Assembly: GCA_035294085.1 (NCBI GenBank)
Contig: DATGLP010000022.1
Location: 1-59,742 of the forward strand
Source: Acidimicrobiales bacterium
Lineage (GTDB): Bacteria > Actinomycetota > Acidimicrobiia > Acidimicrobiales > Bog-793
Direction: 5' to 3'
DNA length: 59,742 nt
Shown here: piece by piece, positions 1 to 59,742 of the stretch
Position numbering within the stretch: position 1 is the stretch's first letter
Layout of the letters: every line of letters starts with the position of its first letter
Made by a program: the position numbers and the translations under genes
The notes under the pieces: generated by a model
What the model was told of the DNA's origin: nothing
The model's database searches: none
What the model saw: only the letters and a program-made list of their open reading frames with translations

Positions 1-252
1 GTCGCCCTGCTCGTAGAGGATCGGCTCGCGCCCTTCGACCAAGATCGCGTAGCGCAGCCCCGGCTTCAGGCGGTTCCAGCCCGGGGTGAGCGTCGAGGTG
101 ATGTAGCGGACGTTCTCGTCGTACATGCACAGGATCGCCCCAAGGCCGTGGCGGCGCATCGCCTCGCGTGCCCGGCCGAGGCGGTACTCGCGCATGCGGG
201 CCCAGTTGATGCGCTCCTGCCAGTCCATCCCGACCGTGCCGAACGAGGCCAT
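1..252 (-). CDS. M24 family peptidase / creatinase-like protein, N-terminal part
   Basis: Only the first 84 codons are present; the gene runs off the left edge. The ATG is preceded by AAAGGAG. The visible part looks like the creatinase N-terminal domain of Xaa-Pro peptidases and related C-N hydrolases: a helical RLGRAREAMRRHGL segment followed by the strand and turn around NVRYITST (about residues 48-55). The metal-binding pita-bread domain lies outside the window, so activity and substrate cannot be judged. It is divergent from the dehydrogenase at 323, with 70 bases between the two starts. The family assignment is fairly safe; a specific function is not. Confidence 0.65.
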   Translation of the reverse strand, partial: MASFGTVGMDWQERINWARMREYRLGRAREAMRRHGLGAILCMYDENVRYITSTLTPGWNRLKPGLRYAILVEGREPILYEQGD

Positions 253-322
253 GGCGCTCCTTTCCCGCGGGTGCGGGCAATCCTATAAAGTGCCGGATCG
301 CCGCGACAGAGCTGGGGGTCCC
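253..322. promoter_or_regulatory. Divergent promoter region
   Basis: The 70 bases between two divergent starts hold the only AT-rich stretch nearby, TATAAA at 284-289. It could be a -10 element for the plus gene at 323 (start about 27 bases downstream of the expected transcription start) and, read as TTTATA, for the minus gene. No good -35 hexamer was found. Confidence 0.3.
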
Positions 323-1258
323 GTGGGCTACCGCGTCGTCCTGACAGATCAGGTCTTCCCGAGCGTCGACACCGAGCGCGAGCTGCTGGCGACGATCGAC
401 GCCACGCTCGAGGTCGCGAGCGGCGAGCGCGCGCAGATCCTCCAGGCGGCCGCCGGCGCGGACGCCATCCTCACCACCTACTACCCGCTCGACCGCGCCT
501 TCATCGAAGGGCTCGAACGCTGCCGGGTCATCGCCCGCTACGGCATCGGCGTCGACAACATCGACCTCGCCGCGGCGGCCGAGCGCGGGATCGTCGTCAC
601 CAACGTCCCCGACTACTGCATCGAGGAGGTCGGCGCGCACACCGTCGCCCTCGTGCTCGCGCTCTTGCGCCGCGTGCCCGCGGGCGCCGCCATCGTGGCC
701 GCCGGCGGCTGGGGGATCGAGGGGGTGCGGCCGATCCGGCGCCTCTCGACGCTCGTCCTCGGCCTCGTCGGCACCGGACGCATCGGCCGCTGGGTGGCGG
801 GCGCGCTCGGCCCGCTCGTCGCCGAGGTGCTCGCCTACGACCCCTTCCTGAGCGAACCGCCGCCGGGAACCCGCCTCGTCGAGCTCGACGAGCTGCTCGC
901 GCGCTCCGACGTCGTGAGCCTCCACTGCCCGCTCACCGAGGCGACACGGGGCCTCATCGGCACGGACGAGCTCGCGCGCATGAAGCGCAGCGCCGTCCTC
1001 GTCAACACCTCCCGCGGACCGCTCGTGCAGTTCGGTGCCCTGCGCGCCGCGCTCGAGGCGGGCGAGATCGCCGGCGCCGCGCTCGACGTGTTCGAGACCG
1101 AGCCGCCGACGCTCCCCTCCCCGGCGGTGCCGAACCTGCTCGCGACGCCGCACATGGCCTTCTACTCCGAGGAGGCGCTCGCCGAGTCACAGGTGAAGGC
1201 GGCGACCCAGGTCGTGAAGGTGCTCTCCGGCGAGCCGCCCGACTACCCCGTGCGCTGA
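323..1258 (+). CDS. D-2-hydroxyacid dehydrogenase family protein
   Basis: A 311-residue NAD-dependent dehydrogenase of the D-isomer 2-hydroxyacid / CtBP-like family. The Rossmann motif GTGRIG is at about 150-155. The expected catalytic trio is visible: Arg231 in NTSRG, Glu260 in DVFETEP and His277 in TPHMA. The GTG at 323 was chosen because family homology starts there; the open frame continues upstream to 125 but that part is unlike the family. These enzymes reduce 2-oxoacids or oxidise 2-hydroxyacids in the cytoplasm. The substrate is not predictable here. The 3' end converges on an SDR gene 30 bases away. Confidence 0.8.
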   Translation: MGYRVVLTDQVFPSVDTERELLATIDATLEVASGERAQILQAAAGADAILTTYYPLDRAFIEGLERCRVIARYGIGVDNIDLAAAAERGIVVTNVPDYCIEEVGAHTVALVLALLRRVPAGAAIVAAGGWGIEGVRPIRRLSTLVLGLVGTGRIGRWVAGALGPLVAEVLAYDPFLSEPPPGTRLVELDELLARSDVVSLHCPLTEATRGLIGTDELARMKRSAVLVNTSRGPLVQFGALRAALEAGEIAGAALDVFETEPPTLPSPAVPNLLATPHMAFYSEEALAESQVKAATQVVKVLSGEPPDYPVR

Positions 1259-1265
1259 CGGGCCG

Positions 1266-1289
1266 GACCGGCGCGCTCGCGCCGGGGTC
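1266..1289. terminator. Bidirectional hairpin between convergent genes
   Basis: CCGGCGCG and CGCGCCGG form an 8-bp perfect stem (1268-1275 with 1278-1285) over a 2-base loop, in the 29-base gap between two converging stop codons. There is no T tract, so it would be a GC hairpin terminator at best. Confidence 0.45.
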
Positions 1290-2085
1290 ACGGGAGCGTC
1301 CAGCCGCCGTCGACGTAGAGCGCCTGGCCGGTCACCATCGAGGCCTCGTCGCTCAGCAGGAAGGCGACCGGGCCGACGAGCTCCTCGGTCTCGAGCAGGC
1401 GCCCCATCGGGATGCGCGAGACGATCCCCGCCCGGAACGACTCGTCCTGCATGAGCGCGCGGTTCTGGTCGGTGAGCGCCGCCGTCGGGCACACCATGTT
1501 GACGCGCACGCCCCGCTTCGCCCACTCGAGGGCGAGCACCCTGCCGAGCTGGAGGACGCCGGCCTTGCTCGCCGAGTAGGCGGCCCAGTCGACGATCGCC
1601 GAGCTGGCGAAGGTCGAGCCGATGAGGACGATCGAGCCGCCGCTGCCGTCGAGCATCCGCCGGCCCGCCGCGGTGGCGGTGATGAACACCCCCGTGAGGT
1701 TGGTGTCGACGACCCGGCGGAACGTCGAGGCGCTCATCTTCTCGGCGGGCCCGACCTCGGTGATGCCGGCGTTCGCGATGGCGCCGGTGACCGGTCCGAA
1801 GGCGGCCGTGAGCTCGTCGAGCGCCGCCTCCACCGAGGCCTCGTCCGTCACGTCGGTGCGCACGGCAACAGCCTCGCCACCGGCCGCCTCCACCTCGGCG
1901 CGCACGGCCGCCATCTTCTCGACGTCGCGCGAGAGGATCCCGACGCGCGCGCCCTTCCTCGCCAGCCCGACGGCCAGGGTGCGACCGATCCCCTTGCTCG
2001 CGCCGGTGATCGCGACGACCGGCCCTCGGCCATCCCACCCGGACGACCAGCGCCCGGCCGCTTCCTCGGACGGACCAACCCCCAT
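1288..2085 (-). CDS. SDR family NAD(P)-dependent oxidoreductase
   Basis: A 265-residue classical short-chain dehydrogenase. The cofactor motif TGASKGIG is at 27-34, NAG at 105-107, and the catalytic Ser157, Tyr170 and Lys174 (YSASK) are all present. The C-terminal VTGQALYVDGG is typical of the family. The ATG at 2085 was chosen over an upstream start because a strong GGGGAGGG ribosome site lies 6-7 bases before it and the family fold begins just after. It is divergent from the quinone oxidoreductase at 2212. The substrate is unknown; oxidation of a hydroxy intermediate from the neighbouring catabolic genes is possible but only a guess. Confidence 0.85.
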   Translation of the reverse strand: MGVGPSEEAAGRWSSGWDGRGPVVAITGASKGIGRTLAVGLARKGARVGILSRDVEKMAAVRAEVEAAGGEAVAVRTDVTDEASVEAALDELTAAFGPVTGAIANAGITEVGPAEKMSASTFRRVVDTNLTGVFITATAAGRRMLDGSGGSIVLIGSTFASSAIVDWAAYSASKAGVLQLGRVLALEWAKRGVRVNMVCPTAALTDQNRALMQDESFRAGIVSRIPMGRLLETEELVGPVAFLLSDEASMVTGQALYVDGGWTLP

Positions 2086-2211
2086 GGCGCCCTCCCCACG
2101 CGAGCTCGGCCGGCACGACCTGCGAGGCGGGTCCTGGCCGCCGGTCATCGTAGGAGTGGGTCGGTCGCACGGCAAGGCTGTCGCCTCGCCGCGCTCGGCT
2201 AGCGTGGCCGC

Positions 2212-3156
2212 GTGCACGCCGTCGTCATCTCAGGTGGACGCGTCGCCTGGGCAGAGCGGCCCGAGCCGGGCTTCGGCAGCGACGAGCTCCTCGTCGAGGT
2301 CCGCGCCGCAGGGCTCAACGGTGCGGACCTCCTCCAGGTCGCGGGCCGCTACCCGCCGCCGCCGGGCTCGCGGGCTGCCGCCGACGTCCCCGGGCTCGAG
2401 CTCGCCGGGGTCGTCGTCGCCGCCGGGTCCTCGGTGCGCCGCTTCAGCGTCGGAGACCGCGTCATGGGGCTCGCCGAGGGCGCCGCGCAGGCGGAGCTCG
2501 CCGTCCTCCACGAGCGCGTCGCGCTCCCGGTCCCCGCCGAGCTCGACCTCGAGGCGGCCGGCGGCTTCCCCGAGGTCTTCGCCACCGCCTACGACGCCCT
2601 GTTCACGCAGGCGCAGCTGGGCGCGGGCGACCGCCTCCTCGTCAACGGCGCGGCCGGCGGCGTCGGCACCGCGGCGGTGCAGCTCGGCGTGGCCACGGGT
2701 GCCAGCGTCGTGGCGAGCGTGCGCGCCGAGCACCTGCGCGAGCGCGTCGCGAGCCTCGGCGCCGAGGCGGTCGGACCGGACGGCGCGTTCTCCCGCGGCC
2801 CCTACGACGTGGTCCTCGAGCTCGTCGGCGCGGTGAACCTCCCCGGCGACCTCGATGCGCTCGCGACGGGCGGGCGCGTCGTCGTCATCGGCGTCGGTGC
2901 CGGCGCCCGCAGCGAGCTCGACCTGCGGGTGCTCATGGCGCGGCGGGGACGGATCCTCGCCTCGACGCTTCGCAGCCGGTCGCTCGAGGAGAAGGCGATC
3001 CTCGCGCGCACCCTCGAGCACCACGTCTTCCCGCTCCTCGCCGCGGGACGCGTGCGCGTCCTCGTCGAGGCGACGTACGCCTTCGGCGAGGTCGAGCGCG
3101 CCTACGAGCACTTCGCCCGCGGCAAGCTCGGCAAGATCGTCCTCGTCCGGCGCTGA
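2212..3156 (+). CDS. Zinc-independent quinone oxidoreductase-like MDR protein
   Basis: A 314-residue medium-chain reductase of the NADPH:quinone oxidoreductase (QOR) branch. It has the N-terminal GroES-like fold (AAGLNGADLLQVAGRYPPPP at about 32-51) and the NADP-binding region GAAGGVGTAAVQLG near residues 145-158. The cysteine and histidine ligands of zinc alcohol dehydrogenases are absent. The C-terminal FARGKLGKIVLVRR is characteristic. Translation starts at GTG 2212. It stands alone on the plus strand between two minus-strand units and converges on the ABC permease gene at 3238. Confidence 0.85.
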   Translation: MHAVVISGGRVAWAERPEPGFGSDELLVEVRAAGLNGADLLQVAGRYPPPPGSRAAADVPGLELAGVVVAAGSSVRRFSVGDRVMGLAEGAAQAELAVLHERVALPVPAELDLEAAGGFPEVFATAYDALFTQAQLGAGDRLLVNGAAGGVGTAAVQLGVATGASVVASVRAEHLRERVASLGAEAVGPDGAFSRGPYDVVLELVGAVNLPGDLDALATGGRVVVIGVGAGARSELDLRVLMARRGRILASTLRSRSLEEKAILARTLEHHVFPLLAAGRVRVLVEATYAFGEVERAYEHFARGKLGKIVLVRR

Positions 3157-3237
3157 GCGACCGAGCACGCGGGCGAGGCGGGTCGCGCCGCCACGCGGAG
3201 CGCGCCGGCCCGCGGCTCGCAGAGATGCCGGGCGCGC

Positions 3238-4095
3238 CTACCTGCCCGCGGGGCGCCAGCGGTCGAAGTAGTGCTCGATCCGCTTGAAGAGCTCGGTGAG
3301 CACGACGCCGAGGACCGACATGATGACGAGCCCGACGAAGACCTTCGTCGTGTCGTAGTTCGACGCTGCGTTGCTCATCATGTAGCCGATGCCCGCCGTC
3401 GAGGCGAGGAACTCGGCGACGATCACGCCGACGAGGCCGAGGCCGACCGACAGCCGGATGCCGGTCATGATCGACGGCACGGCCGCCGGCAGCAGGACCG
3501 TGCGGAACATGTCCCAGCGGCTCACGCCGAGGGAGCGAGCCATCTCGACCAAGGTCGGGTCGACGGTCCGCACGCCGTTCGCGGTGTTGACGAGGACCGG
3601 GAACACCGCGAGCAGGAACACGATGGCGACCGACGCCTTCACCCCGATCCCGAACCACACGATGATGATCGGGATGAGCGCGATGCGCGGCGCCGCGTAC
3701 GCGAAGCTGATCAGGTAGTCGAGGGCGTAGTTCACCCGCCGGTACCAGCCGATGGCGAAGCCGATGACGACGCCCGCGACCACCGACAGCGCGAAGCCGA
3801 TGGCGAAGGCGAGGCCCGTCGCCCCGATGTCGCGCCCGAAGGCGGCCGACGTCACGTAGTGGTAGCCGGCGCGCGCGACGAGCGACGGCGAGCTCGCGAA
3901 GAGCGGGTTCACCACGCCGAGGTCGGAGCACACCTGCCAGGCGGCGATGACGACCACGATGCTCGCGAGGCCGAGCAGGACGCGCTCGTGGCGACGGTAG
4001 AAGCTCGGCCGGCCGCGGGACTCGAGCGCCGAGGCGTAGCGCGGCTCGCCCTGCCCGAGGAGCTGCTCTGCGGCCATGGACCCGGCACGTGCCAT
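3238..4095 (-). CDS. ABC transporter permease, SsuC/TauC type (system I)
   Basis: An inner-membrane permease of about 285 residues from the NitT/TauT (sulfonate, nitrate, taurine) class. An N-terminal membrane segment (LLGLASIVVVIAAWQVC) precedes the BPD_transp_1 domain with several further hydrophobic spans. The EAA loop appears as EMARSLGVSRWDMFRTVLLP. The ATG at 4095 follows GGGGGAGGG with 7-base spacing; a GTG one codon earlier is possible. It is the last gene of the operon SBP, ATPase, hydrolase, permease, all on the minus strand. Only one permease gene is present, so the complex probably contains a homodimer. Confidence 0.88.
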   Translation of the reverse strand: MARAGSMAAEQLLGQGEPRYASALESRGRPSFYRRHERVLLGLASIVVVIAAWQVCSDLGVVNPLFASSPSLVARAGYHYVTSAAFGRDIGATGLAFAIGFALSVVAGVVIGFAIGWYRRVNYALDYLISFAYAAPRIALIPIIIVWFGIGVKASVAIVFLLAVFPVLVNTANGVRTVDPTLVEMARSLGVSRWDMFRTVLLPAAVPSIMTGIRLSVGLGLVGVIVAEFLASTAGIGYMMSNAASNYDTTKVFVGLVIMSVLGVVLTELFKRIEHYFDRWRPAGR

Positions 4096-4186
4096 CACGC
4101 GGCCCTCCCCCTCGCTCGGTCGATCCCCGACACGGACCGCCCTCCTGCCCGCTCGACTCGTCCCGCGTGCGCGCGGCGGCCCACCG

Positions 4187-5824
4187 TCACGGCCCCTCCT
4201 CGGTCGGGCGCCGCTGCAGGACGAGCCGGGACGGGTACCGGCGGGAGTGGTGGTAGGTGTCGGTGCCCCACTTCTCCCCGTAGATGATCTGCACGTAGTC
4301 GAGCACCTGCGAATCCGCGTTCGAGAGCTCGAGCACCAGCCGCTCGCCGGGTGAGACGACGAACGAGTACGGCAGGAGCTCGATCTCGAGCTCGTAGACC
4401 TCCCCCGGCTCGACCGGCAGCGCGCGCTCGTGGCGGTGGAACGGCCGCAGGTCGGTGCTCAGGCTCGGGTCGAGCTCGCGGTGCGAGGCGCGCAGCCACC
4501 CCGCGGCGACCCGGCGCGCGCCGCGCTGGTCGCCGTGGGCGGGAACCACGCTCAGCTTGGCGGCCACGTCGAAGTCCTGCTGGTCGCTCGAGGCGAAGAG
4601 GACCACCTTGCCGTCGCCGGTGAACTCGCAGGCCTCGCGAAACGGGCCCGAGGCGAACGTGTTCACCCGCGCGAGGTGGTCGAGCGCTCCCTCCTCGATC
4701 GTCGTCGTGCCGAGCATCCACCGCTCGTCGGGGTACGACCATGAGGTCGCGTCCGGCCCGCGCTCCGGGACCTCGTCGACGAGGCTGCCGTCGTTGAGCG
4801 ACCGGAGCGCACCCGACCGCTCGCCCGACAGGAACCAGGTCACGACCTGCGCGTCCTCGGGCGGCCACGAGCGAGCCGTGCGCAGGCCCGGCCGGCCGGG
4901 GATCTTGTAGCGGACGGGCGGGAGGTCCTCCACGCCGGTCTCGACCCCCTTCAGGTAGCGCTCGTACCACGGGAGGATCTCCGCCTCGTGGAACGAGCGC
5001 GTCGAGTACAGCTGGAAGGCCTCCCGCGAGCTCATCGCATCGACGACGAGCAGCTTGCGCGGGCCAGCGACGCGGTTGAAGCCGACGACGTTGCCGCGCA
5101 GGTGCAGGCCCGCCTTCCCCCAGCAGCCGATGGACAGGACCGGGATGGTGACGCGGTCGAGCTCCCAGAAGGGCGCGCGGCGCCGCTGCCACTCGTCGTC
5201 GAAGGGGTGGGACAAGATGTTCGCGATCAGCTTGTACCGATCGCTCCCGAAGACGTCGTGGCCCTGGTCCTGGTGGCGGCTCAGGACGCTCGTGTACCAG
5301 TTCGACACGAAGTTCGTCGTCGGGATGCCGCCGTGGTACATCCAGTCGCGGTACATGTCGGTCGCGCCGTCGTAGGCGACGATCGTGGCGAGGTGCGGCG
5401 GGCACGTGCGCGCCACGTTCCACTGGCTCCAGCAGAACGCCGACTGGCCGATCATGCCGACGCGGCCCGTGCTCCACGGTTGGGTGGCCACCGTCTCGAT
5501 GACGTCGTGCACGGCGAGCCCCTCCTCACGCGAGACGAGGTCCCACGCGCCCTCCGAGCGCCCCGTGCCGGGCACGTCGACAGCAACGAAGGCGTAGCCG
5601 CGCTCGAGGTACAGGTCGATCGGCCCCGTCTCGCGGAAGGGGAACGCCCAGTAGGCGGGGAGCCCGATGAGCGCCTTCTGGTACGGGGACGCCGCGAGCA
5701 GCACCGGGAACGGGCCGCTGCCCTCGGGGAGGTAGGCGTCGGCGCGCACCACCGTGCCGAAGCGCGAGGTCACCTCGAGCTCGATCGGTTCGGGGAGCCA
5801 CGCCGGCCGGCGCGTTGCAGCCAT
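4187..5824 (-). CDS. CocE/NonD family (S15-like) alpha/beta hydrolase
   Basis: A 545-residue hydrolase of the CocE/X-Pro dipeptidyl-peptidase family, the usual length for this group. The N-terminal alpha/beta domain has YLPEGSGPFPVLL, DVPGTGRSEG and the nucleophile Ser128 in GQSAF. The C-terminal half is the beta-rich jelly-roll domain (PEDAQVVTWFL, EVYELEIELLPYSFV, GERLVLELSNAD). Members cleave esters or amides of small molecules such as cocaine or cephalosporin precursors. It sits between the ATPase and permease genes of ABC system I, so the imported solute may be an ester or amide that is hydrolysed on entry; that link is inference. No signal peptide is visible, so it should be cytoplasmic. 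Confidence 0.85.
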   Translation of the reverse strand: MAATRRPAWLPEPIELEVTSRFGTVVRADAYLPEGSGPFPVLLAASPYQKALIGLPAYWAFPFRETGPIDLYLERGYAFVAVDVPGTGRSEGAWDLVSREEGLAVHDVIETVATQPWSTGRVGMIGQSAFCWSQWNVARTCPPHLATIVAYDGATDMYRDWMYHGGIPTTNFVSNWYTSVLSRHQDQGHDVFGSDRYKLIANILSHPFDDEWQRRRAPFWELDRVTIPVLSIGCWGKAGLHLRGNVVGFNRVAGPRKLLVVDAMSSREAFQLYSTRSFHEAEILPWYERYLKGVETGVEDLPPVRYKIPGRPGLRTARSWPPEDAQVVTWFLSGERSGALRSLNDGSLVDEVPERGPDATSWSYPDERWMLGTTTIEEGALDHLARVNTFASGPFREACEFTGDGKVVLFASSDQQDFDVAAKLSVVPAHGDQRGARRVAAGWLRASHRELDPSLSTDLRPFHRHERALPVEPGEVYELEIELLPYSFVVSPGERLVLELSNADSQVLDYVQIIYGEKWGTDTYHHSRRYPSRLVLQRRPTEEGP

Positions 5825-5928
5825 CGCCTCAGCTCGCCGGCCTCACGCCCGCGGTCGGGCGCGTACGCTCCCCTGCGGCGGCCGGCGCGACGGCGCCGCG
5901 GCCGACCGGGCGGTCTCCTCCGTCGGGG

Positions 5929-6801
5929 TCAACCCGAAGTCGCCTCCGCTTGGAACCATCCCTCTCGCAGCACCTGCCAGATCGACTCGACGACCTCGGT
6001 GAACTCCAGGCTGTGCCGCTTGGCGGGGTTGCGGCGCAGGTCCCGGTCGACCTCGACGATCGAGCGGACGGTGCTGCGCGGACCGGGCGAGAGCACGACG
6101 ACCTTGTCCGAGAGGTAGACCGCCTCGTCGATCTGGTGGGTGACGAGCACGGCGGTCTTCCTCGTCTGCTCCCAGATGCGCAGCAGCTCGTCGCCCATGT
6201 GCTCGCGCGTCTGGCGGTCGAGCGCCGAGAACGGCTCGTCGAGGAGGAGCAGCTCGGGGTCGACGGCGAGCGCGCGCGCGAGGTTGATCCGCTGCTGCAT
6301 CCCGCCGGAGAGCTCGTGGGGGTACGCGTTGCGGAACGCCGCCAGGCCGACGAGCTCGAGCATCTGCGTCGTCCGCTCGTCGATCTCGTCGCGGGGCAGG
6401 CGGCGGGCCTCGAGGCCGAACGCCACGTTGCGGGCGACGCTGCGCCACGGCAGGAGCGCCGGCGACTGGAACACGACGGCGCAGGTCCTCGCGGGGCCCG
6501 TGACGCGCTCGCCGTTCCAGGTGATCGAGCCGCGGGCGTAGGGGACGAGCCCCGCGACGGCGCGCAGCAGGGTCGACTTCCCGCAGCCGGTCGGCCCGAT
6601 CACGGACACGAACGATCCCCGGTCCGCGGTGAACGACACGTCCTGCACCGCCTGGTACCAGCTCTCGTGGCGCGGCACGTAGTACTCGATGCCGACGCGC
6701 TCCACGACGAGGCCGCTGCGACGCGAGGCGCCTCCCGGCTGGGCGCCGTCGTAGCGCTCCGGCGCGATCGCGCTGTCGCCGCTCTGCACGCCCGTGCTCA
6801 T
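5929..6801 (-). CDS. ABC transporter ATP-binding protein, NitT/TauT type (system I)
   Basis: A 290-residue ATPase. Walker A GPTGCGKST is at 69-77, the ABC signature LSGGMQQ at 164-170 and Walker B LLLLDEP at 184-190, with the switch His in VTHQIDEAV. Together they match the SsuB/TauB group. ATG 6801 was chosen because the fold begins about 30 residues later and the open frame upstream (to 6987) has no family similarity and crosses a hairpin. It pairs with the permease at 3238 and the binding protein at 7129. Confidence 0.88.
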   Translation of the reverse strand: MSTGVQSGDSAIAPERYDGAQPGGASRRSGLVVERVGIEYYVPRHESWYQAVQDVSFTADRGSFVSVIGPTGCGKSTLLRAVAGLVPYARGSITWNGERVTGPARTCAVVFQSPALLPWRSVARNVAFGLEARRLPRDEIDERTTQMLELVGLAAFRNAYPHELSGGMQQRINLARALAVDPELLLLDEPFSALDRQTREHMGDELLRIWEQTRKTAVLVTHQIDEAVYLSDKVVVLSPGPRSTVRSIVEVDRDLRRNPAKRHSLEFTEVVESIWQVLREGWFQAEATSG

Positions 6802-7128
6802 CGCCTCGGCGCCTCGGGAGCCGCGTCCTGGTACAGCCGTACCACCACCCGCTGGCAGCACTCTACATCGGCTCGTTCCGGACGCGGCGCGCACGACGGG
6901 TGCCCGCGGATGGCGGGCACCCGTCGCGAGGGCCGGCGCCCCGACGGTCCTGGCTCGGCCGGGCGTCCCGTCCGCCGGGATCGGCACCGGTGCGCGCCCC
7001 GTCCCTTCAGGGAGCCGGCGCGCACCGCCCGAGCCGCCTTCGAGCTCCGACGCCGCCGTTCCCGGCGCGCCGCGGGAAGTCGCTCCGACGGCCGCGCTGC
7101 TGCGCTGCCGCCCACGAGCCGGATCCGG
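6802..7128 (-). terminator. 327-base spacer with a perfect 14-bp hairpin inside operon I
   Basis: The spacer between the binding-protein and ATPase genes contains a perfect inverted repeat, CGACGGGTGCCCGC at 6894-6907 and its complement at 6913-6926, with a 5-base loop. No T tract follows. In the importer at 31-34 kb a similar hairpin also lies directly downstream of the binding-protein gene. It may stop or process most transcripts so that the binding protein is made in excess. Nothing else recognisable lies in the spacer. Confidence 0.55.
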
Positions 7129-8271
7129 TCACGAGCGCCTCGGCGCGCAGAGCTTCGGGCACCCGAGCTCCTTGTACGCCCGCGCTGCCATCGTCGTCGA
7201 CCAGAACGAGGCGATGTCCGCTTCGCTCAGGGACTTGCCGGTGGACAGGCTCGTGAGCGCCGCGTCGTTCGCGAGCTCCGCCTTCGTCGGGACCGGGTTG
7301 AGCTGGTAGACGTGGATGATGTCGTTGTAGAGCAGCTTCGCCTGCGCCTTGGTGTAGCCGAAGAGCGACTGGATGAGCTTCTCGGTGCGCGCCGGCTGCG
7401 TGAGCACGAGCTTCACGCCCTCGAGGATCGACTTGATGAGGCCCAGCACCACCGTGCCGTGCTGGACGAGGAACGACCTCGACACGGCGAGACCCGAGTA
7501 CCCACCGGTCGGCCCGGCCTGGAGCGGGGTGACGAGGATCTTGGCGCCCCGGACCTTGGACACGGCCGTGACGACGTTGTCGAAGGAGAGGAAGATCGCC
7601 TGGGCCTGGCCCGAGATGAAGGCCGTCTCCTGAGCCGTCTCCGTGCCCAGTGACAGGATGTTCACCTTCCCGAACACGCCCGCCTTCACGAGCAGCTGCT
7701 TCAACGTGACGTAGGGCGAGGACCCGACCGGAGAGGTGACGATCGTCTTGCCGGCGAGCTGCGCGACGGAGCTGATCCCGGGCGCGACGCCGAGGCCCGC
7801 GTCGTCGCGGTTCTCCACGGTCATGACGTCGACGACCGGTGCGCCGCCGAGGGCGGCACGCAGGACCGTGCCGGTGAGCGGGGTGGCCTGGAACGTGCCC
7901 GAGACGAGGCCCGGCACGATCGCTGGGACCGACACCGTGTCGAAGGTCACCTTGATGCCGTTGTCGCGGAAGTAGCCGGCGCGGTTCGCGAGGTAGAGGA
8001 AGCCCCAGTCGACCGAGGCGCCCGGCAACGCGAACGTCACCGGGAAGAGCGAGCGCGGCTTCGCCTTCTTCTTGTGGACGAGCGTCTTGTGTCCGGCCGC
8101 GCCTCGCGCCTTCGCCCGCCCGCTCGCGGCACTCGCGAGGGGCGCGAAGGTGAGGAGCGCGCCGAGCGCCGTGCACGCCGCCAGCAGCACGACGAGACCC
8201 CGGTGACCGACGCGGCGCGCGCGGCCGCGCGACACCGCCGTCCTCGGTTGCGTACTCGACGGCACGGTCAT
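7129..8271 (-). CDS. ABC transporter substrate-binding protein, NMT1/TauA type (system I)
   Basis: A 380-residue exported binding protein. The N-terminus has an Arg-rich region, a hydrophobic core (about 25-45) and a plausible signal-peptidase site ASA-AS near residue 49; LAAC inside the core could alternatively be a lipobox. After a short Lys-rich linker the periplasmic-binding fold starts at VTFALPGASVDWGFLYLANRAGYF, typical of NitT/TauT solute receptors. It is the first gene of operon I, preceded by a good promoter at 8337-8366 and a GGGGGGTGG ribosome site. The ligand cannot be deduced; members bind sulfonates, thiamine precursors, nitrate and aromatic carboxylates. Confidence 0.85.
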   Translation of the reverse strand: MTVPSSTQPRTAVSRGRARRVGHRGLVVLLAACTALGALLTFAPLASAASGRAKARGAAGHKTLVHKKKAKPRSLFPVTFALPGASVDWGFLYLANRAGYFRDNGIKVTFDTVSVPAIVPGLVSGTFQATPLTGTVLRAALGGAPVVDVMTVENRDDAGLGVAPGISSVAQLAGKTIVTSPVGSSPYVTLKQLLVKAGVFGKVNILSLGTETAQETAFISGQAQAIFLSFDNVVTAVSKVRGAKILVTPLQAGPTGGYSGLAVSRSFLVQHGTVVLGLIKSILEGVKLVLTQPARTEKLIQSLFGYTKAQAKLLYNDIIHVYQLNPVPTKAELANDAALTSLSTGKSLSEADIASFWSTTMAARAYKELGCPKLCAPRRS

Positions 8272-8336
8272 GGTGCACCACCCCCCGAGGCCACGCTCGG
8301 TGCCAACGTGGCCTGCTCTGAGCCTTCGTTAACGTG

Positions 8337-8366
8337 ATTGTAACTCAGTCGGAATCAAAATGTCAC
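8337..8366 (-). promoter_or_regulatory. Promoter of ABC operon I
   Basis: On the minus strand GTGACA (8366-8361) and TACAAT (8342-8337) are separated by 18 bases, each one base off the sigma-70 consensus, in an AT-rich patch within GC-rich DNA. Transcription would begin near 8330, inside the palindrome CGTTAACG (8328-8335), about 60 bases before the start codon of the binding protein. The palindrome could be an operator. Confidence 0.6.
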
Positions 8367-8703
8367 GGATCCCTGGCAACGAGGGACGCCGACTCCGGCG
8401 GCGAGCTCCGCCGCCGCAGCTCTGGCGACGTCTCGGCGCGCGGTAGCTCACCGCATCTAGATCGTGCATGGTTCGTGACGAAAGGATGGCCTTGCCCTTC
8501 TCCTGCAGCGTAGACGTGGAGTGTGCACGGCTCCACCAGCAATCCACTGAACGGAACGAAAACCTCGGATCCCTCCAGCACGCACGACGACGCGCGCCGG
8601 CCCACGATCGCGCGACGACGCGGGTCGCCCGCGAGCTGCGCACCTCCGAGGCGGTGCCGTCGCCGGTCGCCGCGCCAGCGCGAGCGGCCGGCGCCCGCAG
8701 CGC
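8367..8703. other. Intergenic stretch without a recognised gene
   Basis: The 337 bases between the operon I promoter and the end of the M29-like gene hold short open frames on both strands. None has a convincing ribosome site or a protein I recognise. An unusual AT-containing patch (about 8455-8575) could hold regulatory sites for operon I. Confidence 0.4.
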
Positions 8704-10077
8704 TCATGCCGCGTAGATGTAGCGCGCCGGATCGGCCGCGTAGTCGGCGTAGGACCCTTCGCAGGAGATGCCCGGGATCCTCGGTACCCACTCGAGCGCC
8801 AGGAGCTCGTCGGGGTCGCCGTGCGCTGCCGCGAGCTCGCGCACCCGTGGGTCGTCGAGGGCGGTGATGTGGCCGTCTCGCACGAGCGTGACGTCCCGCC
8901 CCTTCGCCGTCGTGAGCACCATCGTCGGGAAGAGCAGGTGGACGTGCAGGTGACCGTAGGGGACCTGGTTCGCCGCGGCCCACTGCTCCGTCTCGGAGCG
9001 CCAGGCCGTCCCGACGCCGACGTGGATCACGCCGGCGCGTCGCCGCTCCCACTCGAAGCCGCCGGACGAGCGCATCTTCACGTTCGACGGGCGGCAGATC
9101 TTCGGGTTCGTCCCGAGCGCGACCTCGAGCGGCCAGAACATCCCCGGCCTCGGGTAGCCGGGGTAGAGGATCGACCGGGTCTCCTCGAGCAGCGCCCGCC
9201 ACCCGTCGCCGTAGGCGCCGCCGCCGCGGATCTCCTGGACGACCCCGCCCTCGACCTCGAGCTCGATGCGCGGGAAGGCGCGCTCGAAGTGGCTCGTCGT
9301 CCCGGCGATGACGCCGCGGGTGTCGTGGGACTCGAGGAACGGCGGCAGCGGGTGGAGGTGGAGGTGGCCGAGGACGGGATCGGGAACGCCGAACTTGGAG
9401 TGCCGGCCGTCGAAGTACCCCGGCAGGAGCGAGTACCTGAGGTCGGTCCCCTCGGGGTCGGTGAGGTGGATGCTGCCCCCTGGCCCGTCCTCGAGGAGGC
9501 GTTCCCAGACGAGGTTGTTGACGAGCAGGTGGACGTCGTTCGGGAAGGTCGACGCGCGCGAGAGGAAGTGCTCCCTGCCGAGCCAGGGGAAGTGCTCGTA
9601 GCGGTAGGCCGTCCGGGGGATGGGCCCGCCCTTGCCGTGGATCAGGAGGTCGTAGCCCTCGCGCTCCGCGAGGCGCTCGATGCGCGGCAGGCCCTCCCAG
9701 CGCCTCGGGTCGTCGAGCCAGTGCCCCCGGCGGATGCTGACGCGGATCTCGTCGCACGGCTCGAACTCCCGGTCCGGCTCCGCCGTCGTCTGCACCACGT
9801 CCACGAAGGCGCCGGCCTCGCGAAGCGCCGTGGCCATGGCCCCCACCACCTCGAGGTCGAACTCCGTGTCGACGGCGAGCAGGATGCGGTCCCCGCGCCG
9901 CACCGGTCCGTAGCCGATGAACCCCACGGAGACGGACCGGCGCCCCTCGTGGCGGACGAGGTAGCGGGCGACGCCAAGCAGGTCGCTCGTCTCGAGGAAC
10001 GTCGCCCGCTCGCCTCGAGCGACCGTCGTGGTGGCCGTCGCCTGCGCTGGGTTCGCGGTCTCCTCACACACCGTCAT
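8704..10077 (-). CDS. M29 aminopeptidase / NicX-like metal-dependent protein
   Basis: A 457-residue protein whose overall plan matches the M29 aminopeptidase fold, shared by leucyl aminopeptidase AmpS and by 2,5-dihydroxypyridine 5,6-dioxygenase NicX. Seen in order: DRILLAVDTEFD near 63, the strand GTDLRYSLLPG near 213, RGVIAGTTSHF near 260, a VALGTNPKI segment near 340, IHVGVGTA, and GHLHVHLLFP near 395 supplying probable metal-binding histidines. A GGGGGAGG site precedes ATG 10077. It lies just downstream of the two-cupin gene and is probably cotranscribed with it. Whether it is a peptidase or a ring-opening oxygenase cannot be decided by eye; the catabolic context favours the latter. Confidence 0.6.
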   Translation of the reverse strand: MTVCEETANPAQATATTTVARGERATFLETSDLLGVARYLVRHEGRRSVSVGFIGYGPVRRGDRILLAVDTEFDLEVVGAMATALREAGAFVDVVQTTAEPDREFEPCDEIRVSIRRGHWLDDPRRWEGLPRIERLAEREGYDLLIHGKGGPIPRTAYRYEHFPWLGREHFLSRASTFPNDVHLLVNNLVWERLLEDGPGGSIHLTDPEGTDLRYSLLPGYFDGRHSKFGVPDPVLGHLHLHPLPPFLESHDTRGVIAGTTSHFERAFPRIELEVEGGVVQEIRGGGAYGDGWRALLEETRSILYPGYPRPGMFWPLEVALGTNPKICRPSNVKMRSSGGFEWERRRAGVIHVGVGTAWRSETEQWAAANQVPYGHLHVHLLFPTMVLTTAKGRDVTLVRDGHITALDDPRVRELAAAHGDPDELLALEWVPRIPGISCEGSYADYAADPARYIYAA

Positions 10078-10161
10078 CGCCTCCCCCGCCGGCCGCCCGG
10101 CGACGGCCCAGCGCCACTCCTCCGGGATCCGCCCGGCCTGCTCCCGGCGCGATCCGAGGGC

Positions 10162-11289
10162 TCACTCGATCTCGCCGACGATCTCGCGGTACTCGGCGAA
10201 GATCCTCGGGTCCTCGTCCTCGTACTCGATGGCGGTCCCCCCAGCCTTGATGCTCGTGCGGGTCGGCACGATGTCCCGATCGGCGCCGATGCGCAGCCCG
10301 GCGGCGAAGCCGACGGGATGGTCGGTACTGCCGTAGCGGATGGCGATCTGGCGCGCCGGCTCGGAACCGGTGTTGAAGTGCTGGTGGAACCACTGGTCCG
10401 GGGGACAGAACGCCGAGCCGACCTGCCACTTGACGCGCACGACCTTGTCCTGGTGGCCCGACTCGAAGGGACGGAGCCCCACCTGGCTCGGCCACATGAG
10501 GGTGTAGCCCTCCGAGCGCACGATGAGGAGCACGGCGCCGGCGCTGTGGTAGTGCGCCTTCTGGCGGTGCCGAGGCGGCCACTCGGCGAGGTGCCCGGCG
10601 AGGACGTTCTCCGCCATCTCGAATGCCGTGATCCGCACGCCGGACCCCCGGCGCTCGTCCGTGTCGATCGGGACCTCGACGACGTCCTTGATGACGTTGG
10701 AGCGCATCGCACGCACGCCGGAGGCGGCGACGAGGCGCTCGTGCCGGGCGCTGAAGCCGCTCGAGGGCGCGAAGCGGGAGGAGAAGTGGTAGTCGTTCTC
10801 GAAGACGAAGCGGCGATCGTGGAACAGGTCGAGCACCATCGGCGCGGTCGTCACGCTCGTGAAGATCGCCGGGCGCGGCCCGGTGTTCCGCAGCGTGTAC
10901 CAGCAGTTGAGCGGCGTGGAGAAGAGGCTGTAGCGCTGCCACGAGAAGCGATCGCGCTCAGCCGGACCGGCGCCCGGCGCCCAGACCTCCGCTTCGCCCT
11001 CGCCCTCGAAGACCAGGATCACCTGCTCGTAGAGGTGCCGCAGGGGACGCGTCTCCTCCCCGGGGCCGAGCTCGGCGACGAACATGCCCGTGAAGGCCTC
11101 CATGCCGTAGAGCTGGATGAAGGCCGCCTTGCAGCCGAGGAGGGCCCAGTGCGACCGCTCGATCCTCCGCACGTCCTCCACGCCGAAGCCGTAGACGATG
11201 GGGATTTCCTGGTCCGCCATCCACCGTTCGTACTCCGTCACGGGCTTGACCGTGGTGCCGGGGCTCGTCGAGTGCGCCGCTGCGGTCAT
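10162..11289 (-). CDS. Two-domain cupin protein
   Basis: A 375-residue bicupin. The N-terminal cupin is near 75-165 (RPLRHLYEQVILVFEGEGEA) and the C-terminal one near 230-345. The latter carries HRQKAHYHSAGAVLLI, with two likely metal-binding His residues, and the motif FHQHFNTG close to the end. ATG 11289 follows the near-perfect Shine-Dalgarno GGAAGGAGGT; the frame remains open to 11724 but that part lacks family similarity. It is paralogous to the plus-strand gene at 34693, sharing FHQHFNTG and the final IEYEDED/IEYEDEA. Both lie beside an ABC importer. It may be a dioxygenase or isomerase of an imported aromatic; the exact reaction is unknown. Confidence 0.75.
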   Translation of the reverse strand: MTAAAHSTSPGTTVKPVTEYERWMADQEIPIVYGFGVEDVRRIERSHWALLGCKAAFIQLYGMEAFTGMFVAELGPGEETRPLRHLYEQVILVFEGEGEAEVWAPGAGPAERDRFSWQRYSLFSTPLNCWYTLRNTGPRPAIFTSVTTAPMVLDLFHDRRFVFENDYHFSSRFAPSSGFSARHERLVAASGVRAMRSNVIKDVVEVPIDTDERRGSGVRITAFEMAENVLAGHLAEWPPRHRQKAHYHSAGAVLLIVRSEGYTLMWPSQVGLRPFESGHQDKVVRVKWQVGSAFCPPDQWFHQHFNTGSEPARQIAIRYGSTDHPVGFAAGLRIGADRDIVPTRTSIKAGGTAIEYEDEDPRIFAEYREIVGEIE

Positions 11290-11587
11290 GCCGAACCTCC
11301 TTCCGAAAAGCGCGTGGCGCGCGAGCGGCACGCGAGCCGCAGCGTCGCGCGTCGCCGAGCGAGGCGCACGGACGCCGTCCCCCGCGCGGGTCGATCCCTC
11401 GTCGACAGATAGCGCTGAGGGCGCGTGCTGTACAGGACGCCGTGTCGCCCATTGGACCTGGCGTCGCGTTTCGACCAGCGGATCTCCGCGGACGAGCTCG
11501 GCGGGTGCGTGTGCTGCAATGGCGGTGAGCCAGGCCGCGGGCGCGTCGAGCGCCGCCGCGGCGACCCGAGGACAGCCCGGAGGGAAC

Positions 11588-12568
11588 ATGGACGAGCAGG
11601 GACGACGCGTCCGACGCTTCGAGGCGCCGCCGACCATCCGGTCGCTCTTCATGCTCGAGACCTGCGCGTCGATGATCTCGGACCGCAAGAGGCCGAGCTT
11701 CGGCAACCAGGTCGAGATCTCCATGCGCCGTCAGGGCGAGACGGCCTGGCGCGCCCGGTTCCTCGCCAGCGACAACCCGACCGGCATCGACGCGGTCGCC
11801 CGGCGCGAGGCCGACCTCGCGATCATCAACCCCTCCGTGGTGCTCACCCTCGCCTACCGCGGCACGAGCGCCTACCGCCGCCCCCTCCCGCTGCGGGCGA
11901 TCACCGTGCTGCCCCAGCGCGACTTCGTACTCCTCGCCGTGAAGGCCGGCACCGGCCTCACCTACCTGGAGGAGCTCGCGGAGGAGCGGGTCCCGCTGCG
12001 GCTGTCGCTGCGGGGCCAGGAGCCAAACCACTCCATCCACCTCGTGCTCGCCGACATCCTCGCCGCTGCAGGGTGCCCGCTCCATCGCCTCGAGAGCTGG
12101 GGCGGGCGCGTCTGCTACGACCCCGGCCTCGGCGACGCGCCGGGCCGCCTGGGCGGGGTGGTCGCCGGCGAGCGCGACGCCATCTTCGACGAGGCCTTCC
12201 CGGTCTGGGCGGGGCCGGCGCTCGAGGCAGGGATGACCTTCCTCTCGCTGCGCGAGGAGACGATCGCCAAGCTCACCGCCCTCGGGTACCGTCACGCCAC
12301 GATCACGCCGGAGCTGTGCCCGGGCCTCGTGGGCGAGGTGCAGGCCATCGACTTCAGCGGGTGGGCGGTCTTCTGCCACGCCGAGGCGAGCGAGGAGCTC
12401 GTCGAACGGCTCTGTGTCGCCATCGTCGACCGCTTCGACCGCATCCCGTGGGACGGTCCCGGTCCCCTGCCGCTCGAGCGGATGTGCGGGACCTTCCCCG
12501 AGGCGCCCCTCGACGTCCCGCTCCACCCGGTCGCGGAGCGCTTCTGGCGCGAGCGCGGCTACCTGTAG
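11588..12568 (+). CDS. TAXI/NMT1-type solute-binding fold protein without signal peptide
   Basis: A 326-residue protein resembling TAXI-family TRAP solute receptors: GNQVEISMRRQGETAWRARFLASDNPTGIDAVARREADLAIINPSVVLTLAY spans the first domain (shown here by its start and end only as GNQVEISM and ADLAIINPS), followed by LRAITVLPQRDFVLLAVK. TAXI receptors are normally exported, but the N-terminus (MDEQGRRVRRFEAPPT) has no hydrophobic signal. GGAGGG precedes ATG 11588. It may be a cytoplasmic sensor or an enzyme on a binding-protein scaffold, like the decarboxylase-like protein at 18069. No TRAP membrane genes are nearby. The 298 bases upstream are the divergent region shared with the two-cupin gene and contain no further gene. 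Confidence 0.6.
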   Translation: MDEQGRRVRRFEAPPTIRSLFMLETCASMISDRKRPSFGNQVEISMRRQGETAWRARFLASDNPTGIDAVARREADLAIINPSVVLTLAYRGTSAYRRPLPLRAITVLPQRDFVLLAVKAGTGLTYLEELAEERVPLRLSLRGQEPNHSIHLVLADILAAAGCPLHRLESWGGRVCYDPGLGDAPGRLGGVVAGERDAIFDEAFPVWAGPALEAGMTFLSLREETIAKLTALGYRHATITPELCPGLVGEVQAIDFSGWAVFCHAEASEELVERLCVAIVDRFDRIPWDGPGPLPLERMCGTFPEAPLDVPLHPVAERFWRERGYL

Positions 12569-12584
12569 CAAGGGGGGTCCGAGC

Positions 12585-13028
12585 TCACTCCCCCGCCTCG
12601 CGCGCCCGCGCGAGGTCTGGGTGCGGCTCGGCGAAGTCGATCCGGTCGGCGAGCACCTGTGCGTGGCTCGTGATGACCTGGTCGGACGCCTCCACCTGCA
12701 GGATCTCGAGCACCTCGTCCCCGACGCGCTCGAACCAGTACGGGAAGCCCCTCGGGACGAGCACGCCCTCGTTGGGCCCGAGCTCCGCGACGACCTCGTC
12801 ACCGGTCGTGTAGAAGCGCGCCCGGCCGCTCAGCACGAACCAGAAGCCGTCCAGGTGGCGGTGCGCGTGGAGGTTCGTCTCGCCCCCCGACCCGACGCTC
12901 TGCACCGCCGCCACGAGCAGGTCGGAGCGGCAGAGCCGGTCGACGCGCTTGCGCGTCGTGAGCGGCTGGCGCTCGAAGCGGAAGACCGTCGCCTGCGGCT
13001 CGGGCGCGTCGCTCGCCGGGGGGGTCAT
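12585..13028 (-). CDS. Small single-domain cupin protein
   Basis: A 147-residue one-domain cupin. Conserved motif 1 is NLHAHRHLDGFWFVLSGRA (about 53-71), giving two or three metal-binding His, and motif 2 is PRGFPYWFE (about 92-100). Its ATG overlaps the stop of the IclR gene by four bases (ATGA), so the two are translationally coupled. That suggests the cupin works with or responds to the regulated pathway. It may be a small dioxygenase or isomerase; the function is unknown. Confidence 0.75.
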   Translation of the reverse strand: MTPPASDAPEPQATVFRFERQPLTTRKRVDRLCRSDLLVAAVQSVGSGGETNLHAHRHLDGFWFVLSGRARFYTTGDEVVAELGPNEGVLVPRGFPYWFERVGDEVLEILQVEASDQVITSHAQVLADRIDFAEPHPDLARAREAGE

Positions 13029-13870
13029 CGGGCCGAGGCGGTGGACAGCGCCGGCGCCGGCGGGCGAACGTCTCGGGCCTCCCGGACCTGACGCAGCAGG
13101 GAGAGGGAGGGCGTGCCCGTCGAGGCCAGGCGTGCCGAGATCCCCTGGGCGGTCCGCCGTACGTGGTCGGCCAGGCGGTCGAGGTCGAAGCGCGGCGCCG
13201 AGGGTCCGGTGACCGAGATCGCCAGCGCCGTGGCCCTCGACGGGTCGACGACGGGCGCCGCGACGCAGTGGATCCCGAGGTGGAACTCGCCCCGGTCGAA
13301 GGCGACGCCGCTGCGGCGCACCTCGTCGATCTCGGCGACGAGGCGCCGCTCGTCGGTGATCGTGTAGCGCGTGTAGCGGCGGAGCCCGGCCTCGATCGTG
13401 GCGCGCAGCACCTCAGGCGGCGAGGCCGCGAGCAGCGCCTTGCCGAGCGCCGTGCAGTAGAGGGGGCGTCTCCCGCCGATGCGGGTGGCTGCGATGTTCG
13501 TGTTGCCGCACAGCTTGTCGAGGTAGAGGACCTCCGTGCCGGCGCGCATCGCGAGGTGGACGGTCTCGTGGGTGATCTCGAAGAGGTTGCGCTCGAAGCG
13601 CTGGGTGAGGTCGCGCAGGCGGACGGCCTCCGGCACGCCCGCCCCGAGCTCGAAGAGACGGATGCCGGGGCGGTAGTTGCGCCCGTCGCGAGAGACGACG
13701 CCGATCGCGCAGAGCTGCGACAGGAGCCGGTAGGCCGTGGGCTTGGCGAGGTTCGACCGCTCCGCGAGCGCCGCGAGCGAGAGGCTCGCGCCGTCGGACC
13801 CGAACGCCTCCAGCAGCCGGAACGCCCGGTCGAGCACCGAGCTGCCGCTCTCGCGCTTTGAGCACCGCAT
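13025..13870 (-). CDS. IclR family transcriptional regulator (first copy)
   Basis: A 281-residue IclR regulator. The N-terminal winged helix-turn-helix (SVLDRAFRLLEAF then LAALAERSNLAKPTAYRLLSQL) occupies about residues 10-65. The C-terminal effector-binding GAF-like domain includes LYCTALGKALLA and the closing region FDRGEFHLGIHCVAAPV. ATG 13870 was chosen because GGGGGTGAG precedes it; a GTG 13 codons upstream has no ribosome site. A perfect TATAAT and a 15-base palindrome lie just upstream (13938-13958), suggesting autoregulation. It probably controls the minus-strand catabolic genes on either side. Confidence 0.88.
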   Translation of the reverse strand: MRCSKRESGSSVLDRAFRLLEAFGSDGASLSLAALAERSNLAKPTAYRLLSQLCAIGVVSRDGRNYRPGIRLFELGAGVPEAVRLRDLTQRFERNLFEITHETVHLAMRAGTEVLYLDKLCGNTNIAATRIGGRRPLYCTALGKALLAASPPEVLRATIEAGLRRYTRYTITDERRLVAEIDEVRRSGVAFDRGEFHLGIHCVAAPVVDPSRATALAISVTGPSAPRFDLDRLADHVRRTAQGISARLASTGTPSLSLLRQVREARDVRPPAPALSTASAR

Positions 13871-13937
13871 GCTCACCCCCGGTCCCGATGGCCGCCCGCC
13901 AACCCCCACGGGTGCGGCTCATTTCTGATGTGCGGGA

Positions 13938-13958
13938 ATTATATCTCAAAAAATGGGA
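13938..13958 (-). promoter_or_regulatory. Promoter and candidate IclR operator upstream of the first iclR gene
   Basis: On the minus strand a perfect -10 TATAAT (13943-13938) directly abuts the near-palindrome TCCCA-N5-TGAGA (13958-13944, T6 core), which fills the -10/-35 spacer. A repressor bound there would block polymerase. The same site, inverted and with 13 of 15 bases identical, lies at 43422-43436 before another catabolic gene. No clear -35 was found. Confidence 0.6.
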
Positions 13959-13959
13959 T

Positions 13960-14198
13960 TGTATAGGCCGTCACGCGCCGGGCCGCCAGGCGCGGCGCGT
14001 CACGCGAGCAGGGCGAGGGGGTTGCCCGACACCGCGGCGAGACGCGGCGCCGTCTCGCCACGAGCGTCACGGTCGCGCCCGAGCGTCGGCGAGCGCCGCG
14101 CGCCTCGTCCCGCGCTCCGGTCGGATCCGCCGACTCGGCGGCCGCGCGACGCACGCCGCGCGCCGGCGCCGAGGACGGAACGGAGGCCGCCTCGGGGC
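13960..14198. other. Intergenic stretch between iclR and the aldolase gene
   Basis: Together with the promoter, 328 bases separate the iclR start from the aldolase stop. The GC-rich part (13975-14198) contains no convincing gene. A short minus-strand peptide ending SGNPLALLA at about 14003 resembles the tail of amidohydrolases but is too short to call a gene remnant. Confidence 0.4.
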
Positions 14199-15257
14199 TC
14201 AGGCCCCCGCCGGGGAGGCCTGGGCTGCTGCGAGGCTCGCGGCGATGTCGATGATCTGGTCCTCCTGGCCACCGACGAGCCGGGCCGCGCCGCAGCGCAG
14301 GATGATCTCCGCGCCGGAGACGCCGTAGCGATCGGCGGCGTCGTAGGCGTGGCGCAGGAAGCTCGAGTAGACCCCGGCGTAGCCCATGAGGAGCGCGAGG
14401 CGCGACAGGCGCGGCTCCTCGCGCATGACCGGGAGCACGACGTCCTCGGCGACGTCGAACATCGCGAGGGCGCTGACGCCCGTTCGTATCCCGAGCTTGT
14501 CGCAGACCGCGACGAGCGCCTCCGTCGGGGTGTTGCCGGCTCCGGCCCCGAAGCGCCGGGTGCAGCCGTCGACCTGGCTCGCACCCGCCGAGATGGCGAT
14601 GATGGTGTTCGCGACGCCGAGGTCGAGGTTCTCGTGGCCGTGGAAGCCGACGGTCGCGTCGGCGCCGAGCTCGGCGCGCAGCGCCTCGATGCGCTCGGCG
14701 ACCTCGTCGAGCACGAGCGCGCCGGCCGAGTCCGTCACGTAGACGCACTGGCACCCGGCGTCGGCCATGATGCGGGCCTGCCGGGCGAGGACCTCGGGCG
14801 GCTGGCTGTGCGCCATCATGAGGAACCCCACGGTCTCGAGCCCGAGGTCGCGCGCCAGCCCGAAGTGCTGGATCGCGATGTCGGCCTCCGTGCAGTGCGT
14901 GGCGACGCGCAGCACGCTCGCCCCGAGGTCGGCGACCGCCTCGATGTCCTCCCTCGTCCCCACCCCGGGCAGGAGGAGGCAGGCGATCTTCGCCCGCTTG
15001 GCGCTCTCCACGGCGGCCTTCACGAGGACGCGCTCGTCGACGGCCGAGAACCCGTAGGTGAACGACGACCCGCCGAGCCCGTCCCCGTGGGAGACCTCGA
15101 TGACGGGGACGCCGGCGCCGTCGAGGGCCGAGACGATCCGCCGCACCTCGTCGACCGTGAAGCGATGGCGCACGTGGTGCGAGCCGTCGCGCAGGCTCGA
15201 GTCCGTGATGCGGACGTCGATCTCGCTCGAGTAGGGCGCTGCGACGCGTGCGGGCAT
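14199..15257 (-). CDS. mhpE: 4-hydroxy-2-oxovalerate aldolase
   Basis: A 352-residue HMG-CoA-lyase-like aldolase of the MhpE/DmpG/BphI group, the usual length for the family. The metal/enolate motif DSSLRDGSH is at about 19-27, and [15 protein letters not shown] holds the two metal-binding His near residue 200. It cleaves 4-hydroxy-2-oxovalerate to pyruvate and acetaldehyde, which is channelled to the partner dehydrogenase. Its ATG overlaps the stop of that dehydrogenase by one base (TGATG), which fits the known aldolase-dehydrogenase complex. The first motif normally reads TLRDGSH; Ser replaces Thr here. It is the last gene of the ring-cleavage operon. Confidence 0.92.
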
Positions 15258-16132
15258 CACGCCGCTCCCACGAGGTGCGACGCGAGCTCCTCCCCGACGC
15301 GCGTCGCGGCCGCCGTCATGATGTCGAGGTTGCCCGCGTACGGCGGGAGGTAGTCGCCGTTCCCCTCGACCTCGATGAGGATCGCGACACGGTCCTCGGT
15401 GAACTGCGGCTCCTGGCGCAGACGGTAGCCCGGCACGTAGCCCTGGACCTCGGCGACCATCGCCGCGATCGACTCGGCGATCTTGGCGCGGTCGGCCCCC
15501 TCGGGGAGCGAGCAGAAGATCGTGTCGCGCATGATGAGCGGCGGCTCGGCCGGGTTGAGGATGATGATCGCCTTGCCGCGCCGGGCGCCGCCGATCTCGG
15601 AGATCGCCTGGGCGGTCGTCTGCGTGAACTCGTCGATGTTGGCTCGCGTCCCCGGTCCCGCGGAGCGGGACGCCACCGTCGCGACGATCTCCGCGTACTC
15701 GACCTCGGTGACGCGCGCGACGGCGTGCACCATGGGCACAGTCGCCTGGCCGCCGCACGTCACCATGTTGATGTTCCACTTGTCGAGGTGCTCGGTCAGG
15801 TTGACCGGCGGGATGACGTAGGGGCCGCAGGCTGCCGGCGTGAGGTCGATGGCGCGGATCCCGGCCTCCTCGTAGCGCGGCGCGTTGGCGGCGTGGATGC
15901 GCGCGGACGTCGCCTCGAACACGATGGCGGGCAGCTCGGCGCGCGACAGGAGCCAGTCCACCCCCTCGTGCGAGGCCTCCAGGCCGTACGAGCGCGCACG
16001 CGCGAGGCCGTCGCTCGCCGGGTCAACGCCGACGACGTAGCGCAGCTCGAGCTGCCGCGAGCGCCGCAGCTTCTCCATCAGGTCGGTGCCGATGTTGCCC
16101 GATCCAACGATCGCGCAGGTCGGTCTCGTCAT
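15257..16132 (-). CDS. mhpF: Acetaldehyde dehydrogenase (acylating)
   Basis: A 291-residue enzyme converting acetaldehyde, NAD+ and CoA to acetyl-CoA. The dinucleotide motif GSGNIG is at 10-15 and the catalytic Cys126 lies in MVTCGGQAT. The dimerisation and C-terminal parts ([21 protein letters not shown]) are typical of the MhpF/DmpF/BphJ family. It is coupled to the aldolase by a one-base overlap, so acetaldehyde can be passed within the bifunctional complex. It sits sixty bases downstream of the hydratase gene. Confidence 0.93.
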
Positions 16133-16192
16133 CGCACGTGCACTCCTCGTCGAGCAGGTACGTCGAGTGGTCGATCGGGTACGTCGGGTCGG

Positions 16193-16975
16193 TCACTCGA
16201 AGGCAACCGCCACCTCCCCGAGCGAGCCGAAGCGGGCGACGATGCGGTCGCCGGCAGCGACGGCCACCGCGCTCGTGCACGATCCCGGCATCACGACCTC
16301 GCCAGCACCGAGGACGGCGCCGAGCTCCCCGAGCTTGTTCGCCAGCCACGCGACCGCCTGCGCGGGGTCGCCGAGCACGGCGCTCGTCGAGCCCTTCGCG
16401 ACGAGCTCCCCGTTCTTGTAGAGCTCGACGTCGAGCGCCGTGAGGTCGAGCTCACCGAGCTCGGTGCGCGTCCGGCCGAGAACGAAGGCCGCCGACGAGG
16501 CGTTGTCCGCGATCGTGTCGCTCAGCGTGATCCGCCAGTTCTCGATGCGCGAGTCGATGAGCTCGAGCGCCGGGACGACGAAGCGCGTCGCGGCGCGCAC
16601 GTCGCCGACCGTCACCCCGGGGCCCTTGAGCGGAGCGGCCAGCACGAAGGCGACCTCCGGCTCGACCCGAGGCTGCAGGAAGCGCTGCGCGCTCACCGAC
16701 GCAGCGTCGTCGAGCGCCATGTCGTCGAGGAGGACCCCGAAGTCCGGCTCGAAGACGCCGAGCATCTCCTGCATCGCCTTCGCGGTGAGGCCGACCTTGT
16801 GGCCGACCACCCGACCTCCGGCAGCACGTCGCGCCTCGATGTTCAGCTGCTGCACGGCGTACGCGTCCTCGACGCCGAACGCCCCGTACGTCTCGGTCAG
16901 CGGAGGCACGGGCCGGCGATCTCGCTCGGCGACGGCGAGATCCTCGGCAGCACGTGCTCGTGTCGCGTGGTCCAC
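16193..16975 (-). CDS. mhpD: 2-hydroxypenta-2,4-dienoate hydratase / 4-oxalocrotonate decarboxylase family
   Basis: A 260-residue member of the fumarylacetoacetase-fold hydratase/decarboxylase family (MhpD, DmpE, DmpH). GRVVGHKVGLTAKAMQ (about 54-69) and the metal-binding VEPEVAFVL (about 104-112) are clear. In this position it most likely hydrates 2-hydroxypenta-2,4-dienoate to 4-hydroxy-2-oxovalerate for the downstream aldolase. Decarboxylase paralogues look alike, so the exact reaction is inferred from its neighbours. Confidence 0.85.
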   Translation of the reverse strand: MDHATRARAAEDLAVAERDRRPVPPLTETYGAFGVEDAYAVQQLNIEARRAAGGRVVGHKVGLTAKAMQEMLGVFEPDFGVLLDDMALDDAASVSAQRFLQPRVEPEVAFVLAAPLKGPGVTVGDVRAATRFVVPALELIDSRIENWRITLSDTIADNASSAAFVLGRTRTELGELDLTALDVELYKNGELVAKGSTSAVLGDPAQAVAWLANKLGELGAVLGAGEVVMPGSCTSAVAVAAGDRIVARFGSLGEVAVAFE

Positions 16976-17200
16976 GAGGCGATCGTACCGACGGGTCTCG
17001 CGAGCGCCAACCGTGCCGTTCCGGCGAGTGGAGTGTTGCGTGCGCCCGCGGCTCCTGGACGTCGCGCGGCTCGGGAGCGGACCGCGCGGCCGCTCGCGAC
17101 GGCCGGTCGCGCCGCGCCGAGGCGGCGGCGCGACCGGGGCAGCTCGCCGAGACGAGCGCGCCGCTCGGCCCTCGCCTGCTGGCGCGAAGCCGTCCCCGGC

Positions 17201-18031
17201 TCAGTGGGTCAGGAAGTCGATGACGATGCGCGCGTACTCGTCAGGGTGCTCGGTGATGACGAAGTGCCCGCTGCGGTCGCCCCAGATGACGGCACGGGAG
17301 CGAGGAATGAGCTTGAGCAGGCCGAAGGCCTCCTCCACGGGGATCATGCCGTCCTCGTTCCCCCACAGGATGAGCGTGTCGGTGCGGAGCCGGTGCAGCT
17401 CGCCCCGCAGATCGCTGTTCGACGCGTTGGTCATCTCCCGCCGGGACTCGAGGTGCCCAGGCGTGAGCGCCATCTCGAAGCGGTGCTTCACGATCTCTGG
17501 CGTACGGAACTCCTCTCGGGGAGTGAAGTAGCTGAAGACCCGCTCCATGTTCTCGATCGTCGGGTTGTTCGCGAAGGCGCCGAGCGACTTGATCCCCTCG
17601 GGCAGCTCCCCCTCGTGCGGGCCGACCTGCGTCGACTGCACGACGATCTTGCCGCAGCGGTCCGGGTACTCAAGGCCGAAGCGGAGCGCCGCCGGGGCAA
17701 ACTGCGACGACCCGTACTGGTGCGCCCGCTCGATGCCGAGGACGTCCATGAAGTCGCGGATCAGCCGGGCGATGAAGATGTCCATCGGCACGCCGTTGCG
17801 GCTGACGCCCTTCTGGGACTCACCGTAGCCCGGGCAGTCGAGCAGGATGGTGCGGAAGTGCTCGCTCAGCGGCTTGAGCACGTGCTTGGAGTTGTCCCAG
17901 GCGTTCGCGCCCGGCCCGCCGCCGTGGGTGCAGATGAACGCCGGCCCGCTGCCGGCCTCGTTGTAGTGGAGCCGGATCCCGCCGACGTCGACGAAGCGGT
18001 CGGTCTCCTCCTTGCTCAGCAGCTCCGGCAT
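17201..18031 (-). CDS. Meta-cleavage product alpha/beta hydrolase (MhpC/BphD-like)
   Basis: A 276-residue alpha/beta hydrolase of the C-C bond hydrolase group. The oxyanion loop HGGGPGA is at 36-42, the nucleophile Ser109 lies in GSSQF, the acid in WGNEDGMIP and the base in SGHFVITEHP. These enzymes split ring-fission products to a carboxylic acid and 2-hydroxypentadienoate, matching the hydratase downstream. Odd point: the nucleophile elbow lacks the usual second glycine (normally GNSMGG). A related amidase or esterase cannot be excluded. The 225 bases between it and the hydratase gene hold nothing recognised. Confidence 0.8.
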   Translation of the reverse strand: MPELLSKEETDRFVDVGGIRLHYNEAGSGPAFICTHGGGPGANAWDNSKHVLKPLSEHFRTILLDCPGYGESQKGVSRNGVPMDIFIARLIRDFMDVLGIERAHQYGSSQFAPAALRFGLEYPDRCGKIVVQSTQVGPHEGELPEGIKSLGAFANNPTIENMERVFSYFTPREEFRTPEIVKHRFEMALTPGHLESRREMTNASNSDLRGELHRLRTDTLILWGNEDGMIPVEEAFGLLKLIPRSRAVIWGDRSGHFVITEHPDEYARIVIDFLTH

Positions 18032-18068
18032 CTTCGCGCTCTCTCCTTCCTCCGTCCTCGCTGGACAC

Positions 18069-19019
18069 TCACCGGTACTCTGGCGGCAGCGCCGCGACGA
18101 AGAGCTCGTCGAGGCCGACGGGCCGGGAGACGAGCCCCTGATCGAGCGCGGTGGCGAGGAACGCCTCGATGGCCCGCCGGTTCGGCGAGATCCCGAAGGC
18201 GAACGGGTCGCCCCCGACCAGCTCGCGCAGCGCCTCGATGCGATGCCCGGCCGGTGGAAGCGGCCAGCGCGCGTCGAGGCGGCGCTCGCCGATCTCCTTC
18301 GATCGCCTGTAGGCGTCGAGGAGCGCAGGAACGACCTCGGGGTGCTCCTCCACGAGGCTCCGGCGGGCCACGGTGAGGTGCATGACCGGCAGCACTCCCG
18401 TCTTCTCGTAGTACTCGCGCTCGGCCGCCACGCAGTCCGGGTACGCGGGCGTGCTCACCGCGGCGATGTCCGGCGGGATCGCGCGCGCGCCCTGGACGAG
18501 GCAGGCGTCGATCGCGCCCTCGGCCATCAGCTCGGCGAGGCCTCGGCCCTCCTCGAGACGCAGCTCGACGCCGGACGGCAGGCCCACCTCGTCGAAGCGC
18601 TCCGGCTCGACGCTCACCCAGCGCACGTCCTCAGGTCGGACGCCGTGCATCTGCTGGAGCACGAGCCGCTGCCACACGCACGAGGAGATCCAGTACTGCG
18701 GGAGCCCGATCCAGCGACCCGCGAGGTCGTCGACGCCGGCGACGCCGGAGCCCCTCGCGAGGCAGATGCCCGAGTGGACGAAGTGCCGGCCCGAAGTGAA
18801 GACCGGCAGCGCGACGAGCGGCAGGCCCCGCTCGACGGCCCTCACGAACGTGGCGATCGACATCTCCCCGACGTCGTAGCGCAGCTCCAGCATCGCCCGG
18901 GAGTTGGCGTCGATCGTCTCTGGGCGGAAGACGTCGAGCTCGAGGCCATCGGGAACGACCTCGCCGCTCAGGAGGGCGTCGGCGAGCACCGAGGGTCGGA
19001 CCGAGAGGCTGACCCTCAC
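18069..19019 (-). CDS. 4,5-dihydroxyphthalate decarboxylase-like protein (binding-protein fold)
   Basis: A 316-residue protein with the periplasmic-binding fold but no signal peptide. It matches the family of 4,5-dihydroxyphthalate decarboxylases (Pht5-like) in order: LSVRPSVLADALLSGEVVPD, YDVGEMSIATFVRA, LVALPVFTSGRHFVHSGI, DDLAGRWIGLPQYW and DVRWVSVE. Its GTG overlaps the dioxygenase stop by four bases (GTGA), so the two are coupled. Family members decarboxylate ring acids or act as binding proteins. With a Rieske oxygenase and extradiol dioxygenase beside it, a decarboxylase role on a dihydroxy aromatic acid is the best guess. Confidence 0.75.
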   Translation of the reverse strand: MRVSLSVRPSVLADALLSGEVVPDGLELDVFRPETIDANSRAMLELRYDVGEMSIATFVRAVERGLPLVALPVFTSGRHFVHSGICLARGSGVAGVDDLAGRWIGLPQYWISSCVWQRLVLQQMHGVRPEDVRWVSVEPERFDEVGLPSGVELRLEEGRGLAELMAEGAIDACLVQGARAIPPDIAAVSTPAYPDCVAAEREYYEKTGVLPVMHLTVARRSLVEEHPEVVPALLDAYRRSKEIGERRLDARWPLPPAGHRIEALRELVGGDPFAFGISPNRRAIEAFLATALDQGLVSRPVGLDELFVAALPPEYR

Positions 19020-20089
19020 CGGAAGGCCGCCACGCACTTGGACGAGTTGAAGACGTAGGTCTCGGCGTACGCCAGCACCTCGGCGCGCCGGCCCTCCATC
19101 GCGCCGGCGAGGCAGATCCAGTTCAGCATCTCGTGCTGGCCCGAGGCCCGAAGCTCGTCGGGCGACAGGTCGCGCCAGGCGGCGAACTGGTTCTGGCGGA
19201 GCTGCTCGAGGTGGTGGCGATCGGACTCGACGTCGCCCCACAGGTAGCCGTGCATCGGGGTCAGCGACGCGTGCGACCAGCTCGACGAGCCGATGACGAG
19301 CGCGCGGTACGGGCTCGCCGCGAGGATCTCGGCGACGCGCCGGCCGAGGTCGTAGCAGCGCCGAGGCGTCGGCGAAGCCGGCGGCGCCTGATCGACGCCC
19401 TCCATCAGCCGCCCCGGGACGATCTTCCCGCCCGCGGCGGGGACCTTGAGGTCCGCGCCGTAGCAGCTGACGTGGAAGGGGATGACGGTGTAGGGGAAGC
19501 CACGGCGGTCCCAGTCCAGGTAGTCGATGCTGTGGCTGAAGGCGTGCCCGAGACGGGTCAGGTGGTGGAGCCGCCAGCTGCAGGCCACGTCGAAGTCGGA
19601 GAGCACGAGCTCGTTCGCGAGCTCGGTACCGATCCGCCTGCTGCCCGCGAGCGTCTCCTGCAGCGGCGGCTTCTCGAGAGGCCGGGCGAAGGCGGTGGGC
19701 CCCGAGCCGCCCGGGACACCCTCGCGGAAGCCGCCGAGACCGCACTCGTCCATGGCGTACACGCAGAACGGTGGGAGCACGTCCTCCCTGAAGTTCTCGT
19801 ACTGGTCGTCGGCGAAGATGACGATGACCTCCGGCGCGAACTCGTCGATGATGGCGCGCGCCCGCCGGCAGCCGGCGATGGCCTCCTCGCGATGCGCCCT
19901 CGCCGCGCTGAGCGCCTCGTCGTCGCCCCACTCCTTCTGGAGCTCGATCGGCCAGTTCGCGGGGTCGCGCAGCTCCGCCGGGGTGTCCGGGTTGGCGAGG
20001 GTCAGCTTGAAGTACACGTTGGCCATGGTCTCGTCGGTCAGCCCCGGCTGCGGCCCGTGGAACATCCCGATGCCCATGATCTCCGCCAT
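19016..20089 (-). CDS. Class III extradiol ring-cleavage dioxygenase (LigB family)
   Basis: A 357-residue protein with the LigB-type fold. The N-terminal MGIGMFHGPQPG supplies the first His ligand, EVIVIFADDQYENF is near 86-99, and the C-terminal VIGSSSWSHASLTP near 265-278 carries the active-site His region. These Fe(II) enzymes open catecholic rings by meta cleavage. It feeds the hydrolase, hydratase and aldolase downstream, and overlaps the decarboxylase-like gene. The substrate is probably a protocatechuate-, gallate- or catechol-like acid; this cannot be told from sequence alone. Confidence 0.82.
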   Translation of the reverse strand: MAEIMGIGMFHGPQPGLTDETMANVYFKLTLANPDTPAELRDPANWPIELQKEWGDDEALSAARAHREEAIAGCRRARAIIDEFAPEVIVIFADDQYENFREDVLPPFCVYAMDECGLGGFREGVPGGSGPTAFARPLEKPPLQETLAGSRRIGTELANELVLSDFDVACSWRLHHLTRLGHAFSHSIDYLDWDRRGFPYTVIPFHVSCYGADLKVPAAGGKIVPGRLMEGVDQAPPASPTPRRCYDLGRRVAEILAASPYRALVIGSSSWSHASLTPMHGYLWGDVESDRHHLEQLRQNQFAAWRDLSPDELRASGQHEMLNWICLAGAMEGRRAEVLAYAETYVFNSSKCVAAFR

Positions 20090-20156
20090 CGCTCACCTGC
20101 CTCGCTCGAGGAAGTCCCTGGTGCCGTCGGCCCGCCTGCCGGCGCGACCGGCCGAG

Positions 20157-20399
20157 TCAGCGCGTGTCCTCGACGTCGAACTCCACGTCCTGCGCCGAAC
20201 CGACGTGAGCTGCGTGCCAGCCGCGGATCCCCTCCATCGTCGCCCGGACGGCCTCCTCCGCCGTCGCGCCGGACTCGTGCGCGGCGGGGCACTCGGGCGC
20301 CTCGGTCCAGTGCCGACAGCCGCCGTCGGTCGGTGGCGCGGCGTGGACGATGATCCGGTACACCTCCCGGCGCGCCGCGCCGCTGTCTCGATCCCCCAC
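20157..20399 (-). CDS. Small HicB-like domain protein
   Basis: Eighty residues, starting at GTG with GGGAGC upstream. YRIIVHAAPPTDGGCRHW followed by GATAEEAVRATMEGIRGW resembles the partial RNase-H fold of HicB antitoxins, in which a strand-rich start is followed by a DTxEEAlxNixEAI helix. The C-terminal DNA-binding domain of full HicB proteins is missing and no HicA toxin gene is adjacent. It lies inside the ring-cleavage operon, 18 bases after the Rieske oxygenase stop, where electron-transfer partners are usually found. It has only one or two Cys, so it is not a ferredoxin. Confidence 0.5.
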   Translation of the reverse strand: MGDRDSGAARREVYRIIVHAAPPTDGGCRHWTEAPECPAAHESGATAEEAVRATMEGIRGWHAAHVGSAQDVEFDVEDTR

Positions 20400-20417
20400 G
20401 CCGCCGCTCCCGCGACC

Positions 20418-21596
20418 TCAGCTCTGGGCGAAGCCGACGGCGTGCTCGGGCCTCGGGTAGTGGAAGCGGATGATCTCGTTGGCAGCGGGATCGCGCACGA
20501 GCGCCATCGGCTCCTCGCCCCGCTCGACCCGGTCGATCTGCTCGGCCAGCATGCGGCGGAGCAGGGCGATGCCACGGTCGCCCGCCCCGAGGTGCTCCTT
20601 GGTACGGTCGGCGATCCTGCCCTGCGTCTCCCACGCCATCTGGTCTTGCACCTCGAAGGTCAGCATGTCGTAGCCGCCGTCCTCCGTGCGACCGAAGTCG
20701 CGCGGGAGCACCTTCATCTCCCGGATCTCGGACTCGGGGTCCGCGTCCATCCCCTCGGTCGGGTAGAACCGCATCTCGAAGACGTAGGTGTTCTCGTCGT
20801 CGACCGGGACGCGCCAGTGCAGCAGGTCGTCGCGCACGCCGTCACCGATCCGCAGCATGTTCGGGAAGATGAGCGGCGGGCGGACCTCGACGCCCGGGTT
20901 GTCGCCCCCGTACACGACGGTCTTCGTGATGCCCCACTCGCAGCGCTCGAAGTCGTAGCTCACGATCGGGCGCTCGTAGTACGCCGCCCGGATGCGGTCC
21001 GACTCGCCGGCCGGGAAGCCGAGCTCGCGCAGCATGTGGGCGTGCAGGTAGTACGTGTGCGTCGTGTCGGCCGTGTTCTCCTGGATCTGGAGCCAGTTGC
21101 ACTCGAGCGGGCCGCGCAGCCAGAGCGTGCGCCAGCCGTTGCGCATCACGAGCACGTCCCAGCGCGGCAGGAGCGGCGCCGGCTCGGGGCCAAGGTAGGC
21201 GAAGAGGAGCCCGCACAGACGCTGCACGGGGTAGGCGTTGATGCGGATCCGCCGCTTGTAGGCCTCCGACGGCTCGAACGGCTGCTCGATGCACTGCCCC
21301 CCGTCGTAGGCGAACTTCCACCCGTGGTAGGGGCAGCGGATGCCGTCCGGCTCGAGGAAGCCGTAGCGCAGCGAGCAGGACCGGTGCGCGCACTGCTCCG
21401 CGAAGAGCGCGTACTCGCCCGAGGGCTGCAGCGCCAGGACGAGGTCCTCGCCGAGGATTCGGAGGCGCATCATCGGTCGCTCGGGGCTGACCTGGTTCGC
21501 CAGCGCGACGGGGTGCCAGTAGCGACGGAGCAGGTTGCCGCAGGGGGTGCCGGGGCCGACCCGCGTCAGGCGCTCGTTCATCTCCTTGCTCAGCAT
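20418..21596 (-). CDS. Rieske non-heme iron oxygenase, alpha subunit (phthalate-4,5-dioxygenase-like)
   Basis: A 392-residue oxygenase. The Rieske [2Fe-2S] ligands are Cys69, His71, Cys88 and His91 (CAHRS and CPYHGW). The catalytic iron site is NTADTTHTYYLH, with His180 and His185. The start LRRYWHPVALANQV and the long C-terminal domain fit the phthalate dioxygenase / carbazole-type single-component alpha subunits. Such enzymes hydroxylate or demethylate aromatic acids using electrons from a reductase. No reductase gene is present in the window, so it must be supplied from elsewhere. It is followed by the small HicB-like gene and the dioxygenase. Confidence 0.92.
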   Translation of the reverse strand: MLSKEMNERLTRVGPGTPCGNLLRRYWHPVALANQVSPERPMMRLRILGEDLVLALQPSGEYALFAEQCAHRSCSLRYGFLEPDGIRCPYHGWKFAYDGGQCIEQPFEPSEAYKRRIRINAYPVQRLCGLLFAYLGPEPAPLLPRWDVLVMRNGWRTLWLRGPLECNWLQIQENTADTTHTYYLHAHMLRELGFPAGESDRIRAAYYERPIVSYDFERCEWGITKTVVYGGDNPGVEVRPPLIFPNMLRIGDGVRDDLLHWRVPVDDENTYVFEMRFYPTEGMDADPESEIREMKVLPRDFGRTEDGGYDMLTFEVQDQMAWETQGRIADRTKEHLGAGDRGIALLRRMLAEQIDRVERGEEPMALVRDPAANEIIRFHYPRPEHAVGFAQS

Positions 21597-21655
21597 GGGG
21601 CGCTCCTCGATGAGGTCGGTGGGACGGTCTGTCTCAGCACTTCAGCACGCTTTCC

Positions 21656-21685
21656 TAGCTTCCTCCCGGCCGCGGGGGCGGTCAA
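21656..21685 (-). promoter_or_regulatory. Candidate promoter before the Rieske oxygenase gene
   Basis: In the 136 bases between the amidohydrolase and Rieske genes the minus strand shows TTGACC (21685-21680) and AAGCTA (21661-21656), 18 bases apart. The -35 is good and the -10 is poor. It would start the ring-cleavage operon independently of the upstream amidohydrolase. Confidence 0.3.
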
Positions 21686-21732
21686 GGCTCGGGGTTGACT
21701 GGACGAAACGGGCCTCCGCCCACGCCGCACCG

Positions 21733-22707
21733 CTAGCGCCGGGACTCGGGCAGCGCCAGCCCGAGCAGCCCCGCCGCGGTAGCGCCGAGGATCCCGGCCT
21801 TCGCGTCCTCGGGAACCGGGAGGCCGCGGACGTGCTCGATCCGGTCAGCGAACTCCTCGGGCGTCTTCACGTAGGGAAAGTCGGTCCCGAAGACGAGGCG
21901 GTCGTGGCCCACCGTGTCGCAGGCGCAGCGCAGCGCCGGGGCGTGCCGCATCGCCGTGTCGTAGAACAGGCGCCGCACGCCCTCCTCGGACGACCCGGAA
22001 CCCTCAGCGATGCCGCTCGAGCGCCACCCATCCTCGGCCCGCCGCACGTGCGAGGCGATCCGGCCGTGAATGAACGGGAGCGTCCCGCCCAGGTGCGGCA
22101 CGATGATGCGCAGGCGAGGGTTGCGGACGAGCACGCCGGACAGGAGCAGGCGCACGGCCGCGATCGTGTCCTCGAACATCGCGCCCACCGAACGGTCCAT
22201 GCCGTAGCTGTTCGGCCCGAACCCGTCGTAGAGCATCGTCGGGTGGAGGAACACCGTGAGCGCCCGCCGGTCGAGCTCCGCGTACAGCGGTGCGAAGACG
22301 GGGTCGTCGAGCTGTCGCCCGAGCACGCTCGTGCTCATCGCGACGCCCGCGACGCGCGGCTCGCCGACGAGGCGGTCGAGCTCGGCCAGGGCCGCGTCGA
22401 GGTGCGGGAGGGGCAGGGCGATGAAGGTGGCGAAGCGGCCCGCGAACGTCTCGCAGGTCTCGAGGTAGCACTCGTTCGCCTGCTTCGCGAGGTCGACGGC
22501 AACCTTGGGGTCCTCGTAGTAGGGCTGGAGGACGCCGACGGAGAGCACCTGCAGGTCGACGCCGACGCGGTCCATGAGCTCGACCCGCTCGGCGAGCGAC
22601 AGGCTGCTCAGCGGCGCCGCGCTGAGGCGCGGGAGCGCGCCACCGTGCTCCTCCACCCGGCGCAGGAAGTCCGGCGGGAACAGGTGGGCGTGGACGTCGA
22701 CGATCAC
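21733..22707 (-). CDS. Amidohydrolase-2 family protein (ACMSD/resorcylate decarboxylase-like)
   Basis: A 324-residue TIM-barrel metal hydrolase. It begins IVDVHAHLFPPDF (His6, His8 metal ligands), continues with TVFLHPTM, IVPHLGGTLPFIHGR and the terminal metal Asp region VFGTDFPYVKTPEEF. This is the group of aminocarboxymuconate-semialdehyde and resorcylate decarboxylases, so ring or side-chain decarboxylation is likely. GTG 22707 was chosen for its GGGGAGGGG ribosome site. Sixteen bases upstream ends a broken ABC ATPase fragment. A frameshifted copy of this gene's start lies at 30020-30273. Confidence 0.85.
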   Translation of the reverse strand: MIVDVHAHLFPPDFLRRVEEHGGALPRLSAAPLSSLSLAERVELMDRVGVDLQVLSVGVLQPYYEDPKVAVDLAKQANECYLETCETFAGRFATFIALPLPHLDAALAELDRLVGEPRVAGVAMSTSVLGRQLDDPVFAPLYAELDRRALTVFLHPTMLYDGFGPNSYGMDRSVGAMFEDTIAAVRLLLSGVLVRNPRLRIIVPHLGGTLPFIHGRIASHVRRAEDGWRSSGIAEGSGSSEEGVRRLFYDTAMRHAPALRCACDTVGHDRLVFGTDFPYVKTPEEFADRIEHVRGLPVPEDAKAGILGATAAGLLGLALPESRR

Positions 22708-22829
22708 CGGCGATCCCCTCCCCTCACGCCGTCGGCGAGCCGGCAGCGGCATCCTCGGCGGCCCGGACGCCGAGCTCCTCGACGATCAGCTGCCGCAGCT
22801 TGATCGCCGGTGGGCGTACGGTCCCCTCC
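22470..22829. repeat. Left copy of a diverged direct repeat
   Basis: About 360 bases spanning the amidohydrolase 5' part, a 16-base spacer and the last 35 codons of an ABC ATPase. It aligns collinearly with 30030-30380 at roughly 80 percent identity by eye. Long shared blocks include GACGCCGAGCTCCTCGACGA in both copies. Homology stops near 22829 on this side, which marks the left edge of the intervening block. Confidence 0.8.
22724..22829 (-). pseudogene. 3' fragment of an ABC transporter ATPase gene
   Basis: The reading frame ends AIKLRQLIVEELGVRAAEDA and stops at 22724, matching almost residue for residue the end of the intact ATPase at 30290 (AIKLRELIVEELGVQAAEDA). Only about 35 codons remain; the sequence upstream is unrelated and no start exists. 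It is a truncated remnant sitting exactly where the full ATPase would lie relative to the amidohydrolase. Confidence 0.85.
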
Positions 22830-23590
22830 GCAGGCGTGACGCGCAGCCAGCCTACGCAGGCTCGCCGATGACGCGGTCGCCGATGACGGTCGCCGAGCAC
22901 GTCATTCGCCAGGCCGATTTCCCGGACTCTCCACACAACGCCATCCTGTCGCGCGGCAGCATCGCGCTGCCCCCACGCTAGGGGGACGTGCGCGAACGTC
23001 AAGGCCGCCAGATCGATCAATGGAACGAGATCGAAGGGTCCCGAGCTTCGACCCTCACCACCTTTCGGCCCTCGCCACCTTCTGTCGGGCCACAGACCTC
23101 TCGCCGGCGCTGGCGGAGGCCTGGTTCACCACCTGGCCGCGCGGACCAAGCCCCGACGACGCGATCCGGGTCGGGCTCCGGCACGACAGCCGCACCCAGT
23201 TCACCTCGACCGACGACCGCCAGGTCCCCGACGCCCGCGGCGTCTAGGCGTTCTGCACTGCCTCCCGGCACCCCAACGGGATCGCCTCCCTCGAACGGCT
23301 GTATCGGACCCTCGAGGAGGAGGCGTCTGACCCAACGACCTCCCCGACTTCGACGCGGCGCTGGCGCCATCGCGGCCTGGGTCGAGGACGACGACACACA
23401 CCGCCCGCGCGAGCCGCTGGGCCGAGGCACCACCTCGGCCGAAGCCCGAGCGGGGCGCTCAGCCAACGCACCTCCGCCGCCTGACTGTCGACCAGCGCGG
23501 GAGTCGCCTCGCTGCACGCGACGGGCGTGTGGCACCACCACGCCACGACGGCACCGCCCCCCCACCACACCAGCACCGGCCACAGGTCGG
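22830..23590. other. Left edge of the inserted block
   Basis: This 761-base stretch has no intact gene. It runs from the end of the repeat homology to the biotin carrier gene and contains the transposase remnant described separately (23150-23455). No terminal inverted repeat or target duplication could be seen by eye. Confidence 0.5.
23150..23455 (+). pseudogene. Degraded transposase, integrase-core (rve) fragment
   Basis: Read across two frameshifts, the plus strand shows the order seen in IS3/IS481-type integrase cores: GLRHDSRTQFTS (second catalytic Asp), then HPNGIASLERLYRTLEEEAS (catalytic Glu helix), then AAIAAWVEDDDTHRPREPLG and TSAEARA, equivalent to the usual AIAAWIEDYNxxRPHxALGxxTPxE end. 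An in-frame TAG lies at 23245-23247. It is broken and truncated, with no N-terminal part recognised, and it borders the inserted block. Confidence 0.65.
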
Positions 23591-24154
23591 CTATGCCACC
23601 TCCAGCTCGATCAGAGCCTGACCGAACTCAACGAACTCCTCGTTCTGCACGAGGACGCGCTTCACACGCCCTGCCTTGCCCGCCAGAACGGCTGTGAACA
23701 CCTTCATCGCCTCGATCAGACCGACGGTCGTCTCGGGACGGACCGTGTCGCCTACCTGCACGTAGGGCGGAGCACCCGGTTCCGGCGCGCTGTAGAAGGT
23801 ACCGACCAGCGGCGCCAGTACCACATCCCCAGGTGCTTCGACCTGAGGACCGGCACGAGGACCGTTCGGCGCCGCTTCGGTCTCCTGCGAGCACGAAGCC
23901 GCGTCCACGGCTGTCTCGTCGCGGTTGCCTACCCTTGGCGCAACCGCCGATCCGACGGTACCCGCGGGGTCGACCGCAACCGGGGATGAGGCGAGGGCGG
24001 CCGGCACGCCGAACCGGTTCAGTTCGGCCACGGCGGCGGCATCTACGCCGATCACGAGCTCGCCGTTCTCGGCCACGACGCGCAGCGCGCCGATGCGTCT
24101 GTTCGCCACCAGCTCGACGAGCTCCTGGATCTCAGAATTCCGCAACTCGAACAC
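23591..24154 (-). CDS. Biotin carboxyl carrier protein
   Basis: A 187-residue AccB-like carrier. The C-terminal biotinyl domain (about 108-187) contains the biotinylation motif EAMK at 148-151, with Lys151 as acceptor, after PLVGTFYSAPEPGAPPY, the thumb region typical of acetyl-CoA carboxylase BCCPs. A Pro/Ala-rich linker joins it to an N-terminal helical region (LRNSEIQELVELVANRRIGA) that usually docks on the carboxylase. GTG start with GGGGAG upstream. It is the last gene of the carboxylase block and would carry CO2 between the biotin carboxylase (28509) and the carboxyltransferase (26881). Confidence 0.9.
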   Translation of the reverse strand: MFELRNSEIQELVELVANRRIGALRVVAENGELVIGVDAAAVAELNRFGVPAALASSPVAVDPAGTVGSAVAPRVGNRDETAVDAASCSQETEAAPNGPRAGPQVEAPGDVVLAPLVGTFYSAPEPGAPPYVQVGDTVRPETTVGLIEAMKVFTAVLAGKAGRVKRVLVQNEEFVEFGQALIELEVA

Positions 24155-24716
24155 CGCAGATCTCCCCTCGCCGCAACAACTCCCCTGCCGACCGAAACGG
24201 CACCGAGCCGACCTTCGCCGGGCCGCCAGCGCCCGTGCCAGATCAGCGGTCCGACCGCACTCCTGGGCCGCAGCTTCTCAGCGGTACGGCTCCTCTCAGA
24301 ACTCGGACGACCGCGTCGCCTCCACAGCTGGGTGTTCACGCAGCGAACGATGCGTGTGTGGAGCAGCGACGTCGACGCAGCCGAACGGCCAGGAGACAGT
24401 GCGCGCGCAAGGAGCTGCACCTGACCGCCACCGAGACCACCGGGAAGACGGTCACCACCGACCTGATCAGCGTGCGTCTGAAGACAGCCGACGGGTCGCC
24501 ATGTGCCATCTGCACCCTCGTACCCGTGCTCGATCTTGTAGCCCGTCTGCGAGGCGTTGACGACCGTGCCTTGGGCATCGACGAGGGTGCCTCGGGCACC
24601 GACGACGGCGTCGACGGAGTCGCACTCCTGCTCGGCCAGGCCAGAGCCGGGCCATTCGTTCTGGCGACGTGCGGGTGCTGTCTCGTGGTCTTCCCTGCCC
24701 CTGATGGCCAGCATTC
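24155..24716. other. 562-base gap inside the carboxylase block
   Basis: No intact gene is seen between the biotin carrier and the amidohydrolase gene. The part next to the amidohydrolase (24495-24620, minus strand) may be the remnant of a sugar-kinase-like gene; the rest (24160-24490) holds nothing I recognise. The decayed DNA suggests a gene was lost here. Confidence 0.5.
24495..24620 (-). pseudogene. Possible remnant of an FGGY-family carbohydrate kinase N-terminus
   Basis: The minus strand reads SVDAVVGARGTLVDAQGTVV, then NASQTGYKIEHGYEG. This resembles the first ATP-binding strand pair of FGGY kinases (G-T-x-G-x-R-x-x-L-V-D-x-x-G-x-V-V, then Y-x-x-x-H-x-x-x-G). Similarity fades within about 45 residues, no kinase core follows and there is no start codon context. 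A chance resemblance is possible. Confidence 0.35.
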
Positions 24717-25586
24717 CTACTCCAGGCCGAACAGCCGTACCGCGTTGTCCCGAATGATCTTCTGCTTCGACGCCGCCGGGATCGGGAGCGCGTTGAATTC
24801 CTCCATCCAGCGATCAACCGACACGATCCCTGAGTCGGATCCGAACAGCATCTTGTCGGACAGGATGCTCTTGGCGTGGTTCACCAGGTCCTGGGAGAAG
24901 TGCTTTGGCGCCCACCCTGACAGGTCCATGAAGTAGTTGGCCTTGTGGCGCGCCACGGCCAGATTCTCGGCATCGTACGGCCATGAGGGATGGGCACCGA
25001 TGATCTTCAGCTCGGGGAAGTCGGCGGCCACGTCGTCGAGGTATGGAATGGGCCTGGTGTACTTGAGCTTGATGCCCATGCCACCTGGTGTCCCAGCGCC
25101 TGCCGCCGCCATGCCCGTGTGGAACAGCACGATGAGGCCGAGTTCCTGGATCGTCTCCCACAGGGGGTAGAAGCGGGGGTCGTTCGGGTAGAAGTGCTGG
25201 CGGGCTGGGTTGAACTCCCCGATACCCTTCAGTCCAAGGTCGGCACACCGGCGGACTTCCTCGATGGCCAACCGCCCCATCCAGGGGTCCACGATGCCGA
25301 ACCCGATCAGTACGTCGGAGTTCGCCTCGACCACCTTGGCCACGTAGTCGTTCGGCAGCCCGCGTCGCCCGGTCACGGTCTCGTCCGTCGTGTTCAGGAC
25401 GACAGCCATCATCCGACGGCGCCGGTACTCCTCCGCCATCTCGTCCGCGGGGACGATCTCGTACCGGCGGCCCGCGTACCGCGCCATCTGGCGTGCGGTC
25501 TCGCCGGCCGCCTCGCGGGCGGCAGCGTCGCGGAGGTGGACGTGCACGTCGATCGCCACCACATCGCCGATGGTCATCCGTGTCAT
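24717..25586 (-). CDS. Amidohydrolase-2 family protein of the carboxylase block
   Basis: A 289-residue TIM-barrel hydrolase. AIDVHVHLRD has His15 and His17; LIVLFHTGMAAAG, LKIIGAHPSWPYDAENLAVA and LFGSDSGIVSVDRWMEEF supply the remaining His and Asp ligands. ATG 25586 follows GGAGGGG. It is related to, but distinct from, the one at 21733. The group includes decarboxylases and lactone or amide hydrolases. It lies directly after the family III CoA-transferase gene and is probably cotranscribed. Base composition is visibly less GC-rich than in the flanking operons. Confidence 0.85.
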   Translation of the reverse strand: MTRMTIGDVVAIDVHVHLRDAAAREAAGETARQMARYAGRRYEIVPADEMAEEYRRRRMMAVVLNTTDETVTGRRGLPNDYVAKVVEANSDVLIGFGIVDPWMGRLAIEEVRRCADLGLKGIGEFNPARQHFYPNDPRFYPLWETIQELGLIVLFHTGMAAAGAGTPGGMGIKLKYTRPIPYLDDVAADFPELKIIGAHPSWPYDAENLAVARHKANYFMDLSGWAPKHFSQDLVNHAKSILSDKMLFGSDSGIVSVDRWMEEFNALPIPAASKQKIIRDNAVRLFGLE

Positions 25587-25638
25587 GCAGGCACCCCTCC
25601 GTCCGTAGGTCGTCTGTCCGGGCAGTAGCGGGAACGCG

Positions 25639-26865
25639 TCACTCCTGCCCTCCGACTGCAGCGCCGGCGCCGCCGCTCGCGACCGCTTGCCGATCAATGC
25701 CCACCTCGGCCAGGACCGCCTCGGTGTGCTCACCAACCCACGGCACCGCGGCAGAGCGGTCGGGCGCCGCGAACCCCGCGATGGGGCTGCCGACGCCTGT
25801 GAAGGCCCGTTCGCCGCTGCCGAACCGGTGGAACAGATCCAGGGACGTGACGAGCTCGTCTTCGGTCGCTTCCGCAACCGTCAGGATTGGGGCGACAGGC
25901 ACGTCGGCCGCGGTCAGTCGCTCCAGCCATACCTGACGGGGCTCGGTGACGAACACCCTTGACAGCACGTCGTGCAGCTCCTCGTAGTGCTCGCGACGAG
26001 CAGCCGGGCTCGCGAAGCGCTCGTCGTCCGCCAGTTCCGGAACCCCCAGCGCGCTGACGAGGCTCGTCCAGAACTTCGACACCGACGACAGGTGGATGGC
26101 GATCGGCAGCCCATCGGCGCAGACGAAGCCGTGCGACTGCGAGGCCCGGACACGCGACATTCGGTCCGCCACCTCCCCCGACGAGAAGTAGTTGGCGAAG
26201 GCGATCTCCTGGATGGAGACGCAGGCACCCAGCATCGTGGCCGTCACGTGCGCCCCCCGGTCGGTGCGGCTCCGCTGGACCAGAGCGGCCAGCACGGCGA
26301 GGGCTCCCTGCATGCCGGCGAGGTGGTCGGCTAGGGCCGGTCCACTGGGTGTGGGTCGCGTCATGTCGGTGAACTGGCTCCACAGCCCGCTGCGGGCCTG
26401 CGCGATGGCGTCATACACGGGCCGCTGGTCGCTGTCGTTCATTCCCCTGATCGAGCAGTAGACGAGCCTGAGGTTGTGCTGCATCAGGTCGCCGTAGCCG
26501 AGGCCGAGGGCGTCGAGGAACCCGGGCCGGAAGTTCTCGATCAACACGTCCGCTGATTCGATCAGTCGGACAACGGCTCGTTGACCGGCCTCGGTACGGA
26601 TGTCGACGGCGACGCTGCGCTTGCCGCGGTTGATCGACTTGAAGGCGTCGCTCGACTCCCTGCTGCGGGCATCCCAGCGACGGAAGGGATCGCCGGTTCC
26701 CGGCAGCTCGACCTTGATCACGTCGGCACCGAGGTCGAGCAGCACCATGGCGGCGTACGGGCCACTGATCACATTGGCGAGCTCGATGACACGGATGCCG
26801 TGCAGCGGCGGCATCGGCTTTCCGTCCTGGTGCTCGCTCGCCGGGTGGTGGATTGCTGTGGTCAT
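25639..26865 (-). CDS. Family III CoA-transferase (CaiB/BaiF type), carboxylase block
   Basis: A 408-residue member of the formyl-CoA/carnitine CoA-transferase family: LHGIRVIELANVISGPYAAM near 20-39, ADVIKVELPGTGDPFRRW, SINRGKRSVAVD, and PALADHLAGMQGALAVLAAL, where the Asp is the expected acyl-anhydride residue. The usual donor is succinyl-CoA or another thioester. It starts 15 bases after the carboxyltransferase stop. Activation of an organic acid to its CoA ester before or after carboxylation is the likely role. It is distinct from the GC-richer family III enzyme at 35894. Confidence 0.9.
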   Translation of the reverse strand: MTTAIHHPASEHQDGKPMPPLHGIRVIELANVISGPYAAMVLLDLGADVIKVELPGTGDPFRRWDARSRESSDAFKSINRGKRSVAVDIRTEAGQRAVVRLIESADVLIENFRPGFLDALGLGYGDLMQHNLRLVYCSIRGMNDSDQRPVYDAIAQARSGLWSQFTDMTRPTPSGPALADHLAGMQGALAVLAALVQRSRTDRGAHVTATMLGACVSIQEIAFANYFSSGEVADRMSRVRASQSHGFVCADGLPIAIHLSSVSKFWTSLVSALGVPELADDERFASPAARREHYEELHDVLSRVFVTEPRQVWLERLTAADVPVAPILTVAEATEDELVTSLDLFHRFGSGERAFTGVGSPIAGFAAPDRSAAVPWVGEHTEAVLAEVGIDRQAVASGGAGAAVGGQE

Positions 26866-26880
26866 TGTCGGTCGGTCCTG

Positions 26881-28359
26881 TCAGCGGACGATGGTGAGGG
26901 AGCTGTCGCCGAGCGACAGGAAGAACCGCGAGATCTCGGGATTGTTGGCCACTGCCGTGGCCAGCTCTGCCAAGCCTGAGCCCCTGGGATACACACGGCG
27001 GTACTCGTCGTAGGTGGCCGTATACGCTCGGGGAGCTGGCGAGTAGACACGACCGGCTTCATCGCCGACGTAGAGCCGGAGGATGAGCTCCTCGTCGGTG
27101 ATCGACGCGCCGAGGCGCTGGCGGACCTCGTCGAGGCCGACCTCCGGTGGCGGCCGGCGTGCCGCCAACTCGGCGGCACGAGGCCGATCGAGGATCTGCT
27201 CTCTGATCCCGGGGTCCATCACGTCGACGGCTTCACGGCCCCTGCGACCCAAGGCGTACTCGATGACGTCGTCGGTCACGGTCCCGTAACGCTTCCCCGT
27301 GGCGACGTTGATGGCCGCCTGACTGCCGACGACCTGCGACAGGGGCGTCACCATGATCGGGTAGCCGAACTCGGCTCGCACACGGGCGACCTCCGCGAGC
27401 ACCTCCGGCAGTCGGTGCGCCATGCCGAGCTGCTGGAGCTGGAAGGCGAGGTGCGCGATCATCCCACCCGGCACCTGATGGGTGTACAGCGACTGATCGA
27501 AGTCCGTCGGGCTGCCCTCGGGCATGCCGGTGACCGACGCCACGTAGGACAGATGGTCGCGAACCCGTTCCAGCGGCGCCAGGTCGATCGCTGCCGTGAA
27601 GCCGAGCGCCTCGAGGTTCTGCACCGTGCCGAAGATGGACGGCTGCGAGGTGCCGCTGGCCAGTGGCGGAATGGCCGTGTGGAAGATGGTCACGCCGAGC
27701 TCGGCAGCGATCACGTAGTTCAACGGCGCCATCCCGTTGTTGGAGTGCGCATGGAACTCCACGGGTACATCGCCGGCCGCGTGCAGCACGACCGGAATCA
27801 ACTCACGAGTCCTCTCTGGCGTGAGCAGCCCACCGACGTCTTTGAAGCAGATCCGATACGGCTTCAATGCTGCGATCGCCTTGGCTCGATTCTCGTAGTA
27901 GTCGGTCGTGTGTCGCGGGGACACCGAGTAGATGAGGTTGACGACCGACTTGATCCCATGGGAGGCGAGCCGGTCGCGCTCCTCCCCGAGAGCGTCAGGG
28001 TCGTTCCACGGGTCAGAGATCCGCGTCGTGGTGATCCCCAGTTCCACCACTCGATCCAGCAGTACCCCGCGCACGGAGCTCGGTACTGCCCGCGCGAAGT
28101 ACGGCGTGCCACCGCCGTGCAGCCGAAGCTGCGTCCGACGAGCCAACGGGACACCCAGCTTCAGCCAATCCCAGGGATTCTCCCGAAGGTCCTTGACATG
28201 GCGAGCGAAGAGGCCGGGCTGGAGGAACTCAACACCGTCGAACCCCGCCGCATCGATGTCCGCTACCGTCGGCAGCATCGCATCGATGTTCAGGCGCGCC
28301 GCCCACAGGCTCTGCGCACCATCTCGCAGGGTGGTGTCCACGAAACGGACCTCGGGCAC
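26881..28359 (-). CDS. Biotin-dependent carboxyltransferase subunit (PycB/OadA/transcarboxylase-5S-like)
   Basis: A 492-residue protein with an HMGL-like TIM barrel (about 1-290), starting VRFVDTTLRDGAQSLW. It has ICFKDVGGLLTP, containing the functional Lys normally carboxylated, and EFHAHSNNGMAP with metal-binding His. The C-terminal PYC/OADA domain follows (YTHQVPGGMIAHLAFQLQQLG, then LSQVVGSQAAINVATG). It lacks the biotin domain found at the end of many relatives; that function is on the separate carrier gene. Relatives carboxylate or decarboxylate 2-oxoacids such as pyruvate and oxaloacetate. The acceptor here is unknown. GTG start with GGGGGTAGG. Confidence 0.9.
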   Translation of the reverse strand: MPEVRFVDTTLRDGAQSLWAARLNIDAMLPTVADIDAAGFDGVEFLQPGLFARHVKDLRENPWDWLKLGVPLARRTQLRLHGGGTPYFARAVPSSVRGVLLDRVVELGITTTRISDPWNDPDALGEERDRLASHGIKSVVNLIYSVSPRHTTDYYENRAKAIAALKPYRICFKDVGGLLTPERTRELIPVVLHAAGDVPVEFHAHSNNGMAPLNYVIAAELGVTIFHTAIPPLASGTSQPSIFGTVQNLEALGFTAAIDLAPLERVRDHLSYVASVTGMPEGSPTDFDQSLYTHQVPGGMIAHLAFQLQQLGMAHRLPEVLAEVARVRAEFGYPIMVTPLSQVVGSQAAINVATGKRYGTVTDDVIEYALGRRGREAVDVMDPGIREQILDRPRAAELAARRPPPEVGLDEVRQRLGASITDEELILRLYVGDEAGRVYSPAPRAYTATYDEYRRVYPRGSGLAELATAVANNPEISRFFLSLGDSSLTIVR

Positions 28360-28508
28360 GGCCTACCCCCTACCGGACTGCCGACAGTATTCGACTGTGG
28401 AACGATGACGAAGATCCCGGCGATCGACCCCTGACATCGCACGGGCTGCAGGGTCTGGACGCGGGATCTTCGTCGCACGGATTCATACGCAGCCTCGCGG
28501 ATCCATAC

Positions 28509-29891
28509 TCAGCCCGACCACCCTCCGTTCGTGCTGGCCGCAACCAGCCCCGAGTGCTCTTCGAGCCAACGTGTCGAGTACGCCCCAGCGGCGAATGCCG
28601 TACTTGCGAGGATGCGCGCCTGTAGACCTGCCGTCGTCGTGATGCCGCCAATCCGGAGCTCGCGGAGGGCCCCCGCGAGCACGGCTATCGCCTCGGCGCG
28701 GGTACGGCCATGAGCCATGACCTTCATGACCAACGAGTCGTAGAAGGGCGGCACCGCTGACCCGACCCTGAGGGATGAGTCGACACGCACTCCGGGCCCG
28801 CCTGGCAGCTGCAGGGAGCTCACGCGACCTGGCGATGGCTGGAAGTTCCTGGTCGGGTCCTCGGCGTTGATCCGGCACTCTATGGCCGATCCGCGCACCT
28901 CGACCTCGCGCTGCAGTGGCGGGGCGGCGGTCCCTGCCGCGAGCGCCAACTGCAAGGCAACGAGGTCCCATCCGGTCACGAGCTCGGTGATGCCGTGCTC
29001 GACCTGGAGACGAGGGTTGACCTCGAGAAAGTAGAACGCGTCGCGCGCCGGATCGACGATGAATTCGACCGTGCCGAGCCCGTCGTAGTTGACCGTCCTC
29101 ATCAGCCGAACGGCAGCGTCTCGTATTGCCTGCTGGAGGTGAGCCGCCAGGAACGGGGCCGGCGCCTCCTCGATCAGCTTCTGATTGCGACGCTGTATCG
29201 AGCAATCTCGATCGCCGAAGTGCACCGTCGCACCCTGTCCATCCGACGCGATCTGCACCTCGACGTGCCGGGCGAACGGGACGAACGACTCGAGGTAGAG
29301 TCGGGAGTCGCCGAACGCTGCAGCCGCTTCCGCCGACGCCGCCGAGAATTCGAGCGCCAGCTGCGACGCGTCTTCGATCAGCCGCAGGCCGCGCCCTCCA
29401 CCACCGGCGACGGCCTTCAGCAGCAGCGGGAAGCCGACGTCGCGAGCACAGCTCGCAGCCTCCTCCGCAGTCGCTAGCGGGCCCGAGCCTCGAGCAGTCG
29501 GAAGGCCCGCTGCCTCGGCCGCGGCGCGCGCCGCTACCTTGTCCCCGAACGTCTCGAGCAGCTCGCGACGCGGCCCGACGAACCGGAGCCCGGTGTCAGC
29601 GCACGCCCGAGCGAGCGCAGGGCTCTCGGAGAGGAAGCCGTAGCCGGGATGCACCGCGTCGCAGTGGGTACCGATCGCAGCCGACACGATCGCCTCGACT
29701 CGCAGATAGCTCTCGGCCGGCCTGTTGCCACCGATGCAGACCGCGCGATCGGCCAACTCAGCGGCGAGGCTGTCTCGGTCGGCTGGAGTGGTCGCTACGA
29801 CGCACTCAAGGCCCAGCTTTCTGCACGCTCGGATGACTCGCAGTGCGATCTCGCCGCGATTTGCGATCAGCACCCGCCGGATGGGCCTCAT
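28509..29891 (-). CDS. Biotin carboxylase subunit (AccC-like)
   Basis: A 460-residue ATP-grasp biotin carboxylase of normal length. IRRVLIANRGEIALRVIRAC at the start, DAVHPGYGFLSE, LKAVAGGGGRGLRL (ATP-grasp glycine loop, about 157-170), GDRDCSIQRRNQKLIEEAPA, FLEVNPRLQVEHGITE and AIECRINAEDP are all present. It carboxylates the biotin on the carrier protein using ATP and bicarbonate. ATG 29891 was chosen at the start of homology, although the frame stays open upstream into the pseudogene region. The C-terminal domain is intact. It is first in the carboxylase block, 149 bases before the carboxyltransferase. Confidence 0.93.
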   Translation of the reverse strand: MRPIRRVLIANRGEIALRVIRACRKLGLECVVATTPADRDSLAAELADRAVCIGGNRPAESYLRVEAIVSAAIGTHCDAVHPGYGFLSESPALARACADTGLRFVGPRRELLETFGDKVAARAAAEAAGLPTARGSGPLATAEEAASCARDVGFPLLLKAVAGGGGRGLRLIEDASQLALEFSAASAEAAAAFGDSRLYLESFVPFARHVEVQIASDGQGATVHFGDRDCSIQRRNQKLIEEAPAPFLAAHLQQAIRDAAVRLMRTVNYDGLGTVEFIVDPARDAFYFLEVNPRLQVEHGITELVTGWDLVALQLALAAGTAAPPLQREVEVRGSAIECRINAEDPTRNFQPSPGRVSSLQLPGGPGVRVDSSLRVGSAVPPFYDSLVMKVMAHGRTRAEAIAVLAGALRELRIGGITTTAGLQARILASTAFAAGAYSTRWLEEHSGLVAASTNGGWSG

Positions 29892-30019
29892 GGTTCTGCA
29901 GCCCAGACCGCCACCCCCAGAGGAGTGGCTCCCATCTCCTCGAACTCTCCACGCTCGACGTCGATCGCTCGAACGGCGATCGTCAGGACGGCGAAGGCAC
30001 GGCCGGACCCATCGAAGCC
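29892..30019. other. Right edge of the inserted block
   Basis: This short stretch upstream of the biotin carboxylase must contain the promoter of the carboxylase block, but no clear -35/-10 pair stands out. Homology to the left repeat fades here at about 30030. Confidence 0.35.
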
Positions 30020-30273
30020 ATGCGGTCTGTTCGGTGTTCGGCTGCTTCGGGAGGTCGACGGCGACGCGACCCTGCGGTCCTCGAAGCAGGGCGGGAGGAC
30101 GTCGCCGGAGAGCACCCGCAGATCGAGGCGGGCGCGGTCCAGGCGCTCGAACCCGCTCGGCGAGCGACATCCTGCCCAGCGGCGCCGCGTAGAGGCGCGC
30201 GAGCGCCACCGTGCTCTCCCACTCGGCGCAGGTCGTCCGGCGGGGACAGGAGGACGTGGGCGTCGGCGAGCAC
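30020..30273 (-). pseudogene. Frameshifted 5' fragment of the amidohydrolase gene
   Basis: Reading from a GTG at 30273, LADAHVLLSPPDDLRRVGEHGG matches the start of the intact amidohydrolase at 22707 (shown there as VDVHAHLFPPDFLRRVEEHGG). The match then jumps frame to LARLYAAPLGRMSLAERV, again to LDLRVLSGDVLPPCFEDRRVA, and back to VAVDLPKQPN. At least three frameshifts and loss of the second metal His show it is dead. It lies 16 bases after the ATPase stop, the same spacing as in the left copy. Confidence 0.85.
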
Positions 30274-30380
30274 GGTCGACGCCCAGCCTTCACGCCTTCG
30301 GGGAGGCCGCCGCAGCGTCCTCGGCGGCCTGGACGCCGAGCTCCTCGACGATGAGCTCCCGCAGCTTGATCGCCGTGGGG
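30030..30380. repeat. Right copy of the diverged direct repeat
   Basis: The counterpart of 22470-22829. It contains the real ATPase 3' end, the same 16-base spacer and the decayed amidohydrolase start. The two copies bracket about 7.2 kb carrying the carboxylase genes and the transposase remnant. Confidence 0.8.
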
Positions 30381-31105
30381 TCCGCGCGCACCTGCGACTG
30401 GGTCCGCGGGCGCTCGAGCGGCACGTCGGCGATGTCGACGATCCTTCCCGGATGCGAGCGGAAGAGCGCGATCCGGTCGGAGAGGAAGATCGCCTCGTCG
30501 ATGTCGTGGGTCACGAAGACCGTCGTCATCCGGAACTGCGACCACAGCCGCTGGAGCTCGACCTGCAGCGCCTCCCGGGTGAAGTTGTCGAGGTGGGAGA
30601 ACGGCTCGTCCATGAGGAGCACCTTCGGCTGCGTCACGAGCGCTCGCGCGATCCCGACGCGCTGCTGCATCCCGCCTGAGAGCGTGTAGGGCGGCTGCTC
30701 GGAGACCGAGCCCAGCCCGACGAGGCGGAGCACCTCCATCGCCGCGGCCCGGGCTTCCTTGCCGGTGATCCCGCGAGCCTCGAGGCCCAGCTCCACGTTC
30801 CGGCAGACGCTCCGCCAGGGCAGGAGCGCTGTCTCCTGGAAGACGAACGCCATGTCACGCGAGCTCGTGCGCAGCGGCTCGCCCTCGAAGAGCACCTCGC
30901 CGGCATCCGGGGTCGTGAGGTTGTCGAGGATCCGCAGCAGGGTCGTCTTGCCGCAGCCGCTCGGTCCGACCAGGCTGAGGAACTCGCCCCGCCGCACCGA
31001 GAGGCTGACGTCGTAGAGCGCCGCGACCCGCGTCCGCTTGACCTCGAAGACCTTCGTGATGTTGCGGGCCTCGAGGATCGCCTGGCCGTCCACGTCGGCG
31101 GTCAT
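30290..31105 (-). CDS. ABC transporter ATP-binding protein, NitT/TauT type (system II)
   Basis: A 271-residue ATPase. Walker A GPSGCGKTT is at 47-55, the signature LSGGMQQ at 142-148, Walker B VLLMDEP at 162-168, and the switch His in VTHDIDEAI. ATG 31105 overlaps the stop of the preceding permease by four bases (ATGA). The last 30 residues are duplicated as a remnant at 22724. It energises the two-permease importer of the operon at 31-34 kb and is the last intact gene of that operon. Confidence 0.9.
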   Translation of the reverse strand: MTADVDGQAILEARNITKVFEVKRTRVAALYDVSLSVRRGEFLSLVGPSGCGKTTLLRILDNLTTPDAGEVLFEGEPLRTSSRDMAFVFQETALLPWRSVCRNVELGLEARGITGKEARAAAMEVLRLVGLGSVSEQPPYTLSGGMQQRVGIARALVTQPKVLLMDEPFSHLDNFTREALQVELQRLWSQFRMTTVFVTHDIDEAIFLSDRIALFRSHPGRIVDIADVPLERPRTQSQVRADPTAIKLRELIVEELGVQAAEDAAAASPKA

Positions 31106-32028
31106 GCCTGCCCCATCGTGCCCGTCGCGCGCACCCAGCTGAAGAACATTCTCTCGATCCCCTTGAACAGTCCGACGATTCCGAGACCAATCCCCGCCGT
31201 GACGACGACGATGGCGAGGATCCTGTCCGTCGCGAGCTCCGTCTGGTAGAGCTGCAGGAGGTAGCCGATGCCGACGTTCGAGAACTCGAGCTCGGCGATG
31301 ATGAGGCCGACGAGGCTGACGCTCGCGCACAGGCGCGCGCCGGCGAGGATGTAGGGCACGGCGGCGGGGACTCTGATCTTGCGCGTCGTCTGCCAGGCAG
31401 TGAGCCCCGTCGCGCGGGCGACGTCGAGGTAGGTCCTGTTCACGTTGCGCACGCCGGCCATCGTGTTGAGGATCACGACGAAGATGTTCGTCAGCACGGC
31501 GAAGAGGATCCGGCCCTCGGACGCGACGCCGATCCAGACGATGAGCAGCGGGATGAGGACCACGCGCGGCGTCGCCATGAGGAAGTTCACGAACGGGTTC
31601 AGGAGTCGCTCCACCAGGCGGAAGCGACCCATCACCGTGCCGATCAGGACGCCCCCGACCATGCCGATCGCGAGCGAGATCGCCCACTCCGACATCGTCG
31701 AGGCGAGCGCCGACCCGAGGGTCCCCGAGTCGAACAGGTACCGGTAGGCGCGCGCGACCCGCCACGGGTTCGAGAAGAGGAGCGGGTTCAGCCACAGGCT
31801 GGAGAGCTGCCAGGCGCCGAGCAGCAGCGCCATCGCCCCCGCCGGCAGCAGGACGCGCAGCCAGCGCTCCCTCGTGCGGCTGCGCCCCGGCAGGCTGCGA
31901 AGGAGCGCCGCGACCTCCGCCTCGCGCGCTTCGCGCGCGCGGCTCGCCGAGCGCGCGCCGATCGCGGCTCCCTCCGCGAGCAGGGGCCCAGCCCCGCGGG
32001 ACTCGAGCTCGAGCATCTCGTCGGCCAT
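31102..32028 (-). CDS. ABC transporter permease B, SsuC/TauC type (system II)
   Basis: A 308-residue inner-membrane permease with a longer cytoplasmic N-terminus (about 50 residues) and a first span LLPAGAMALLLGAWQLSSLW. The binding-protein-dependent transport domain has the EAA-type loop YLDVARATGLTAWQTTRKIRVP. It begins four bases after the stop of permease A and overlaps the ATPase start. Two different permeases in one operon suggest a heterodimeric channel, unlike system I. Confidence 0.88.
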   Translation of the reverse strand: MADEMLELESRGAGPLLAEGAAIGARSASRAREAREAEVAALLRSLPGRSRTRERWLRVLLPAGAMALLLGAWQLSSLWLNPLLFSNPWRVARAYRYLFDSGTLGSALASTMSEWAISLAIGMVGGVLIGTVMGRFRLVERLLNPFVNFLMATPRVVLIPLLIVWIGVASEGRILFAVLTNIFVVILNTMAGVRNVNRTYLDVARATGLTAWQTTRKIRVPAAVPYILAGARLCASVSLVGLIIAELEFSNVGIGYLLQLYQTELATDRILAIVVVTAGIGLGIVGLFKGIERMFFSWVRATGTMGQA

Positions 32029-32031
32029 GGC

Positions 32032-32883
32032 TCAGCGGCTCCCGCTCGTCTCCCGGATCCACGGGAAGAGCCGCTCCTCGGCCACTCTGAGGAGCCAGAA
32101 GAGCAGGAAGGCGAGGCCGGTCGCCGACAGGATCGCGGCGATGAGCGCGCCCACCAGCCCCTTCTGCCCGAAGATCTCCGTCAACCCGCCCAGCCCCGCG
32201 TCCCCGACCTCCTGGCCGGCGAGGACCATCCCGAGGGTCGCCATGGCGAGACCGAGGCGAAGGCCGACGAAGATGTACGGCGCGGCCGCCGGGAGGACGA
32301 CCTTCCAGACGCGCTGGCGGCGCCCGAGCGTGAGCGCCCTGCTCACGAGGTGGTAGGTACTGCTCACGTTCCTCACGCCGATCCAGGAGTTCAGCAGGAT
32401 CGGCCAGACCGACAGCACCGTGATGAAGGCGACGCGCGCCACGTAGCCGAAGCCGAACCAGTCCTCCATCACGGGCAGGAGCACGACGACCGGCGTGGCG
32501 ATGCCGATCGTCACGAGCGGGTCGAGCGACATCTCAACGAAGCGGAGCGACCCCATCGCGAGCCCGACGGCGATCCCGAGGACCGCGGCGATGGCGAAGC
32601 CCACGACCTCCTCGGCGACGCTGTCGGCGAACGCGCGCGGCAGCTCGGCGCTGGCAACGATGTGGCCGAACGCGGTCGCGACGGCGCTCGGGGTCGAGAA
32701 GAGGTAGAGCGCGTGCGGGTAGCTGTCGCCGTACCACTGCCAGAGGCCGACGAAGACGGCGACGGCGACGAGGCCGATGCCCCGGCCGTCCCACGCTCGC
32801 AGCAGCGAGCTCGTCCGCGCTGCTGGCGCGTCGGCCGCAGCCGTGCCCGGGTCCTCGACCATCGTCGAACCAGCCACGCTCAT
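32032..32883 (-). CDS. ABC transporter permease A, SsuC/TauC type (system II)
   Basis: A 283-residue permease with spans beginning at IGLVAVAVFVGLWQWYG and an EAA-like loop YHLVSRALTLGRRQRVWKVV. ATG 32883 was chosen because AGAGGG lies seven bases upstream. The ribosome site and start are duplicated 23 bases upstream, creating an eight-codon leader frame whose stop overlaps this ATG. It is located downstream of a strong hairpin that follows the binding-protein gene. Confidence 0.87.
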   Translation of the reverse strand: MSVAGSTMVEDPGTAAADAPAARTSSLLRAWDGRGIGLVAVAVFVGLWQWYGDSYPHALYLFSTPSAVATAFGHIVASAELPRAFADSVAEEVVGFAIAAVLGIAVGLAMGSLRFVEMSLDPLVTIGIATPVVVLLPVMEDWFGFGYVARVAFITVLSVWPILLNSWIGVRNVSSTYHLVSRALTLGRRQRVWKVVLPAAAPYIFVGLRLGLAMATLGMVLAGQEVGDAGLGGLTEIFGQKGLVGALIAAILSATGLAFLLFWLLRVAEERLFPWIRETSGSR

Positions 32884-32920
32884 GCAAGACCCTCTGCCGT
32901 GCTCATGCAAGATCCTCTGC
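32878..32920. repeat. Tandem 20-base repeat containing a ribosome site and start codon
   Basis: The units at 32878-32897 and 32901-32920 are identical at 19 of 20 bases and separated by three bases. On the minus strand each reads AGAGG(G/A)TCTTGCATGAGC, that is, Shine-Dalgarno, spacer and ATG. Confidence 0.85.
32880..32906 (-). CDS. Possible eight-codon leader peptide coupled to permease A
   Basis: ATG 32906 has its own AGAGGA ribosome site and opens an eight-codon frame (MSTAEGLA) whose TGA overlaps the permease ATG (ATGA). It exists because a 20-base unit holding ribosome site and start is repeated. It may be a by-product of the repeat or a device for translational coupling. Confidence 0.35.
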   Translation of the reverse strand: MSTAEGLA

Positions 32921-33020
32921 AGATCCCCGGTCCGCCCTCGCGGCAGCGCTTCCTCGCGTCACACCTGCGACGAGGCCGTGCCGCCCGCCGGGCACCCACC
33001 CGCGCACCGTAGCGCGCGTG

Positions 33021-33054
33021 GTGAGAGGGTGGCGGACACCCGCCACCCTCTCAC
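33021..33054 (-). terminator. Perfect 15-bp hairpin between binding-protein and permease genes
   Basis: GTGAGAGGGTGGCGG (33021-33035) pairs perfectly with 33040-33054 across a four-base loop. There is no T run, so it may be a partial terminator or an RNA-stabilising 3' stem for the binding-protein message. It lies 33 bases after the binding-protein stop at 33087, reading leftwards. Confidence 0.65.
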
Positions 33055-33086
33055 GGAGCGACCCGTCGGACGGGTGCGCCTCGCGC

Positions 33087-34220
33087 CTAGTACGCGTTCG
33101 GGTGCGCCTCATAGACCTTCCAGGCGGCCTTCCACGGCCCGAACACCGCCACCCGGTTCAGCGGACGGAGGCCCGCACCGGCGAACTCGCCGTAGGCCTT
33201 GTAGAAGTCGTAGTTGTACCGGACGATCTGAGGCGTGTAGTCGGACTCCTGGAGCGGCCACAGGTTGAGGCTCTTGAAGATGGTGTGGTCGTTCTCGACG
33301 GCCGACGGCGGATCCGCGTTCAGCGTGTAGTGCTCGGCGTAGGTGACCCAGCGCATCCAGTGGTCGTTGAAGGTCTTCGCGGCCGAGATCCACGCGAGGC
33401 ACAGCGCCTCGACGATCGCCGGGTCGTGCGCGATGAACTGCGGCGTCGCCCCCCAGAAGCTGTCGGCGATGCCGGGGTCGACCTGCGACGCGCGGGCCAG
33501 GACGTACAGGTGCCCGCCGAGCGCGGAGCGCAGGCTCTGCAGCGCAGACACGTGGATCCACGCCGCGTCGGCCTTGCCGGCGATCAGGACGGCGCCGATC
33601 GACGACCCCGACGACGAGCCCGTGACGTCGTAGGTCACCTGGCTCCGCTTCAGGTGCGCGTAGCGCAGCAGTGCCGGCATCAGCGTGTACTCCGCGCTCG
33701 TCGTCGTGCCGACGTCGATGGTCTTGCCCTTCAGCTGGGCGAGCGTCGGCACGTCCCGGGCCACGAAGACGTAGTCGAGGCGCGCCTGGTTCGGCATGAA
33801 GATCTCGAGCGGCAGGTTGATGAGGCTCGGCATGTCGCTGTTGATCGCGTCGATCTTGCCGGCGACGACGGCGTCCTGGCCCGTCGGCGACTCCGCGAGG
33901 GTCAGGCTCGAGGTCGCGCCCCACTTCTGCAGCGTCTGCTCGATGATGTAGCCGAGCGTGTCCTCGACGCCCGGGTGACTCCCGGCCGTCGCGATCGGGA
34001 TGTTCCACCCCTTCAGGTTCGGCGTCCCGCGCGACGTGAAGCCGAGCTTCTTCGCCGTCGTTCTCGTCACCCTCGCTTTCGTCGGCCCACGCTTCTTCGA
34101 GTGGTGCACCGATGCCGGGTGACGGACCGTGGCGCCAGCCGGGAAGGCGCCGAGGCCGAGGACGAGCAGCGGCGCGACGGCGAGGCTGGCGATGAGTGAA
34201 ACCTTGGATCTGCGATGCAT
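33087..34220 (-). CDS. ABC transporter substrate-binding protein, NitT/TauT type (system II)
   Basis: A 377-residue exported binding protein. The signal peptide is MHRRSKVSLIASLAVAPLLV, with a likely cleavage near GATV (about 30), and no lipobox Cys. A basic His/Lys-rich linker (33-60) precedes the binding fold (KGWNIPIATAGSHPGVEDTL; TGQDAVVAGKIDAINSDMPS; LKGKTIDVGTTTSAEYTL). ATG 34220 was taken because the signal peptide starts exactly there. It is the first gene of importer operon II and divergent from the two-cupin gene at 34693. The ligand is unknown, but the gene order suggests an aromatic acid used by the ring-cleavage operon. Confidence 0.82.
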   Translation of the reverse strand: MHRRSKVSLIASLAVAPLLVLGLGAFPAGATVRHPASVHHSKKRGPTKARVTRTTAKKLGFTSRGTPNLKGWNIPIATAGSHPGVEDTLGYIIEQTLQKWGATSSLTLAESPTGQDAVVAGKIDAINSDMPSLINLPLEIFMPNQARLDYVFVARDVPTLAQLKGKTIDVGTTTSAEYTLMPALLRYAHLKRSQVTYDVTGSSSGSSIGAVLIAGKADAAWIHVSALQSLRSALGGHLYVLARASQVDPGIADSFWGATPQFIAHDPAIVEALCLAWISAAKTFNDHWMRWVTYAEHYTLNADPPSAVENDHTIFKSLNLWPLQESDYTPQIVRYNYDFYKAYGEFAGAGLRPLNRVAVFGPWKAAWKVYEAHPNAY

Positions 34221-34692
34221 CTCGGTCAGAACCCCCCAGTTCGATCGACCGCCCAGAGGCGTGGTGCACGACCCGCCTCTGGCGGTCACGGAACGCGTAC
34301 GTTCGAGCGGCCGATGCGCCACGCAACGGCCCCCGGTCGCAGCACCGTCTTGCGACGCTCCCAGGGTACGGGCGCTGGCGTGCACGTCAAGCACGGCCGA
34401 CCACTCAATGGAACGAATCGCTGGAGCGAAGAAGAGTCCCGCCGCAGCTGCCGGCTTCGCGGCGTGGACGGGCCGCGGGCGAGCGCCGCGGCGCCAGCTC
34501 GGCAGGCCGTCCTCGAGCCCGGTCAGCACGGCGAGACCGCTGCACCCCTTTGCCGTTGGTTCCGGGTGGCGTAGGCTCGGGATCGGCGCGCGGGCGGCGA
34601 ACGGGCGGCGCGACATGGCGTCTTGCGCCGACGCTCCGCCCGCCCTCGCGCTGGCCGCGGCATTCGGCACGTCGATCGCAGGGGGTTCGGAC
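34221..34692. promoter_or_regulatory. Divergent intergenic region between importer II and the two-cupin gene
   Basis: This 472-base stretch must hold promoters for both directions, but no convincing -35/-10 pair was seen. It contains CCACTCAATGGAACGAA (34401-34417), similar to a sequence at 8544-8560 near importer I. Short frames on both strands lack support. Confidence 0.35.
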
Positions 34693-35853
34693 ATGGCAGA
34701 GGTGGACGTGCGCCGCAGCGAACCGGCCGTAGCACCCCCGGCCACCCTCGAGGAGCTCGAGCTTCGCGACCCCTACCGTGAGTGGCTGGCACGCGAGGGC
34801 GTCGAGGTGATCACGGACCACGCCTTCGGCGACCTGCTCGCCGTCGAGCTCGGGCCGTGGCCTCGCAAGGGCGGGCGCGGGGCGGTCGTCAACCTCGCGG
34901 GCGAGACCTTGCTGACCGACGCGCACCTCGTCGAGATCGCGCCCGCGGGCCGGTCCGAGCCCGAGCACCACCTCTACGAGGAGCTCGTCTACGTCCTCGC
35001 CGGCCACGGGGAGACGACCATCTGGTCCGGCAACCGCCGGGCCCGCGTCGAGTGGGGCGCGGGCGCGCTCTTCCCGATCCCGCTCAACGCGTGGTACGAG
35101 CACCGCAACCTGAGCGGGACCGAGCCGCTCCGGTACCTCGCCGTCACGAACGCGCCGCCGATGATGCGCCTGCTGGCCGACGACGACGCCGTGTTCGACT
35201 GCCCGCTCGCCTTCCCCGGCCGCTACGAGATCGACCCCGACTTCTACTCCGCCGGCGGCCGGCTGTACGCGCCGCGGGTGTGGCGCTCGAACTTCGTGCC
35301 GGACGCGCCGGCGGCCGACGTCTACGCCTGGAAGGAGCGCGGCGGCGGGGGCGCCAACGTGCTCCTCGAGATGGGGGGCAACACCTCGCTCAAGCCGCAC
35401 ATCTCCGAGTTCCCGGTCGGCACCTACAAGAAGGCCCACCGGCACGGGCCGGGCTACCACCTCGTCATCCTCGGCGGCCACGGCTTCAGTCTGCTGTGGA
35501 CGGCGCCGGACATGTCCGACCTCGAGAAGCGGGACTGGTCGAAGAACTCGATGGTCATCATCCCGAGCCACGCCTGCTTCCACCAGCACTTCAACACCGG
35601 CACCGCACGCGCCCGCTACCTCGCCATCCGGCCCGGGAACATGGGGACCACCGCGCCCCCCTCCTACCGCCGTCCCGACGCCCAGGTGAGCATCCAGGAA
35701 GGCGGCTGGCAGATCGAGTACGAGGACGAGGCGAGGCAGGTCCACGAGCTCTTCGAGGCCGAGCTGGCCCGGCGCGGCGCGCCGTGCCGGATGCGGGCGT
35801 TCGTCCCCTGGTGCACGGGCGAGGTCGGCCCGACCGACGAGCGCGACACCTGA
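34693..35853 (+). CDS. Two-domain cupin protein, paralogue of the one at 10162
   Basis: A 386-residue bicupin. The N-terminal cupin is near 85-165 (PEHHLYEELVYVLAGHGETT). The C-terminal cupin has GTYKKAHRHGPGYHLVILGG and FHQHFNTGTARARYLAIRPG. It shares FHQHFNTG and the C-terminal IEYEDEA with the minus-strand paralogue. ATG 34693 follows GCAGGGGG. It ends RRGAPCRMRAFVPW, with Cys and Trp residues absent from the paralogue. It is divergent from importer II. It is likely a metal-dependent oxygenase or isomerase of the imported compound; the activity is unknown. Confidence 0.75.
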   Translation: MAEVDVRRSEPAVAPPATLEELELRDPYREWLAREGVEVITDHAFGDLLAVELGPWPRKGGRGAVVNLAGETLLTDAHLVEIAPAGRSEPEHHLYEELVYVLAGHGETTIWSGNRRARVEWGAGALFPIPLNAWYEHRNLSGTEPLRYLAVTNAPPMMRLLADDDAVFDCPLAFPGRYEIDPDFYSAGGRLYAPRVWRSNFVPDAPAADVYAWKERGGGGANVLLEMGGNTSLKPHISEFPVGTYKKAHRHGPGYHLVILGGHGFSLLWTAPDMSDLEKRDWSKNSMVIIPSHACFHQHFNTGTARARYLAIRPGNMGTTAPPSYRRPDAQVSIQEGGWQIEYEDEARQVHELFEAELARRGAPCRMRAFVPWCTGEVGPTDERDT

Positions 35854-35893
35854 GCGCCGCCTTCGGCCTGCCAGGGACGACCTGCGCGCGCTC

Positions 35894-37090
35894 CTACCCG
35901 GCGGGGTAGCCGATCTCGGCGAGCACCTGCGCGCTGTGCTCGCCGAGCGCGGGGATGTGACGGGGCGCGTCGGGCGAGCCGAGCGGGAAGCGGACGATCG
36001 GCAGCGTGCCGACGGGCGAGGTCGCCTCGACGAACATCCGCCTGGCGAGGAGCTGCGGGTGGGAGAGCACCGAGGCGATCGTCCGGACCTCGCCGTGCGG
36101 GAGCCCGGCCGCCTGGAGGCGCTCGAGCCAGACGTCGGCGGGCTCCTCCCGGAAGGCGGCCTCGACGAGCGCCTCGAGCTCGCTGCGATTGGCCCGGCGA
36201 GACGGCGCGTCGGCGAAGCGGAGGTCGTCGAGCCACTCGGGCCGACGGACCACGCGCGTGCAGAAGCGCTCCCAGTCGCTCGGCGTGGCGACGACGACGC
36301 TCACCCAGCGCCCGTCCGCCGCGAGGTACGGCCCGTACGGGCACAGGTACTGGTGGCGCATCCCGGTGCGCGGCGGCTCCCCCCCGCCGTGCCAGGCGTG
36401 CTGGGGGAAGTAGCCGAGCCAGGAGACCGCCGAGTCGAGCATCGCGACGTCGAGGTACGCCCCCTCGCCCGTGCGCTCGCGGCGCAAGAGCGCGCCCACG
36501 ACGCCGAGCGCGGCGGTGAGCCCGCCGATCAGGTCGGTGATCGGCAGGCCCACCTTGGCCGGCGCGTCGGGCTGGCCGTTGGTGAGCAGGATCCCCGACT
36601 CGCCCTGGATGAGCAGGTCGTAGGCCTTCACGTCACGGTACGGGCCGTCCTGGCCGTAGCCGGAGAGCGAGCAGTACACGAGGCGCGGGTTGTCGCGCCG
36701 CAGCTCCTCGGGCCCGAGGCCGAGGCGCCCGACCACGCCCGGCGCGAAGTTCTCGAGCACGACGTCGCAGCGGGCGGCGAGCCGGCGCACCGCCTCGCGC
36801 CCGGCCTCGCTCGCCAGGTCGAGCGTCACGTCGCGCTTGTTCGCGTTCAGCCACACGAAGCCGGTGGACAGCCCTCGCACCGCCGAGTCCCAGCCGCGCA
36901 CGAGGTCCCCGCTGCCGGGCCGCTCGATCTTGATCACCTCGGCGCCCATCTCGGCGAGCGCGAACGAGCAGAAGGGCATGGAGACGGCCTGCTCGAGCGC
37001 GAGGACGCGCACGCCGGCGAGCGGGCCAGCCCCGGTCGCGCCGGCGGGCCCGGTGGCGGCTTCGGCCTCGCCGGCGCGCTCAGGCCCCAT
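35894..37090 (-). CDS. Family III CoA-transferase (CaiB/BaiF type), C5-acid operon
   Basis: A 398-residue enzyme: LAGVRVLALEQAVSMPFCSF near 24-43, AEVIKIERPGSGDLVRGWDS, LNANKRDVTLDLAS, and PITDLIGGLTAALGVVGALL with the expected catalytic Asp. Its ATG overlaps the end of the MaoC hydratase gene by 11 bases, so they are coupled. Relatives include the mesaconyl-CoA C1-C4 transferase of Chloroflexus and succinyl-CoA:citramalate CoA-transferases. With the hydratase and lyase beside it, activation or shuffling of a C5 dicarboxylate such as mesaconate or itaconate is the best inference. Confidence 0.88.
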   Translation of the reverse strand: MGPERAGEAEAATGPAGATGAGPLAGVRVLALEQAVSMPFCSFALAEMGAEVIKIERPGSGDLVRGWDSAVRGLSTGFVWLNANKRDVTLDLASEAGREAVRRLAARCDVVLENFAPGVVGRLGLGPEELRRDNPRLVYCSLSGYGQDGPYRDVKAYDLLIQGESGILLTNGQPDAPAKVGLPITDLIGGLTAALGVVGALLRRERTGEGAYLDVAMLDSAVSWLGYFPQHAWHGGGEPPRTGMRHQYLCPYGPYLAADGRWVSVVVATPSDWERFCTRVVRRPEWLDDLRFADAPSRRANRSELEALVEAAFREEPADVWLERLQAAGLPHGEVRTIASVLSHPQLLARRMFVEATSPVGTLPIVRFPLGSPDAPRHIPALGEHSAQVLAEIGYPAG

Positions 37091-37592
37091 CGCCGTCGAC
37101 GGCCGGGAAGAGGTTGACCGAGGGCGCGTGGTCGCGCCGCCAGACCATGACGGAGCGGCGGTACCGGATGACGAGCGTGCCGTCCTGGTTGTACCCGCGC
37201 GTCTCGATCTTGACGATCCCCTGCCCCGGTCGGCTGCGGGACTCGCGCGTCTCGAGCACCTCGGACTCCGAGTAGAGGGTGTCGCCGGCGAAGACCGGGT
37301 GCGGCAGCGAGATCTCGTCCCAGCCGAGCGCGAAGCCGTTCTCGCTCACGTCCGCGACGCCCATCCCGGCGACGATCGCGAGGGTGAAGGCGCTGTTGAC
37401 GAGCGGCCTGCCCCACTCCGTCCGCTGCGCGTAGTGACGGTTGAAGTGGATCTGGTTCGTGTTGTTCGTGAGGAGGGTGAACATGGTGTTCTCCGCCTCC
37501 GTCACCGTCCTGCCGTACCGGCAGCGGTAGACGTCACCGACCTCGAAGTCCTCGAAGAAGCGCCCCTCCCAGCCCGGCTTGACGGTCCCCAT
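37080..37592 (-). CDS. MaoC-like (hot-dog) enoyl-CoA hydratase
   Basis: A 170-residue single hot-dog domain. FEDFEVGDVYRCRYGRTVTE is at the start, LLTNNTNQIHFNRHYAQRTE holds the catalytic Asn/His-type loop, followed by LGWDEISLPHPVFAGDTLY and RPGQGIVKIETRGYNQDG. This pattern is that of itaconyl-/mesaconyl-CoA hydratase-like MaoC proteins. It would produce citramalyl-CoA (or methylmalyl-CoA) for the CitE-like lyase upstream, whose stop it overlaps by one base (TGATG). Confidence 0.85.
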   Translation of the reverse strand: MGTVKPGWEGRFFEDFEVGDVYRCRYGRTVTEAENTMFTLLTNNTNQIHFNRHYAQRTEWGRPLVNSAFTLAIVAGMGVADVSENGFALGWDEISLPHPVFAGDTLYSESEVLETRESRSRPGQGIVKIETRGYNQDGTLVIRYRRSVMVWRRDHAPSVNLFPAVDGDGA

Positions 37593-38491
37593 CACTGCCC
37601 CCTCGGCTCGCCGGCGAGCTCGAGCACCCGCAGCGCCCGCAGCACGATGGGTCGGTCGACGAGCTGGCCTCCGAGCGCCACCGAGGCGTCCCCGCGGGCT
37701 TGGGCCGCCTCGAAGGCGTCGGCGACCCGGCGGGCGTAGGCGAGCTCGTCGGGCTGCGGGCTGAAGACCCGGTTGATCACCTCGACCTGGCGAGGGTTGA
37801 ACGTCGACTTGGCCGAGAAGCCGAGGCGGCGCGCCGTCAGCGCGTCCCGCTCCATCCCCTCCGGGTCGTCGAGGTTCGGGAACACGCCGTCGACCGACAG
37901 CACCCGGGCCGCCGCGGCGGCGAAGACGACGAACGAGCGCGCGAAGAGCAGCTGCGCCGCCTCGCCCACCCGCTCGGTGCCGAGGCCGATCTCGAGCGCG
38001 AGGTCCTCGGCGCCGAGCATCAAGCCGACGAGGCGCCGGTGCGAGCGGGCGATCTCTGCCGCGCCGAGCACGGCGCGGGGGCTCTCGATCGCCGCCAGAA
38101 TGCCGATCGAGCCTGGCTCGAGGCCGTGCGCCGCCTCGAGCCGCTCCAGCAGGGCGGCGACCCGTCCCACGTCGCCCGGCTCCTCGACCTTCGGCAGGCA
38201 GATGCCGTCCGGCGCGGCCGGCACGACGGCGGCGAGGTCCTCCTCGAACCAGCTGGTCGCCACCGCGTTGACGCGCACGAAGCGCTGCGGCTGGAAGGGC
38301 TTGCGCAGCGCCTCGGCCACCATCGCGCGCGCCTCGGCCTTGTGCTCGGGCAGCACGCCGTCCTCGAGGTCGAGCAGGACGCAGTCCGCGTCCGAGGAGG
38401 CGGCCTTCTCGAGGAAGCGCTCGCGGTTGCCCGGCACGAACATCCACGAGCGCGCCGGTCGCGCGCTCCTCGGTTCGATCGCTGGCGTCAT
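37592..38491 (-). CDS. HpcH/HpaI aldolase / CitE-like CoA-ester lyase
   Basis: A 299-residue TIM-barrel lyase of the CitE/malyl-CoA lyase superfamily: RSWMFVPGNRERFLEKA (15-31), VLLDLEDGVLP (38-48), FVRVNAV, GICLPKVEEP (conserved Lys) and GFSAKSTFNPRQVEVINR at the end. Standalone CitE-like proteins cleave citramalyl-CoA, malyl-CoA or beta-methylmalyl-CoA to acetyl- or propionyl-CoA and an oxoacid. Adjacent to a MaoC hydratase and a CoA-transferase, (S)-citramalyl-CoA lyase is the favoured role. It starts three bases after the acyl-CoA dehydrogenase stop. Confidence 0.87.
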   Translation of the reverse strand: MTPAIEPRSARPARSWMFVPGNRERFLEKAASSDADCVLLDLEDGVLPEHKAEARAMVAEALRKPFQPQRFVRVNAVATSWFEEDLAAVVPAAPDGICLPKVEEPGDVGRVAALLERLEAAHGLEPGSIGILAAIESPRAVLGAAEIARSHRRLVGLMLGAEDLALEIGLGTERVGEAAQLLFARSFVVFAAAAARVLSVDGVFPNLDDPEGMERDALTARRLGFSAKSTFNPRQVEVINRVFSPQPDELAYARRVADAFEAAQARGDASVALGGQLVDRPIVLRALRVLELAGEPRGQ

Positions 38492-38494
38492 CGC

Positions 38495-39661
38495 TCAGTA
38501 CGACCGGGGCAGGCCGAGCGCGCGCTGGGCAAGGAAGGCGAGCACGAGGTTGTTGTTGACCGGGGCGATCTCGAGCAGCTTGGTCTCACGGTACTTCCTC
38601 TCGACGTCGTACTCGGTTGCGAAGCCGTTGCCGCCGAAGGCGAGCATCGCCGCGTTCGCCGCCTGCACCGAGGCCTGCGAGGCGAGCAGCTTCGCGGCGT
38701 TGGCCTCGATGCCGGCGGGCGCACCGGCATCGAAGAGCGTGGTCGCCTTGAAGCGCAGCAGGGACGCGGCCTCGAGCGCGGCGAAGGCCTGGGCGAGGGG
38801 GAAGGCGACGCCCTGGTTCGCACCGACGGGCCGGCCGAACACGACGCGGCGGGACGCGTACTCGCTCGCCCGCTCGACGAGGAAGCGGCCGTCCCCGATC
38901 GCCTCGGAGGCGATCAGGCAGCGCTCGGCGTTCCACCCGTCGATGATCAGCCGGAACCCCTGGCCCTCCGCGCCGATCAGGTTCTCGGCCGGTACCTCCA
39001 GGTCCGAGAGGAACACCTGGTAGGTGTGGTGGTTGAACATGACCGGGATGCGGTGCGTCTCGATCGTCCCCGCCCGGCGCGCCTCGCGCAGGTCGACGAG
39101 GAAGAGCGACAGCCCGTCCGTGCGCTGCTCGACGTCCTTGAGCGGCGTCGTGCGAGCGAGGAGCAGCATGAGGTCGGACTGGTCGACGCGCGAGATGAAC
39201 ACCTTCTGGCCGCTGATGACGTAGGTGTCGCCGCGGCGCTCGGCCCGGGTCGAGATGCGCGTCGTGTCGGAGCCGGCGTCGGGCTCGGTGACGCCGAACG
39301 CCTGGAGGCGCAGCCGGCCGGCGGCGATCTCGGGGAGGTACCGACGCTTCTGCTCCTCGCTGCCGTGCCGCAGGAGCGCGCCCATCGTGTACATCTGGGC
39401 GTGGCAGGCGTTGGCGTTGCCGCCGGAGCGGTGGATCTCCTCGAGGACGATCGCCGCTTCCGTGACGCCGAGGCCGCCGCCACCGTACTCGGTCGGGATG
39501 AGGATGGAGAGCCACCCGAGGCTCGTCAGGGTGTCGACGAACTCGCTCGGGTACTCCCGGCGTTCCTCGAGGTCCCGCCAGTACGAGCCGGGGAACTTCG
39601 AGCACAGCTCGCGGATGGCGTCGCGGATCGCGAGCTGGTCCTCGCTGAGGGCGAAGTCCAT
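38495..39661 (-). CDS. Acyl-CoA dehydrogenase
   Basis: A 388-residue FAD-dependent dehydrogenase: MDFALSEDQLAIRDAIRELC, LQAFGVTEPDAGSDTTRIST (FAD/substrate loop, near 115-134), YVISGQKVFISR, and the C-terminal FGGNGFATEYDVERKYRETK. The usual Glu of short/medium-chain enzymes (YEGTS) is replaced by IAPVNNN. GWNAERCLIASEAIG has a Glu at the position used by isovaleryl- and long-chain enzymes, so that may be the base. It could make an unsaturated C5-CoA for the MaoC hydratase. It begins four bases after the luciferase-like gene. Confidence 0.9.
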   Translation of the reverse strand: MDFALSEDQLAIRDAIRELCSKFPGSYWRDLEERREYPSEFVDTLTSLGWLSILIPTEYGGGGLGVTEAAIVLEEIHRSGGNANACHAQMYTMGALLRHGSEEQKRRYLPEIAAGRLRLQAFGVTEPDAGSDTTRISTRAERRGDTYVISGQKVFISRVDQSDLMLLLARTTPLKDVEQRTDGLSLFLVDLREARRAGTIETHRIPVMFNHHTYQVFLSDLEVPAENLIGAEGQGFRLIIDGWNAERCLIASEAIGDGRFLVERASEYASRRVVFGRPVGANQGVAFPLAQAFAALEAASLLRFKATTLFDAGAPAGIEANAAKLLASQASVQAANAAMLAFGGNGFATEYDVERKYRETKLLEIAPVNNNLVLAFLAQRALGLPRSY

Positions 39662-39664
39662 GGC

Positions 39665-40693
39665 TCAGGCGAAGTGGCCCGACCGGACGAGCGGCTCCGC
39701 CTGCCGGAGGAAGCTCGAGAGCTCCTCCCACTGGCGGTCCTCGGCCTCGGGGACGCACGCGACGATGCAGCGGGTGACGCCGGCCCGCTCGTGCCCGGCG
39801 AGCTTGGCGGGGAGCCCCCCGAGGTCGCGCCCGGCGTACATCGGGACGTCGTCCACCATCTCGTCGGGGATGGAGCGGCGCGCCGCCGTGAAGCCCTCCG
39901 TCAGGTGCAGCTGCTTCACCCGGTCCACGACCTCGCTCCACCCCATGCGCCGCAGGAGGTCGGAGTAGCCCCGCTGGAGGCAGTAGAAGGTGAGCACCTT
40001 CTTCAGCGCCCAGCGCGCCGCGCCGACGTCATCGCTCAGGCAGACCCGGATCTTCGACACCACCGCCAGCTGCGACGGATCGCGCCCTGCCTCGCGCGCC
40101 CCCTCGTGGAAGCTCTTCACGATCTCGGCGATCATGTCGCCGTTCGCCATGTTGATGATGATGCCGCCGCACAGCTTGCCGGCCAGGCGTGCCATCTGGG
40201 GCCCGAGGGCGGCCAGCCAGATCGGCAGCTCGTACTCGGGGGGCTCGAAGGCCAGCCGGAACCCGCCGCGCGTCGCGAACCGCTCGCCGACGTAGTCGGG
40301 GAGCTTCTGCCCCGAGTAGACGGCGCGCACGATGTCGACGTACTCGCGAGCGAGCCGCAGGGGCCGCTCGAAGCGCTCGCCGTGCCACCCGGCGATGACC
40401 TCGTTGCCGACCCCCAGCCCGAGGATCAGGCGACCGCGGCTCAGCTCGTTGAGCGTCGCCGCCTGGATCCCCATCGTGACGGGCGAGCGCCCGAACACGT
40501 GGTAGATGGCGGTGCCGAGCGCGAGGCGCTCGGTGCGCGCCGCCATCGCCGAGAGCATGACGAGCGGGTCGCGGCTGTTCGACTCCCCCTTCCACACGGC
40601 ACCGAACCCGCGCCGCTCGGCCTCCTCCGCCGCGCGCACGCAGATGTCGATCGGCACCTGCGCCGCCGAGTTGAACTCGGTGTCGATGATCAT
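39665..40693 (-). CDS. Luciferase-like (LLM class) flavin/F420-dependent oxidoreductase
   Basis: A 342-residue TIM-barrel member: GFGAVWKGESNSRDPLVMLS, TERLALGTAIYHVFGRSPVT (the non-prolyl bulge region), LSRGRLILGLGVGNEVIAGW and the YVDIVRAVYSG helix. Sequence suggests the actinobacterial F420-dependent branch (5,10-methylenetetrahydromethanopterin reductase-like), but an FMN-dependent monooxygenase is equally possible. ATG 40693 follows GAGGAGG. It belongs to the C5-acid operon, between the CoA-transferase pair and the acyl-CoA dehydrogenase. Confidence 0.85.
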   Translation of the reverse strand: MIIDTEFNSAAQVPIDICVRAAEEAERRGFGAVWKGESNSRDPLVMLSAMAARTERLALGTAIYHVFGRSPVTMGIQAATLNELSRGRLILGLGVGNEVIAGWHGERFERPLRLAREYVDIVRAVYSGQKLPDYVGERFATRGGFRLAFEPPEYELPIWLAALGPQMARLAGKLCGGIIINMANGDMIAEIVKSFHEGAREAGRDPSQLAVVSKIRVCLSDDVGAARWALKKVLTFYCLQRGYSDLLRRMGWSEVVDRVKQLHLTEGFTAARRSIPDEMVDDVPMYAGRDLGGLPAKLAGHERAGVTRCIVACVPEAEDRQWEELSSFLRQAEPLVRSGHFA

Positions 40694-40739
40694 CGGCGTC
40701 GTCCTCCTCGCTCCCGCCCGACCGGGCCAAGCGTGCCCC

Positions 40740-41534
40740 TCATGCCGTGTACCACCGCTTCGGGTCGAGCTCCTCGCGAACGACGCGGCACTGCTCGGCG
40801 GTGGGCGGATCGGTGCGCGCCGGGCCACCGGGCGGCAGGTGCACCGTAAGCGGCGTGTCGGCGAGGACCGCGTCGACGTCCTCGCCGGGGTGCACCGAGG
40901 CGAGGACCGGCCCCTGGTCGCCGATCTCGAGGACCGCCCGGTCCGTGACGACGGCGACCGTCCCGCGGCCCGCGAGGCCGACGTCGCCTCGGGCGCGCCC
41001 GTTGACCCGCCGTCCCGGGCTCGTCAGGAAGTCGAGCGCGGGCGCGAACTTGCGGGGATCGTGCCGCATCACGACGAGGACGCGCTCGGCCAGCGAGGCC
41101 ACGTCGTTGCCCCCTCCCGACCCGTTGAAGCGCCGCGTCCGGCCCGCGCGGTCGTGCACGAGCGTCGTGTTGATCGAGCCGTCCCCGTCGACCTGCAGCG
41201 CGCCGAGCAGTCCGAGGGTCACGCGCCCGCCGTGCAGCATCGTCCCGAGGACGTCGAGGACGCCGCCGTAGGCGCTCGCCCCGCTCCACATGCGGGGATC
41301 GGCGATCCCGGCCGAGGGCTCGCGCGGGCAGGGCGCGAACACGCCGATCTCGAGGAGCATCCGCATCCCCGGGGCGTGCGTGCGCTGGGCGAGCTGCGCG
41401 GCGACCTGCGGCAGCCCGAGCCCCACGAGGACGACGTCGTCGCTCGTGATGAACGACGCCGCGGCGGCGGCGAGCATCTCGCCGGGCGTCCACTCGAGGC
41501 CGGCGGCCGTCGGCATCGCGCCGCGCCCGTCCAT
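40740..41534 (-). CDS. CoA-transferase family I, beta subunit
   Basis: A 264-residue subunit of the glutaconate/3-oxoacid CoA-transferase family. It has VLVGLGLPQVAAQLAQ at the start and the region MRMLLEIGVFAPCP, where the active-site Glu of these enzymes normally appears as ESG; here it reads EIG. Then MLHGGRVTLGLLGALQVDGDGSINTT and the glycine-rich GSGGGNDVASLAERVL. The ATG overlaps the alpha-subunit stop by one base. It transfers CoA to an organic acid, or, in IpdAB-like relatives, opens a ring thioester. The exact substrate is unknown. Confidence 0.85.
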   Translation of the reverse strand: MDGRGAMPTAAGLEWTPGEMLAAAAASFITSDDVVLVGLGLPQVAAQLAQRTHAPGMRMLLEIGVFAPCPREPSAGIADPRMWSGASAYGGVLDVLGTMLHGGRVTLGLLGALQVDGDGSINTTLVHDRAGRTRRFNGSGGGNDVASLAERVLVVMRHDPRKFAPALDFLTSPGRRVNGRARGDVGLAGRGTVAVVTDRAVLEIGDQGPVLASVHPGEDVDAVLADTPLTVHLPPGGPARTDPPTAEQCRVVREELDPKRWYTA

Positions 41535-42349
41535 CACGCCCACCCGCCCACGACGCGCTTGTCGAGGTAGGCAGCGAACTCGTCGCCACCCTCCCGGCTC
41601 GCGGCGACGTGCTCGTCGAACCAGGCCGCGTCGAAGTCGTAGGCGCCGAACACGGCCGTCGGGCGAGCCCCGAAGGGCACCTCGGCGACGGCGGCGACCG
41701 TCACGCCGGGGATCGTGACCGCGCCCGGCTCGAGGGTCCCCGCCGCCACGACCCGCTCGGCGGTGACGATCACGCGCTCGGCGGCGAGCGCGGTCTCGCG
41801 GATCGACCACGCCGGACCGACGACGACGGCGTTGCCCTCCTCGTCGCACGCGTTGGCGTGCACGATCGCCACCTCGGGGCGAAGCGCCGGCAGGGCGACG
41901 CAGGGGCGCCCGGAGAACGGGTCCTCGATCGTCGCGGCCCCGCCCGCCGCGACGAGGGGGGGCAGCAGCTCGGATCCGAGGAGGGTCCGGCTCGGGACGA
42001 ACGGGAGGCCGAGGCTCCCCGCGAACAGGCGCAGGGTGAGGCTCAAGGTCGAGTACTCGAGGGCATCCACGCTCCCCGTCGCGATGGCCCGGTTCACCGC
42101 GTGCAGCGGGCCGAAACGGTCGAGCGAGCCGCCCGAGTAGACGAGGCGCTCGACGCAGCCCGCGCCGACCAGGATGTCCGTCTCCATGCCGCCGACGACC
42201 TGCACGAGGCGCAGGCGGCGCGTCCCCTGGGCGACGATCGCGGCGACCGCGGCGATCGCGTTGCGATTGATGGCGAAGCCGCAGAGCGCGAGCTCGCACC
42301 CGTCCCCGACGAGGGCGACCGCCTCCTCGAGCCGGGCGACCTTGCTCAC
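41534..42349 (-). CDS. CoA-transferase family I, alpha subunit
   Basis: A 271-residue partner of the downstream beta subunit: ALVGDGCELALCGFAINRN, RLRLVQVVGGMETDILVGAG, SLGLPFVPSRTLLGSELLP and VAIVHANACDEEGNAVVVGP. These follow the order seen in glutaconate CoA-transferase alpha subunits. It begins four bases after the DUF6282-like hydrolase stop, so the operon probably starts at that gene. The pair could activate the acid handled by the following enzymes. Confidence 0.87.
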   Translation of the reverse strand: MSKVARLEEAVALVGDGCELALCGFAINRNAIAAVAAIVAQGTRRLRLVQVVGGMETDILVGAGCVERLVYSGGSLDRFGPLHAVNRAIATGSVDALEYSTLSLTLRLFAGSLGLPFVPSRTLLGSELLPPLVAAGGAATIEDPFSGRPCVALPALRPEVAIVHANACDEEGNAVVVGPAWSIRETALAAERVIVTAERVVAAGTLEPGAVTIPGVTVAAVAEVPFGARPTAVFGAYDFDAAWFDEHVAASREGGDEFAAYLDKRVVGGWA

Positions 42350-42353
42350 GGCG

Positions 42354-43364
42354 TCACTCCAGGCCGAGCAGCTTGGCCGGGTTGTCGCACAGGATCTTGC
42401 GCACGTCGGACGCGGGGATGCCGAAGCCGAGCAGCGCGCGCACGAACACCCGCATCCCGTCGATGGCGTCGAGGTGGAGCACCTGGCCGAAGTCGCTCCC
42501 CGCCACGCACCGGTCCGGCCCGATCCGACGGATGGTCTCCACGGTCTCCATCGGGTCCTGCACGGGCTGGTACAGCGAGGGGATCATCGGCTGGCAGTAG
42601 GTGCCGACGTAGGTGCCGAGCGCTGCGAGCTGCTCCATCTCGTCGATGAGAAGCTTGTTCAGCTCGAGCAGGGGGTGATCGAGGACGGTGCGGACGCCGA
42701 GCTCGCGCGCCAGGGTCGCGAGCGGCAGGAGCTCCTCGAAGTCCGTGTGTCCGAGCGCCACGGCGACGTTGGCGTCCGCCGCGAGCTGCAGCACCTCCCG
42801 CACCGCGGGGCGGACGGTGCCGTCGGGGTCGACGAGGCGCACGTACTCGTCCTCGCTCGGGTCGAGACCGGCGGAGCGTGCCCAGCCGTAGGACTTGAAG
42901 GTCGGGAACCAGATGCACCGGAAGTTCGGGTACTGCAGGCCGATGCGCACCGCCTCGGGGTTGACGCCGTGGTTGAGGCCGAGGCCGCCGTAGACCTCGA
43001 CGCGGTGCTCCAGGCGCCCGTCGCGCACCATCTCGTCGATCTGGCGCTGGACGAGGTACGCCGCGTTCGCCGTGAGGTTCCAGTGGTCCTTGAAGGCGAT
43101 GGCGCGCATCCTCGCCTTCGACGCTTCGACGGCGATCTGCACCATGTCCTGCGAGCGCGGGACGAAGTCGGGGAAGGCGTGGATGTGGTGGTCGATCGCC
43201 CCGACGAGCACGTCGTCCTCGACGCCGGGCCGGATCTCGCGCAGCTGCGGGTTGTCCTTCAGCATCTCGTAGAAGTACGTGCGCGAGTTCAGCTGGCGCA
43301 CCCGTTCGACGCTCAGCGTCCGGCCGACCATCCCCGGCCGGTAGAGCTCGTGCTCATCGCACAC
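42354..43364 (-). CDS. DUF6282-like amidohydrolase-superfamily protein
   Basis: A 336-residue TIM-barrel protein: VGAIDHHIHAFPDFVPRSQD (metal HxH), MRAIAFKDHWNLTANAAYLV (Lys/His ligands), VEVYGGLGLNHGVNPEAVRI, CIWFPTFKSYGWA, VALGHTDFEELLPLA and CVAGSDFGQVLHLDAIDGM. This matches the DUF6282 family, related to amidohydrolases. GTG 43364 was chosen because AAGGAGG precedes it; a GTG eight codons upstream lacks a site. An IclR-type palindrome lies about 60 bases upstream. It is probably the first gene of the C5-acid operon; the reaction is unknown. Confidence 0.75.
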   Translation of the reverse strand: MCDEHELYRPGMVGRTLSVERVRQLNSRTYFYEMLKDNPQLREIRPGVEDDVLVGAIDHHIHAFPDFVPRSQDMVQIAVEASKARMRAIAFKDHWNLTANAAYLVQRQIDEMVRDGRLEHRVEVYGGLGLNHGVNPEAVRIGLQYPNFRCIWFPTFKSYGWARSAGLDPSEDEYVRLVDPDGTVRPAVREVLQLAADANVAVALGHTDFEELLPLATLARELGVRTVLDHPLLELNKLLIDEMEQLAALGTYVGTYCQPMIPSLYQPVQDPMETVETIRRIGPDRCVAGSDFGQVLHLDAIDGMRVFVRALLGFGIPASDVRKILCDNPAKLLGLE

Positions 43365-43421
43365 GGCGCCTCCTTCGCGGGCGTTCACGGCTGGCGCCCC
43401 GCCGGTGGGCGCTCCTCACCG

Positions 43422-43436
43422 TCTCATTTTTTGGGA
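43422..43436 (-). promoter_or_regulatory. Candidate IclR operator before the DUF6282-like gene
   Basis: TCTCA-TTTTT-TGGGA is a near-palindrome. Its reverse-complement twin is at 13944-13958. It is about 58 bases upstream of the GTG at 43364, in the gap (43365-43624) after the second iclR gene. Farther upstream TTACAG with GAGCTA 18 bases later is a weak promoter candidate. Confidence 0.55.
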
Positions 43437-43624
43437 TCACTAGCTCGACTATCGCTACAGCGAACTGTAACCCCTGCTCCGGTGCGGGACAACCCCGCGA
43501 TCGCGCGCGCTCGCAGAAACACGAGGAGCGGTGCCGCCCGTGGACAGCGCAGGCCCGGCGTCGCGACCGGTCCCCGAGCCGGGCCAGCGGCGCGCCCGCG
43601 CCGCGAGAGGTGCGCCGCGCGCCC

Positions 43625-44422
43625 TCAGACGTCGTGCTCGACCACGCGCCTCGTCAGCTCGGTCGCGGCCTCGAGCGTCAGCGCGACGAGGCCGTCGACC
43701 TCGCCCTCGGCGACCCGGTACTCGGGCGCGACGACGCTGAGGCCGGCGACCACCTCGCCGCTGCGCCGGAAGATCGGGGCCGCCACGCCGAGCACGCCGG
43801 CGTCCACCTCGCCACGGGTGATCGCGTACCCGCGCGCCCTGATGCGCTCGAGGTCCTGGCGCAGCGACGCCTCGCTCGTCACCGTCGCGCCGGTGAAGTC
43901 CCGCAGCTGCGTCCGCTCGAGGAGGGCGGTGAGCTCCTCGCCCGCCAGCCAGGCGATGAGCACCTTCGCCGACGCGCCGGCGTGGACGGGCAGGACGCGG
44001 CCGCGCTCGTAGGACAGCCGGATCGGGTTCGGGCTGCGCACCTCCTCCACGCAGATGACGTGATCGCCGGTCCGGCGCGTGAGGACCGTCGTCTCACGGG
44101 TGGCCTCCGTCAGGCGCCGCATCACCGGCACGGCGACCGCGCCGAGGTCCCAGCTCGCGCGGGCGATCGCCGCGAGCTGCAGCACCCGGGGACCGAGGCG
44201 CAGGCCGCCCGAGGTCTCGTCGTCCTCCACCAGGCCCGCCGCCCGCAGGCTCTGGAGGTAGCGGTAGGTCGTGCTGCGCGACATCCCCAGGGCCTTCGCC
44301 GCCTCGCCCGCGGAGATCACCGGGTGCTGGTCGTCGAAGAGCGAGAGCAGGTCAATGGCGCGGGCCGCCGTGACGTTGCCGCGCGGCTCGGCCGTGTTCG
44401 GTCCGCGTGCGGGACGACCCAT
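43625..44422 (-). CDS. IclR family transcriptional regulator (second copy)
   Basis: A 265-residue IclR regulator. The winged helix is at about 15-75 (AARAIDLLSLF; AGEAAKALGMSRSTTYRYLQ) and the effector domain follows, with LPVHAGASAKVLIAWLAG and ITRGEVDAGVLGVAAPIF. It is upstream of, and in the same direction as, the DUF6282-like gene. The intervening gap contains the palindrome, so it probably senses the substrate of the C5-acid operon. It clearly differs from the first IclR protein in sequence. Confidence 0.88.
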   Translation of the reverse strand: MGRPARGPNTAEPRGNVTAARAIDLLSLFDDQHPVISAGEAAKALGMSRSTTYRYLQSLRAAGLVEDDETSGGLRLGPRVLQLAAIARASWDLGAVAVPVMRRLTEATRETTVLTRRTGDHVICVEEVRSPNPIRLSYERGRVLPVHAGASAKVLIAWLAGEELTALLERTQLRDFTGATVTSEASLRQDLERIRARGYAITRGEVDAGVLGVAAPIFRRSGEVVAGLSVVAPEYRVAEGEVDGLVALTLEAATELTRRVVEHDV

Positions 44423-44648
44423 GGCTCTCAGGGGCGCGGCGCGCGGCCGAGCCCGCCTCCCGGTCCCGCGCTGGAGGCGCCGGGGACGACGCCGCGGCGC
44501 CGCTCGCCGCCCGGCCGCGCTCGGTCCCGGGGCTCCCCGGCGCGCGCCGGCGCGACGGGCCTCACCGGACGGTCAGGACGCGACATGCTCTCAGGCTAAG
44601 CGATCGGGCGAGGCCGACGGGCCATGTGCGCACCCGTTGGCTCGCCGC
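44423..44648. other. Gap between iclR and the membrane protein gene
   Basis: This is 226 bases of GC-rich sequence. No gene or clear terminator was seen. It should contain the promoter of the second iclR gene. Confidence 0.35.
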
Positions 44649-45818
44649 TCACGCTCCCGTCGCCGGCGGCCCAGCGGCCGGGCCCGCCCCGTCGCGGGGA
44701 GATGCCGGGTGGCGGCCCGGAGGCGGCGTCGAGCGGGGCCGGCGCTGGGGAGGCCGGCGCGGCGGGACGGGCGTCGGTGGGAGCTGGCGGCGGGGACCGG
44801 ACCACGGGCTCGGCGGCGTGAGGAGGAGGTCGCCGAGGCGGTACGCAGCGTCCTCGTAGTTGACGCGCCAGCCGACGAAGTCCGGCCACGCCGCCTCGGC
44901 TCCGCGCTCGAGCGGGAAGCCAGCCGACTCGAGCATGGCGACGGCCGCGGCGAACTCCTCGAAGGCGAGGCGGATCGGCCCCTCGGGGCTCGGATCGGGG
45001 TCGATCGGCACGGCGAGCATCGTGCCGATGCGGCGAAGCGCCGTGAAGCCCATCCGCAGGCACAGGCGCGCCGTCGAGGGCGCCCCGGCCGGTGCGAGCG
45101 CGAGCTGCATCGCCGCGGCGTCGAGCACGGCGAGCAGCCCGCCGAGCCAGGAGTACCAGGGCTCGGGCGAACGGAAGAAGCAGAGCACGGGGTAGGTCGT
45201 GTGCGTCTCGGCGACCTCCGCCGCCCACGCCTCCCAGGAGGCGTAGAGCTCGGCGAGCGTGTCGGTGATCCCGACGAGCTCGTGGCGGACCAGGAGCTCG
45301 GGCCCCCACGCGGGGAGTCCCGCCCGGCTCTCGAGCAGCGAGACGAGCGTCTCGCGTCGGTTGAAGGCCGAGTAGAGCGTCGGCAGGTAGGCGATCTGGA
45401 GGGCGACGATGACGGCCCAGCTGGCGCCGGCGGCGACGTCCGGGGCGAGGTCGCGCGGCCCGGCCGCGTGCAGGGTGCCGGCGGTGAAGAGCGCGGCCGC
45501 CGCCTGCGCGACGCCCGCGCCGAGGCTGTGCACGTGCGGCGTGATGACGAGCCCGAACCCGAGGACGAAGCCCCCCGCCCAGACGGCGATCCCCGCGGCC
45601 ACCGCCGTCGGGGCGCCGAGCGCGAGGAGGCCGTCCTTCGCCTCGTAGGTGCGAGCGAGGCGGGCGAGGCCGCAGAAGGCGGCGTGCACGCCGCGGGCCA
45701 CGGCGAGGGGGACGAGCTCGAAGCCGGCCGGGGTCCGCGCCAGCACGAGCGTGAAGAGCACGCCCGAGGCGGAGAGGACGACGACGAGCACGCCCGACGC
45801 GAGCAGGAGGGCGCTCAC
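44649..45818 (-). CDS. Integral membrane protein of unknown function after the biotin operon
   Basis: A 389-residue protein. Hydrophobic spans are at about 2-26 (LLASGVLVVVLSASGVLFTLVL), 68-95 (AVAAGIAVWAGGFVLGFGLVI), 107-118 and 130-150; a soluble region of about 190 residues follows, then a Pro/Arg-rich C-terminus (PPTPVPPRRPPQRRP). I do not recognise the family with confidence; some ion-channel-like bacterial membrane proteins have this span order, but no selectivity filter is visible. It starts nine bases after the bioC stop and may be cotranscribed. A role in biotin metabolism or transport is not shown. Confidence 0.6.
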   Translation of the reverse strand: MSALLLASGVLVVVLSASGVLFTLVLARTPAGFELVPLAVARGVHAAFCGLARLARTYEAKDGLLALGAPTAVAAGIAVWAGGFVLGFGLVITPHVHSLGAGVAQAAAALFTAGTLHAAGPRDLAPDVAAGASWAVIVALQIAYLPTLYSAFNRRETLVSLLESRAGLPAWGPELLVRHELVGITDTLAELYASWEAWAAEVAETHTTYPVLCFFRSPEPWYSWLGGLLAVLDAAAMQLALAPAGAPSTARLCLRMGFTALRRIGTMLAVPIDPDPSPEGPIRLAFEEFAAAVAMLESAGFPLERGAEAAWPDFVGWRVNYEDAAYRLGDLLLTPPSPWSGPRRQLPPTPVPPRRPPQRRPRSTPPPGRHPASPRDGAGPAAGPPATGA

Positions 45819-45827
45819 TGCTCGCCC

Positions 45828-46634
45828 TCAGCACCCGCCGGCGGCGCGCGCGTACAGCTCGATGACCTCGAAGGTGGCGTAGGTCCCGGCCGGCGAGCGG
45901 TAGGCGGCGTCGTAGCGGCGCATCGCCTCGCCGAGGCGCCGTCCGGCGCGGCGGGGCTCGTGGGCGTAGGCGGCGCCTGTCGCGCGCAGCGCCGCGAGGA
46001 AGGCGCGGGCGCTCTCGTAGTCGCGGCGCACGAGGCGCCGGCGCGCCTCGACGTCGGCGAGGCCGGCCTCGACGAGCCAGGCGGCCCAGCGGCGTGCCGG
46101 GTGGAGCACGAGCGAGGGCCCGCCGTGCCCGCCGCGCTCGCGCGGGGTGCCGAGCGCGGCGAGGAGCTCGACGAAGGTGGCCGGTCCCAAGGTGGCGTGC
46201 GCCATCGCCCCGCCCGGGGCAAGCAGCCCGGCCAGCCGGCGCAGGCTGGCCGCGGGCGCGGCGAACCACTGGATCGTCGCGTTCGAGACGACGAGGTCGA
46301 AGCGCTCGGCGCTCTCGAGCGCCTCGGCGTCGGCGAGGCGGACCTCGACGCGGGGCCGCCCGGCCAGCCGGGCCCGTGCGGCCTCGACCATCGGCCGAGC
46401 GATGTCGACGGCGAGCAGACGGGCGGAGGGGTAGGCGACGGCGAGGCGCTCGGTGAGGCGGCCCGTCCCGCACCCGAGCTCGAGGATCGACGACGGCGCG
46501 AGGGCGAGGCGCGCGAGCGCGGCGACGAGCCGGTCCGCCATCTCGTCCTGGACGAGCGCGTTCGCCTCGTAGGTGCCCGCGTGCCGGCCGAAGCGCGCCG
46601 CGACGCGGCGCTTGTCGAGGACGTGGGCCGTCAC
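45828..46634 (-). CDS. bioC: Malonyl-ACP O-methyltransferase
   Basis: A 268-residue SAM methyltransferase. ILELGCGTGRLTERLA (motif I, about 49-64), LLAVDIARPMV, FDLVVSNATIQWFA and LLAPGGAMAHATLGP are the BioC-like pattern. The start KRRVAARFGRHAGTYEANA is characteristic of BioC. It methylates malonyl-ACP so that pimeloyl-ACP can be built by the fatty-acid system. GTG 46634 overlaps the bioH stop (GTGA). It belongs to the biotin operon. Confidence 0.88.
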   Translation of the reverse strand: MTAHVLDKRRVAARFGRHAGTYEANALVQDEMADRLVAALARLALAPSSILELGCGTGRLTERLAVAYPSARLLAVDIARPMVEAARARLAGRPRVEVRLADAEALESAERFDLVVSNATIQWFAAPAASLRRLAGLLAPGGAMAHATLGPATFVELLAALGTPRERGGHGGPSLVLHPARRWAAWLVEAGLADVEARRRLVRRDYESARAFLAALRATGAAYAHEPRRAGRRLGEAMRRYDAAYRSPAGTYATFEVIELYARAAGGC

Positions 46635-47425
46635 CGCGCGAGCACCTCGCCGAGCCAGGCGCGAAACGCCTCCGGTGCCGAGATCGGCGGCGCGTGGCCC
46701 ACCTGCGGCAGCTCCACGAGGCTGGCCTGTGCGAGCCCGCCCACGAGGACGCGCGCCGCGCGCGCGGGGACGATCCGGTCCGCCGCGCCGACGAGCACGT
46801 CGACGGGCACCGCGATCGCCGCCGGGTCGATCTCGAAGGACGCGAAATACTCGAGCCCTGCGAGGAGGGCCTCGAGCGGGGCGGGCGGCGCAGCGGCCGG
46901 CGCGCCGAGCACGGCGTCGAGCCCGCCCCGCCGCTCCGCCGCCGAGAGCATCTGCCGTCGGAAGGCGCGCAGCGCGCCCTCGCGGTCGCGGCGCAGGCGC
47001 GCGCCGAGCGCGTCGAGGGCCTCCGGGGCGACGCCGGGCTCGCCCGGCCCGTCGGCGACGAAGCGGCGCGTCGGGGCGACGAGGTGGAGCCGGCGCACGA
47101 GCGCGGGCGCGGCAGCTGCCACCTCCAGGGCGACGAGCGCGCCGAGCGACCAGCCGACGACGCGGGCCGGGGCACCGCAGCCCTCGAGGAGGCGCCGAGC
47201 GGCGGCCGCGTGGTCGGCCGCGGCCCGGCACGACGCGAACTCGCAGGCCAGGTGGCGGTAACCGGGGAGGGCCGCGATCGCCTCGGCGAACACGCCGGGG
47301 CCGAACGACCACCCCGGCAGCCAGCAGACCGGCTCGTCAGCGATCGCTCGCGGCCTCTGACTCGGCGAGACAGGAACCGAGCGCGTCGAGCGCCCGCTCC
47401 ACGTCCTCGGCGCGGTGGGCGGCAC
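46631..47425 (-). CDS. bioH: Pimeloyl-ACP methyl ester esterase-like hydrolase
   Basis: An alpha/beta hydrolase between bioF and bioC. CWLPGWSFGPGVFAEAI gives the oxyanion region, VVGWSLGALVAL the nucleophile Ser, DVLVGAADRIVP the acid and LPQVGHAPPI the His. It should remove the BioC methyl group from pimeloyl-ACP. The start is uncertain: the only in-frame GTG/ATG before the first motif is GTG 47425, 89 bases inside bioF and without a ribosome site, giving 264 residues. A non-standard start nearer the bioF stop is possible. The fold is clear; orthology to BioH is inferred from position. Confidence 0.75.
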   Translation of the reverse strand: MPPTAPRTWSGRSTRSVPVSPSQRPRAIADEPVCWLPGWSFGPGVFAEAIAALPGYRHLACEFASCRAAADHAAAARRLLEGCGAPARVVGWSLGALVALEVAAAAPALVRRLHLVAPTRRFVADGPGEPGVAPEALDALGARLRRDREGALRAFRRQMLSAAERRGGLDAVLGAPAAAPPAPLEALLAGLEYFASFEIDPAAIAVPVDVLVGAADRIVPARAARVLVGGLAQASLVELPQVGHAPPISAPEAFRAWLGEVLAR

Positions 47426-48526
47426 TGAGGGACAGGCGGAGGCGTGCCGTGCCCGGCGGGACGGTCGGCGGGCGGATCGCCACGGCGAGGACGCCGCGCG
47501 CCTCGGCCAGCGCGGACAGCTCGCTCGCCCGAGCCGCCGAGCCGACGAGGAGCGGGACGATCTGGCTCGCCGAGCGCCCCACGTCCGCGCCGAGCCGCGC
47601 GAGCCCCTCGCGCAGGCGGGCGGCCTGCTCGAGGAGGCGGGCGCGGGCCGCGTCAGCCGCCTCGAGCAGCGGGAGCGCGGCGGCGACGGCGCCGACGACC
47701 GCCGGCGGGAGCGCCGTCGTGAACAGGAAGGGCCGAGCCGTGCTCGCCACGTGGTCGACGAGGCGTCGCGAGCCGGCGATGTAGGCCCCGTAGGCGCCGT
47801 AGGCCTTGGAGAAGGTCCCGAGATGGCACTCGACGGCCTGCCCGAGACCGGCCGCGGCGGCCACCCCCGCCCCCCGCGGCCCGAACACGCCCTCCGCGTG
47901 CGCCTCGTCGAGGTAGAGCACGGCGCCGTAGCGCTCCTTCAGCTCGACGATCTCGGCGAGCGGCGCGACGTCGCCGTCCATCGAGAAGACGCTCTCGGTG
48001 ACGACGAGGACGCGGCGCGCCCCGCGGGAGCGGGCGAGGTCGAGCTTGGCCTCGAGGTCGGCGAGGTCGCCGTGGCGGTAGCGGTACAGGGTGGCGCGCG
48101 ACAGTCGGCACCCGTCGAGGATGCTCGCGTGGTTGCGCCGGTCGCAGACCACGGCGTCGCCGCGCCCGACGAGCGCGCCGATCACCCCGAGGTTGGCGAG
48201 GTAGCCGCTCGAGAGCACGAGGGCGGCCTGCGCCTGGCGGTGGGCAGCGAGGCGCTCCTCGAGCTCGGCGACGGCGCGGCTCGTCCCCGTGACGAGGCGC
48301 GACGCCCCCGCGCCGGCAGCGCCGGCGGCGGCCTCGGCCGCCGCCTCGCGCACCGCCGGGTGGCCGGCGAGGCCGAGGTAGTCGTTCGAGGAGAGGTCGA
48401 GGAGGCGACGGCCGTCCGCCGTCAGGATGTGCCCGGCGCGCCGCTCGAGGGGGCGCAGGCGCCGCTCGAGCCCGGCGTCGCGGCGCCGGCGGGCCTGCGC
48501 CTCGAGATCGGCCTCGAGGTGGCCCG

Positions 48527-48539
<13 letters not shown>
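47337..48539 (-). CDS. bioF: 8-amino-7-oxononanoate synthase
   Basis: A 400-residue PLP enzyme: RRLLDLSSNDYLGLAGHPAV, ASRLVTGTSRAVAELEERLA, VVCDRRNHASILDG, ESVFSMDGDVAPL, LYLDEAHAEGVFG and the PLP-Lys loop HLGTFSKAYGAYGAYI. It joins pimeloyl-ACP (or -CoA) and alanine. GTG 48539 lies 13 bases inside the end of bioB, so the two genes overlap. It is the fourth gene of the biotin operon. Confidence 0.93.
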
Positions 48540-52205
<3,666 letters not shown>

Positions 52206-52277
52206 CTACCGGCCCTGCCGGGCGCTTCGCGGCGCCGGCGGAGGCGAGGGGCAGGCTCGGACGGGGAGGATCGTCGC

Positions 52278-53240
52278 ATGGAGTACCGCCGGCTCGGTCG
52301 GTCCGGGATCAAGGTGAGCGTGCTGTCGTTCGGCTCGTGGGTGACCTTCGGGGGCGGGCGCGACCGATCGGTCTCGGAGGCGTGCCTCAAGGCCGCCTAC
52401 GAGGCAGGCGTCAACTTCTTCGACAACGCCGAGGTCTACGCCGGGGGTGAGGCCGAGGTCGTGATGGGCGAGGCCATCCGACGCCTCGGCTGGCCCCGGC
52501 ACAGCTACCTCGTCTCGACGAAGCTCTTCTGGGGCCTGCACGACTGCGTGAACATGCGGCGGACCTTGAACCGCAAGTACCTCCTCCAGGCGATCGACGG
52601 CTCGCTCCAGCGCCTCGGCCTCGACTTCGTCGACCTGGTCTTCTGCCACCGCCCCGACCCCGAGACGCCCGTCGGCGAGACGGTGTGGGCGATGCACGAC
52701 ATCGTGAGCTCCGGGAAGGCCCTCTACTGGGGCACCTCGGAGTGGTCGGCGGACGAGATCCGCGCCGCCCACGCCTTCGCCGAGCGCCACCACCTGCACC
52801 CGCCGGTCGTCGAGCAGCCTCAGTACAACCTGCTCTTCCGTCGGCGCGTCGAGCACGAGTACGCCCGCCTCTACGAGGACGTCGGCCTCGGTCTGACGAC
52901 CTACAGCCCGCTCGCCTCCGGCGTGCTCACCGGCAAGTACCTCGCCGGCGCGCCGCAGGGCGCGCGCCTCACGCTCCCGGAGTACCAGTGGCTCAGCGCC
53001 AACCTGAGCGAGGAGCGCACTCGCACGGTCGCTGCGCTCCAGCAGGTCGCCGACGAGCTCGGGGTCAGCCTCGCACGCCTGTCGATCGCCTGGTGCGCGC
53101 GCAACCCGCACGTGTCGACCGTGATCACCGGCGCGAGCAGCCTCGAGCAGCTCGAGGAGAACCTCGGCGCGCTCGAGGTGCTCGAGCGCCTCGACGACTC
53201 GGTGCTCGCTCGCCTCGACGAGCTGACCGCGCCGCGCTGA
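52278..53240 (+). CDS. Aldo/keto reductase, Kv-beta-like
   Basis: A 320-residue TIM-barrel NADPH reductase. [20 protein letters not shown] at the start, [20 protein letters not shown] (catalytic Asp/Tyr), [10 protein letters not shown] (Lys), and the C-terminal cofactor part [20 protein letters not shown] are present. The closest group is the potassium-channel beta-subunit/YghZ-like AKRs. ATG 52278 follows GGGGAGGA. It is monocistronic as far as can be seen; the substrate is unknown, probably reactive aldehydes. Confidence 0.9.
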
Positions 53241-53347
53241 GGGCGCCCAGCCCCGAGCCGGGGTGCCCCGGCGGCCGTCACCCACGGTGGCCGCGGTGAC
53301 ACGCTGAGTGGTGGACCCGCCCGGCCACGTCGGGTACTGTCGCCGAG

Positions 53348-54658
53348 ATGCCCGAGCGTCCGAGGTCGTTCGCGACGGCCAGGGCGGCCGAGGGGGCGAA
53401 CTCGTCGGACCCTGGCCACGGCCCCGAGCCGGTCGACGGCCGCCTCGGCGAGTTCCTCAGCGAGGCGGTGTGCGTCGTCGGCGCCGACGGCCGCATCCGC
53501 GCCGCCCTCGGCGCGCCCGGCGTGCTCGGCACGGGGAACCCGATCGGCACGGCGCTCGTCGACCACCTCCACCCCGACGACCGCCCCGCCGAGCCCGAAC
53601 GGGCGCTCGAGGCCCTCTCGCGCGCGCCGGACGGGCAGGCGTGCGGACCGATCCGGCTGCGCCACGCCGGTGGCGGCTACCGCAGCTACGACGTCGCCGT
53701 CGTGGACCGTCGCGACGACCCGGCGCTCGCCGGCTTCGTCGTGCGGCTGCGCCAGGTCCTCCCCGCCGCCGAGCGCGAGCCGCGGCGCCTCGAGCTCGAC
53801 CTCGACGCGCTGGCCGACGCGCTGCCGGTCCCGGTGCTCTTCTTCGACGAGGTCGGGCGGGCCTCCTTCGCCAACGCGGCGGCGCGCAAGCTCCTCGGCG
53901 ACCACCTCGAGGCGGCGACGCGCGGCGGGCTCCTCGCGCTGTGCCCGCCCGACGAGCGCGGCGAGGTCCGTGCCGCGCTCGAGGCGCTCGAGGCGGCACC
54001 GGGAGATGCCACGCTCACGATGCACCTCGACCCGCACGGCGCCTCGCCGGCCGCCCCGCTCCTCGAGGTCCACCTCTCGGCGCGCGCCAGGGCGACGGGC
54101 ACGCCCTCCCTCGTCGCCGCGCTCGAGGACGTCACCGACCGGCACCACACCGAGCACGAGCTGCGGCGCCAGGCGTCCTCCGACCCGCTCACCGGGCTGC
54201 TCAATCGGCGCGGCGCCGAGGCGGTGCTGCGGGAGCGGATCCGGCGCGGCGCCGAGCACGTTGCCCTCGTCTACCTCGACCTCGACCGCTTCAAGGTCGT
54301 GAACGACACCTACGGCCACGACGCGGGCGACGCCGTGCTCGTCGAGGCGGCCCGGACGCTCCGGGCGGGCACGCGGGCCGAGGACGCGGTGGCGCGCTTC
54401 GGCGGGGACGAGTTCCTCGTCATCGTCGACCAGGACGAGGCGCGCGACCTCGACGCGCTGGCCAGGCGCCTCGAGGCGGCGATCGGCGCCGCCGTCGGCT
54501 ACGGCGTCAGCGCGAGCGCCGGCGTGGCCCGCGGCCGGCGGGGCGACTCCCCCCGCTCGCTCGTCCGGCGCGCCGACCGGGCGATGTACGCCGAGAAGCG
54601 GCGCCGAGGGATCGCCACGGTCGGCGGCGACCTCCTCGCCCGGGCGACGCGCCCCTGA
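53348..54658 (+). CDS. PAS-GGDEF diguanylate cyclase
   Basis: A 436-residue cytoplasmic signalling protein. Two PAS-like domains (about 33-137 and 152-263) are followed by a GGDEF domain starting DPLTGLLNRRGAEAVL at 279. The active-site motif GGDEF is at 352-356 and a complete inhibitory I-site RxxD (RAED) at 343-346, five residues before it. The enzyme should therefore make cyclic di-GMP and be product-inhibited. No transmembrane segment. It stands alone before glnII. Confidence 0.9.
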   Translation: MPERPRSFATARAAEGANSSDPGHGPEPVDGRLGEFLSEAVCVVGADGRIRAALGAPGVLGTGNPIGTALVDHLHPDDRPAEPERALEALSRAPDGQACGPIRLRHAGGGYRSYDVAVVDRRDDPALAGFVVRLRQVLPAAEREPRRLELDLDALADALPVPVLFFDEVGRASFANAAARKLLGDHLEAATRGGLLALCPPDERGEVRAALEALEAAPGDATLTMHLDPHGASPAAPLLEVHLSARARATGTPSLVAALEDVTDRHHTEHELRRQASSDPLTGLLNRRGAEAVLRERIRRGAEHVALVYLDLDRFKVVNDTYGHDAGDAVLVEAARTLRAGTRAEDAVARFGGDEFLVIVDQDEARDLDALARRLEAAIGAAVGYGVSASAGVARGRRGDSPRSLVRRADRAMYAEKRRRGIATVGGDLLARATRP

Positions 54659-54690
54659 GCGCTGGTCGCTCCGTTGCTCGTGTGGCGCAG

Positions 54691-54712
54691 GTTCACACAG
54701 CGTTCACACCGA
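54691..54712 (+). promoter_or_regulatory. PHO-box-like direct repeat before glnII
   Basis: GTTCACACAGC and GTTCACACCGA are two 11-base direct repeats in a row, about 106 bases before the glnII start. The 11-base period and GTTCAC core match the PhoP-binding PHO box known from Streptomyces. A weaker third unit (GGACACCGCCG) may follow. PhoP acts on glnII in Streptomyces, so the position makes sense. Confidence 0.55.
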
Positions 54713-54817
54713 GGACACCGCCGGGAAATCGCCAGCTGACAGGCTCGACGCGTGCCGCACGGGCACGCGAGCCGGCGCTGCGGCGCGGGGTCGAGCGAGA
54801 CGAGCGGGAGTGGCTGC

Positions 54818-55825
54818 GTGAGCTACCAGGCCGAGTACATCTGGATCGACGGGACCGAGCCGACGGCGATGCTGCGGTGCAAGACGAAGATCATCGCCGA
54901 CGGCAGGGAGCCGGGCATCTGGGGCTTCGACGGGTCGAGCACGAACCAGGCGCCGGGCTCGAACTCCGACTGCGTCCTGCAGCCGGTCCTCGTCACGCCC
55001 GACCCGATCCGCAAGGGCGACAACGTCCTCGTGCTGTGCGAGGTCCTCCTCACCGACTTCAGCCCGCACCCCTCGAACACGCGCGCGGCGTGCGTGGCGG
55101 TGGCCGAGCGCTACGCCGACCAGGAGCCGCTCTTCGGCATCGAGCAGGAGTACACCCTGTTCCGCAACGCCCGGCCGCTCGGCTGGCCCGAGGTCGGCTA
55201 CCCCGCCCCGCAGGGGCCCTACTACTGCGGCGTCGGCGGCGACCGCATCGTCGGGCGCGAGATCGTCGAGCGCCACACGCAGGCGTGCATCGACGCCGGC
55301 TTGGCCATCGAGGGGACGAACGCCGAGGTCATGAAGGGCCAGTGGGAGTACCAGATCGGCATCCTGCCGCCGCCGCAGATCGGCGACCACCTCTGGCTCG
55401 CCCGCTGGCTGCTCGAGCGCATCGCCGAGGACTACGGCGTGAGCGTCAGCCTCGACGCGAAGCCGGTGCACGGCGACTGGAACGGGGCCGGCGCCCACAC
55501 GAACTTCTCGACGAAGGCGATGCGCGAGAGCTACGACGCCATCATCGCCGGCTGCGAGGCGCTCGCGAAGCGCGTCGACGAGCACATCGAGAACTACGGC
55601 CACGGGATCCGAGACCGCCTCACCGGCGCCCACGAGACGGCCCCCTGGCACACCTTCTCCTACGGGACCTCCGACCGCGGCGCCTCGGTGCGCATCCCCT
55701 GGTCGGTGGAGAAGGCGAAGAAGGGCTGGCTCGAGGACCGGCGCCCGAACGCGAACGCCGACCCCTACGTCGTCGCCCGCCTGATGATCGAGACGATCTG
55801 CGGCGCGGCGGCGGGCGGCGACTGA
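54818..55825 (+). CDS. glnII: Glutamine synthetase, type II (eukaryotic-like)
   Basis: A 335-residue GSII: YIWIDGTEPTAMLRCKTKII, GFDGSSTNQAPGSNSDCVLQ, FGIEQEYTLF, GTNAEVMKGQWEYQIGI and KPVHGDWNGAGAHTNFSTKA (substrate and metal residues) are all in place. The length matches the roughly 340-residue eukaryote-type enzyme found in Streptomyces, Frankia and rhizobia. GTG 54818 follows GGGAG; the upstream open frame to 54752 is not GS-like. It assimilates ammonium. Probable PhoP control is described at the upstream repeat. Confidence 0.95.
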   Translation: MSYQAEYIWIDGTEPTAMLRCKTKIIADGREPGIWGFDGSSTNQAPGSNSDCVLQPVLVTPDPIRKGDNVLVLCEVLLTDFSPHPSNTRAACVAVAERYADQEPLFGIEQEYTLFRNARPLGWPEVGYPAPQGPYYCGVGGDRIVGREIVERHTQACIDAGLAIEGTNAEVMKGQWEYQIGILPPPQIGDHLWLARWLLERIAEDYGVSVSLDAKPVHGDWNGAGAHTNFSTKAMRESYDAIIAGCEALAKRVDEHIENYGHGIRDRLTGAHETAPWHTFSYGTSDRGASVRIPWSVEKAKKGWLEDRRPNANADPYVVARLMIETICGAAAGGD

Positions 55826-55873
55826 GCGGACGGCGAAGGCCCGGTCCCAGGCCCCCCCGGTAGGCTCGCCGGG

Positions 55874-56656
55874 GTGGCGCTACCCGAGCACCCGGGGCAG
55901 GCGGCGACGCCCGCCTGGGCACCGAGGACGAGGCAGGTCCGCCGTCCTCAGGCGGCGGCGGGCTCGCACTCGGCTGGAGGCGCCGGCGCCCGCTTCGCAC
56001 GCCTCGACGGCCCCGCCGGCCCGCTCTTCGTCGCCTTCGGCGACCTCGGTGTCCGCCTCGTCGAGCCGGTCGCGCTCGTCGGCGACGACCCGGGGCGCTT
56101 CGCGGCGCGCTGGCGGGAGCGCTTCGGCGAGGCGGTGCACGAGGCCGCCCCGCCGCCCGGGCTCGAGCCGGCGCTCGCCGGCCGCGGCGAGGTCCCGCTC
56201 GACCTCGGCGGGATGGGCGACTTCGATCGTGCCGTGCTCGCCGTCGTCGCCGAGATCCCCCGTGGCGAGGTGCGCCCCTACGCCTGGGTGGCGGCCGAGA
56301 TCGGGCGGCCGGGCGCCGTGCGCGCCGTCGGCTCGGCGCTGGCGCGCAACCCCGTGCCGATCCTCGTCCCCTGCCACCGGGTGATCCGCAGCGACGGCGC
56401 GATCGGCAACTACGCCTACGGAGCGCCGATGAAGGCGGCGCTCCTCTCGGCCGAGGGCGTCGACCTCGCGGCCCTCGAGGCGCTCCGGCGCGCCGGGGTC
56501 CGGCTCGTCGTGTCCCGCTCGGGGCGCGCCGTCTGCCTGCCGTCGTGCCGGCGCGCCCGGCAGGACACGCCGGGGCGGCACGGCGGCTTCGCCCGACTGG
56601 CCGACGCGCTCGCCGCCGGCTACCGCCCCTGCCCCGCCTGCCGGCCCACCCGCTGA
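55874..56656 (+). CDS. Methylated-DNA cysteine methyltransferase with C-terminal Ada-type zinc domain
   Basis: A 260-residue protein. The alkyltransferase domain (about 38-213) has the active-site PCHRV with Cys167 and the GNYAYGAPMK loop. After it come RSGRAVCLPSC and AAGYRPCPACRP, the pattern of the Ada zinc-binding domain, with Cys221, Cys225, Cys253 and Cys256 at spacings 4, 28 and 3 (4, 27 and 3 in E. coli Ada). In Ada this domain is N-terminal; here it is at the C-terminus, and the AraC domain is absent. It repairs O6-alkylguanine and possibly phosphotriesters. It starts at GTG 55874 and its 3' end overlaps the convergent YfhO-like gene by 37 bases. Confidence 0.85.
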   Translation: MALPEHPGQAATPAWAPRTRQVRRPQAAAGSHSAGGAGARFARLDGPAGPLFVAFGDLGVRLVEPVALVGDDPGRFAARWRERFGEAVHEAAPPPGLEPALAGRGEVPLDLGGMGDFDRAVLAVVAEIPRGEVRPYAWVAAEIGRPGAVRAVGSALARNPVPILVPCHRVIRSDGAIGNYAYGAPMKAALLSAEGVDLAALEALRRAGVRLVVSRSGRAVCLPSCRRARQDTPGRHGGFARLADALAAGYRPCPACRPTR

Positions 56657-59472
56657 GCCGGCGCGCCCGGCCGGTTGCGCTCCTCGCCCGCCTCGCCGGC
56701 GCGCAGCGCCACGGCGAGGCCCGAGAGCAGCGCCGCGAGGCCGAGCCCGCTCGCCAGCAGGCCGGCGACGATCGAGACCGGCGCGTAGCGCCACACGACG
56801 CGGTAGCGGCCGGGCCCGAGGCGCACCGCCTGGACGAGGCCGAGCCGCTCGACGGTGAGGACGCGCGTCGGACCGCCGCCCACCGGCGTGACCCGCGCGG
56901 TCCAGCCTGCCGAGTAGGTCTCGCTGCGAACGAGGAGCGCCGGTCGGGGCACGTCGACGAGCATCGTCTCGGCGGCCGTGGCGCGCTCGAGCCGCACGGA
57001 GATCCGACCCGCCCGCAGCGGCGGGGCGGCGGGGTCGCGCGCGCCGGGCGCGGCGAGCCAGGCGAGCCCGCGGGCCCCGCCGTTGCGGAAGAAGCTGAGG
57101 CCGTCGAGCGACGCGACGAGGCGCCAGCGGCTCGGCGCGAGCGCCCCCTGGAGCGGGCCGTCGAGGACGAGCCGCTCGTCCTCGCCGGGGTCGTGGGCGA
57201 CGACGACGACGCTCTCGACCACGGCTGGCCGAGACGACCGGTTGGCGACGACGATCTCGTCGGCGCGCCGCGGGCTCGCGAGCACGAGCTCGGCCGCCCG
57301 GCTGCGGACGGGGACAGGGCGTGCGGCGAGGAGGGCACCGGCGCGCCCGACGCCGATCTCGAGCGTCCGTGGCGCCGCCGGACCCGCGAGCGCGACCGTG
57401 GCTCGCACGACGTCGTGCACCTGCCCGAGAGCGAAGGCCTGGCGCGCGCCTGGCGCGAGCCGCCACGGCCCGCTGCGACGCAACGTCGCGGCGGCGCCCG
57501 TTCCGAAGGCGGTCCCCGGACGCGGGACGGGCGCGTGCGGCGGGATCGCCTCGGCGAGGTAGCCCGGCAGGGTGACGAGCGTCCGCAGGTCGAGCACGTC
57601 GGCGCTCGTCGAGGCGAGGACCGACGGGGCGATGGACTGGAAGGCGTGCGTGCTCGTGACGTCCTCGTAGCGGCCCTGCACGATCGAGCCGTACCCCTGC
57701 ACGCTCGGGATCCCCCGCAGGATGTTGAGGTCGGTGACCCCGAGCTCGTCGAGCGCGTCGGGCTGTCCGGGGGGGGCGGTGACGGCGGGGTTGTAGACGG
57801 CGAAGCGCCCGTCGCGCCCGGTGAGGCGGGCGAGCAGCCTGCTCGCCGGCGTCGCGCCGGCGAGCAGGCGCGACGAGACCGGGCCGTAGCCGAGGTTGGC
57901 CATGAACACCGCCACGTCGGCGAGCACGGCGAAGCAGGCGAGCGCGCGCCGGGCGCGCCGGGGCAGGCGCGCGCCGAGCGCGAGCAGGCCGGCCGCTCCC
58001 GCGATGGCGAGGACCGCTGCGAGGTACGGGACGAGGCGCCCGACGATCGCACCCGTCAGCGTCCCTGCCGGCAGGTGCCAGAGGCGGTCGGCGCCCGCCG
58101 GATCGGCGAGCGCGAGGGACACGGCGGCGACGCAGCAGGCGACCGGCGCGGCCGCGAGCAGCCGCCACGGCGCGAGCGGCCGATCGCGACCCCCGCGCCC
58201 GGCGACGAGGTCGTCCACGAGGAAGCCGAGGAGGACGGCGAGGCACAGGTCGAACAGGGCGGCGTTGCGGTTCTGCAGCCGCTCCCCGCCGAAGAGCGGG
58301 ACGGCGGCGAGGAGGTGGCCGAGCGGCGTCGTCCCGCCGAGCGTGAGGAGGACGCCGAGTGCGCCGATCGCGTACCAGGTGCCGAGCCGGCGTCGGCGGG
58401 ACCGCTCGCGACGCGCGCCGGGGACGGCTGGGCGCCCGAGGGTGCGCAGCACGACCGTCGCCGGTCCGGCGAGGAGGTCGGGCAGGTAGGCGGCGGCCGC
58501 CGAGAGGGCGAGGAGGCCCGAGCCGATCGTCACCTCCGGCAGGTTGTAGGTCCCGAAGTACGTGGGGGTGCCGAGGACCCCGCTGCCGCCGAGGAGGAAC
58601 GGCAGGAGCACGAGGCGCGCCACCTCGTGCGCGCTGAGCGAGCCGGCCGCGTAGAACGCGTAGTTCGCCACGCCGCGCTGCGAGCCGTGCACGAACACGA
58701 CGCCCGGGACCCACTGCGCCGCCGAGAGGGCGAGCCCGCCGACGCCGCCGACGAGGGCGTCGACGACGAGCCGCCACGCCGCTCGCCCGCCGCGCGCCAG
58801 CGCGGCGAGGAGGTAGACGGCGACGGCCACCGCGGCCGTCGAGACGGCGCGGGGGTCCCCCGCCAGCACGGTGAGGGCGACGGCCGCGGCCAGCAGGACG
58901 ACGAGGCCGGCACGCCGTCGGCGGCCGAGCGAGGTGCGCAGCTCCTCGAGGGCGAGGAGCGTCCAGGGCAGGAAGCTCGTGCCCTGGACGAGCCCGAGGT
59001 GCACGAGCTGGCCGCTCATGAAACCGGTCCAGGTGAAGGTGGTCGCGGCGAGGGTCGCGGCGAGCGCGCCGCAGCCGAGGCGACGCGAGAGCGCGTAGGA
59101 CCCGAGCGAGGCGACGACGCCGACCGACGCGAGGTTCAGCGTCCACGCCGCCACCGCCGGCAGGAACGCGAAGAGCCAGGTGCCCGGGTAGAGCGCGCCG
59201 GCGTTCCACCCGGCGAGCAGCGGCGTCCCGCTCCAGAGGAACGAGTCCCACGCCGGCAGGTGCCCGGAGCGCAGCACCTCGCCCGCGAGGACGCGCAGCG
59301 GGAAGTTCTGGATCAGGTTGTCGCCGGCGAGCAGGGGGTAGCCGGCGAGGGAGGGGGGGACGGTGACGAGGAGCGCGAACGCGACGAGCAGGCTCGCCGC
59401 GCGCGCGTCGGCCGGCGACCAGCGCCGGAGCGCACCGCTCGGGCGCGGCGGCGCCGGCTGGGTCCGCGACAC
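56620..59472 (-). CDS. YfhO-like large integral membrane protein
   Basis: A 950-residue membrane protein. The N-terminal two thirds holds many hydrophobic spans (LLVAFALLVTVPPSLAGYPL, LYPGTWLFAFLPAVAAWTLN, LLVVLAAAVALTVLAG-like segments). GDNLIQNFPLRVLAGEVLRS and WDSFLWSGTPLLAGWNAG are the conserved extracytoplasmic loops of YfhO/GT-C-like proteins. A large soluble region (about 600-870) precedes a final span. Relatives take part in lipoteichoic-acid or polysaccharide glycosylation, so a lipid-linked glycosyl-transfer role is plausible. GTG start without a good ribosome site. It is divergent from the sulfoquinovose-synthase-like gene. Confidence 0.78.
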   Translation of the reverse strand: MSRTQPAPPRPSGALRRWSPADARAASLLVAFALLVTVPPSLAGYPLLAGDNLIQNFPLRVLAGEVLRSGHLPAWDSFLWSGTPLLAGWNAGALYPGTWLFAFLPAVAAWTLNLASVGVVASLGSYALSRRLGCGALAATLAATTFTWTGFMSGQLVHLGLVQGTSFLPWTLLALEELRTSLGRRRRAGLVVLLAAAVALTVLAGDPRAVSTAAVAVAVYLLAALARGGRAAWRLVVDALVGGVGGLALSAAQWVPGVVFVHGSQRGVANYAFYAAGSLSAHEVARLVLLPFLLGGSGVLGTPTYFGTYNLPEVTIGSGLLALSAAAAYLPDLLAGPATVVLRTLGRPAVPGARRERSRRRRLGTWYAIGALGVLLTLGGTTPLGHLLAAVPLFGGERLQNRNAALFDLCLAVLLGFLVDDLVAGRGGRDRPLAPWRLLAAAPVACCVAAVSLALADPAGADRLWHLPAGTLTGAIVGRLVPYLAAVLAIAGAAGLLALGARLPRRARRALACFAVLADVAVFMANLGYGPVSSRLLAGATPASRLLARLTGRDGRFAVYNPAVTAPPGQPDALDELGVTDLNILRGIPSVQGYGSIVQGRYEDVTSTHAFQSIAPSVLASTSADVLDLRTLVTLPGYLAEAIPPHAPVPRPGTAFGTGAAATLRRSGPWRLAPGARQAFALGQVHDVVRATVALAGPAAPRTLEIGVGRAGALLAARPVPVRSRAAELVLASPRRADEIVVANRSSRPAVVESVVVVAHDPGEDERLVLDGPLQGALAPSRWRLVASLDGLSFFRNGGARGLAWLAAPGARDPAAPPLRAGRISVRLERATAAETMLVDVPRPALLVRSETYSAGWTARVTPVGGGPTRVLTVERLGLVQAVRLGPGRYRVVWRYAPVSIVAGLLASGLGLAALLSGLAVALRAGEAGEERNRPGAPAQRVGRQAGQGR

Positions 59473-59618
59473 CGGGGCAATCTAGCGACGCGCACCGGGG
59501 TGACCTGGTCGTTCCCGACGTCCCTTAACAGATCCCTCGCGAGGTGCGAACATTGACGAGGGACACTCCACGCAGCGCTGAGATCGCTCGCGCACGCACG
59601 TAGGAGGACGACGGCTTC

Positions 59619-59742
59619 ATGCGGATCCTGGTACTCGGTGGCGACGGCTACCTCGGCTGGCCGACGGCGCTGCACCTGTCGGCGCGCGGCCACGAGGTCG
59701 GCGTGCTCGACTCGATGGTGCGCCGCCACTACGACGACGAGA
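59619..59742 (+). CDS. NAD-dependent epimerase, probable UDP-sulfoquinovose synthase, 5' part
   Basis: Only 41 codons are present before the window ends. MRILVLGGDGYLGWPTALHL then HEVGVLDSMVRRHYDDE is the Rossmann start of sugar-nucleotide epimerases. GGDGY(L/C)GW and VRR are the signature of UDP-sulfoquinovose synthases (SqdB/SQD1/Agl3). ATG follows TAGGAGGA. If confirmed it makes the sulfolipid head-group precursor; in many bacteria this gene responds to phosphate limitation. Confidence 0.6.
   Translation, partial: MRILVLGGDGYLGWPTALHLSARGHEVGVLDSMVRRHYDDE

Follow-up and report, generated by a model that had tools for sequence, protein, structure and literature searches.

The question raised by this locus is how a 7221-bp block of predicted catabolic genes came to lie between two copies of the same gene junction. 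The window, meaning the whole 59,742-nucleotide stretch of the Acidimicrobiales contig (GenBank accession number DATGLP010000022.1) that was analysed, carries the features listed below at the block and its flanks.

19016–20089, minus strand: LigB-type extradiol dioxygenase, flanking operon (PF02900, E 2e-12)
20418–21596, minus strand: Rieske oxygenase, flanking operon (PF00355, PF19301)
21733–22707, minus strand: intact amidohydrolase (Amidohydro_2; PF04909, E 3e-37), preceding the Rieske and LigB genes
22474–22814, minus strand: repeat copy A, comprising a 30-codon ATPase 3' fragment, spacer and intact amidohydrolase 5' end (blastn alignment with copy B)
23167–23349, plus strand: probable IS3-type transposase remnant with an in-frame stop, near one block edge (HMM from 16 transposase sequences)
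23591–24154, minus strand: biotin carboxyl carrier protein, EAMK motif in the translation (PF00364, E 2e-12; TIGR00531, E 6e-31, under its cut-off)
24155–24716, no strand: stretch without a recognised gene between the block Amidohydro_2 and carrier protein genes
24717–25577, minus strand: Amidohydro_2 protein, possibly a beta-ketoacyl-CoA hydrolase like HpeF (PF04909)
25639–26865, minus strand: family III CoA-transferase (PF02515, E 2e-93)
26881–28359, minus strand: carboxyltransferase subunit, PYC_OADA type (PF02436, PF00682)
28509–29891, minus strand: biotin carboxylase subunit (PF00289, PF02786, PF02785)
29888–30035, minus strand: open frame with a TGA overlapping the biotin carboxylase ATG, possibly the 3' tail of a block gene truncated at the repeat
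30036–30379, minus strand: repeat copy B, comprising ATPase 3' end, 16-base spacer and decayed amidohydrolase 5' end (83% identity to A, frame-breaking gaps)
30290–31108, minus strand: intact ABC importer ATPase, its 3' end forming the right part of copy B (PF00005, E 1e-33; 59–61% identity to ATPases in three same-family genomes)

The frame at 29888–30035 matched no Pfam family and had two plasmid matches only (E 6), and nothing convincing was found at 24155–24716, where three frames tested matched no Pfam family. Neither the frame at 29888–30035 nor the transposase remnant had been mentioned in the first-pass annotation.

The doubled ATPase-amidohydrolase junction

The first-pass annotation had reported the same ATPase-spacer-amidohydrolase junction at two places in the same orientation and had proposed aligning the two regions. 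When this was done using blastn, copies A and B were found to be direct repeats, identical at 287 of 347 columns (83%) with 9 gap positions (E 1e-98). The pair was also the strongest off-diagonal match when the window was compared with itself (E 3e-95), and in a search of the genome's own 2.42 Mb (387 candidates, 40 scored) copies A and B themselves were the only matches to reach E 0.001.

In both copies, read on the minus strand, the ATPase stop codon is followed by 16 bases and then by the amidohydrolase GTG start, in agreement with the identical spacer described earlier. Copy A adjoins the intact amidohydrolase and copy B the intact ATPase. The ATPase piece in copy A is indeed a fragment, but its homologous part is 90 bases, or 30 codons including the stop, rather than the 35 codons first given. 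The amidohydrolase piece in copy B, previously called frameshifted, has a 232-base alignment interrupted by frame-breaking gaps, and the second His of its N-terminal HxH reads Leu. Both pieces themselves show that the ATPase and amidohydrolase genes were once adjacent, so that the importer ATPase ran directly into the amidohydrolase operon, as had been suggested.

Relatives in which the ATPase gene directly precedes the amidohydrolase gene, another check proposed at the outset, were not found. Ten of 174 fetched loci carry relatives of both genes, none of them directly joined on one strand, and the amidohydrolase was matched at E 1e-55 in none of 394 other genomes of the class. An empty-site relative, with the junction and no block, was likewise absent from the genomes examined, which included none of the same genus and so provide a weak test.

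Composition and entry of the block

The block has a G+C content of 67.6%, compared with 74.3% in the sampled genome, and a value as low (0.676) was reached by 8 of 502 overlapping 7.2-kb segments, all 8 from one locus, in the 391 kb of the genome that was sampled. GC3 is 0.79–0.88 in the block genes and 0.90–0.98 in their assigned neighbours, a range from which the frame at 33109–34326 (GC3 0.505, without a Pfam family) was excluded as not a credible gene; an alternative ORF-picker frame at the same place (33090–34745) has a GC3 of 0.897. The change in base composition inside the block had been noted from single lines, and those counts (36 G+C of 60 at 27901–27960, 35 of 60 at 24961–25020 and 44 of 60 at 37981–38040) were exact on recount. 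For the five block genes, the numbers of sampled ORFs with an equal or lower GC3 were 3, 3, 13, 25 and 42 of 232. Composition alone does not prove transfer, because 42 of the 232 reach the GC3 of the block Amidohydro_2 gene.

Composition steps at the block, in a draft genome of 31 contigs, might also arise if the contig were a chimeric assembly of two organisms. This is very improbable, as the longest exact run common to copies A and B is 22 bases and copy B shows decay, which is a biological signature.

It is fairly likely that a foreign 7.2-kb block entered at the ATPase-amidohydrolase junction with doubling of the junction, that the spare amidohydrolase end later decayed, and that the block serves to convert a ketone to an acid plus acetyl-CoA. 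An importer operon ending in the ATPase gene would have led, through the 16-base spacer, into the amidohydrolase-Rieske-LigB operon. The block, with its biotin carboxylase, CoA-transferase, Amidohydro_2 protein and mobile-element remnant, would have been inserted at this junction, and a 341–344-bp piece of the junction would have been doubled on entry, leaving both flanking genes intact and all genes in the same direction. Decay of the spare amidohydrolase 5' end would have followed. Entry with a duplication of the junction had been the first-pass proposal, and the doubled junction does bracket a block of differing composition. The simplest route would be for a circle carrying the block and a copy of the junction to have integrated at the junction through one homologous crossover; the mechanism may have been this, or a larger duplication followed by loss. 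One preserved scar would then show how a catabolic gene order can gain length in its middle, the doubled junction having kept the neighbours whole and the genes co-directional. If this history is correct, an existing, functional gene order gained a catabolic step without any gene being broken.

Insertions flanked by direct repeats of the end of a target gene are known from genomic islands and single-crossover integrations. As in these, a block of differing composition lies here between direct repeats, and the end of a gene is displaced on one side. However, the repeat in this case extends over about 340 bp across the junction of two genes and is now only 83% identical, and, unlike in an integrase-driven island, no integrase family was found among the block frames scanned.

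A mobile element is probably represented by the IS3-type transposase remnant, though the match is weak. The HMM gave 14.2 bits (E 0.0066) at 23167–23349 and at best 4.0 bits elsewhere in the window (4621 pieces), in a test run after the remnant had been spotted by eye; the frame had no Pfam or NCBIfam match, and in a pairwise test it scored 76 against 73 for an unrelated piece. A precedent is offered by Rhodococcus GD02, whose published hpe cluster was judged to be horizontally acquired and carries at its end a transposase and a duplicated fragment of hpeF (PMC9618137).

Divergence of the two copies

In the amidohydrolase part, which makes up two thirds of the repeat, the copies differ at 4 of 77 third positions and at 29 of 155 first and second positions. 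The ATPase part points the opposite way, with 6 of its 10 differences at third positions. The third-position share thus differs between the parts (6/10 against 4/33; Fisher p 0.005, a test chosen after the data had been seen), and this contrast is not what would be expected from a single event followed by simple decay on each side.

Recombination with a related cluster had been offered as an alternative, whereby the two copies would stem from two related, already diverged clusters. An identity of 83% is low for a recent duplication, and the third-position differences of the ATPase part also fit this origin. It is nevertheless disfavoured because of the third-position deficit in the decayed amidohydrolase copy, where functional divergence would give the opposite pattern, and is further weakened by polarity: where the residues of the copies differ, the alignments of homologues that were used agree with copy A 169 times and with copy B 32 times. 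Such an origin is accordingly rated as quite unlikely, and the spare amidohydrolase 5' end in copy B appears to have decayed since the duplication.

Alternatively, the importer-amidohydrolase region could first have undergone a larger tandem duplication, with the block later replacing the middle of the duplicated stretch and leaving two 340-bp ends. Each repeat copy fixes one end only of the duplicated stretch, and the ATPase piece in copy A, differing mainly at third positions, looks as if it had been in use for some time. However, no convincing further duplicated remnant was found past either repeat, and this order of events is unlikely, if less so than a union of diverged clusters. A Rieske-like remnant left of copy B (29932–30039) scored 24.0, above 200 of 200 shuffles, but when the bounds were slightly widened it reached 24.5 while an unrelated tile reached 23.5, and it was attributed to chance. 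Beyond copy A, the score of a candidate ATPase/permease remnant was equalled in 31 of 200 shuffles over 285 bp and in 16 of 200 over 782 bp. A DNA search of 22815–23596 in relatives and plasmids returned short GC-rich matches only.

If copy A represents the ancestral state, changes to G/C occurred at 15 of 66 A/T sites and changes to A/T at 7 of 168 G/C sites, implying a substitution equilibrium of about 0.85 GC (range 0.70–0.93). If entry with doubling and later decay is the true history, the spare amidohydrolase end would be a record of substitution in a 74% GC genome.

Predicted function and affiliation of the block genes

As judged by Pfam, the block encodes a biotin carboxylase, its carrier protein and a PYC_OADA carboxyltransferase together as separate subunits, and the five block genes are probably a set for breaking down ketone side chains. 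The carboxylase would add CO2 to a ketone to give a beta-keto acid, which the CoA-transferase would activate; cleavage of the activated beta-keto acid by the Amidohydro_2 protein would yield an acid and acetyl-CoA. From these predicted roles, we infer a ketone-to-acid-plus-acetyl-CoA module placed before the ring-cleavage operon, which the acid product would feed.

The closest known systems are the Hpe pathway (HpeHI, HpeCBA, HpeD, HpeE, HpeF) of Rhodococcus rhodochrous GD02 and its relatives XccBCA and Acv. A three-subunit biotin carboxylase accompanied by an amidohydrolase occurs both in the block and in L123 and L124, two plasmid clusters of the Hpe-like type, the Hpe proteins themselves not being part of this comparison. 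The block Amidohydro_2 protein shares 41–42% identity with the amidohydrolases of these two clusters and 43% with one annotated 4-hydroxyphenyl-beta-ketoacyl-CoA hydrolase, in a comparison that did not contain HpeF itself. A Thermomicrobium plasmid relative (56.8% identity over 79% of the protein) was set aside, with no carboxylase gene annotated alongside.

The block differs from the Hpe system in its gene order (BC-CT-CoAT-amidohydrolase-carrier) and in encoding a family III CoA-transferase in place of the CoA ligase of Hpe (HpeE). Also unlike Hpe, no kinase or phosphatase was seen, nor a CoA ligase, among the block frames scanned for families, and no HpeHI-type kinase family was found in 20 frames scanned at 15–37 kb. 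A kinase-like query from L124 gave a single 116-residue match elsewhere in the genome. No kinase is annotated beside the Sulfitobacter plasmid relative of the carboxyltransferase, for which the plasmid gene tables are incomplete, and Pseudomonas cluster L123 has no annotated PEP-type kinase. HpeCBA did not detectably transform unphosphorylated ketones and needs a phosphorylation step (PMC9618137), and the block genes suggest a ketone carboxylase branch without that step. Production of the published enzyme succeeded in Rhodococcus jostii RHA1, E. coli having proved unsuitable. Tentatively, the block may be viewed as a portable branch of the ketone-carboxylase pathways that has no kinase, activates its beta-keto acid by CoA transfer and entered with the two-gene junction doubled and no gene broken.

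In a tree, the block carboxyltransferase joins the Sulfitobacter plasmid row (support 100/100). A 100/100 branch separates 13 rows, the block subunit included, from 12 others labelled pyruvate-carboxylase-like on the basis of open frames of 1132–1264 aa, and HpeB is absent from the tree. The block subunit is outside the group holding the genome's own pyruvate-carboxylase-like row and, within the 13-row group, is in a different sub-branch from L123 and L124. By this placement, the three-part biotin carboxylase groups with Hpe-like ketone carboxylases. Pyruvate carboxylase subunit B and oxaloacetate decarboxylase alpha have the same carboxyltransferase domains, but the block subunit lies outside the pyruvate-carboxylase-like group and scores 287 bits with its best NCBIfam match, below the cut-off of 402. 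Its best solved-structure match was pyruvate carboxylase subunit beta (5ks8).

The junction is duplicated

The junction between an ABC importer ATPase gene and an amidohydrolase gene, reported by the first-pass annotation to be doubled with a 16-base spacer, was found in two copies (A and B) with the same order on the same strand, enclosing a block of 7221 bp.

22474-22814, minus: copy A; ATPase 3' end, stop, 16-base spacer, GTG start of an Amidohydro_2 gene
30036-30379, minus: copy B; ATPase 3' end, stop, 16-base spacer, GTG start of an Amidohydro_2 gene
21733-22707, minus: intact amidohydrolase, continuing from copy A
30290-31108, minus: intact ATPase, continuing from copy B

The copies are identical in 287 of 347 aligned columns, with 9 gap positions (E 1e-98), and were the sole places matched in a search of this genome (40 scored of 387 candidates). 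From this arrangement we infer directly that the ATPase and amidohydrolase genes were formerly adjacent. The block would have been acquired from elsewhere, most simply by a single crossover with a circle bearing the junction. Each repeat copy defines the extent of the original duplication on one side only, so the block may instead have replaced part of a larger duplicated region, a less probable route.

The joined order that the first-pass annotation proposed looking for in relatives was not found. An ATPase relative was present in 45 of 174 fetched loci, an amidohydrolase relative in 58 and both in 10, and direct same-strand joining was seen in none of these 10, which are distant (amidohydrolase identity 27-43%). 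In the closest pair, at locus L042, the two genes are on opposite strands with 223 bp between them; L042 has an additional same-strand pair at ~1.7 kb, and of the listed same-strand pairs in which the amidohydrolase follows the ATPase, the nearest is separated by 1970 bp (L090). Because the genomes returned included none of the same genus, this absence is weak evidence either for or against. The amidohydrolase had a best match beyond this genome of 48%, in one same-family genome (60 relatives, this genome included), and at E 1e-55 was found in 1 of 395 class genomes, its own. ATPases with 59-61% identity occur in three same-family genomes, between two permease genes.

A longer open frame (22724-23125, minus) begins inside the block and ends with the ATPase fragment of copy A, its stop 16 bases ahead of the amidohydrolase start; this could reflect translational coupling, or chance given the GC-rich DNA. 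The second-strongest self-match in the window pairs 6106-6602 with 30476-30972 (68% identity, 506 columns), one side lying within the importer ATPase.

Divergence and decay of the copies

The amidohydrolase parts differ at 33 of 232 aligned bases, distributed as 11/78 first, 18/77 second and 4/77 third codon positions, and the spacers at 7 of 16. At gap-free codons with differing residues, scored in 16 author-chosen alignments from 13 loci, the residue was that of A 169 times and that of B 32 times. The second His of the HxH motif is Leu in copy B. These features of codon position, polarity and motif show that B is the decayed amidohydrolase copy, and that the bulk of its change dates from after its release. 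Such decay speaks against A and B deriving from two long-diverged clusters joined together, which is very unlikely, and disfavours recombination with a related cluster, the alternative offered earlier.

The ATPase parts differ at 10 of 90 bases, with 6 of 30 at third positions. Their codon-position pattern differs from that of the amidohydrolase part (post hoc Fisher test, p 0.005; p 0.03 when third positions are compared by themselves, 6/30 against 4/77). One tentative explanation is that the ATPase piece of A was under constraint for a time because it sits just ahead of the amidohydrolase start.

Taking A (22474-22707) as ancestral to B (30036-30273), A/T to G/C changes occurred at 15/66 sites and G/C to A/T at 7/168, a decay biased to G/C with an equilibrium of ~0.85 GC (95% sampling range 0.70-0.93, which includes the 0.74 of the genome).

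The block differs in composition

The change in base composition noted previously inside the block was borne out, and the hand-counted G+C figures were exact on recount. Block GC is 0.676, against a mean of 0.743 (sd 0.022) for 7.2-kb windows of this genome, sampled as 20 stretches (390,997 bases, chiefly contig starts). Only 8 of 502 overlapping windows were at or below the block value, all from one locus, L165. GC3 is 0.785 for the carrier, 0.794 for biotin carboxylase, 0.832 for carboxyltransferase, 0.856 for CoA-transferase and 0.878 for amidohydrolase 2; values as low were found in 3, 3, 13, 25 and 42 of 232 sampled ORFs, respectively. Assignable flanking genes have GC3 of 0.90-0.98 (one doubtful frame, 33109-34326, excluded). 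L165 (G000:C9, ~9000-20000) is a second low-GC stretch, with 7.2-kb windows down to 0.66 and GC3 to 0.73.

At one edge, a plus-strand frame (23167-23349) scored 14.2 bits (E 0.0066) against a transposase HMM built from 16 sequences, one annotated IS3 family (plasmid) and 15 relatives from the 60 genomes. Among 4621 six-frame window pieces, solely those overlapping this frame exceeded 4.0 bits. A single pairwise transposase comparison scored above 500/500 shuffles but stood out less from real pieces (76 vs 73); Pfam and NCBIfam returned nothing for the frame. At the other edge a frame is open to the repeat, its TGA overlapping the biotin carboxylase ATG, as if a donor gene had been truncated at the repeat. 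Scanning 22300-31200 yielded 0 promoter-like sites (shuffle mean 0.5) and 1 terminator-like site (shuffle mean 2.1), a weakly informative result.

Relatives and predicted route of the block genes

The block encodes biotin carboxylase, a PYC_OADA-type carboxyltransferase, a family III CoA-transferase, an Amidohydro_2 protein and a biotin carrier. The carboxyltransferase was found in 3 of 395 class genomes at E 1e-90 (this genome included). At E 1e-5 it also matched 155 plasmid records out of 72,556, most closely one from Sulfitobacter faviae (52.8%). Relatives at 37-42% occur in three other same-family genomes, indicating that the kind is present in the family. In a 25-row tree the window sequence joins the Sulfitobacter row (100/100) and then a same-family row (100/99), and a 100/100 branch separates 12 pyruvate-carboxylase-like rows, including that of this genome; the L128 row is long and may be misplaced, and L110, beside the window row's pair, is likewise long.

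The gene set resembles Hpe-type clusters. PMC9618137 outlines a pathway of ketone phosphorylation (HpeHI), carboxylation (HpeCBA) and removal of the phosphate (HpeD), with formation of the CoA ester and release of acetyl-CoA as the steps proposed for HpeE and HpeF. Rhizobium leguminosarum and Pseudomonas putida plasmids carry clustered genes for carrier, biotin carboxylase, carboxyltransferase, HAD protein, acetoacetate-CoA ligase and amidohydrolase; the Rhizobium cluster includes PEP-utilizing and PEP/pyruvate-binding genes, whereas none are shown in that of Pseudomonas. The block showed neither a kinase nor a phosphatase or ligase, and one kinase-like query gave only a 116-residue match elsewhere in this genome; a kinase-free route that would use CoA transfer is therefore predicted. 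The 562 bp separating the carrier gene from amidohydrolase 2 (24155-24716) have no recognised family and are perhaps a decayed gene.

Follow-up and report, generated by a model that had tools for sequence, protein, structure and literature searches.

What reaction is carried out by a biotin-dependent carboxylase in separate parts that is encoded beside a CoA-transferase and an amidohydrolase? The question is raised by a minus-strand block of five genes (23591-29891) in the window, the 59,742-nucleotide stretch of an Acidimicrobiales genome analyzed here (contig DATGLP010000022.1). The block and its surroundings contain the following features:

28509..29891, minus strand: biotin carboxylase (BC) subunit, 460 aa; Pfam Biotin_carb_N, CPSase_L_D2 and Biotin_carb_C; Met start at 29891
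26881..28359, minus strand: stand-alone carboxyltransferase (CT) of a kinase-free sister clade of Hpe/Acv/Xcc-type CTs, 492 aa; Pfam HMGL-like and PYC_OADA, trees, residues, AF2 model
25639..26865, minus strand: family III CoA-transferase, 408 aa; Pfam CoA_transf_3, catalytic Asp retained
24717..25586, minus strand: amidohydrolase-superfamily protein, predicted beta-ketoacyl-CoA hydrolase, 289 aa; Pfam Amidohydro_2, identity to CT-linked amidohydrolases
23591..24154, minus strand: biotin carboxyl carrier protein (BCCP), 187 aa; Pfam Biotin_lipoyl, EAMK biotinylation motif
22474..22814, no strand assigned: left copy of a direct repeat (repeat comparison), with the remnant of an ABC ATPase end and the start of an intact amidohydrolase, AH2 (21733-22752)
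30036..30380, no strand assigned: right copy of the repeat, with the end of the ABC ATPase gene and the decayed start of an amidohydrolase copy; 81-90% repeat blocks, frames broken
30290..34745, minus strand: adjacent ABC transporter; Pfam for the ATPase, a permease (31102-32028) and the binding protein

An earlier note had proposed a split biotin carboxylase in one orientation with a CoA-transferase and an amidohydrolase, and Pfam confirmed each of the five assignments. BC, stand-alone CT and BCCP make up a three-part biotin carboxylase, in which the CT has no biotin domain of its own, as was claimed, and the separate BCCP carries the EAMK motif. The BC is 51-53% identical to the BC of related plasmid clusters. 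All five genes are open and intact, and the catalytic ligands of the CT, the biotinylation motif and the CoA-transferase Asp are retained. The genes do adjoin one another on the same strand, but 562 bp precede the BCCP gene and 149 bp separate BC from CT, so we do not claim the block as a single operon. A kinase marker was absent from a 24-kb stretch of the window, and the cluster has no gene for a HAD-type phosphatase. The genome encodes its own full-length pyruvate carboxylase (PC) besides the block.

The carboxyltransferase family had been assumed to act on 2-oxoacids. The AF2 model of the CT (pLDDT 89.8) is a TIM barrel that matches 2nx9 (Z 39.0), 5ks8 (Z 38.7) and 1rqh (Z 38.0), and the Asp, Lys, His, His metal site is present as D13, K173, H203 and H205. 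Fold (Z 38-39) and metal ligands are common to PC subunit B, OadA and transcarboxylase 5S, whereas PC/OadA have a W-GGAT motif, an Arg ('LLRG') and a Tyr in the pyruvate site that neither the window clade nor the kinase-linked groups retain. The window CT also differs from these enzymes in having no fused biotin domain and in its separate clade. Model and alignment together indicate a CT with the fold and metal site of PC and transcarboxylase 5S but without the pyruvate-binding residues. The assumption about 2-oxoacids gains no support, because this branch has no 2-oxoacid site; the data do support the idea of a split biotin carboxylase other than PC. The branch of the window CT is long, and its residues 302-303 are A-H, in contrast to S-N in 68 of 70 kinase-free rows; its activity may therefore be altered or weakened.

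In phylogenetic trees, the kinase-free CTs, that of the window included, are monophyletic (support 100/99; found in 100% of 200 bootstrap trees), and a second tree also places the window CT in this clade and outside the kinase-linked groups, to whose compared members it is 35-40% identical. PC/OadA form a separate, well-supported group. Neighborhoods were counted at loci whose sequence extends 3 kb or more on either side of the CT, comprising 13 kinase-linked and 43 kinase-free loci. A kinase lies within 5 kb of the CT at 10/13 kinase-linked loci and at none of the 43 kinase-free loci; for a phosphatase the counts are 11/13 and 0/43. A CouO-like amidohydrolase adjoins the CT at 10 of the 43 kinase-free loci, among them L112, which is placed outside the clade in one tree; L036 is counted twice. 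Because this pairing recurs in Actinomycetota, Marinobacter and Binatota-type MAGs, we do not regard it as chance. Linkage to a CoA-transferase within 5 kb is less widespread (Actinophytocola, Marinobacter and Roseicyclus). Close homology to PC without conserved linkage would have spoken against the original proposal; what we found was about 20-30% identity to solved relatives and recurrent linkage. At other loci, many kinase-free CTs have no BC, BCCP or amidohydrolase gene beside them, and some Rhodobacterales relatives have a citrate-synthase-like lyase and no amidohydrolase. Isochorismatase-family amidases, HyuA-type hydantoinase genes and TRAP or ABC transporters lie near the CT in several relatives; no isochorismatase-family amidase, HyuA-type or TRAP gene is present in the window cluster.

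The closest functional analogs of the window CT are the aryl-ketone carboxylases of the Hpe (HpeHICBADEF, Rhodococcus rhodochrous GD02; PMC9618137), Acv (AcvABCDEF, Sphingobium SYK-6) and Xcc (XccBCA, Aromatoleum aromaticum EbN1) systems. HpeCBA has been shown experimentally to carboxylate phospho-acetophenones with one ATP, and a CoA ligase and a beta-ketoacyl-CoA hydrolase have been proposed to act downstream (PMC9618137). For biotin enzymes of this kind, biochemical proof of ketone carboxylation covers phosphorylated aryl ketones (2022). Common to both are a biotin carboxylase in three parts whose CT stands alone and, as predicted for the window, CoA activation of the product; Hpe-like clusters include an amidohydrolase-superfamily beta-ketoacyl-CoA hydrolase. 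In contrast, the window cluster has neither kinase nor phosphatase gene, a family III CoA-transferase takes the place of the CoA ligase, the CT belongs to a distinct sister clade and the amidohydrolase to another subfamily. The view that no described pathway has this set is only partly right, because HpeCBA with HpeE and HpeF (PMC9618137) is a close described analog; a published cluster with exactly this gene set was not found in the open-access literature. Acetophenone carboxylase (Apc; PMC5214803) likewise converts a ketone to a beta-keto acid at the expense of ATP, as we propose for the window, but it is of a different multi-subunit class and uses two ATP; HyuA-like genes occur beside some CT relatives and are absent from the window.

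The window amidohydrolase is 58-61% identical to the amidohydrolases adjoining other kinase-free CTs, and 41-45% identical to a CouO/HpeF-like set from hpe-like and ferulate clusters, from which it forms a distinct subfamily. Full-length identity to two amidohydrolases of hpe-like clusters is 42% and 41%, and identity to the annotated 4-hydroxyphenyl-beta-ketoacyl-CoA hydrolase of a ferulate cluster is 44%. CouO is an amidohydrolase-superfamily member that performs a final deacetylation (PMC4737184), and the window protein shares with this type the superfamily and the HxH, His, His and Asp residues. Its gene context differs, however, and the K-F-H-P of CouO/HpeF-like proteins reads E-F-N-P in its subfamily; the window protein may accordingly catalyze a different reaction. 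The protein is best described as a CouO-like beta-ketoacyl-CoA-hydrolase relative and is not evidently the ring-type hydrolase first suggested; its low-confidence AF2 model (pLDDT 62) was excluded from the evidence. The CoA-transferase has the Pfam domain and, by alignment column, the catalytic Asp of family III, and is 38-47% identical to its counterparts in other kinase-free CT clusters, compared with 35% to the other copy in the window. We also considered VceA/VceB of SYK-6 as a CoA-transferase/amidohydrolase pair, which was not supported, as VceB is described as a thioesterase.

We think it somewhat probable that the block encodes a kinase-free route of ketone carboxylation. BC would spend ATP to load the biotin of BCCP with bicarbonate-derived CO2, and the metal-dependent CT would transfer the carboxyl group to an unphosphorylated ketone, or a similarly activated carbonyl compound, at its alpha-carbon to give a beta-keto acid. 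The CoA-transferase would convert this to the beta-ketoacyl-CoA with a donor such as succinyl-CoA, and the amidohydrolase would hydrolyze the C-C bond, releasing a shorter carboxylic acid and, in the case of a methyl-ketone acceptor, acetyl-CoA. An order of carboxylation, activation and hydrolysis had been suggested before and is plausible, because in the Hpe/Acv/Xcc analogs, too, a biotin enzyme in three parts goes together with CoA activation and a hydrolase of the amidohydrolase superfamily; in the Hpe pathway the carboxylation step has experimental proof. The block looks like a new version of this recently described route of CO2 addition, CoA activation and cleavage, minus the phosphorylation step.

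Other readings account for parts of these data. It is unlikely, though worth weighing, that the CT serves an acceptor other than a ketone, for example an acid derived from an amide, an imide or a ring, and that the product is CoA-activated and then hydrolyzed at another bond. The amidase, hydantoinase and transporter genes of several relatives and the E-F-N-P variant fit this reading, but those extra genes are missing from the window cluster and the sister enzymes use methyl ketones. We consider it rather improbable that the block belongs to the phosphophenylethanone pathway of Hpe/Acv/Xcc, with kinase and phosphatase encoded elsewhere in the genome. The same three-part carboxylase, the amidohydrolase relative and adjacent aromatic meta-cleavage genes are consistent with it, as is a published survey in which kinase and carboxylase genes are reported to cluster in only 52/836 cases (PMC13101465). 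However, the CT falls outside the kinase-linked groups. The genome was also searched with HpeH-like, Tm-1-like and HAD queries: the HpeH-like query matched only part of an 828-aa PEP-utilizing protein, at the C-terminal end of the query, no Tm-1-like kinase was matched in a search run without a positive control, and the HAD phosphatase search gave only a weak 31% match.

A decaying acquired island whose carboxylase no longer functions is very unlikely; the long CT branch with A302-H303, the broken amidohydrolase copy and, at the borders, a stretch in which no genes are recognizable would suit it, but the five intact genes and their retained catalytic residues would not. Least probable of all, and rejected here, is a PycB/OadA-type split enzyme that carboxylates 2-oxoacids, or a biotin-dependent decarboxylase of that type, with unrelated neighbors. 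Overall fold, PYC_OADA domain and metal site agree with it; against it stand the missing pocket residues, the separate PC/OadA group, the genome's own PC and the recurrent CT-amidohydrolase linkage. Nor were OadB/OadG genes found near the CT, and the suggestion that the enzyme runs in reverse as a decarboxylase gained no support.

Beyond the route proposed for the window, it is possible, at slightly less than even chances, that the window CT belongs to a large clade of biotin-dependent CTs that carboxylate unphosphorylated ketones or related carbonyl compounds and feed a CoA-transferase-activated C-C cleavage. The clade extends over Actinomycetota, Proteobacteria, Binatota and SAR202 Chloroflexi, and its genomes each hold many stand-alone CT paralogs, which may share one BC and carrier. 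If the reading is right, such a clade, kinase-free and with conserved partners, would extend ketone carboxylation to further substrates, provide candidate enzymes for ketone degradation by bacteria of soils and the deep ocean, and supply enzymes for CO2 fixation onto ketones.

The block looks horizontally acquired, because a direct repeat brackets it, its third-position GC is lower than that of its neighbors in the window (the only genes used for this comparison), and a search of 11 genomes sampled from the same family did not recover the CT. At 22990-23580, translated pieces appear integrase-like by eye; because there was no match in Pfam at E 5, in plasmids or in the own genome, we do not claim a decayed insertion sequence there. 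The ABC transporter genes probably belong to the recipient cluster: the ATPase is the C-terminal part of ORF 30290-32062, an NMT1-like binding protein lies in ORF 33087-34745, and a second permease (32032-32910) was assigned by sequence and position only. Genes for aromatic meta-cleavage also adjoin the block.

The earlier note had proposed, from sequence alone, that an undescribed split biotin-dependent carboxylase is linked to a CoA-transferase and an amidohydrolase. We recovered the five-gene set exactly where it was placed (window 23591-29891), with the biotin carboxylase (BC) starting at 29891, in the following order:

28509-29891, minus strand, BC
26881-28359, minus strand, stand-alone carboxyltransferase (CT)
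25639-26865, minus strand, family III CoA-transferase
24717-25586, minus strand, amidohydrolase
23591-24154, minus strand, biotin carboxyl carrier protein (BCCP)

The CoA-transferase gene lies 15 bp from the CT and 52 bp from the amidohydrolase gene. Because larger gaps separate BC from CT (149 bp) and the amidohydrolase from BCCP (562 bp), a single operon is only a likely prediction.

The window CT scored well below the curated cut-offs of the PycB, OadA and 5S profiles in a profile search. Its AlphaFold model (pLDDT 89.8) aligned with Vibrio cholerae OadA (Z 39.0), Methylobacillus PycB (Z 38.7) and pyruvate-bound transcarboxylase 5S (Z 38.0); sequence identity to these structures was 26-30%. 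The metal ligands (D13, K173, H203 and H205, window numbering) are conserved nearly family-wide. The W-GGAT, LLRG arginine and tyrosine positions, which form part of the pyruvate site in the R. etli enzyme, are intact in pyruvate carboxylase and OadA and substituted in the window CT and its relatives. Because these residues are replaced and the host genome encodes a separate full-length pyruvate carboxylase, it is most unlikely that the window CT is a pyruvate carboxylase subunit. The window CT has A302-H303 at the position of S-N in its relatives and a long branch in the tree, and its activity may therefore have changed.

In R. rhodochrous GD02, phosphorylated acetophenones are carboxylated by HpeCBA, a biotin enzyme made of three parts (PMC9618137); XccBCA and AcvABCDEF are its homologues. 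CouO is a member of the amidohydrolase superfamily (PMC4737184). Plasmid clusters of R. leguminosarum and P. putida YC-AE1, which we assigned to the Hpe/Acv type by gene content, encode a kinase, BCCP, BC, CT, HAD phosphatase, CoA ligase and amidohydrolase. The window amidohydrolase has 42% and 41% full-length identity to their respective amidohydrolases; the window's other amidohydrolase (21733-22752) was not close to either in the sequence comparison.

We surveyed fetched loci by scoring open reading frames against a chosen marker set, to which presence and absence refer, counting neighbours within 5 kb in loci with 3-kb CT flanks. The loci were of two kinds. Thirteen had CTs at ~260-310 bits against the window CT, with a kinase in 10, a phosphatase in 11 and a ligase in 9. 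In the window-like loci these markers detected neither kinase (0/43 CTs) nor phosphatase (0/43). Genome-wide in the host, an HpeH-like query matched only part of an 828-aa PEP-utilising protein, at the query's C-terminal end, and a Tm-1-like query, run without a positive control, gave no match. CouO-like amidohydrolases lay near 10 of the 43 window-like CTs (one locus, L036, supplies two, and one long-branch CT, L112, falls outside the clade) and family III CoA-transferases near 5. Linkage of the CT to the amidohydrolase recurs across Actinophytocola, Blastococcus, Marinobacter and MAGs of Binatota type.

The CT fold, its residues, its clade and the gene linkage all come from our own computations. 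The kinase-free CTs formed one clade in a 44-CT tree (support 100/99; 200/200 bootstrap trees), and a 92-row tree concurred except for L112. CoA-transferases of kinase-free clusters retain the catalytic Asp and share 38-47% identity with that of the block; the window's second copy shares 35%. The CT-linked amidohydrolases make up a separate subfamily, 58-61% identical to the amidohydrolase of the block, with E-F-N-P where CouO/HpeF-like proteins have K-F-H-P. The Chloroflexi MAG QEVV01 (SAR202-VII-2) has at least six kinase-free CT paralogues (loci L018, L019, L020, L022, L023 and L026), and the 5 kb around them hold neither a BC nor a BCCP gene. Binatota-type MAGs have a similar pattern; such paralogues may be served by a single biotin carboxylase and carrier.

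In the most economical reading, BC, BCCP and CT would convert a ketone to a beta-keto acid with ATP and bicarbonate, the CoA-transferase would form the beta-ketoacyl-CoA, and the amidohydrolase would cleave it to an acid and acetyl-CoA. We infer the acceptor, step order and C-C hydrolysis from likeness to Hpe. As to novelty, we found no publication on this exact gene set in an open-access library. Hpe is the nearest described system. A 2026 paper (PMC13101465) states, citing a survey, that the kinase gene clustered with the carboxylase genes in only 52 of 836 cases, so carboxylase clusters lacking a kinase had already been observed.

The genes lie between the two copies of a direct repeat that is ~340 bp long and imperfect (81-90% in blocks):

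22474-22814, left copy, remnant of an ABC ATPase end, plus the start of the intact amidohydrolase gene (21733-22752)
30036-30380, right copy, ABC ATPase gene end and broken amidohydrolase start

Third-position GC ranges from 0.78 to 0.86 in the frames of the CT, CoA-transferase, amidohydrolase and BCCP, compared with 0.94-0.98 in most surrounding genes; some of the frames take in additional sequence upstream. A search for the CT at the chosen cut-off gave no match in the 11 other genomes sampled from the family, and across the order just 3 of 298 genomes, the host among them, had one. The repeat, the lower third-position GC and this rarity fit insertion of the block into an existing aromatic cluster. 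A stretch at the left border (22990-23580) is without recognisable genes. By eye its plus-strand translation resembles integrase motifs, but Pfam at E 5, plasmids and the host's own genome gave no match, and we do not claim a decayed insertion sequence there.

The neighbouring genes suggest an aromatic ketone as substrate, but they are apparently part of the recipient cluster rather than of the inserted block:

14439-21596, aromatic meta-cleavage set (aldolase, acetaldehyde dehydrogenase, hydratase, alpha/beta hydrolase, LigB-type dioxygenase, LigXa-type Rieske oxygenase)

In other lineages the CT is accompanied by isochorismatase, HyuA and TRAP genes, and the clade may therefore use several different substrates. 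HyuA-type hydantoinase/oxoprolinase genes lie beside or near the CT module in four loci (L012, L013, L016 and L033), and the two from Marinobacter (L012 and L013) also have an isochorismatase-family amidase; both are a possible clue to substrate. In three Rhodobacterales loci (L008, L067 and L081), where the marker survey detected no amidohydrolase, the CT is paired with a TRAP transporter and isochorismatase, and L067 and L081 additionally encode a CoA-transferase and a lyase resembling citrate synthase. Elsewhere in the window, a family I CoA-transferase subunit adjoins a DUF6282/amidohydrolase-like protein (41534-43388), and a second IclR-type regulator lies at 43625-44422.
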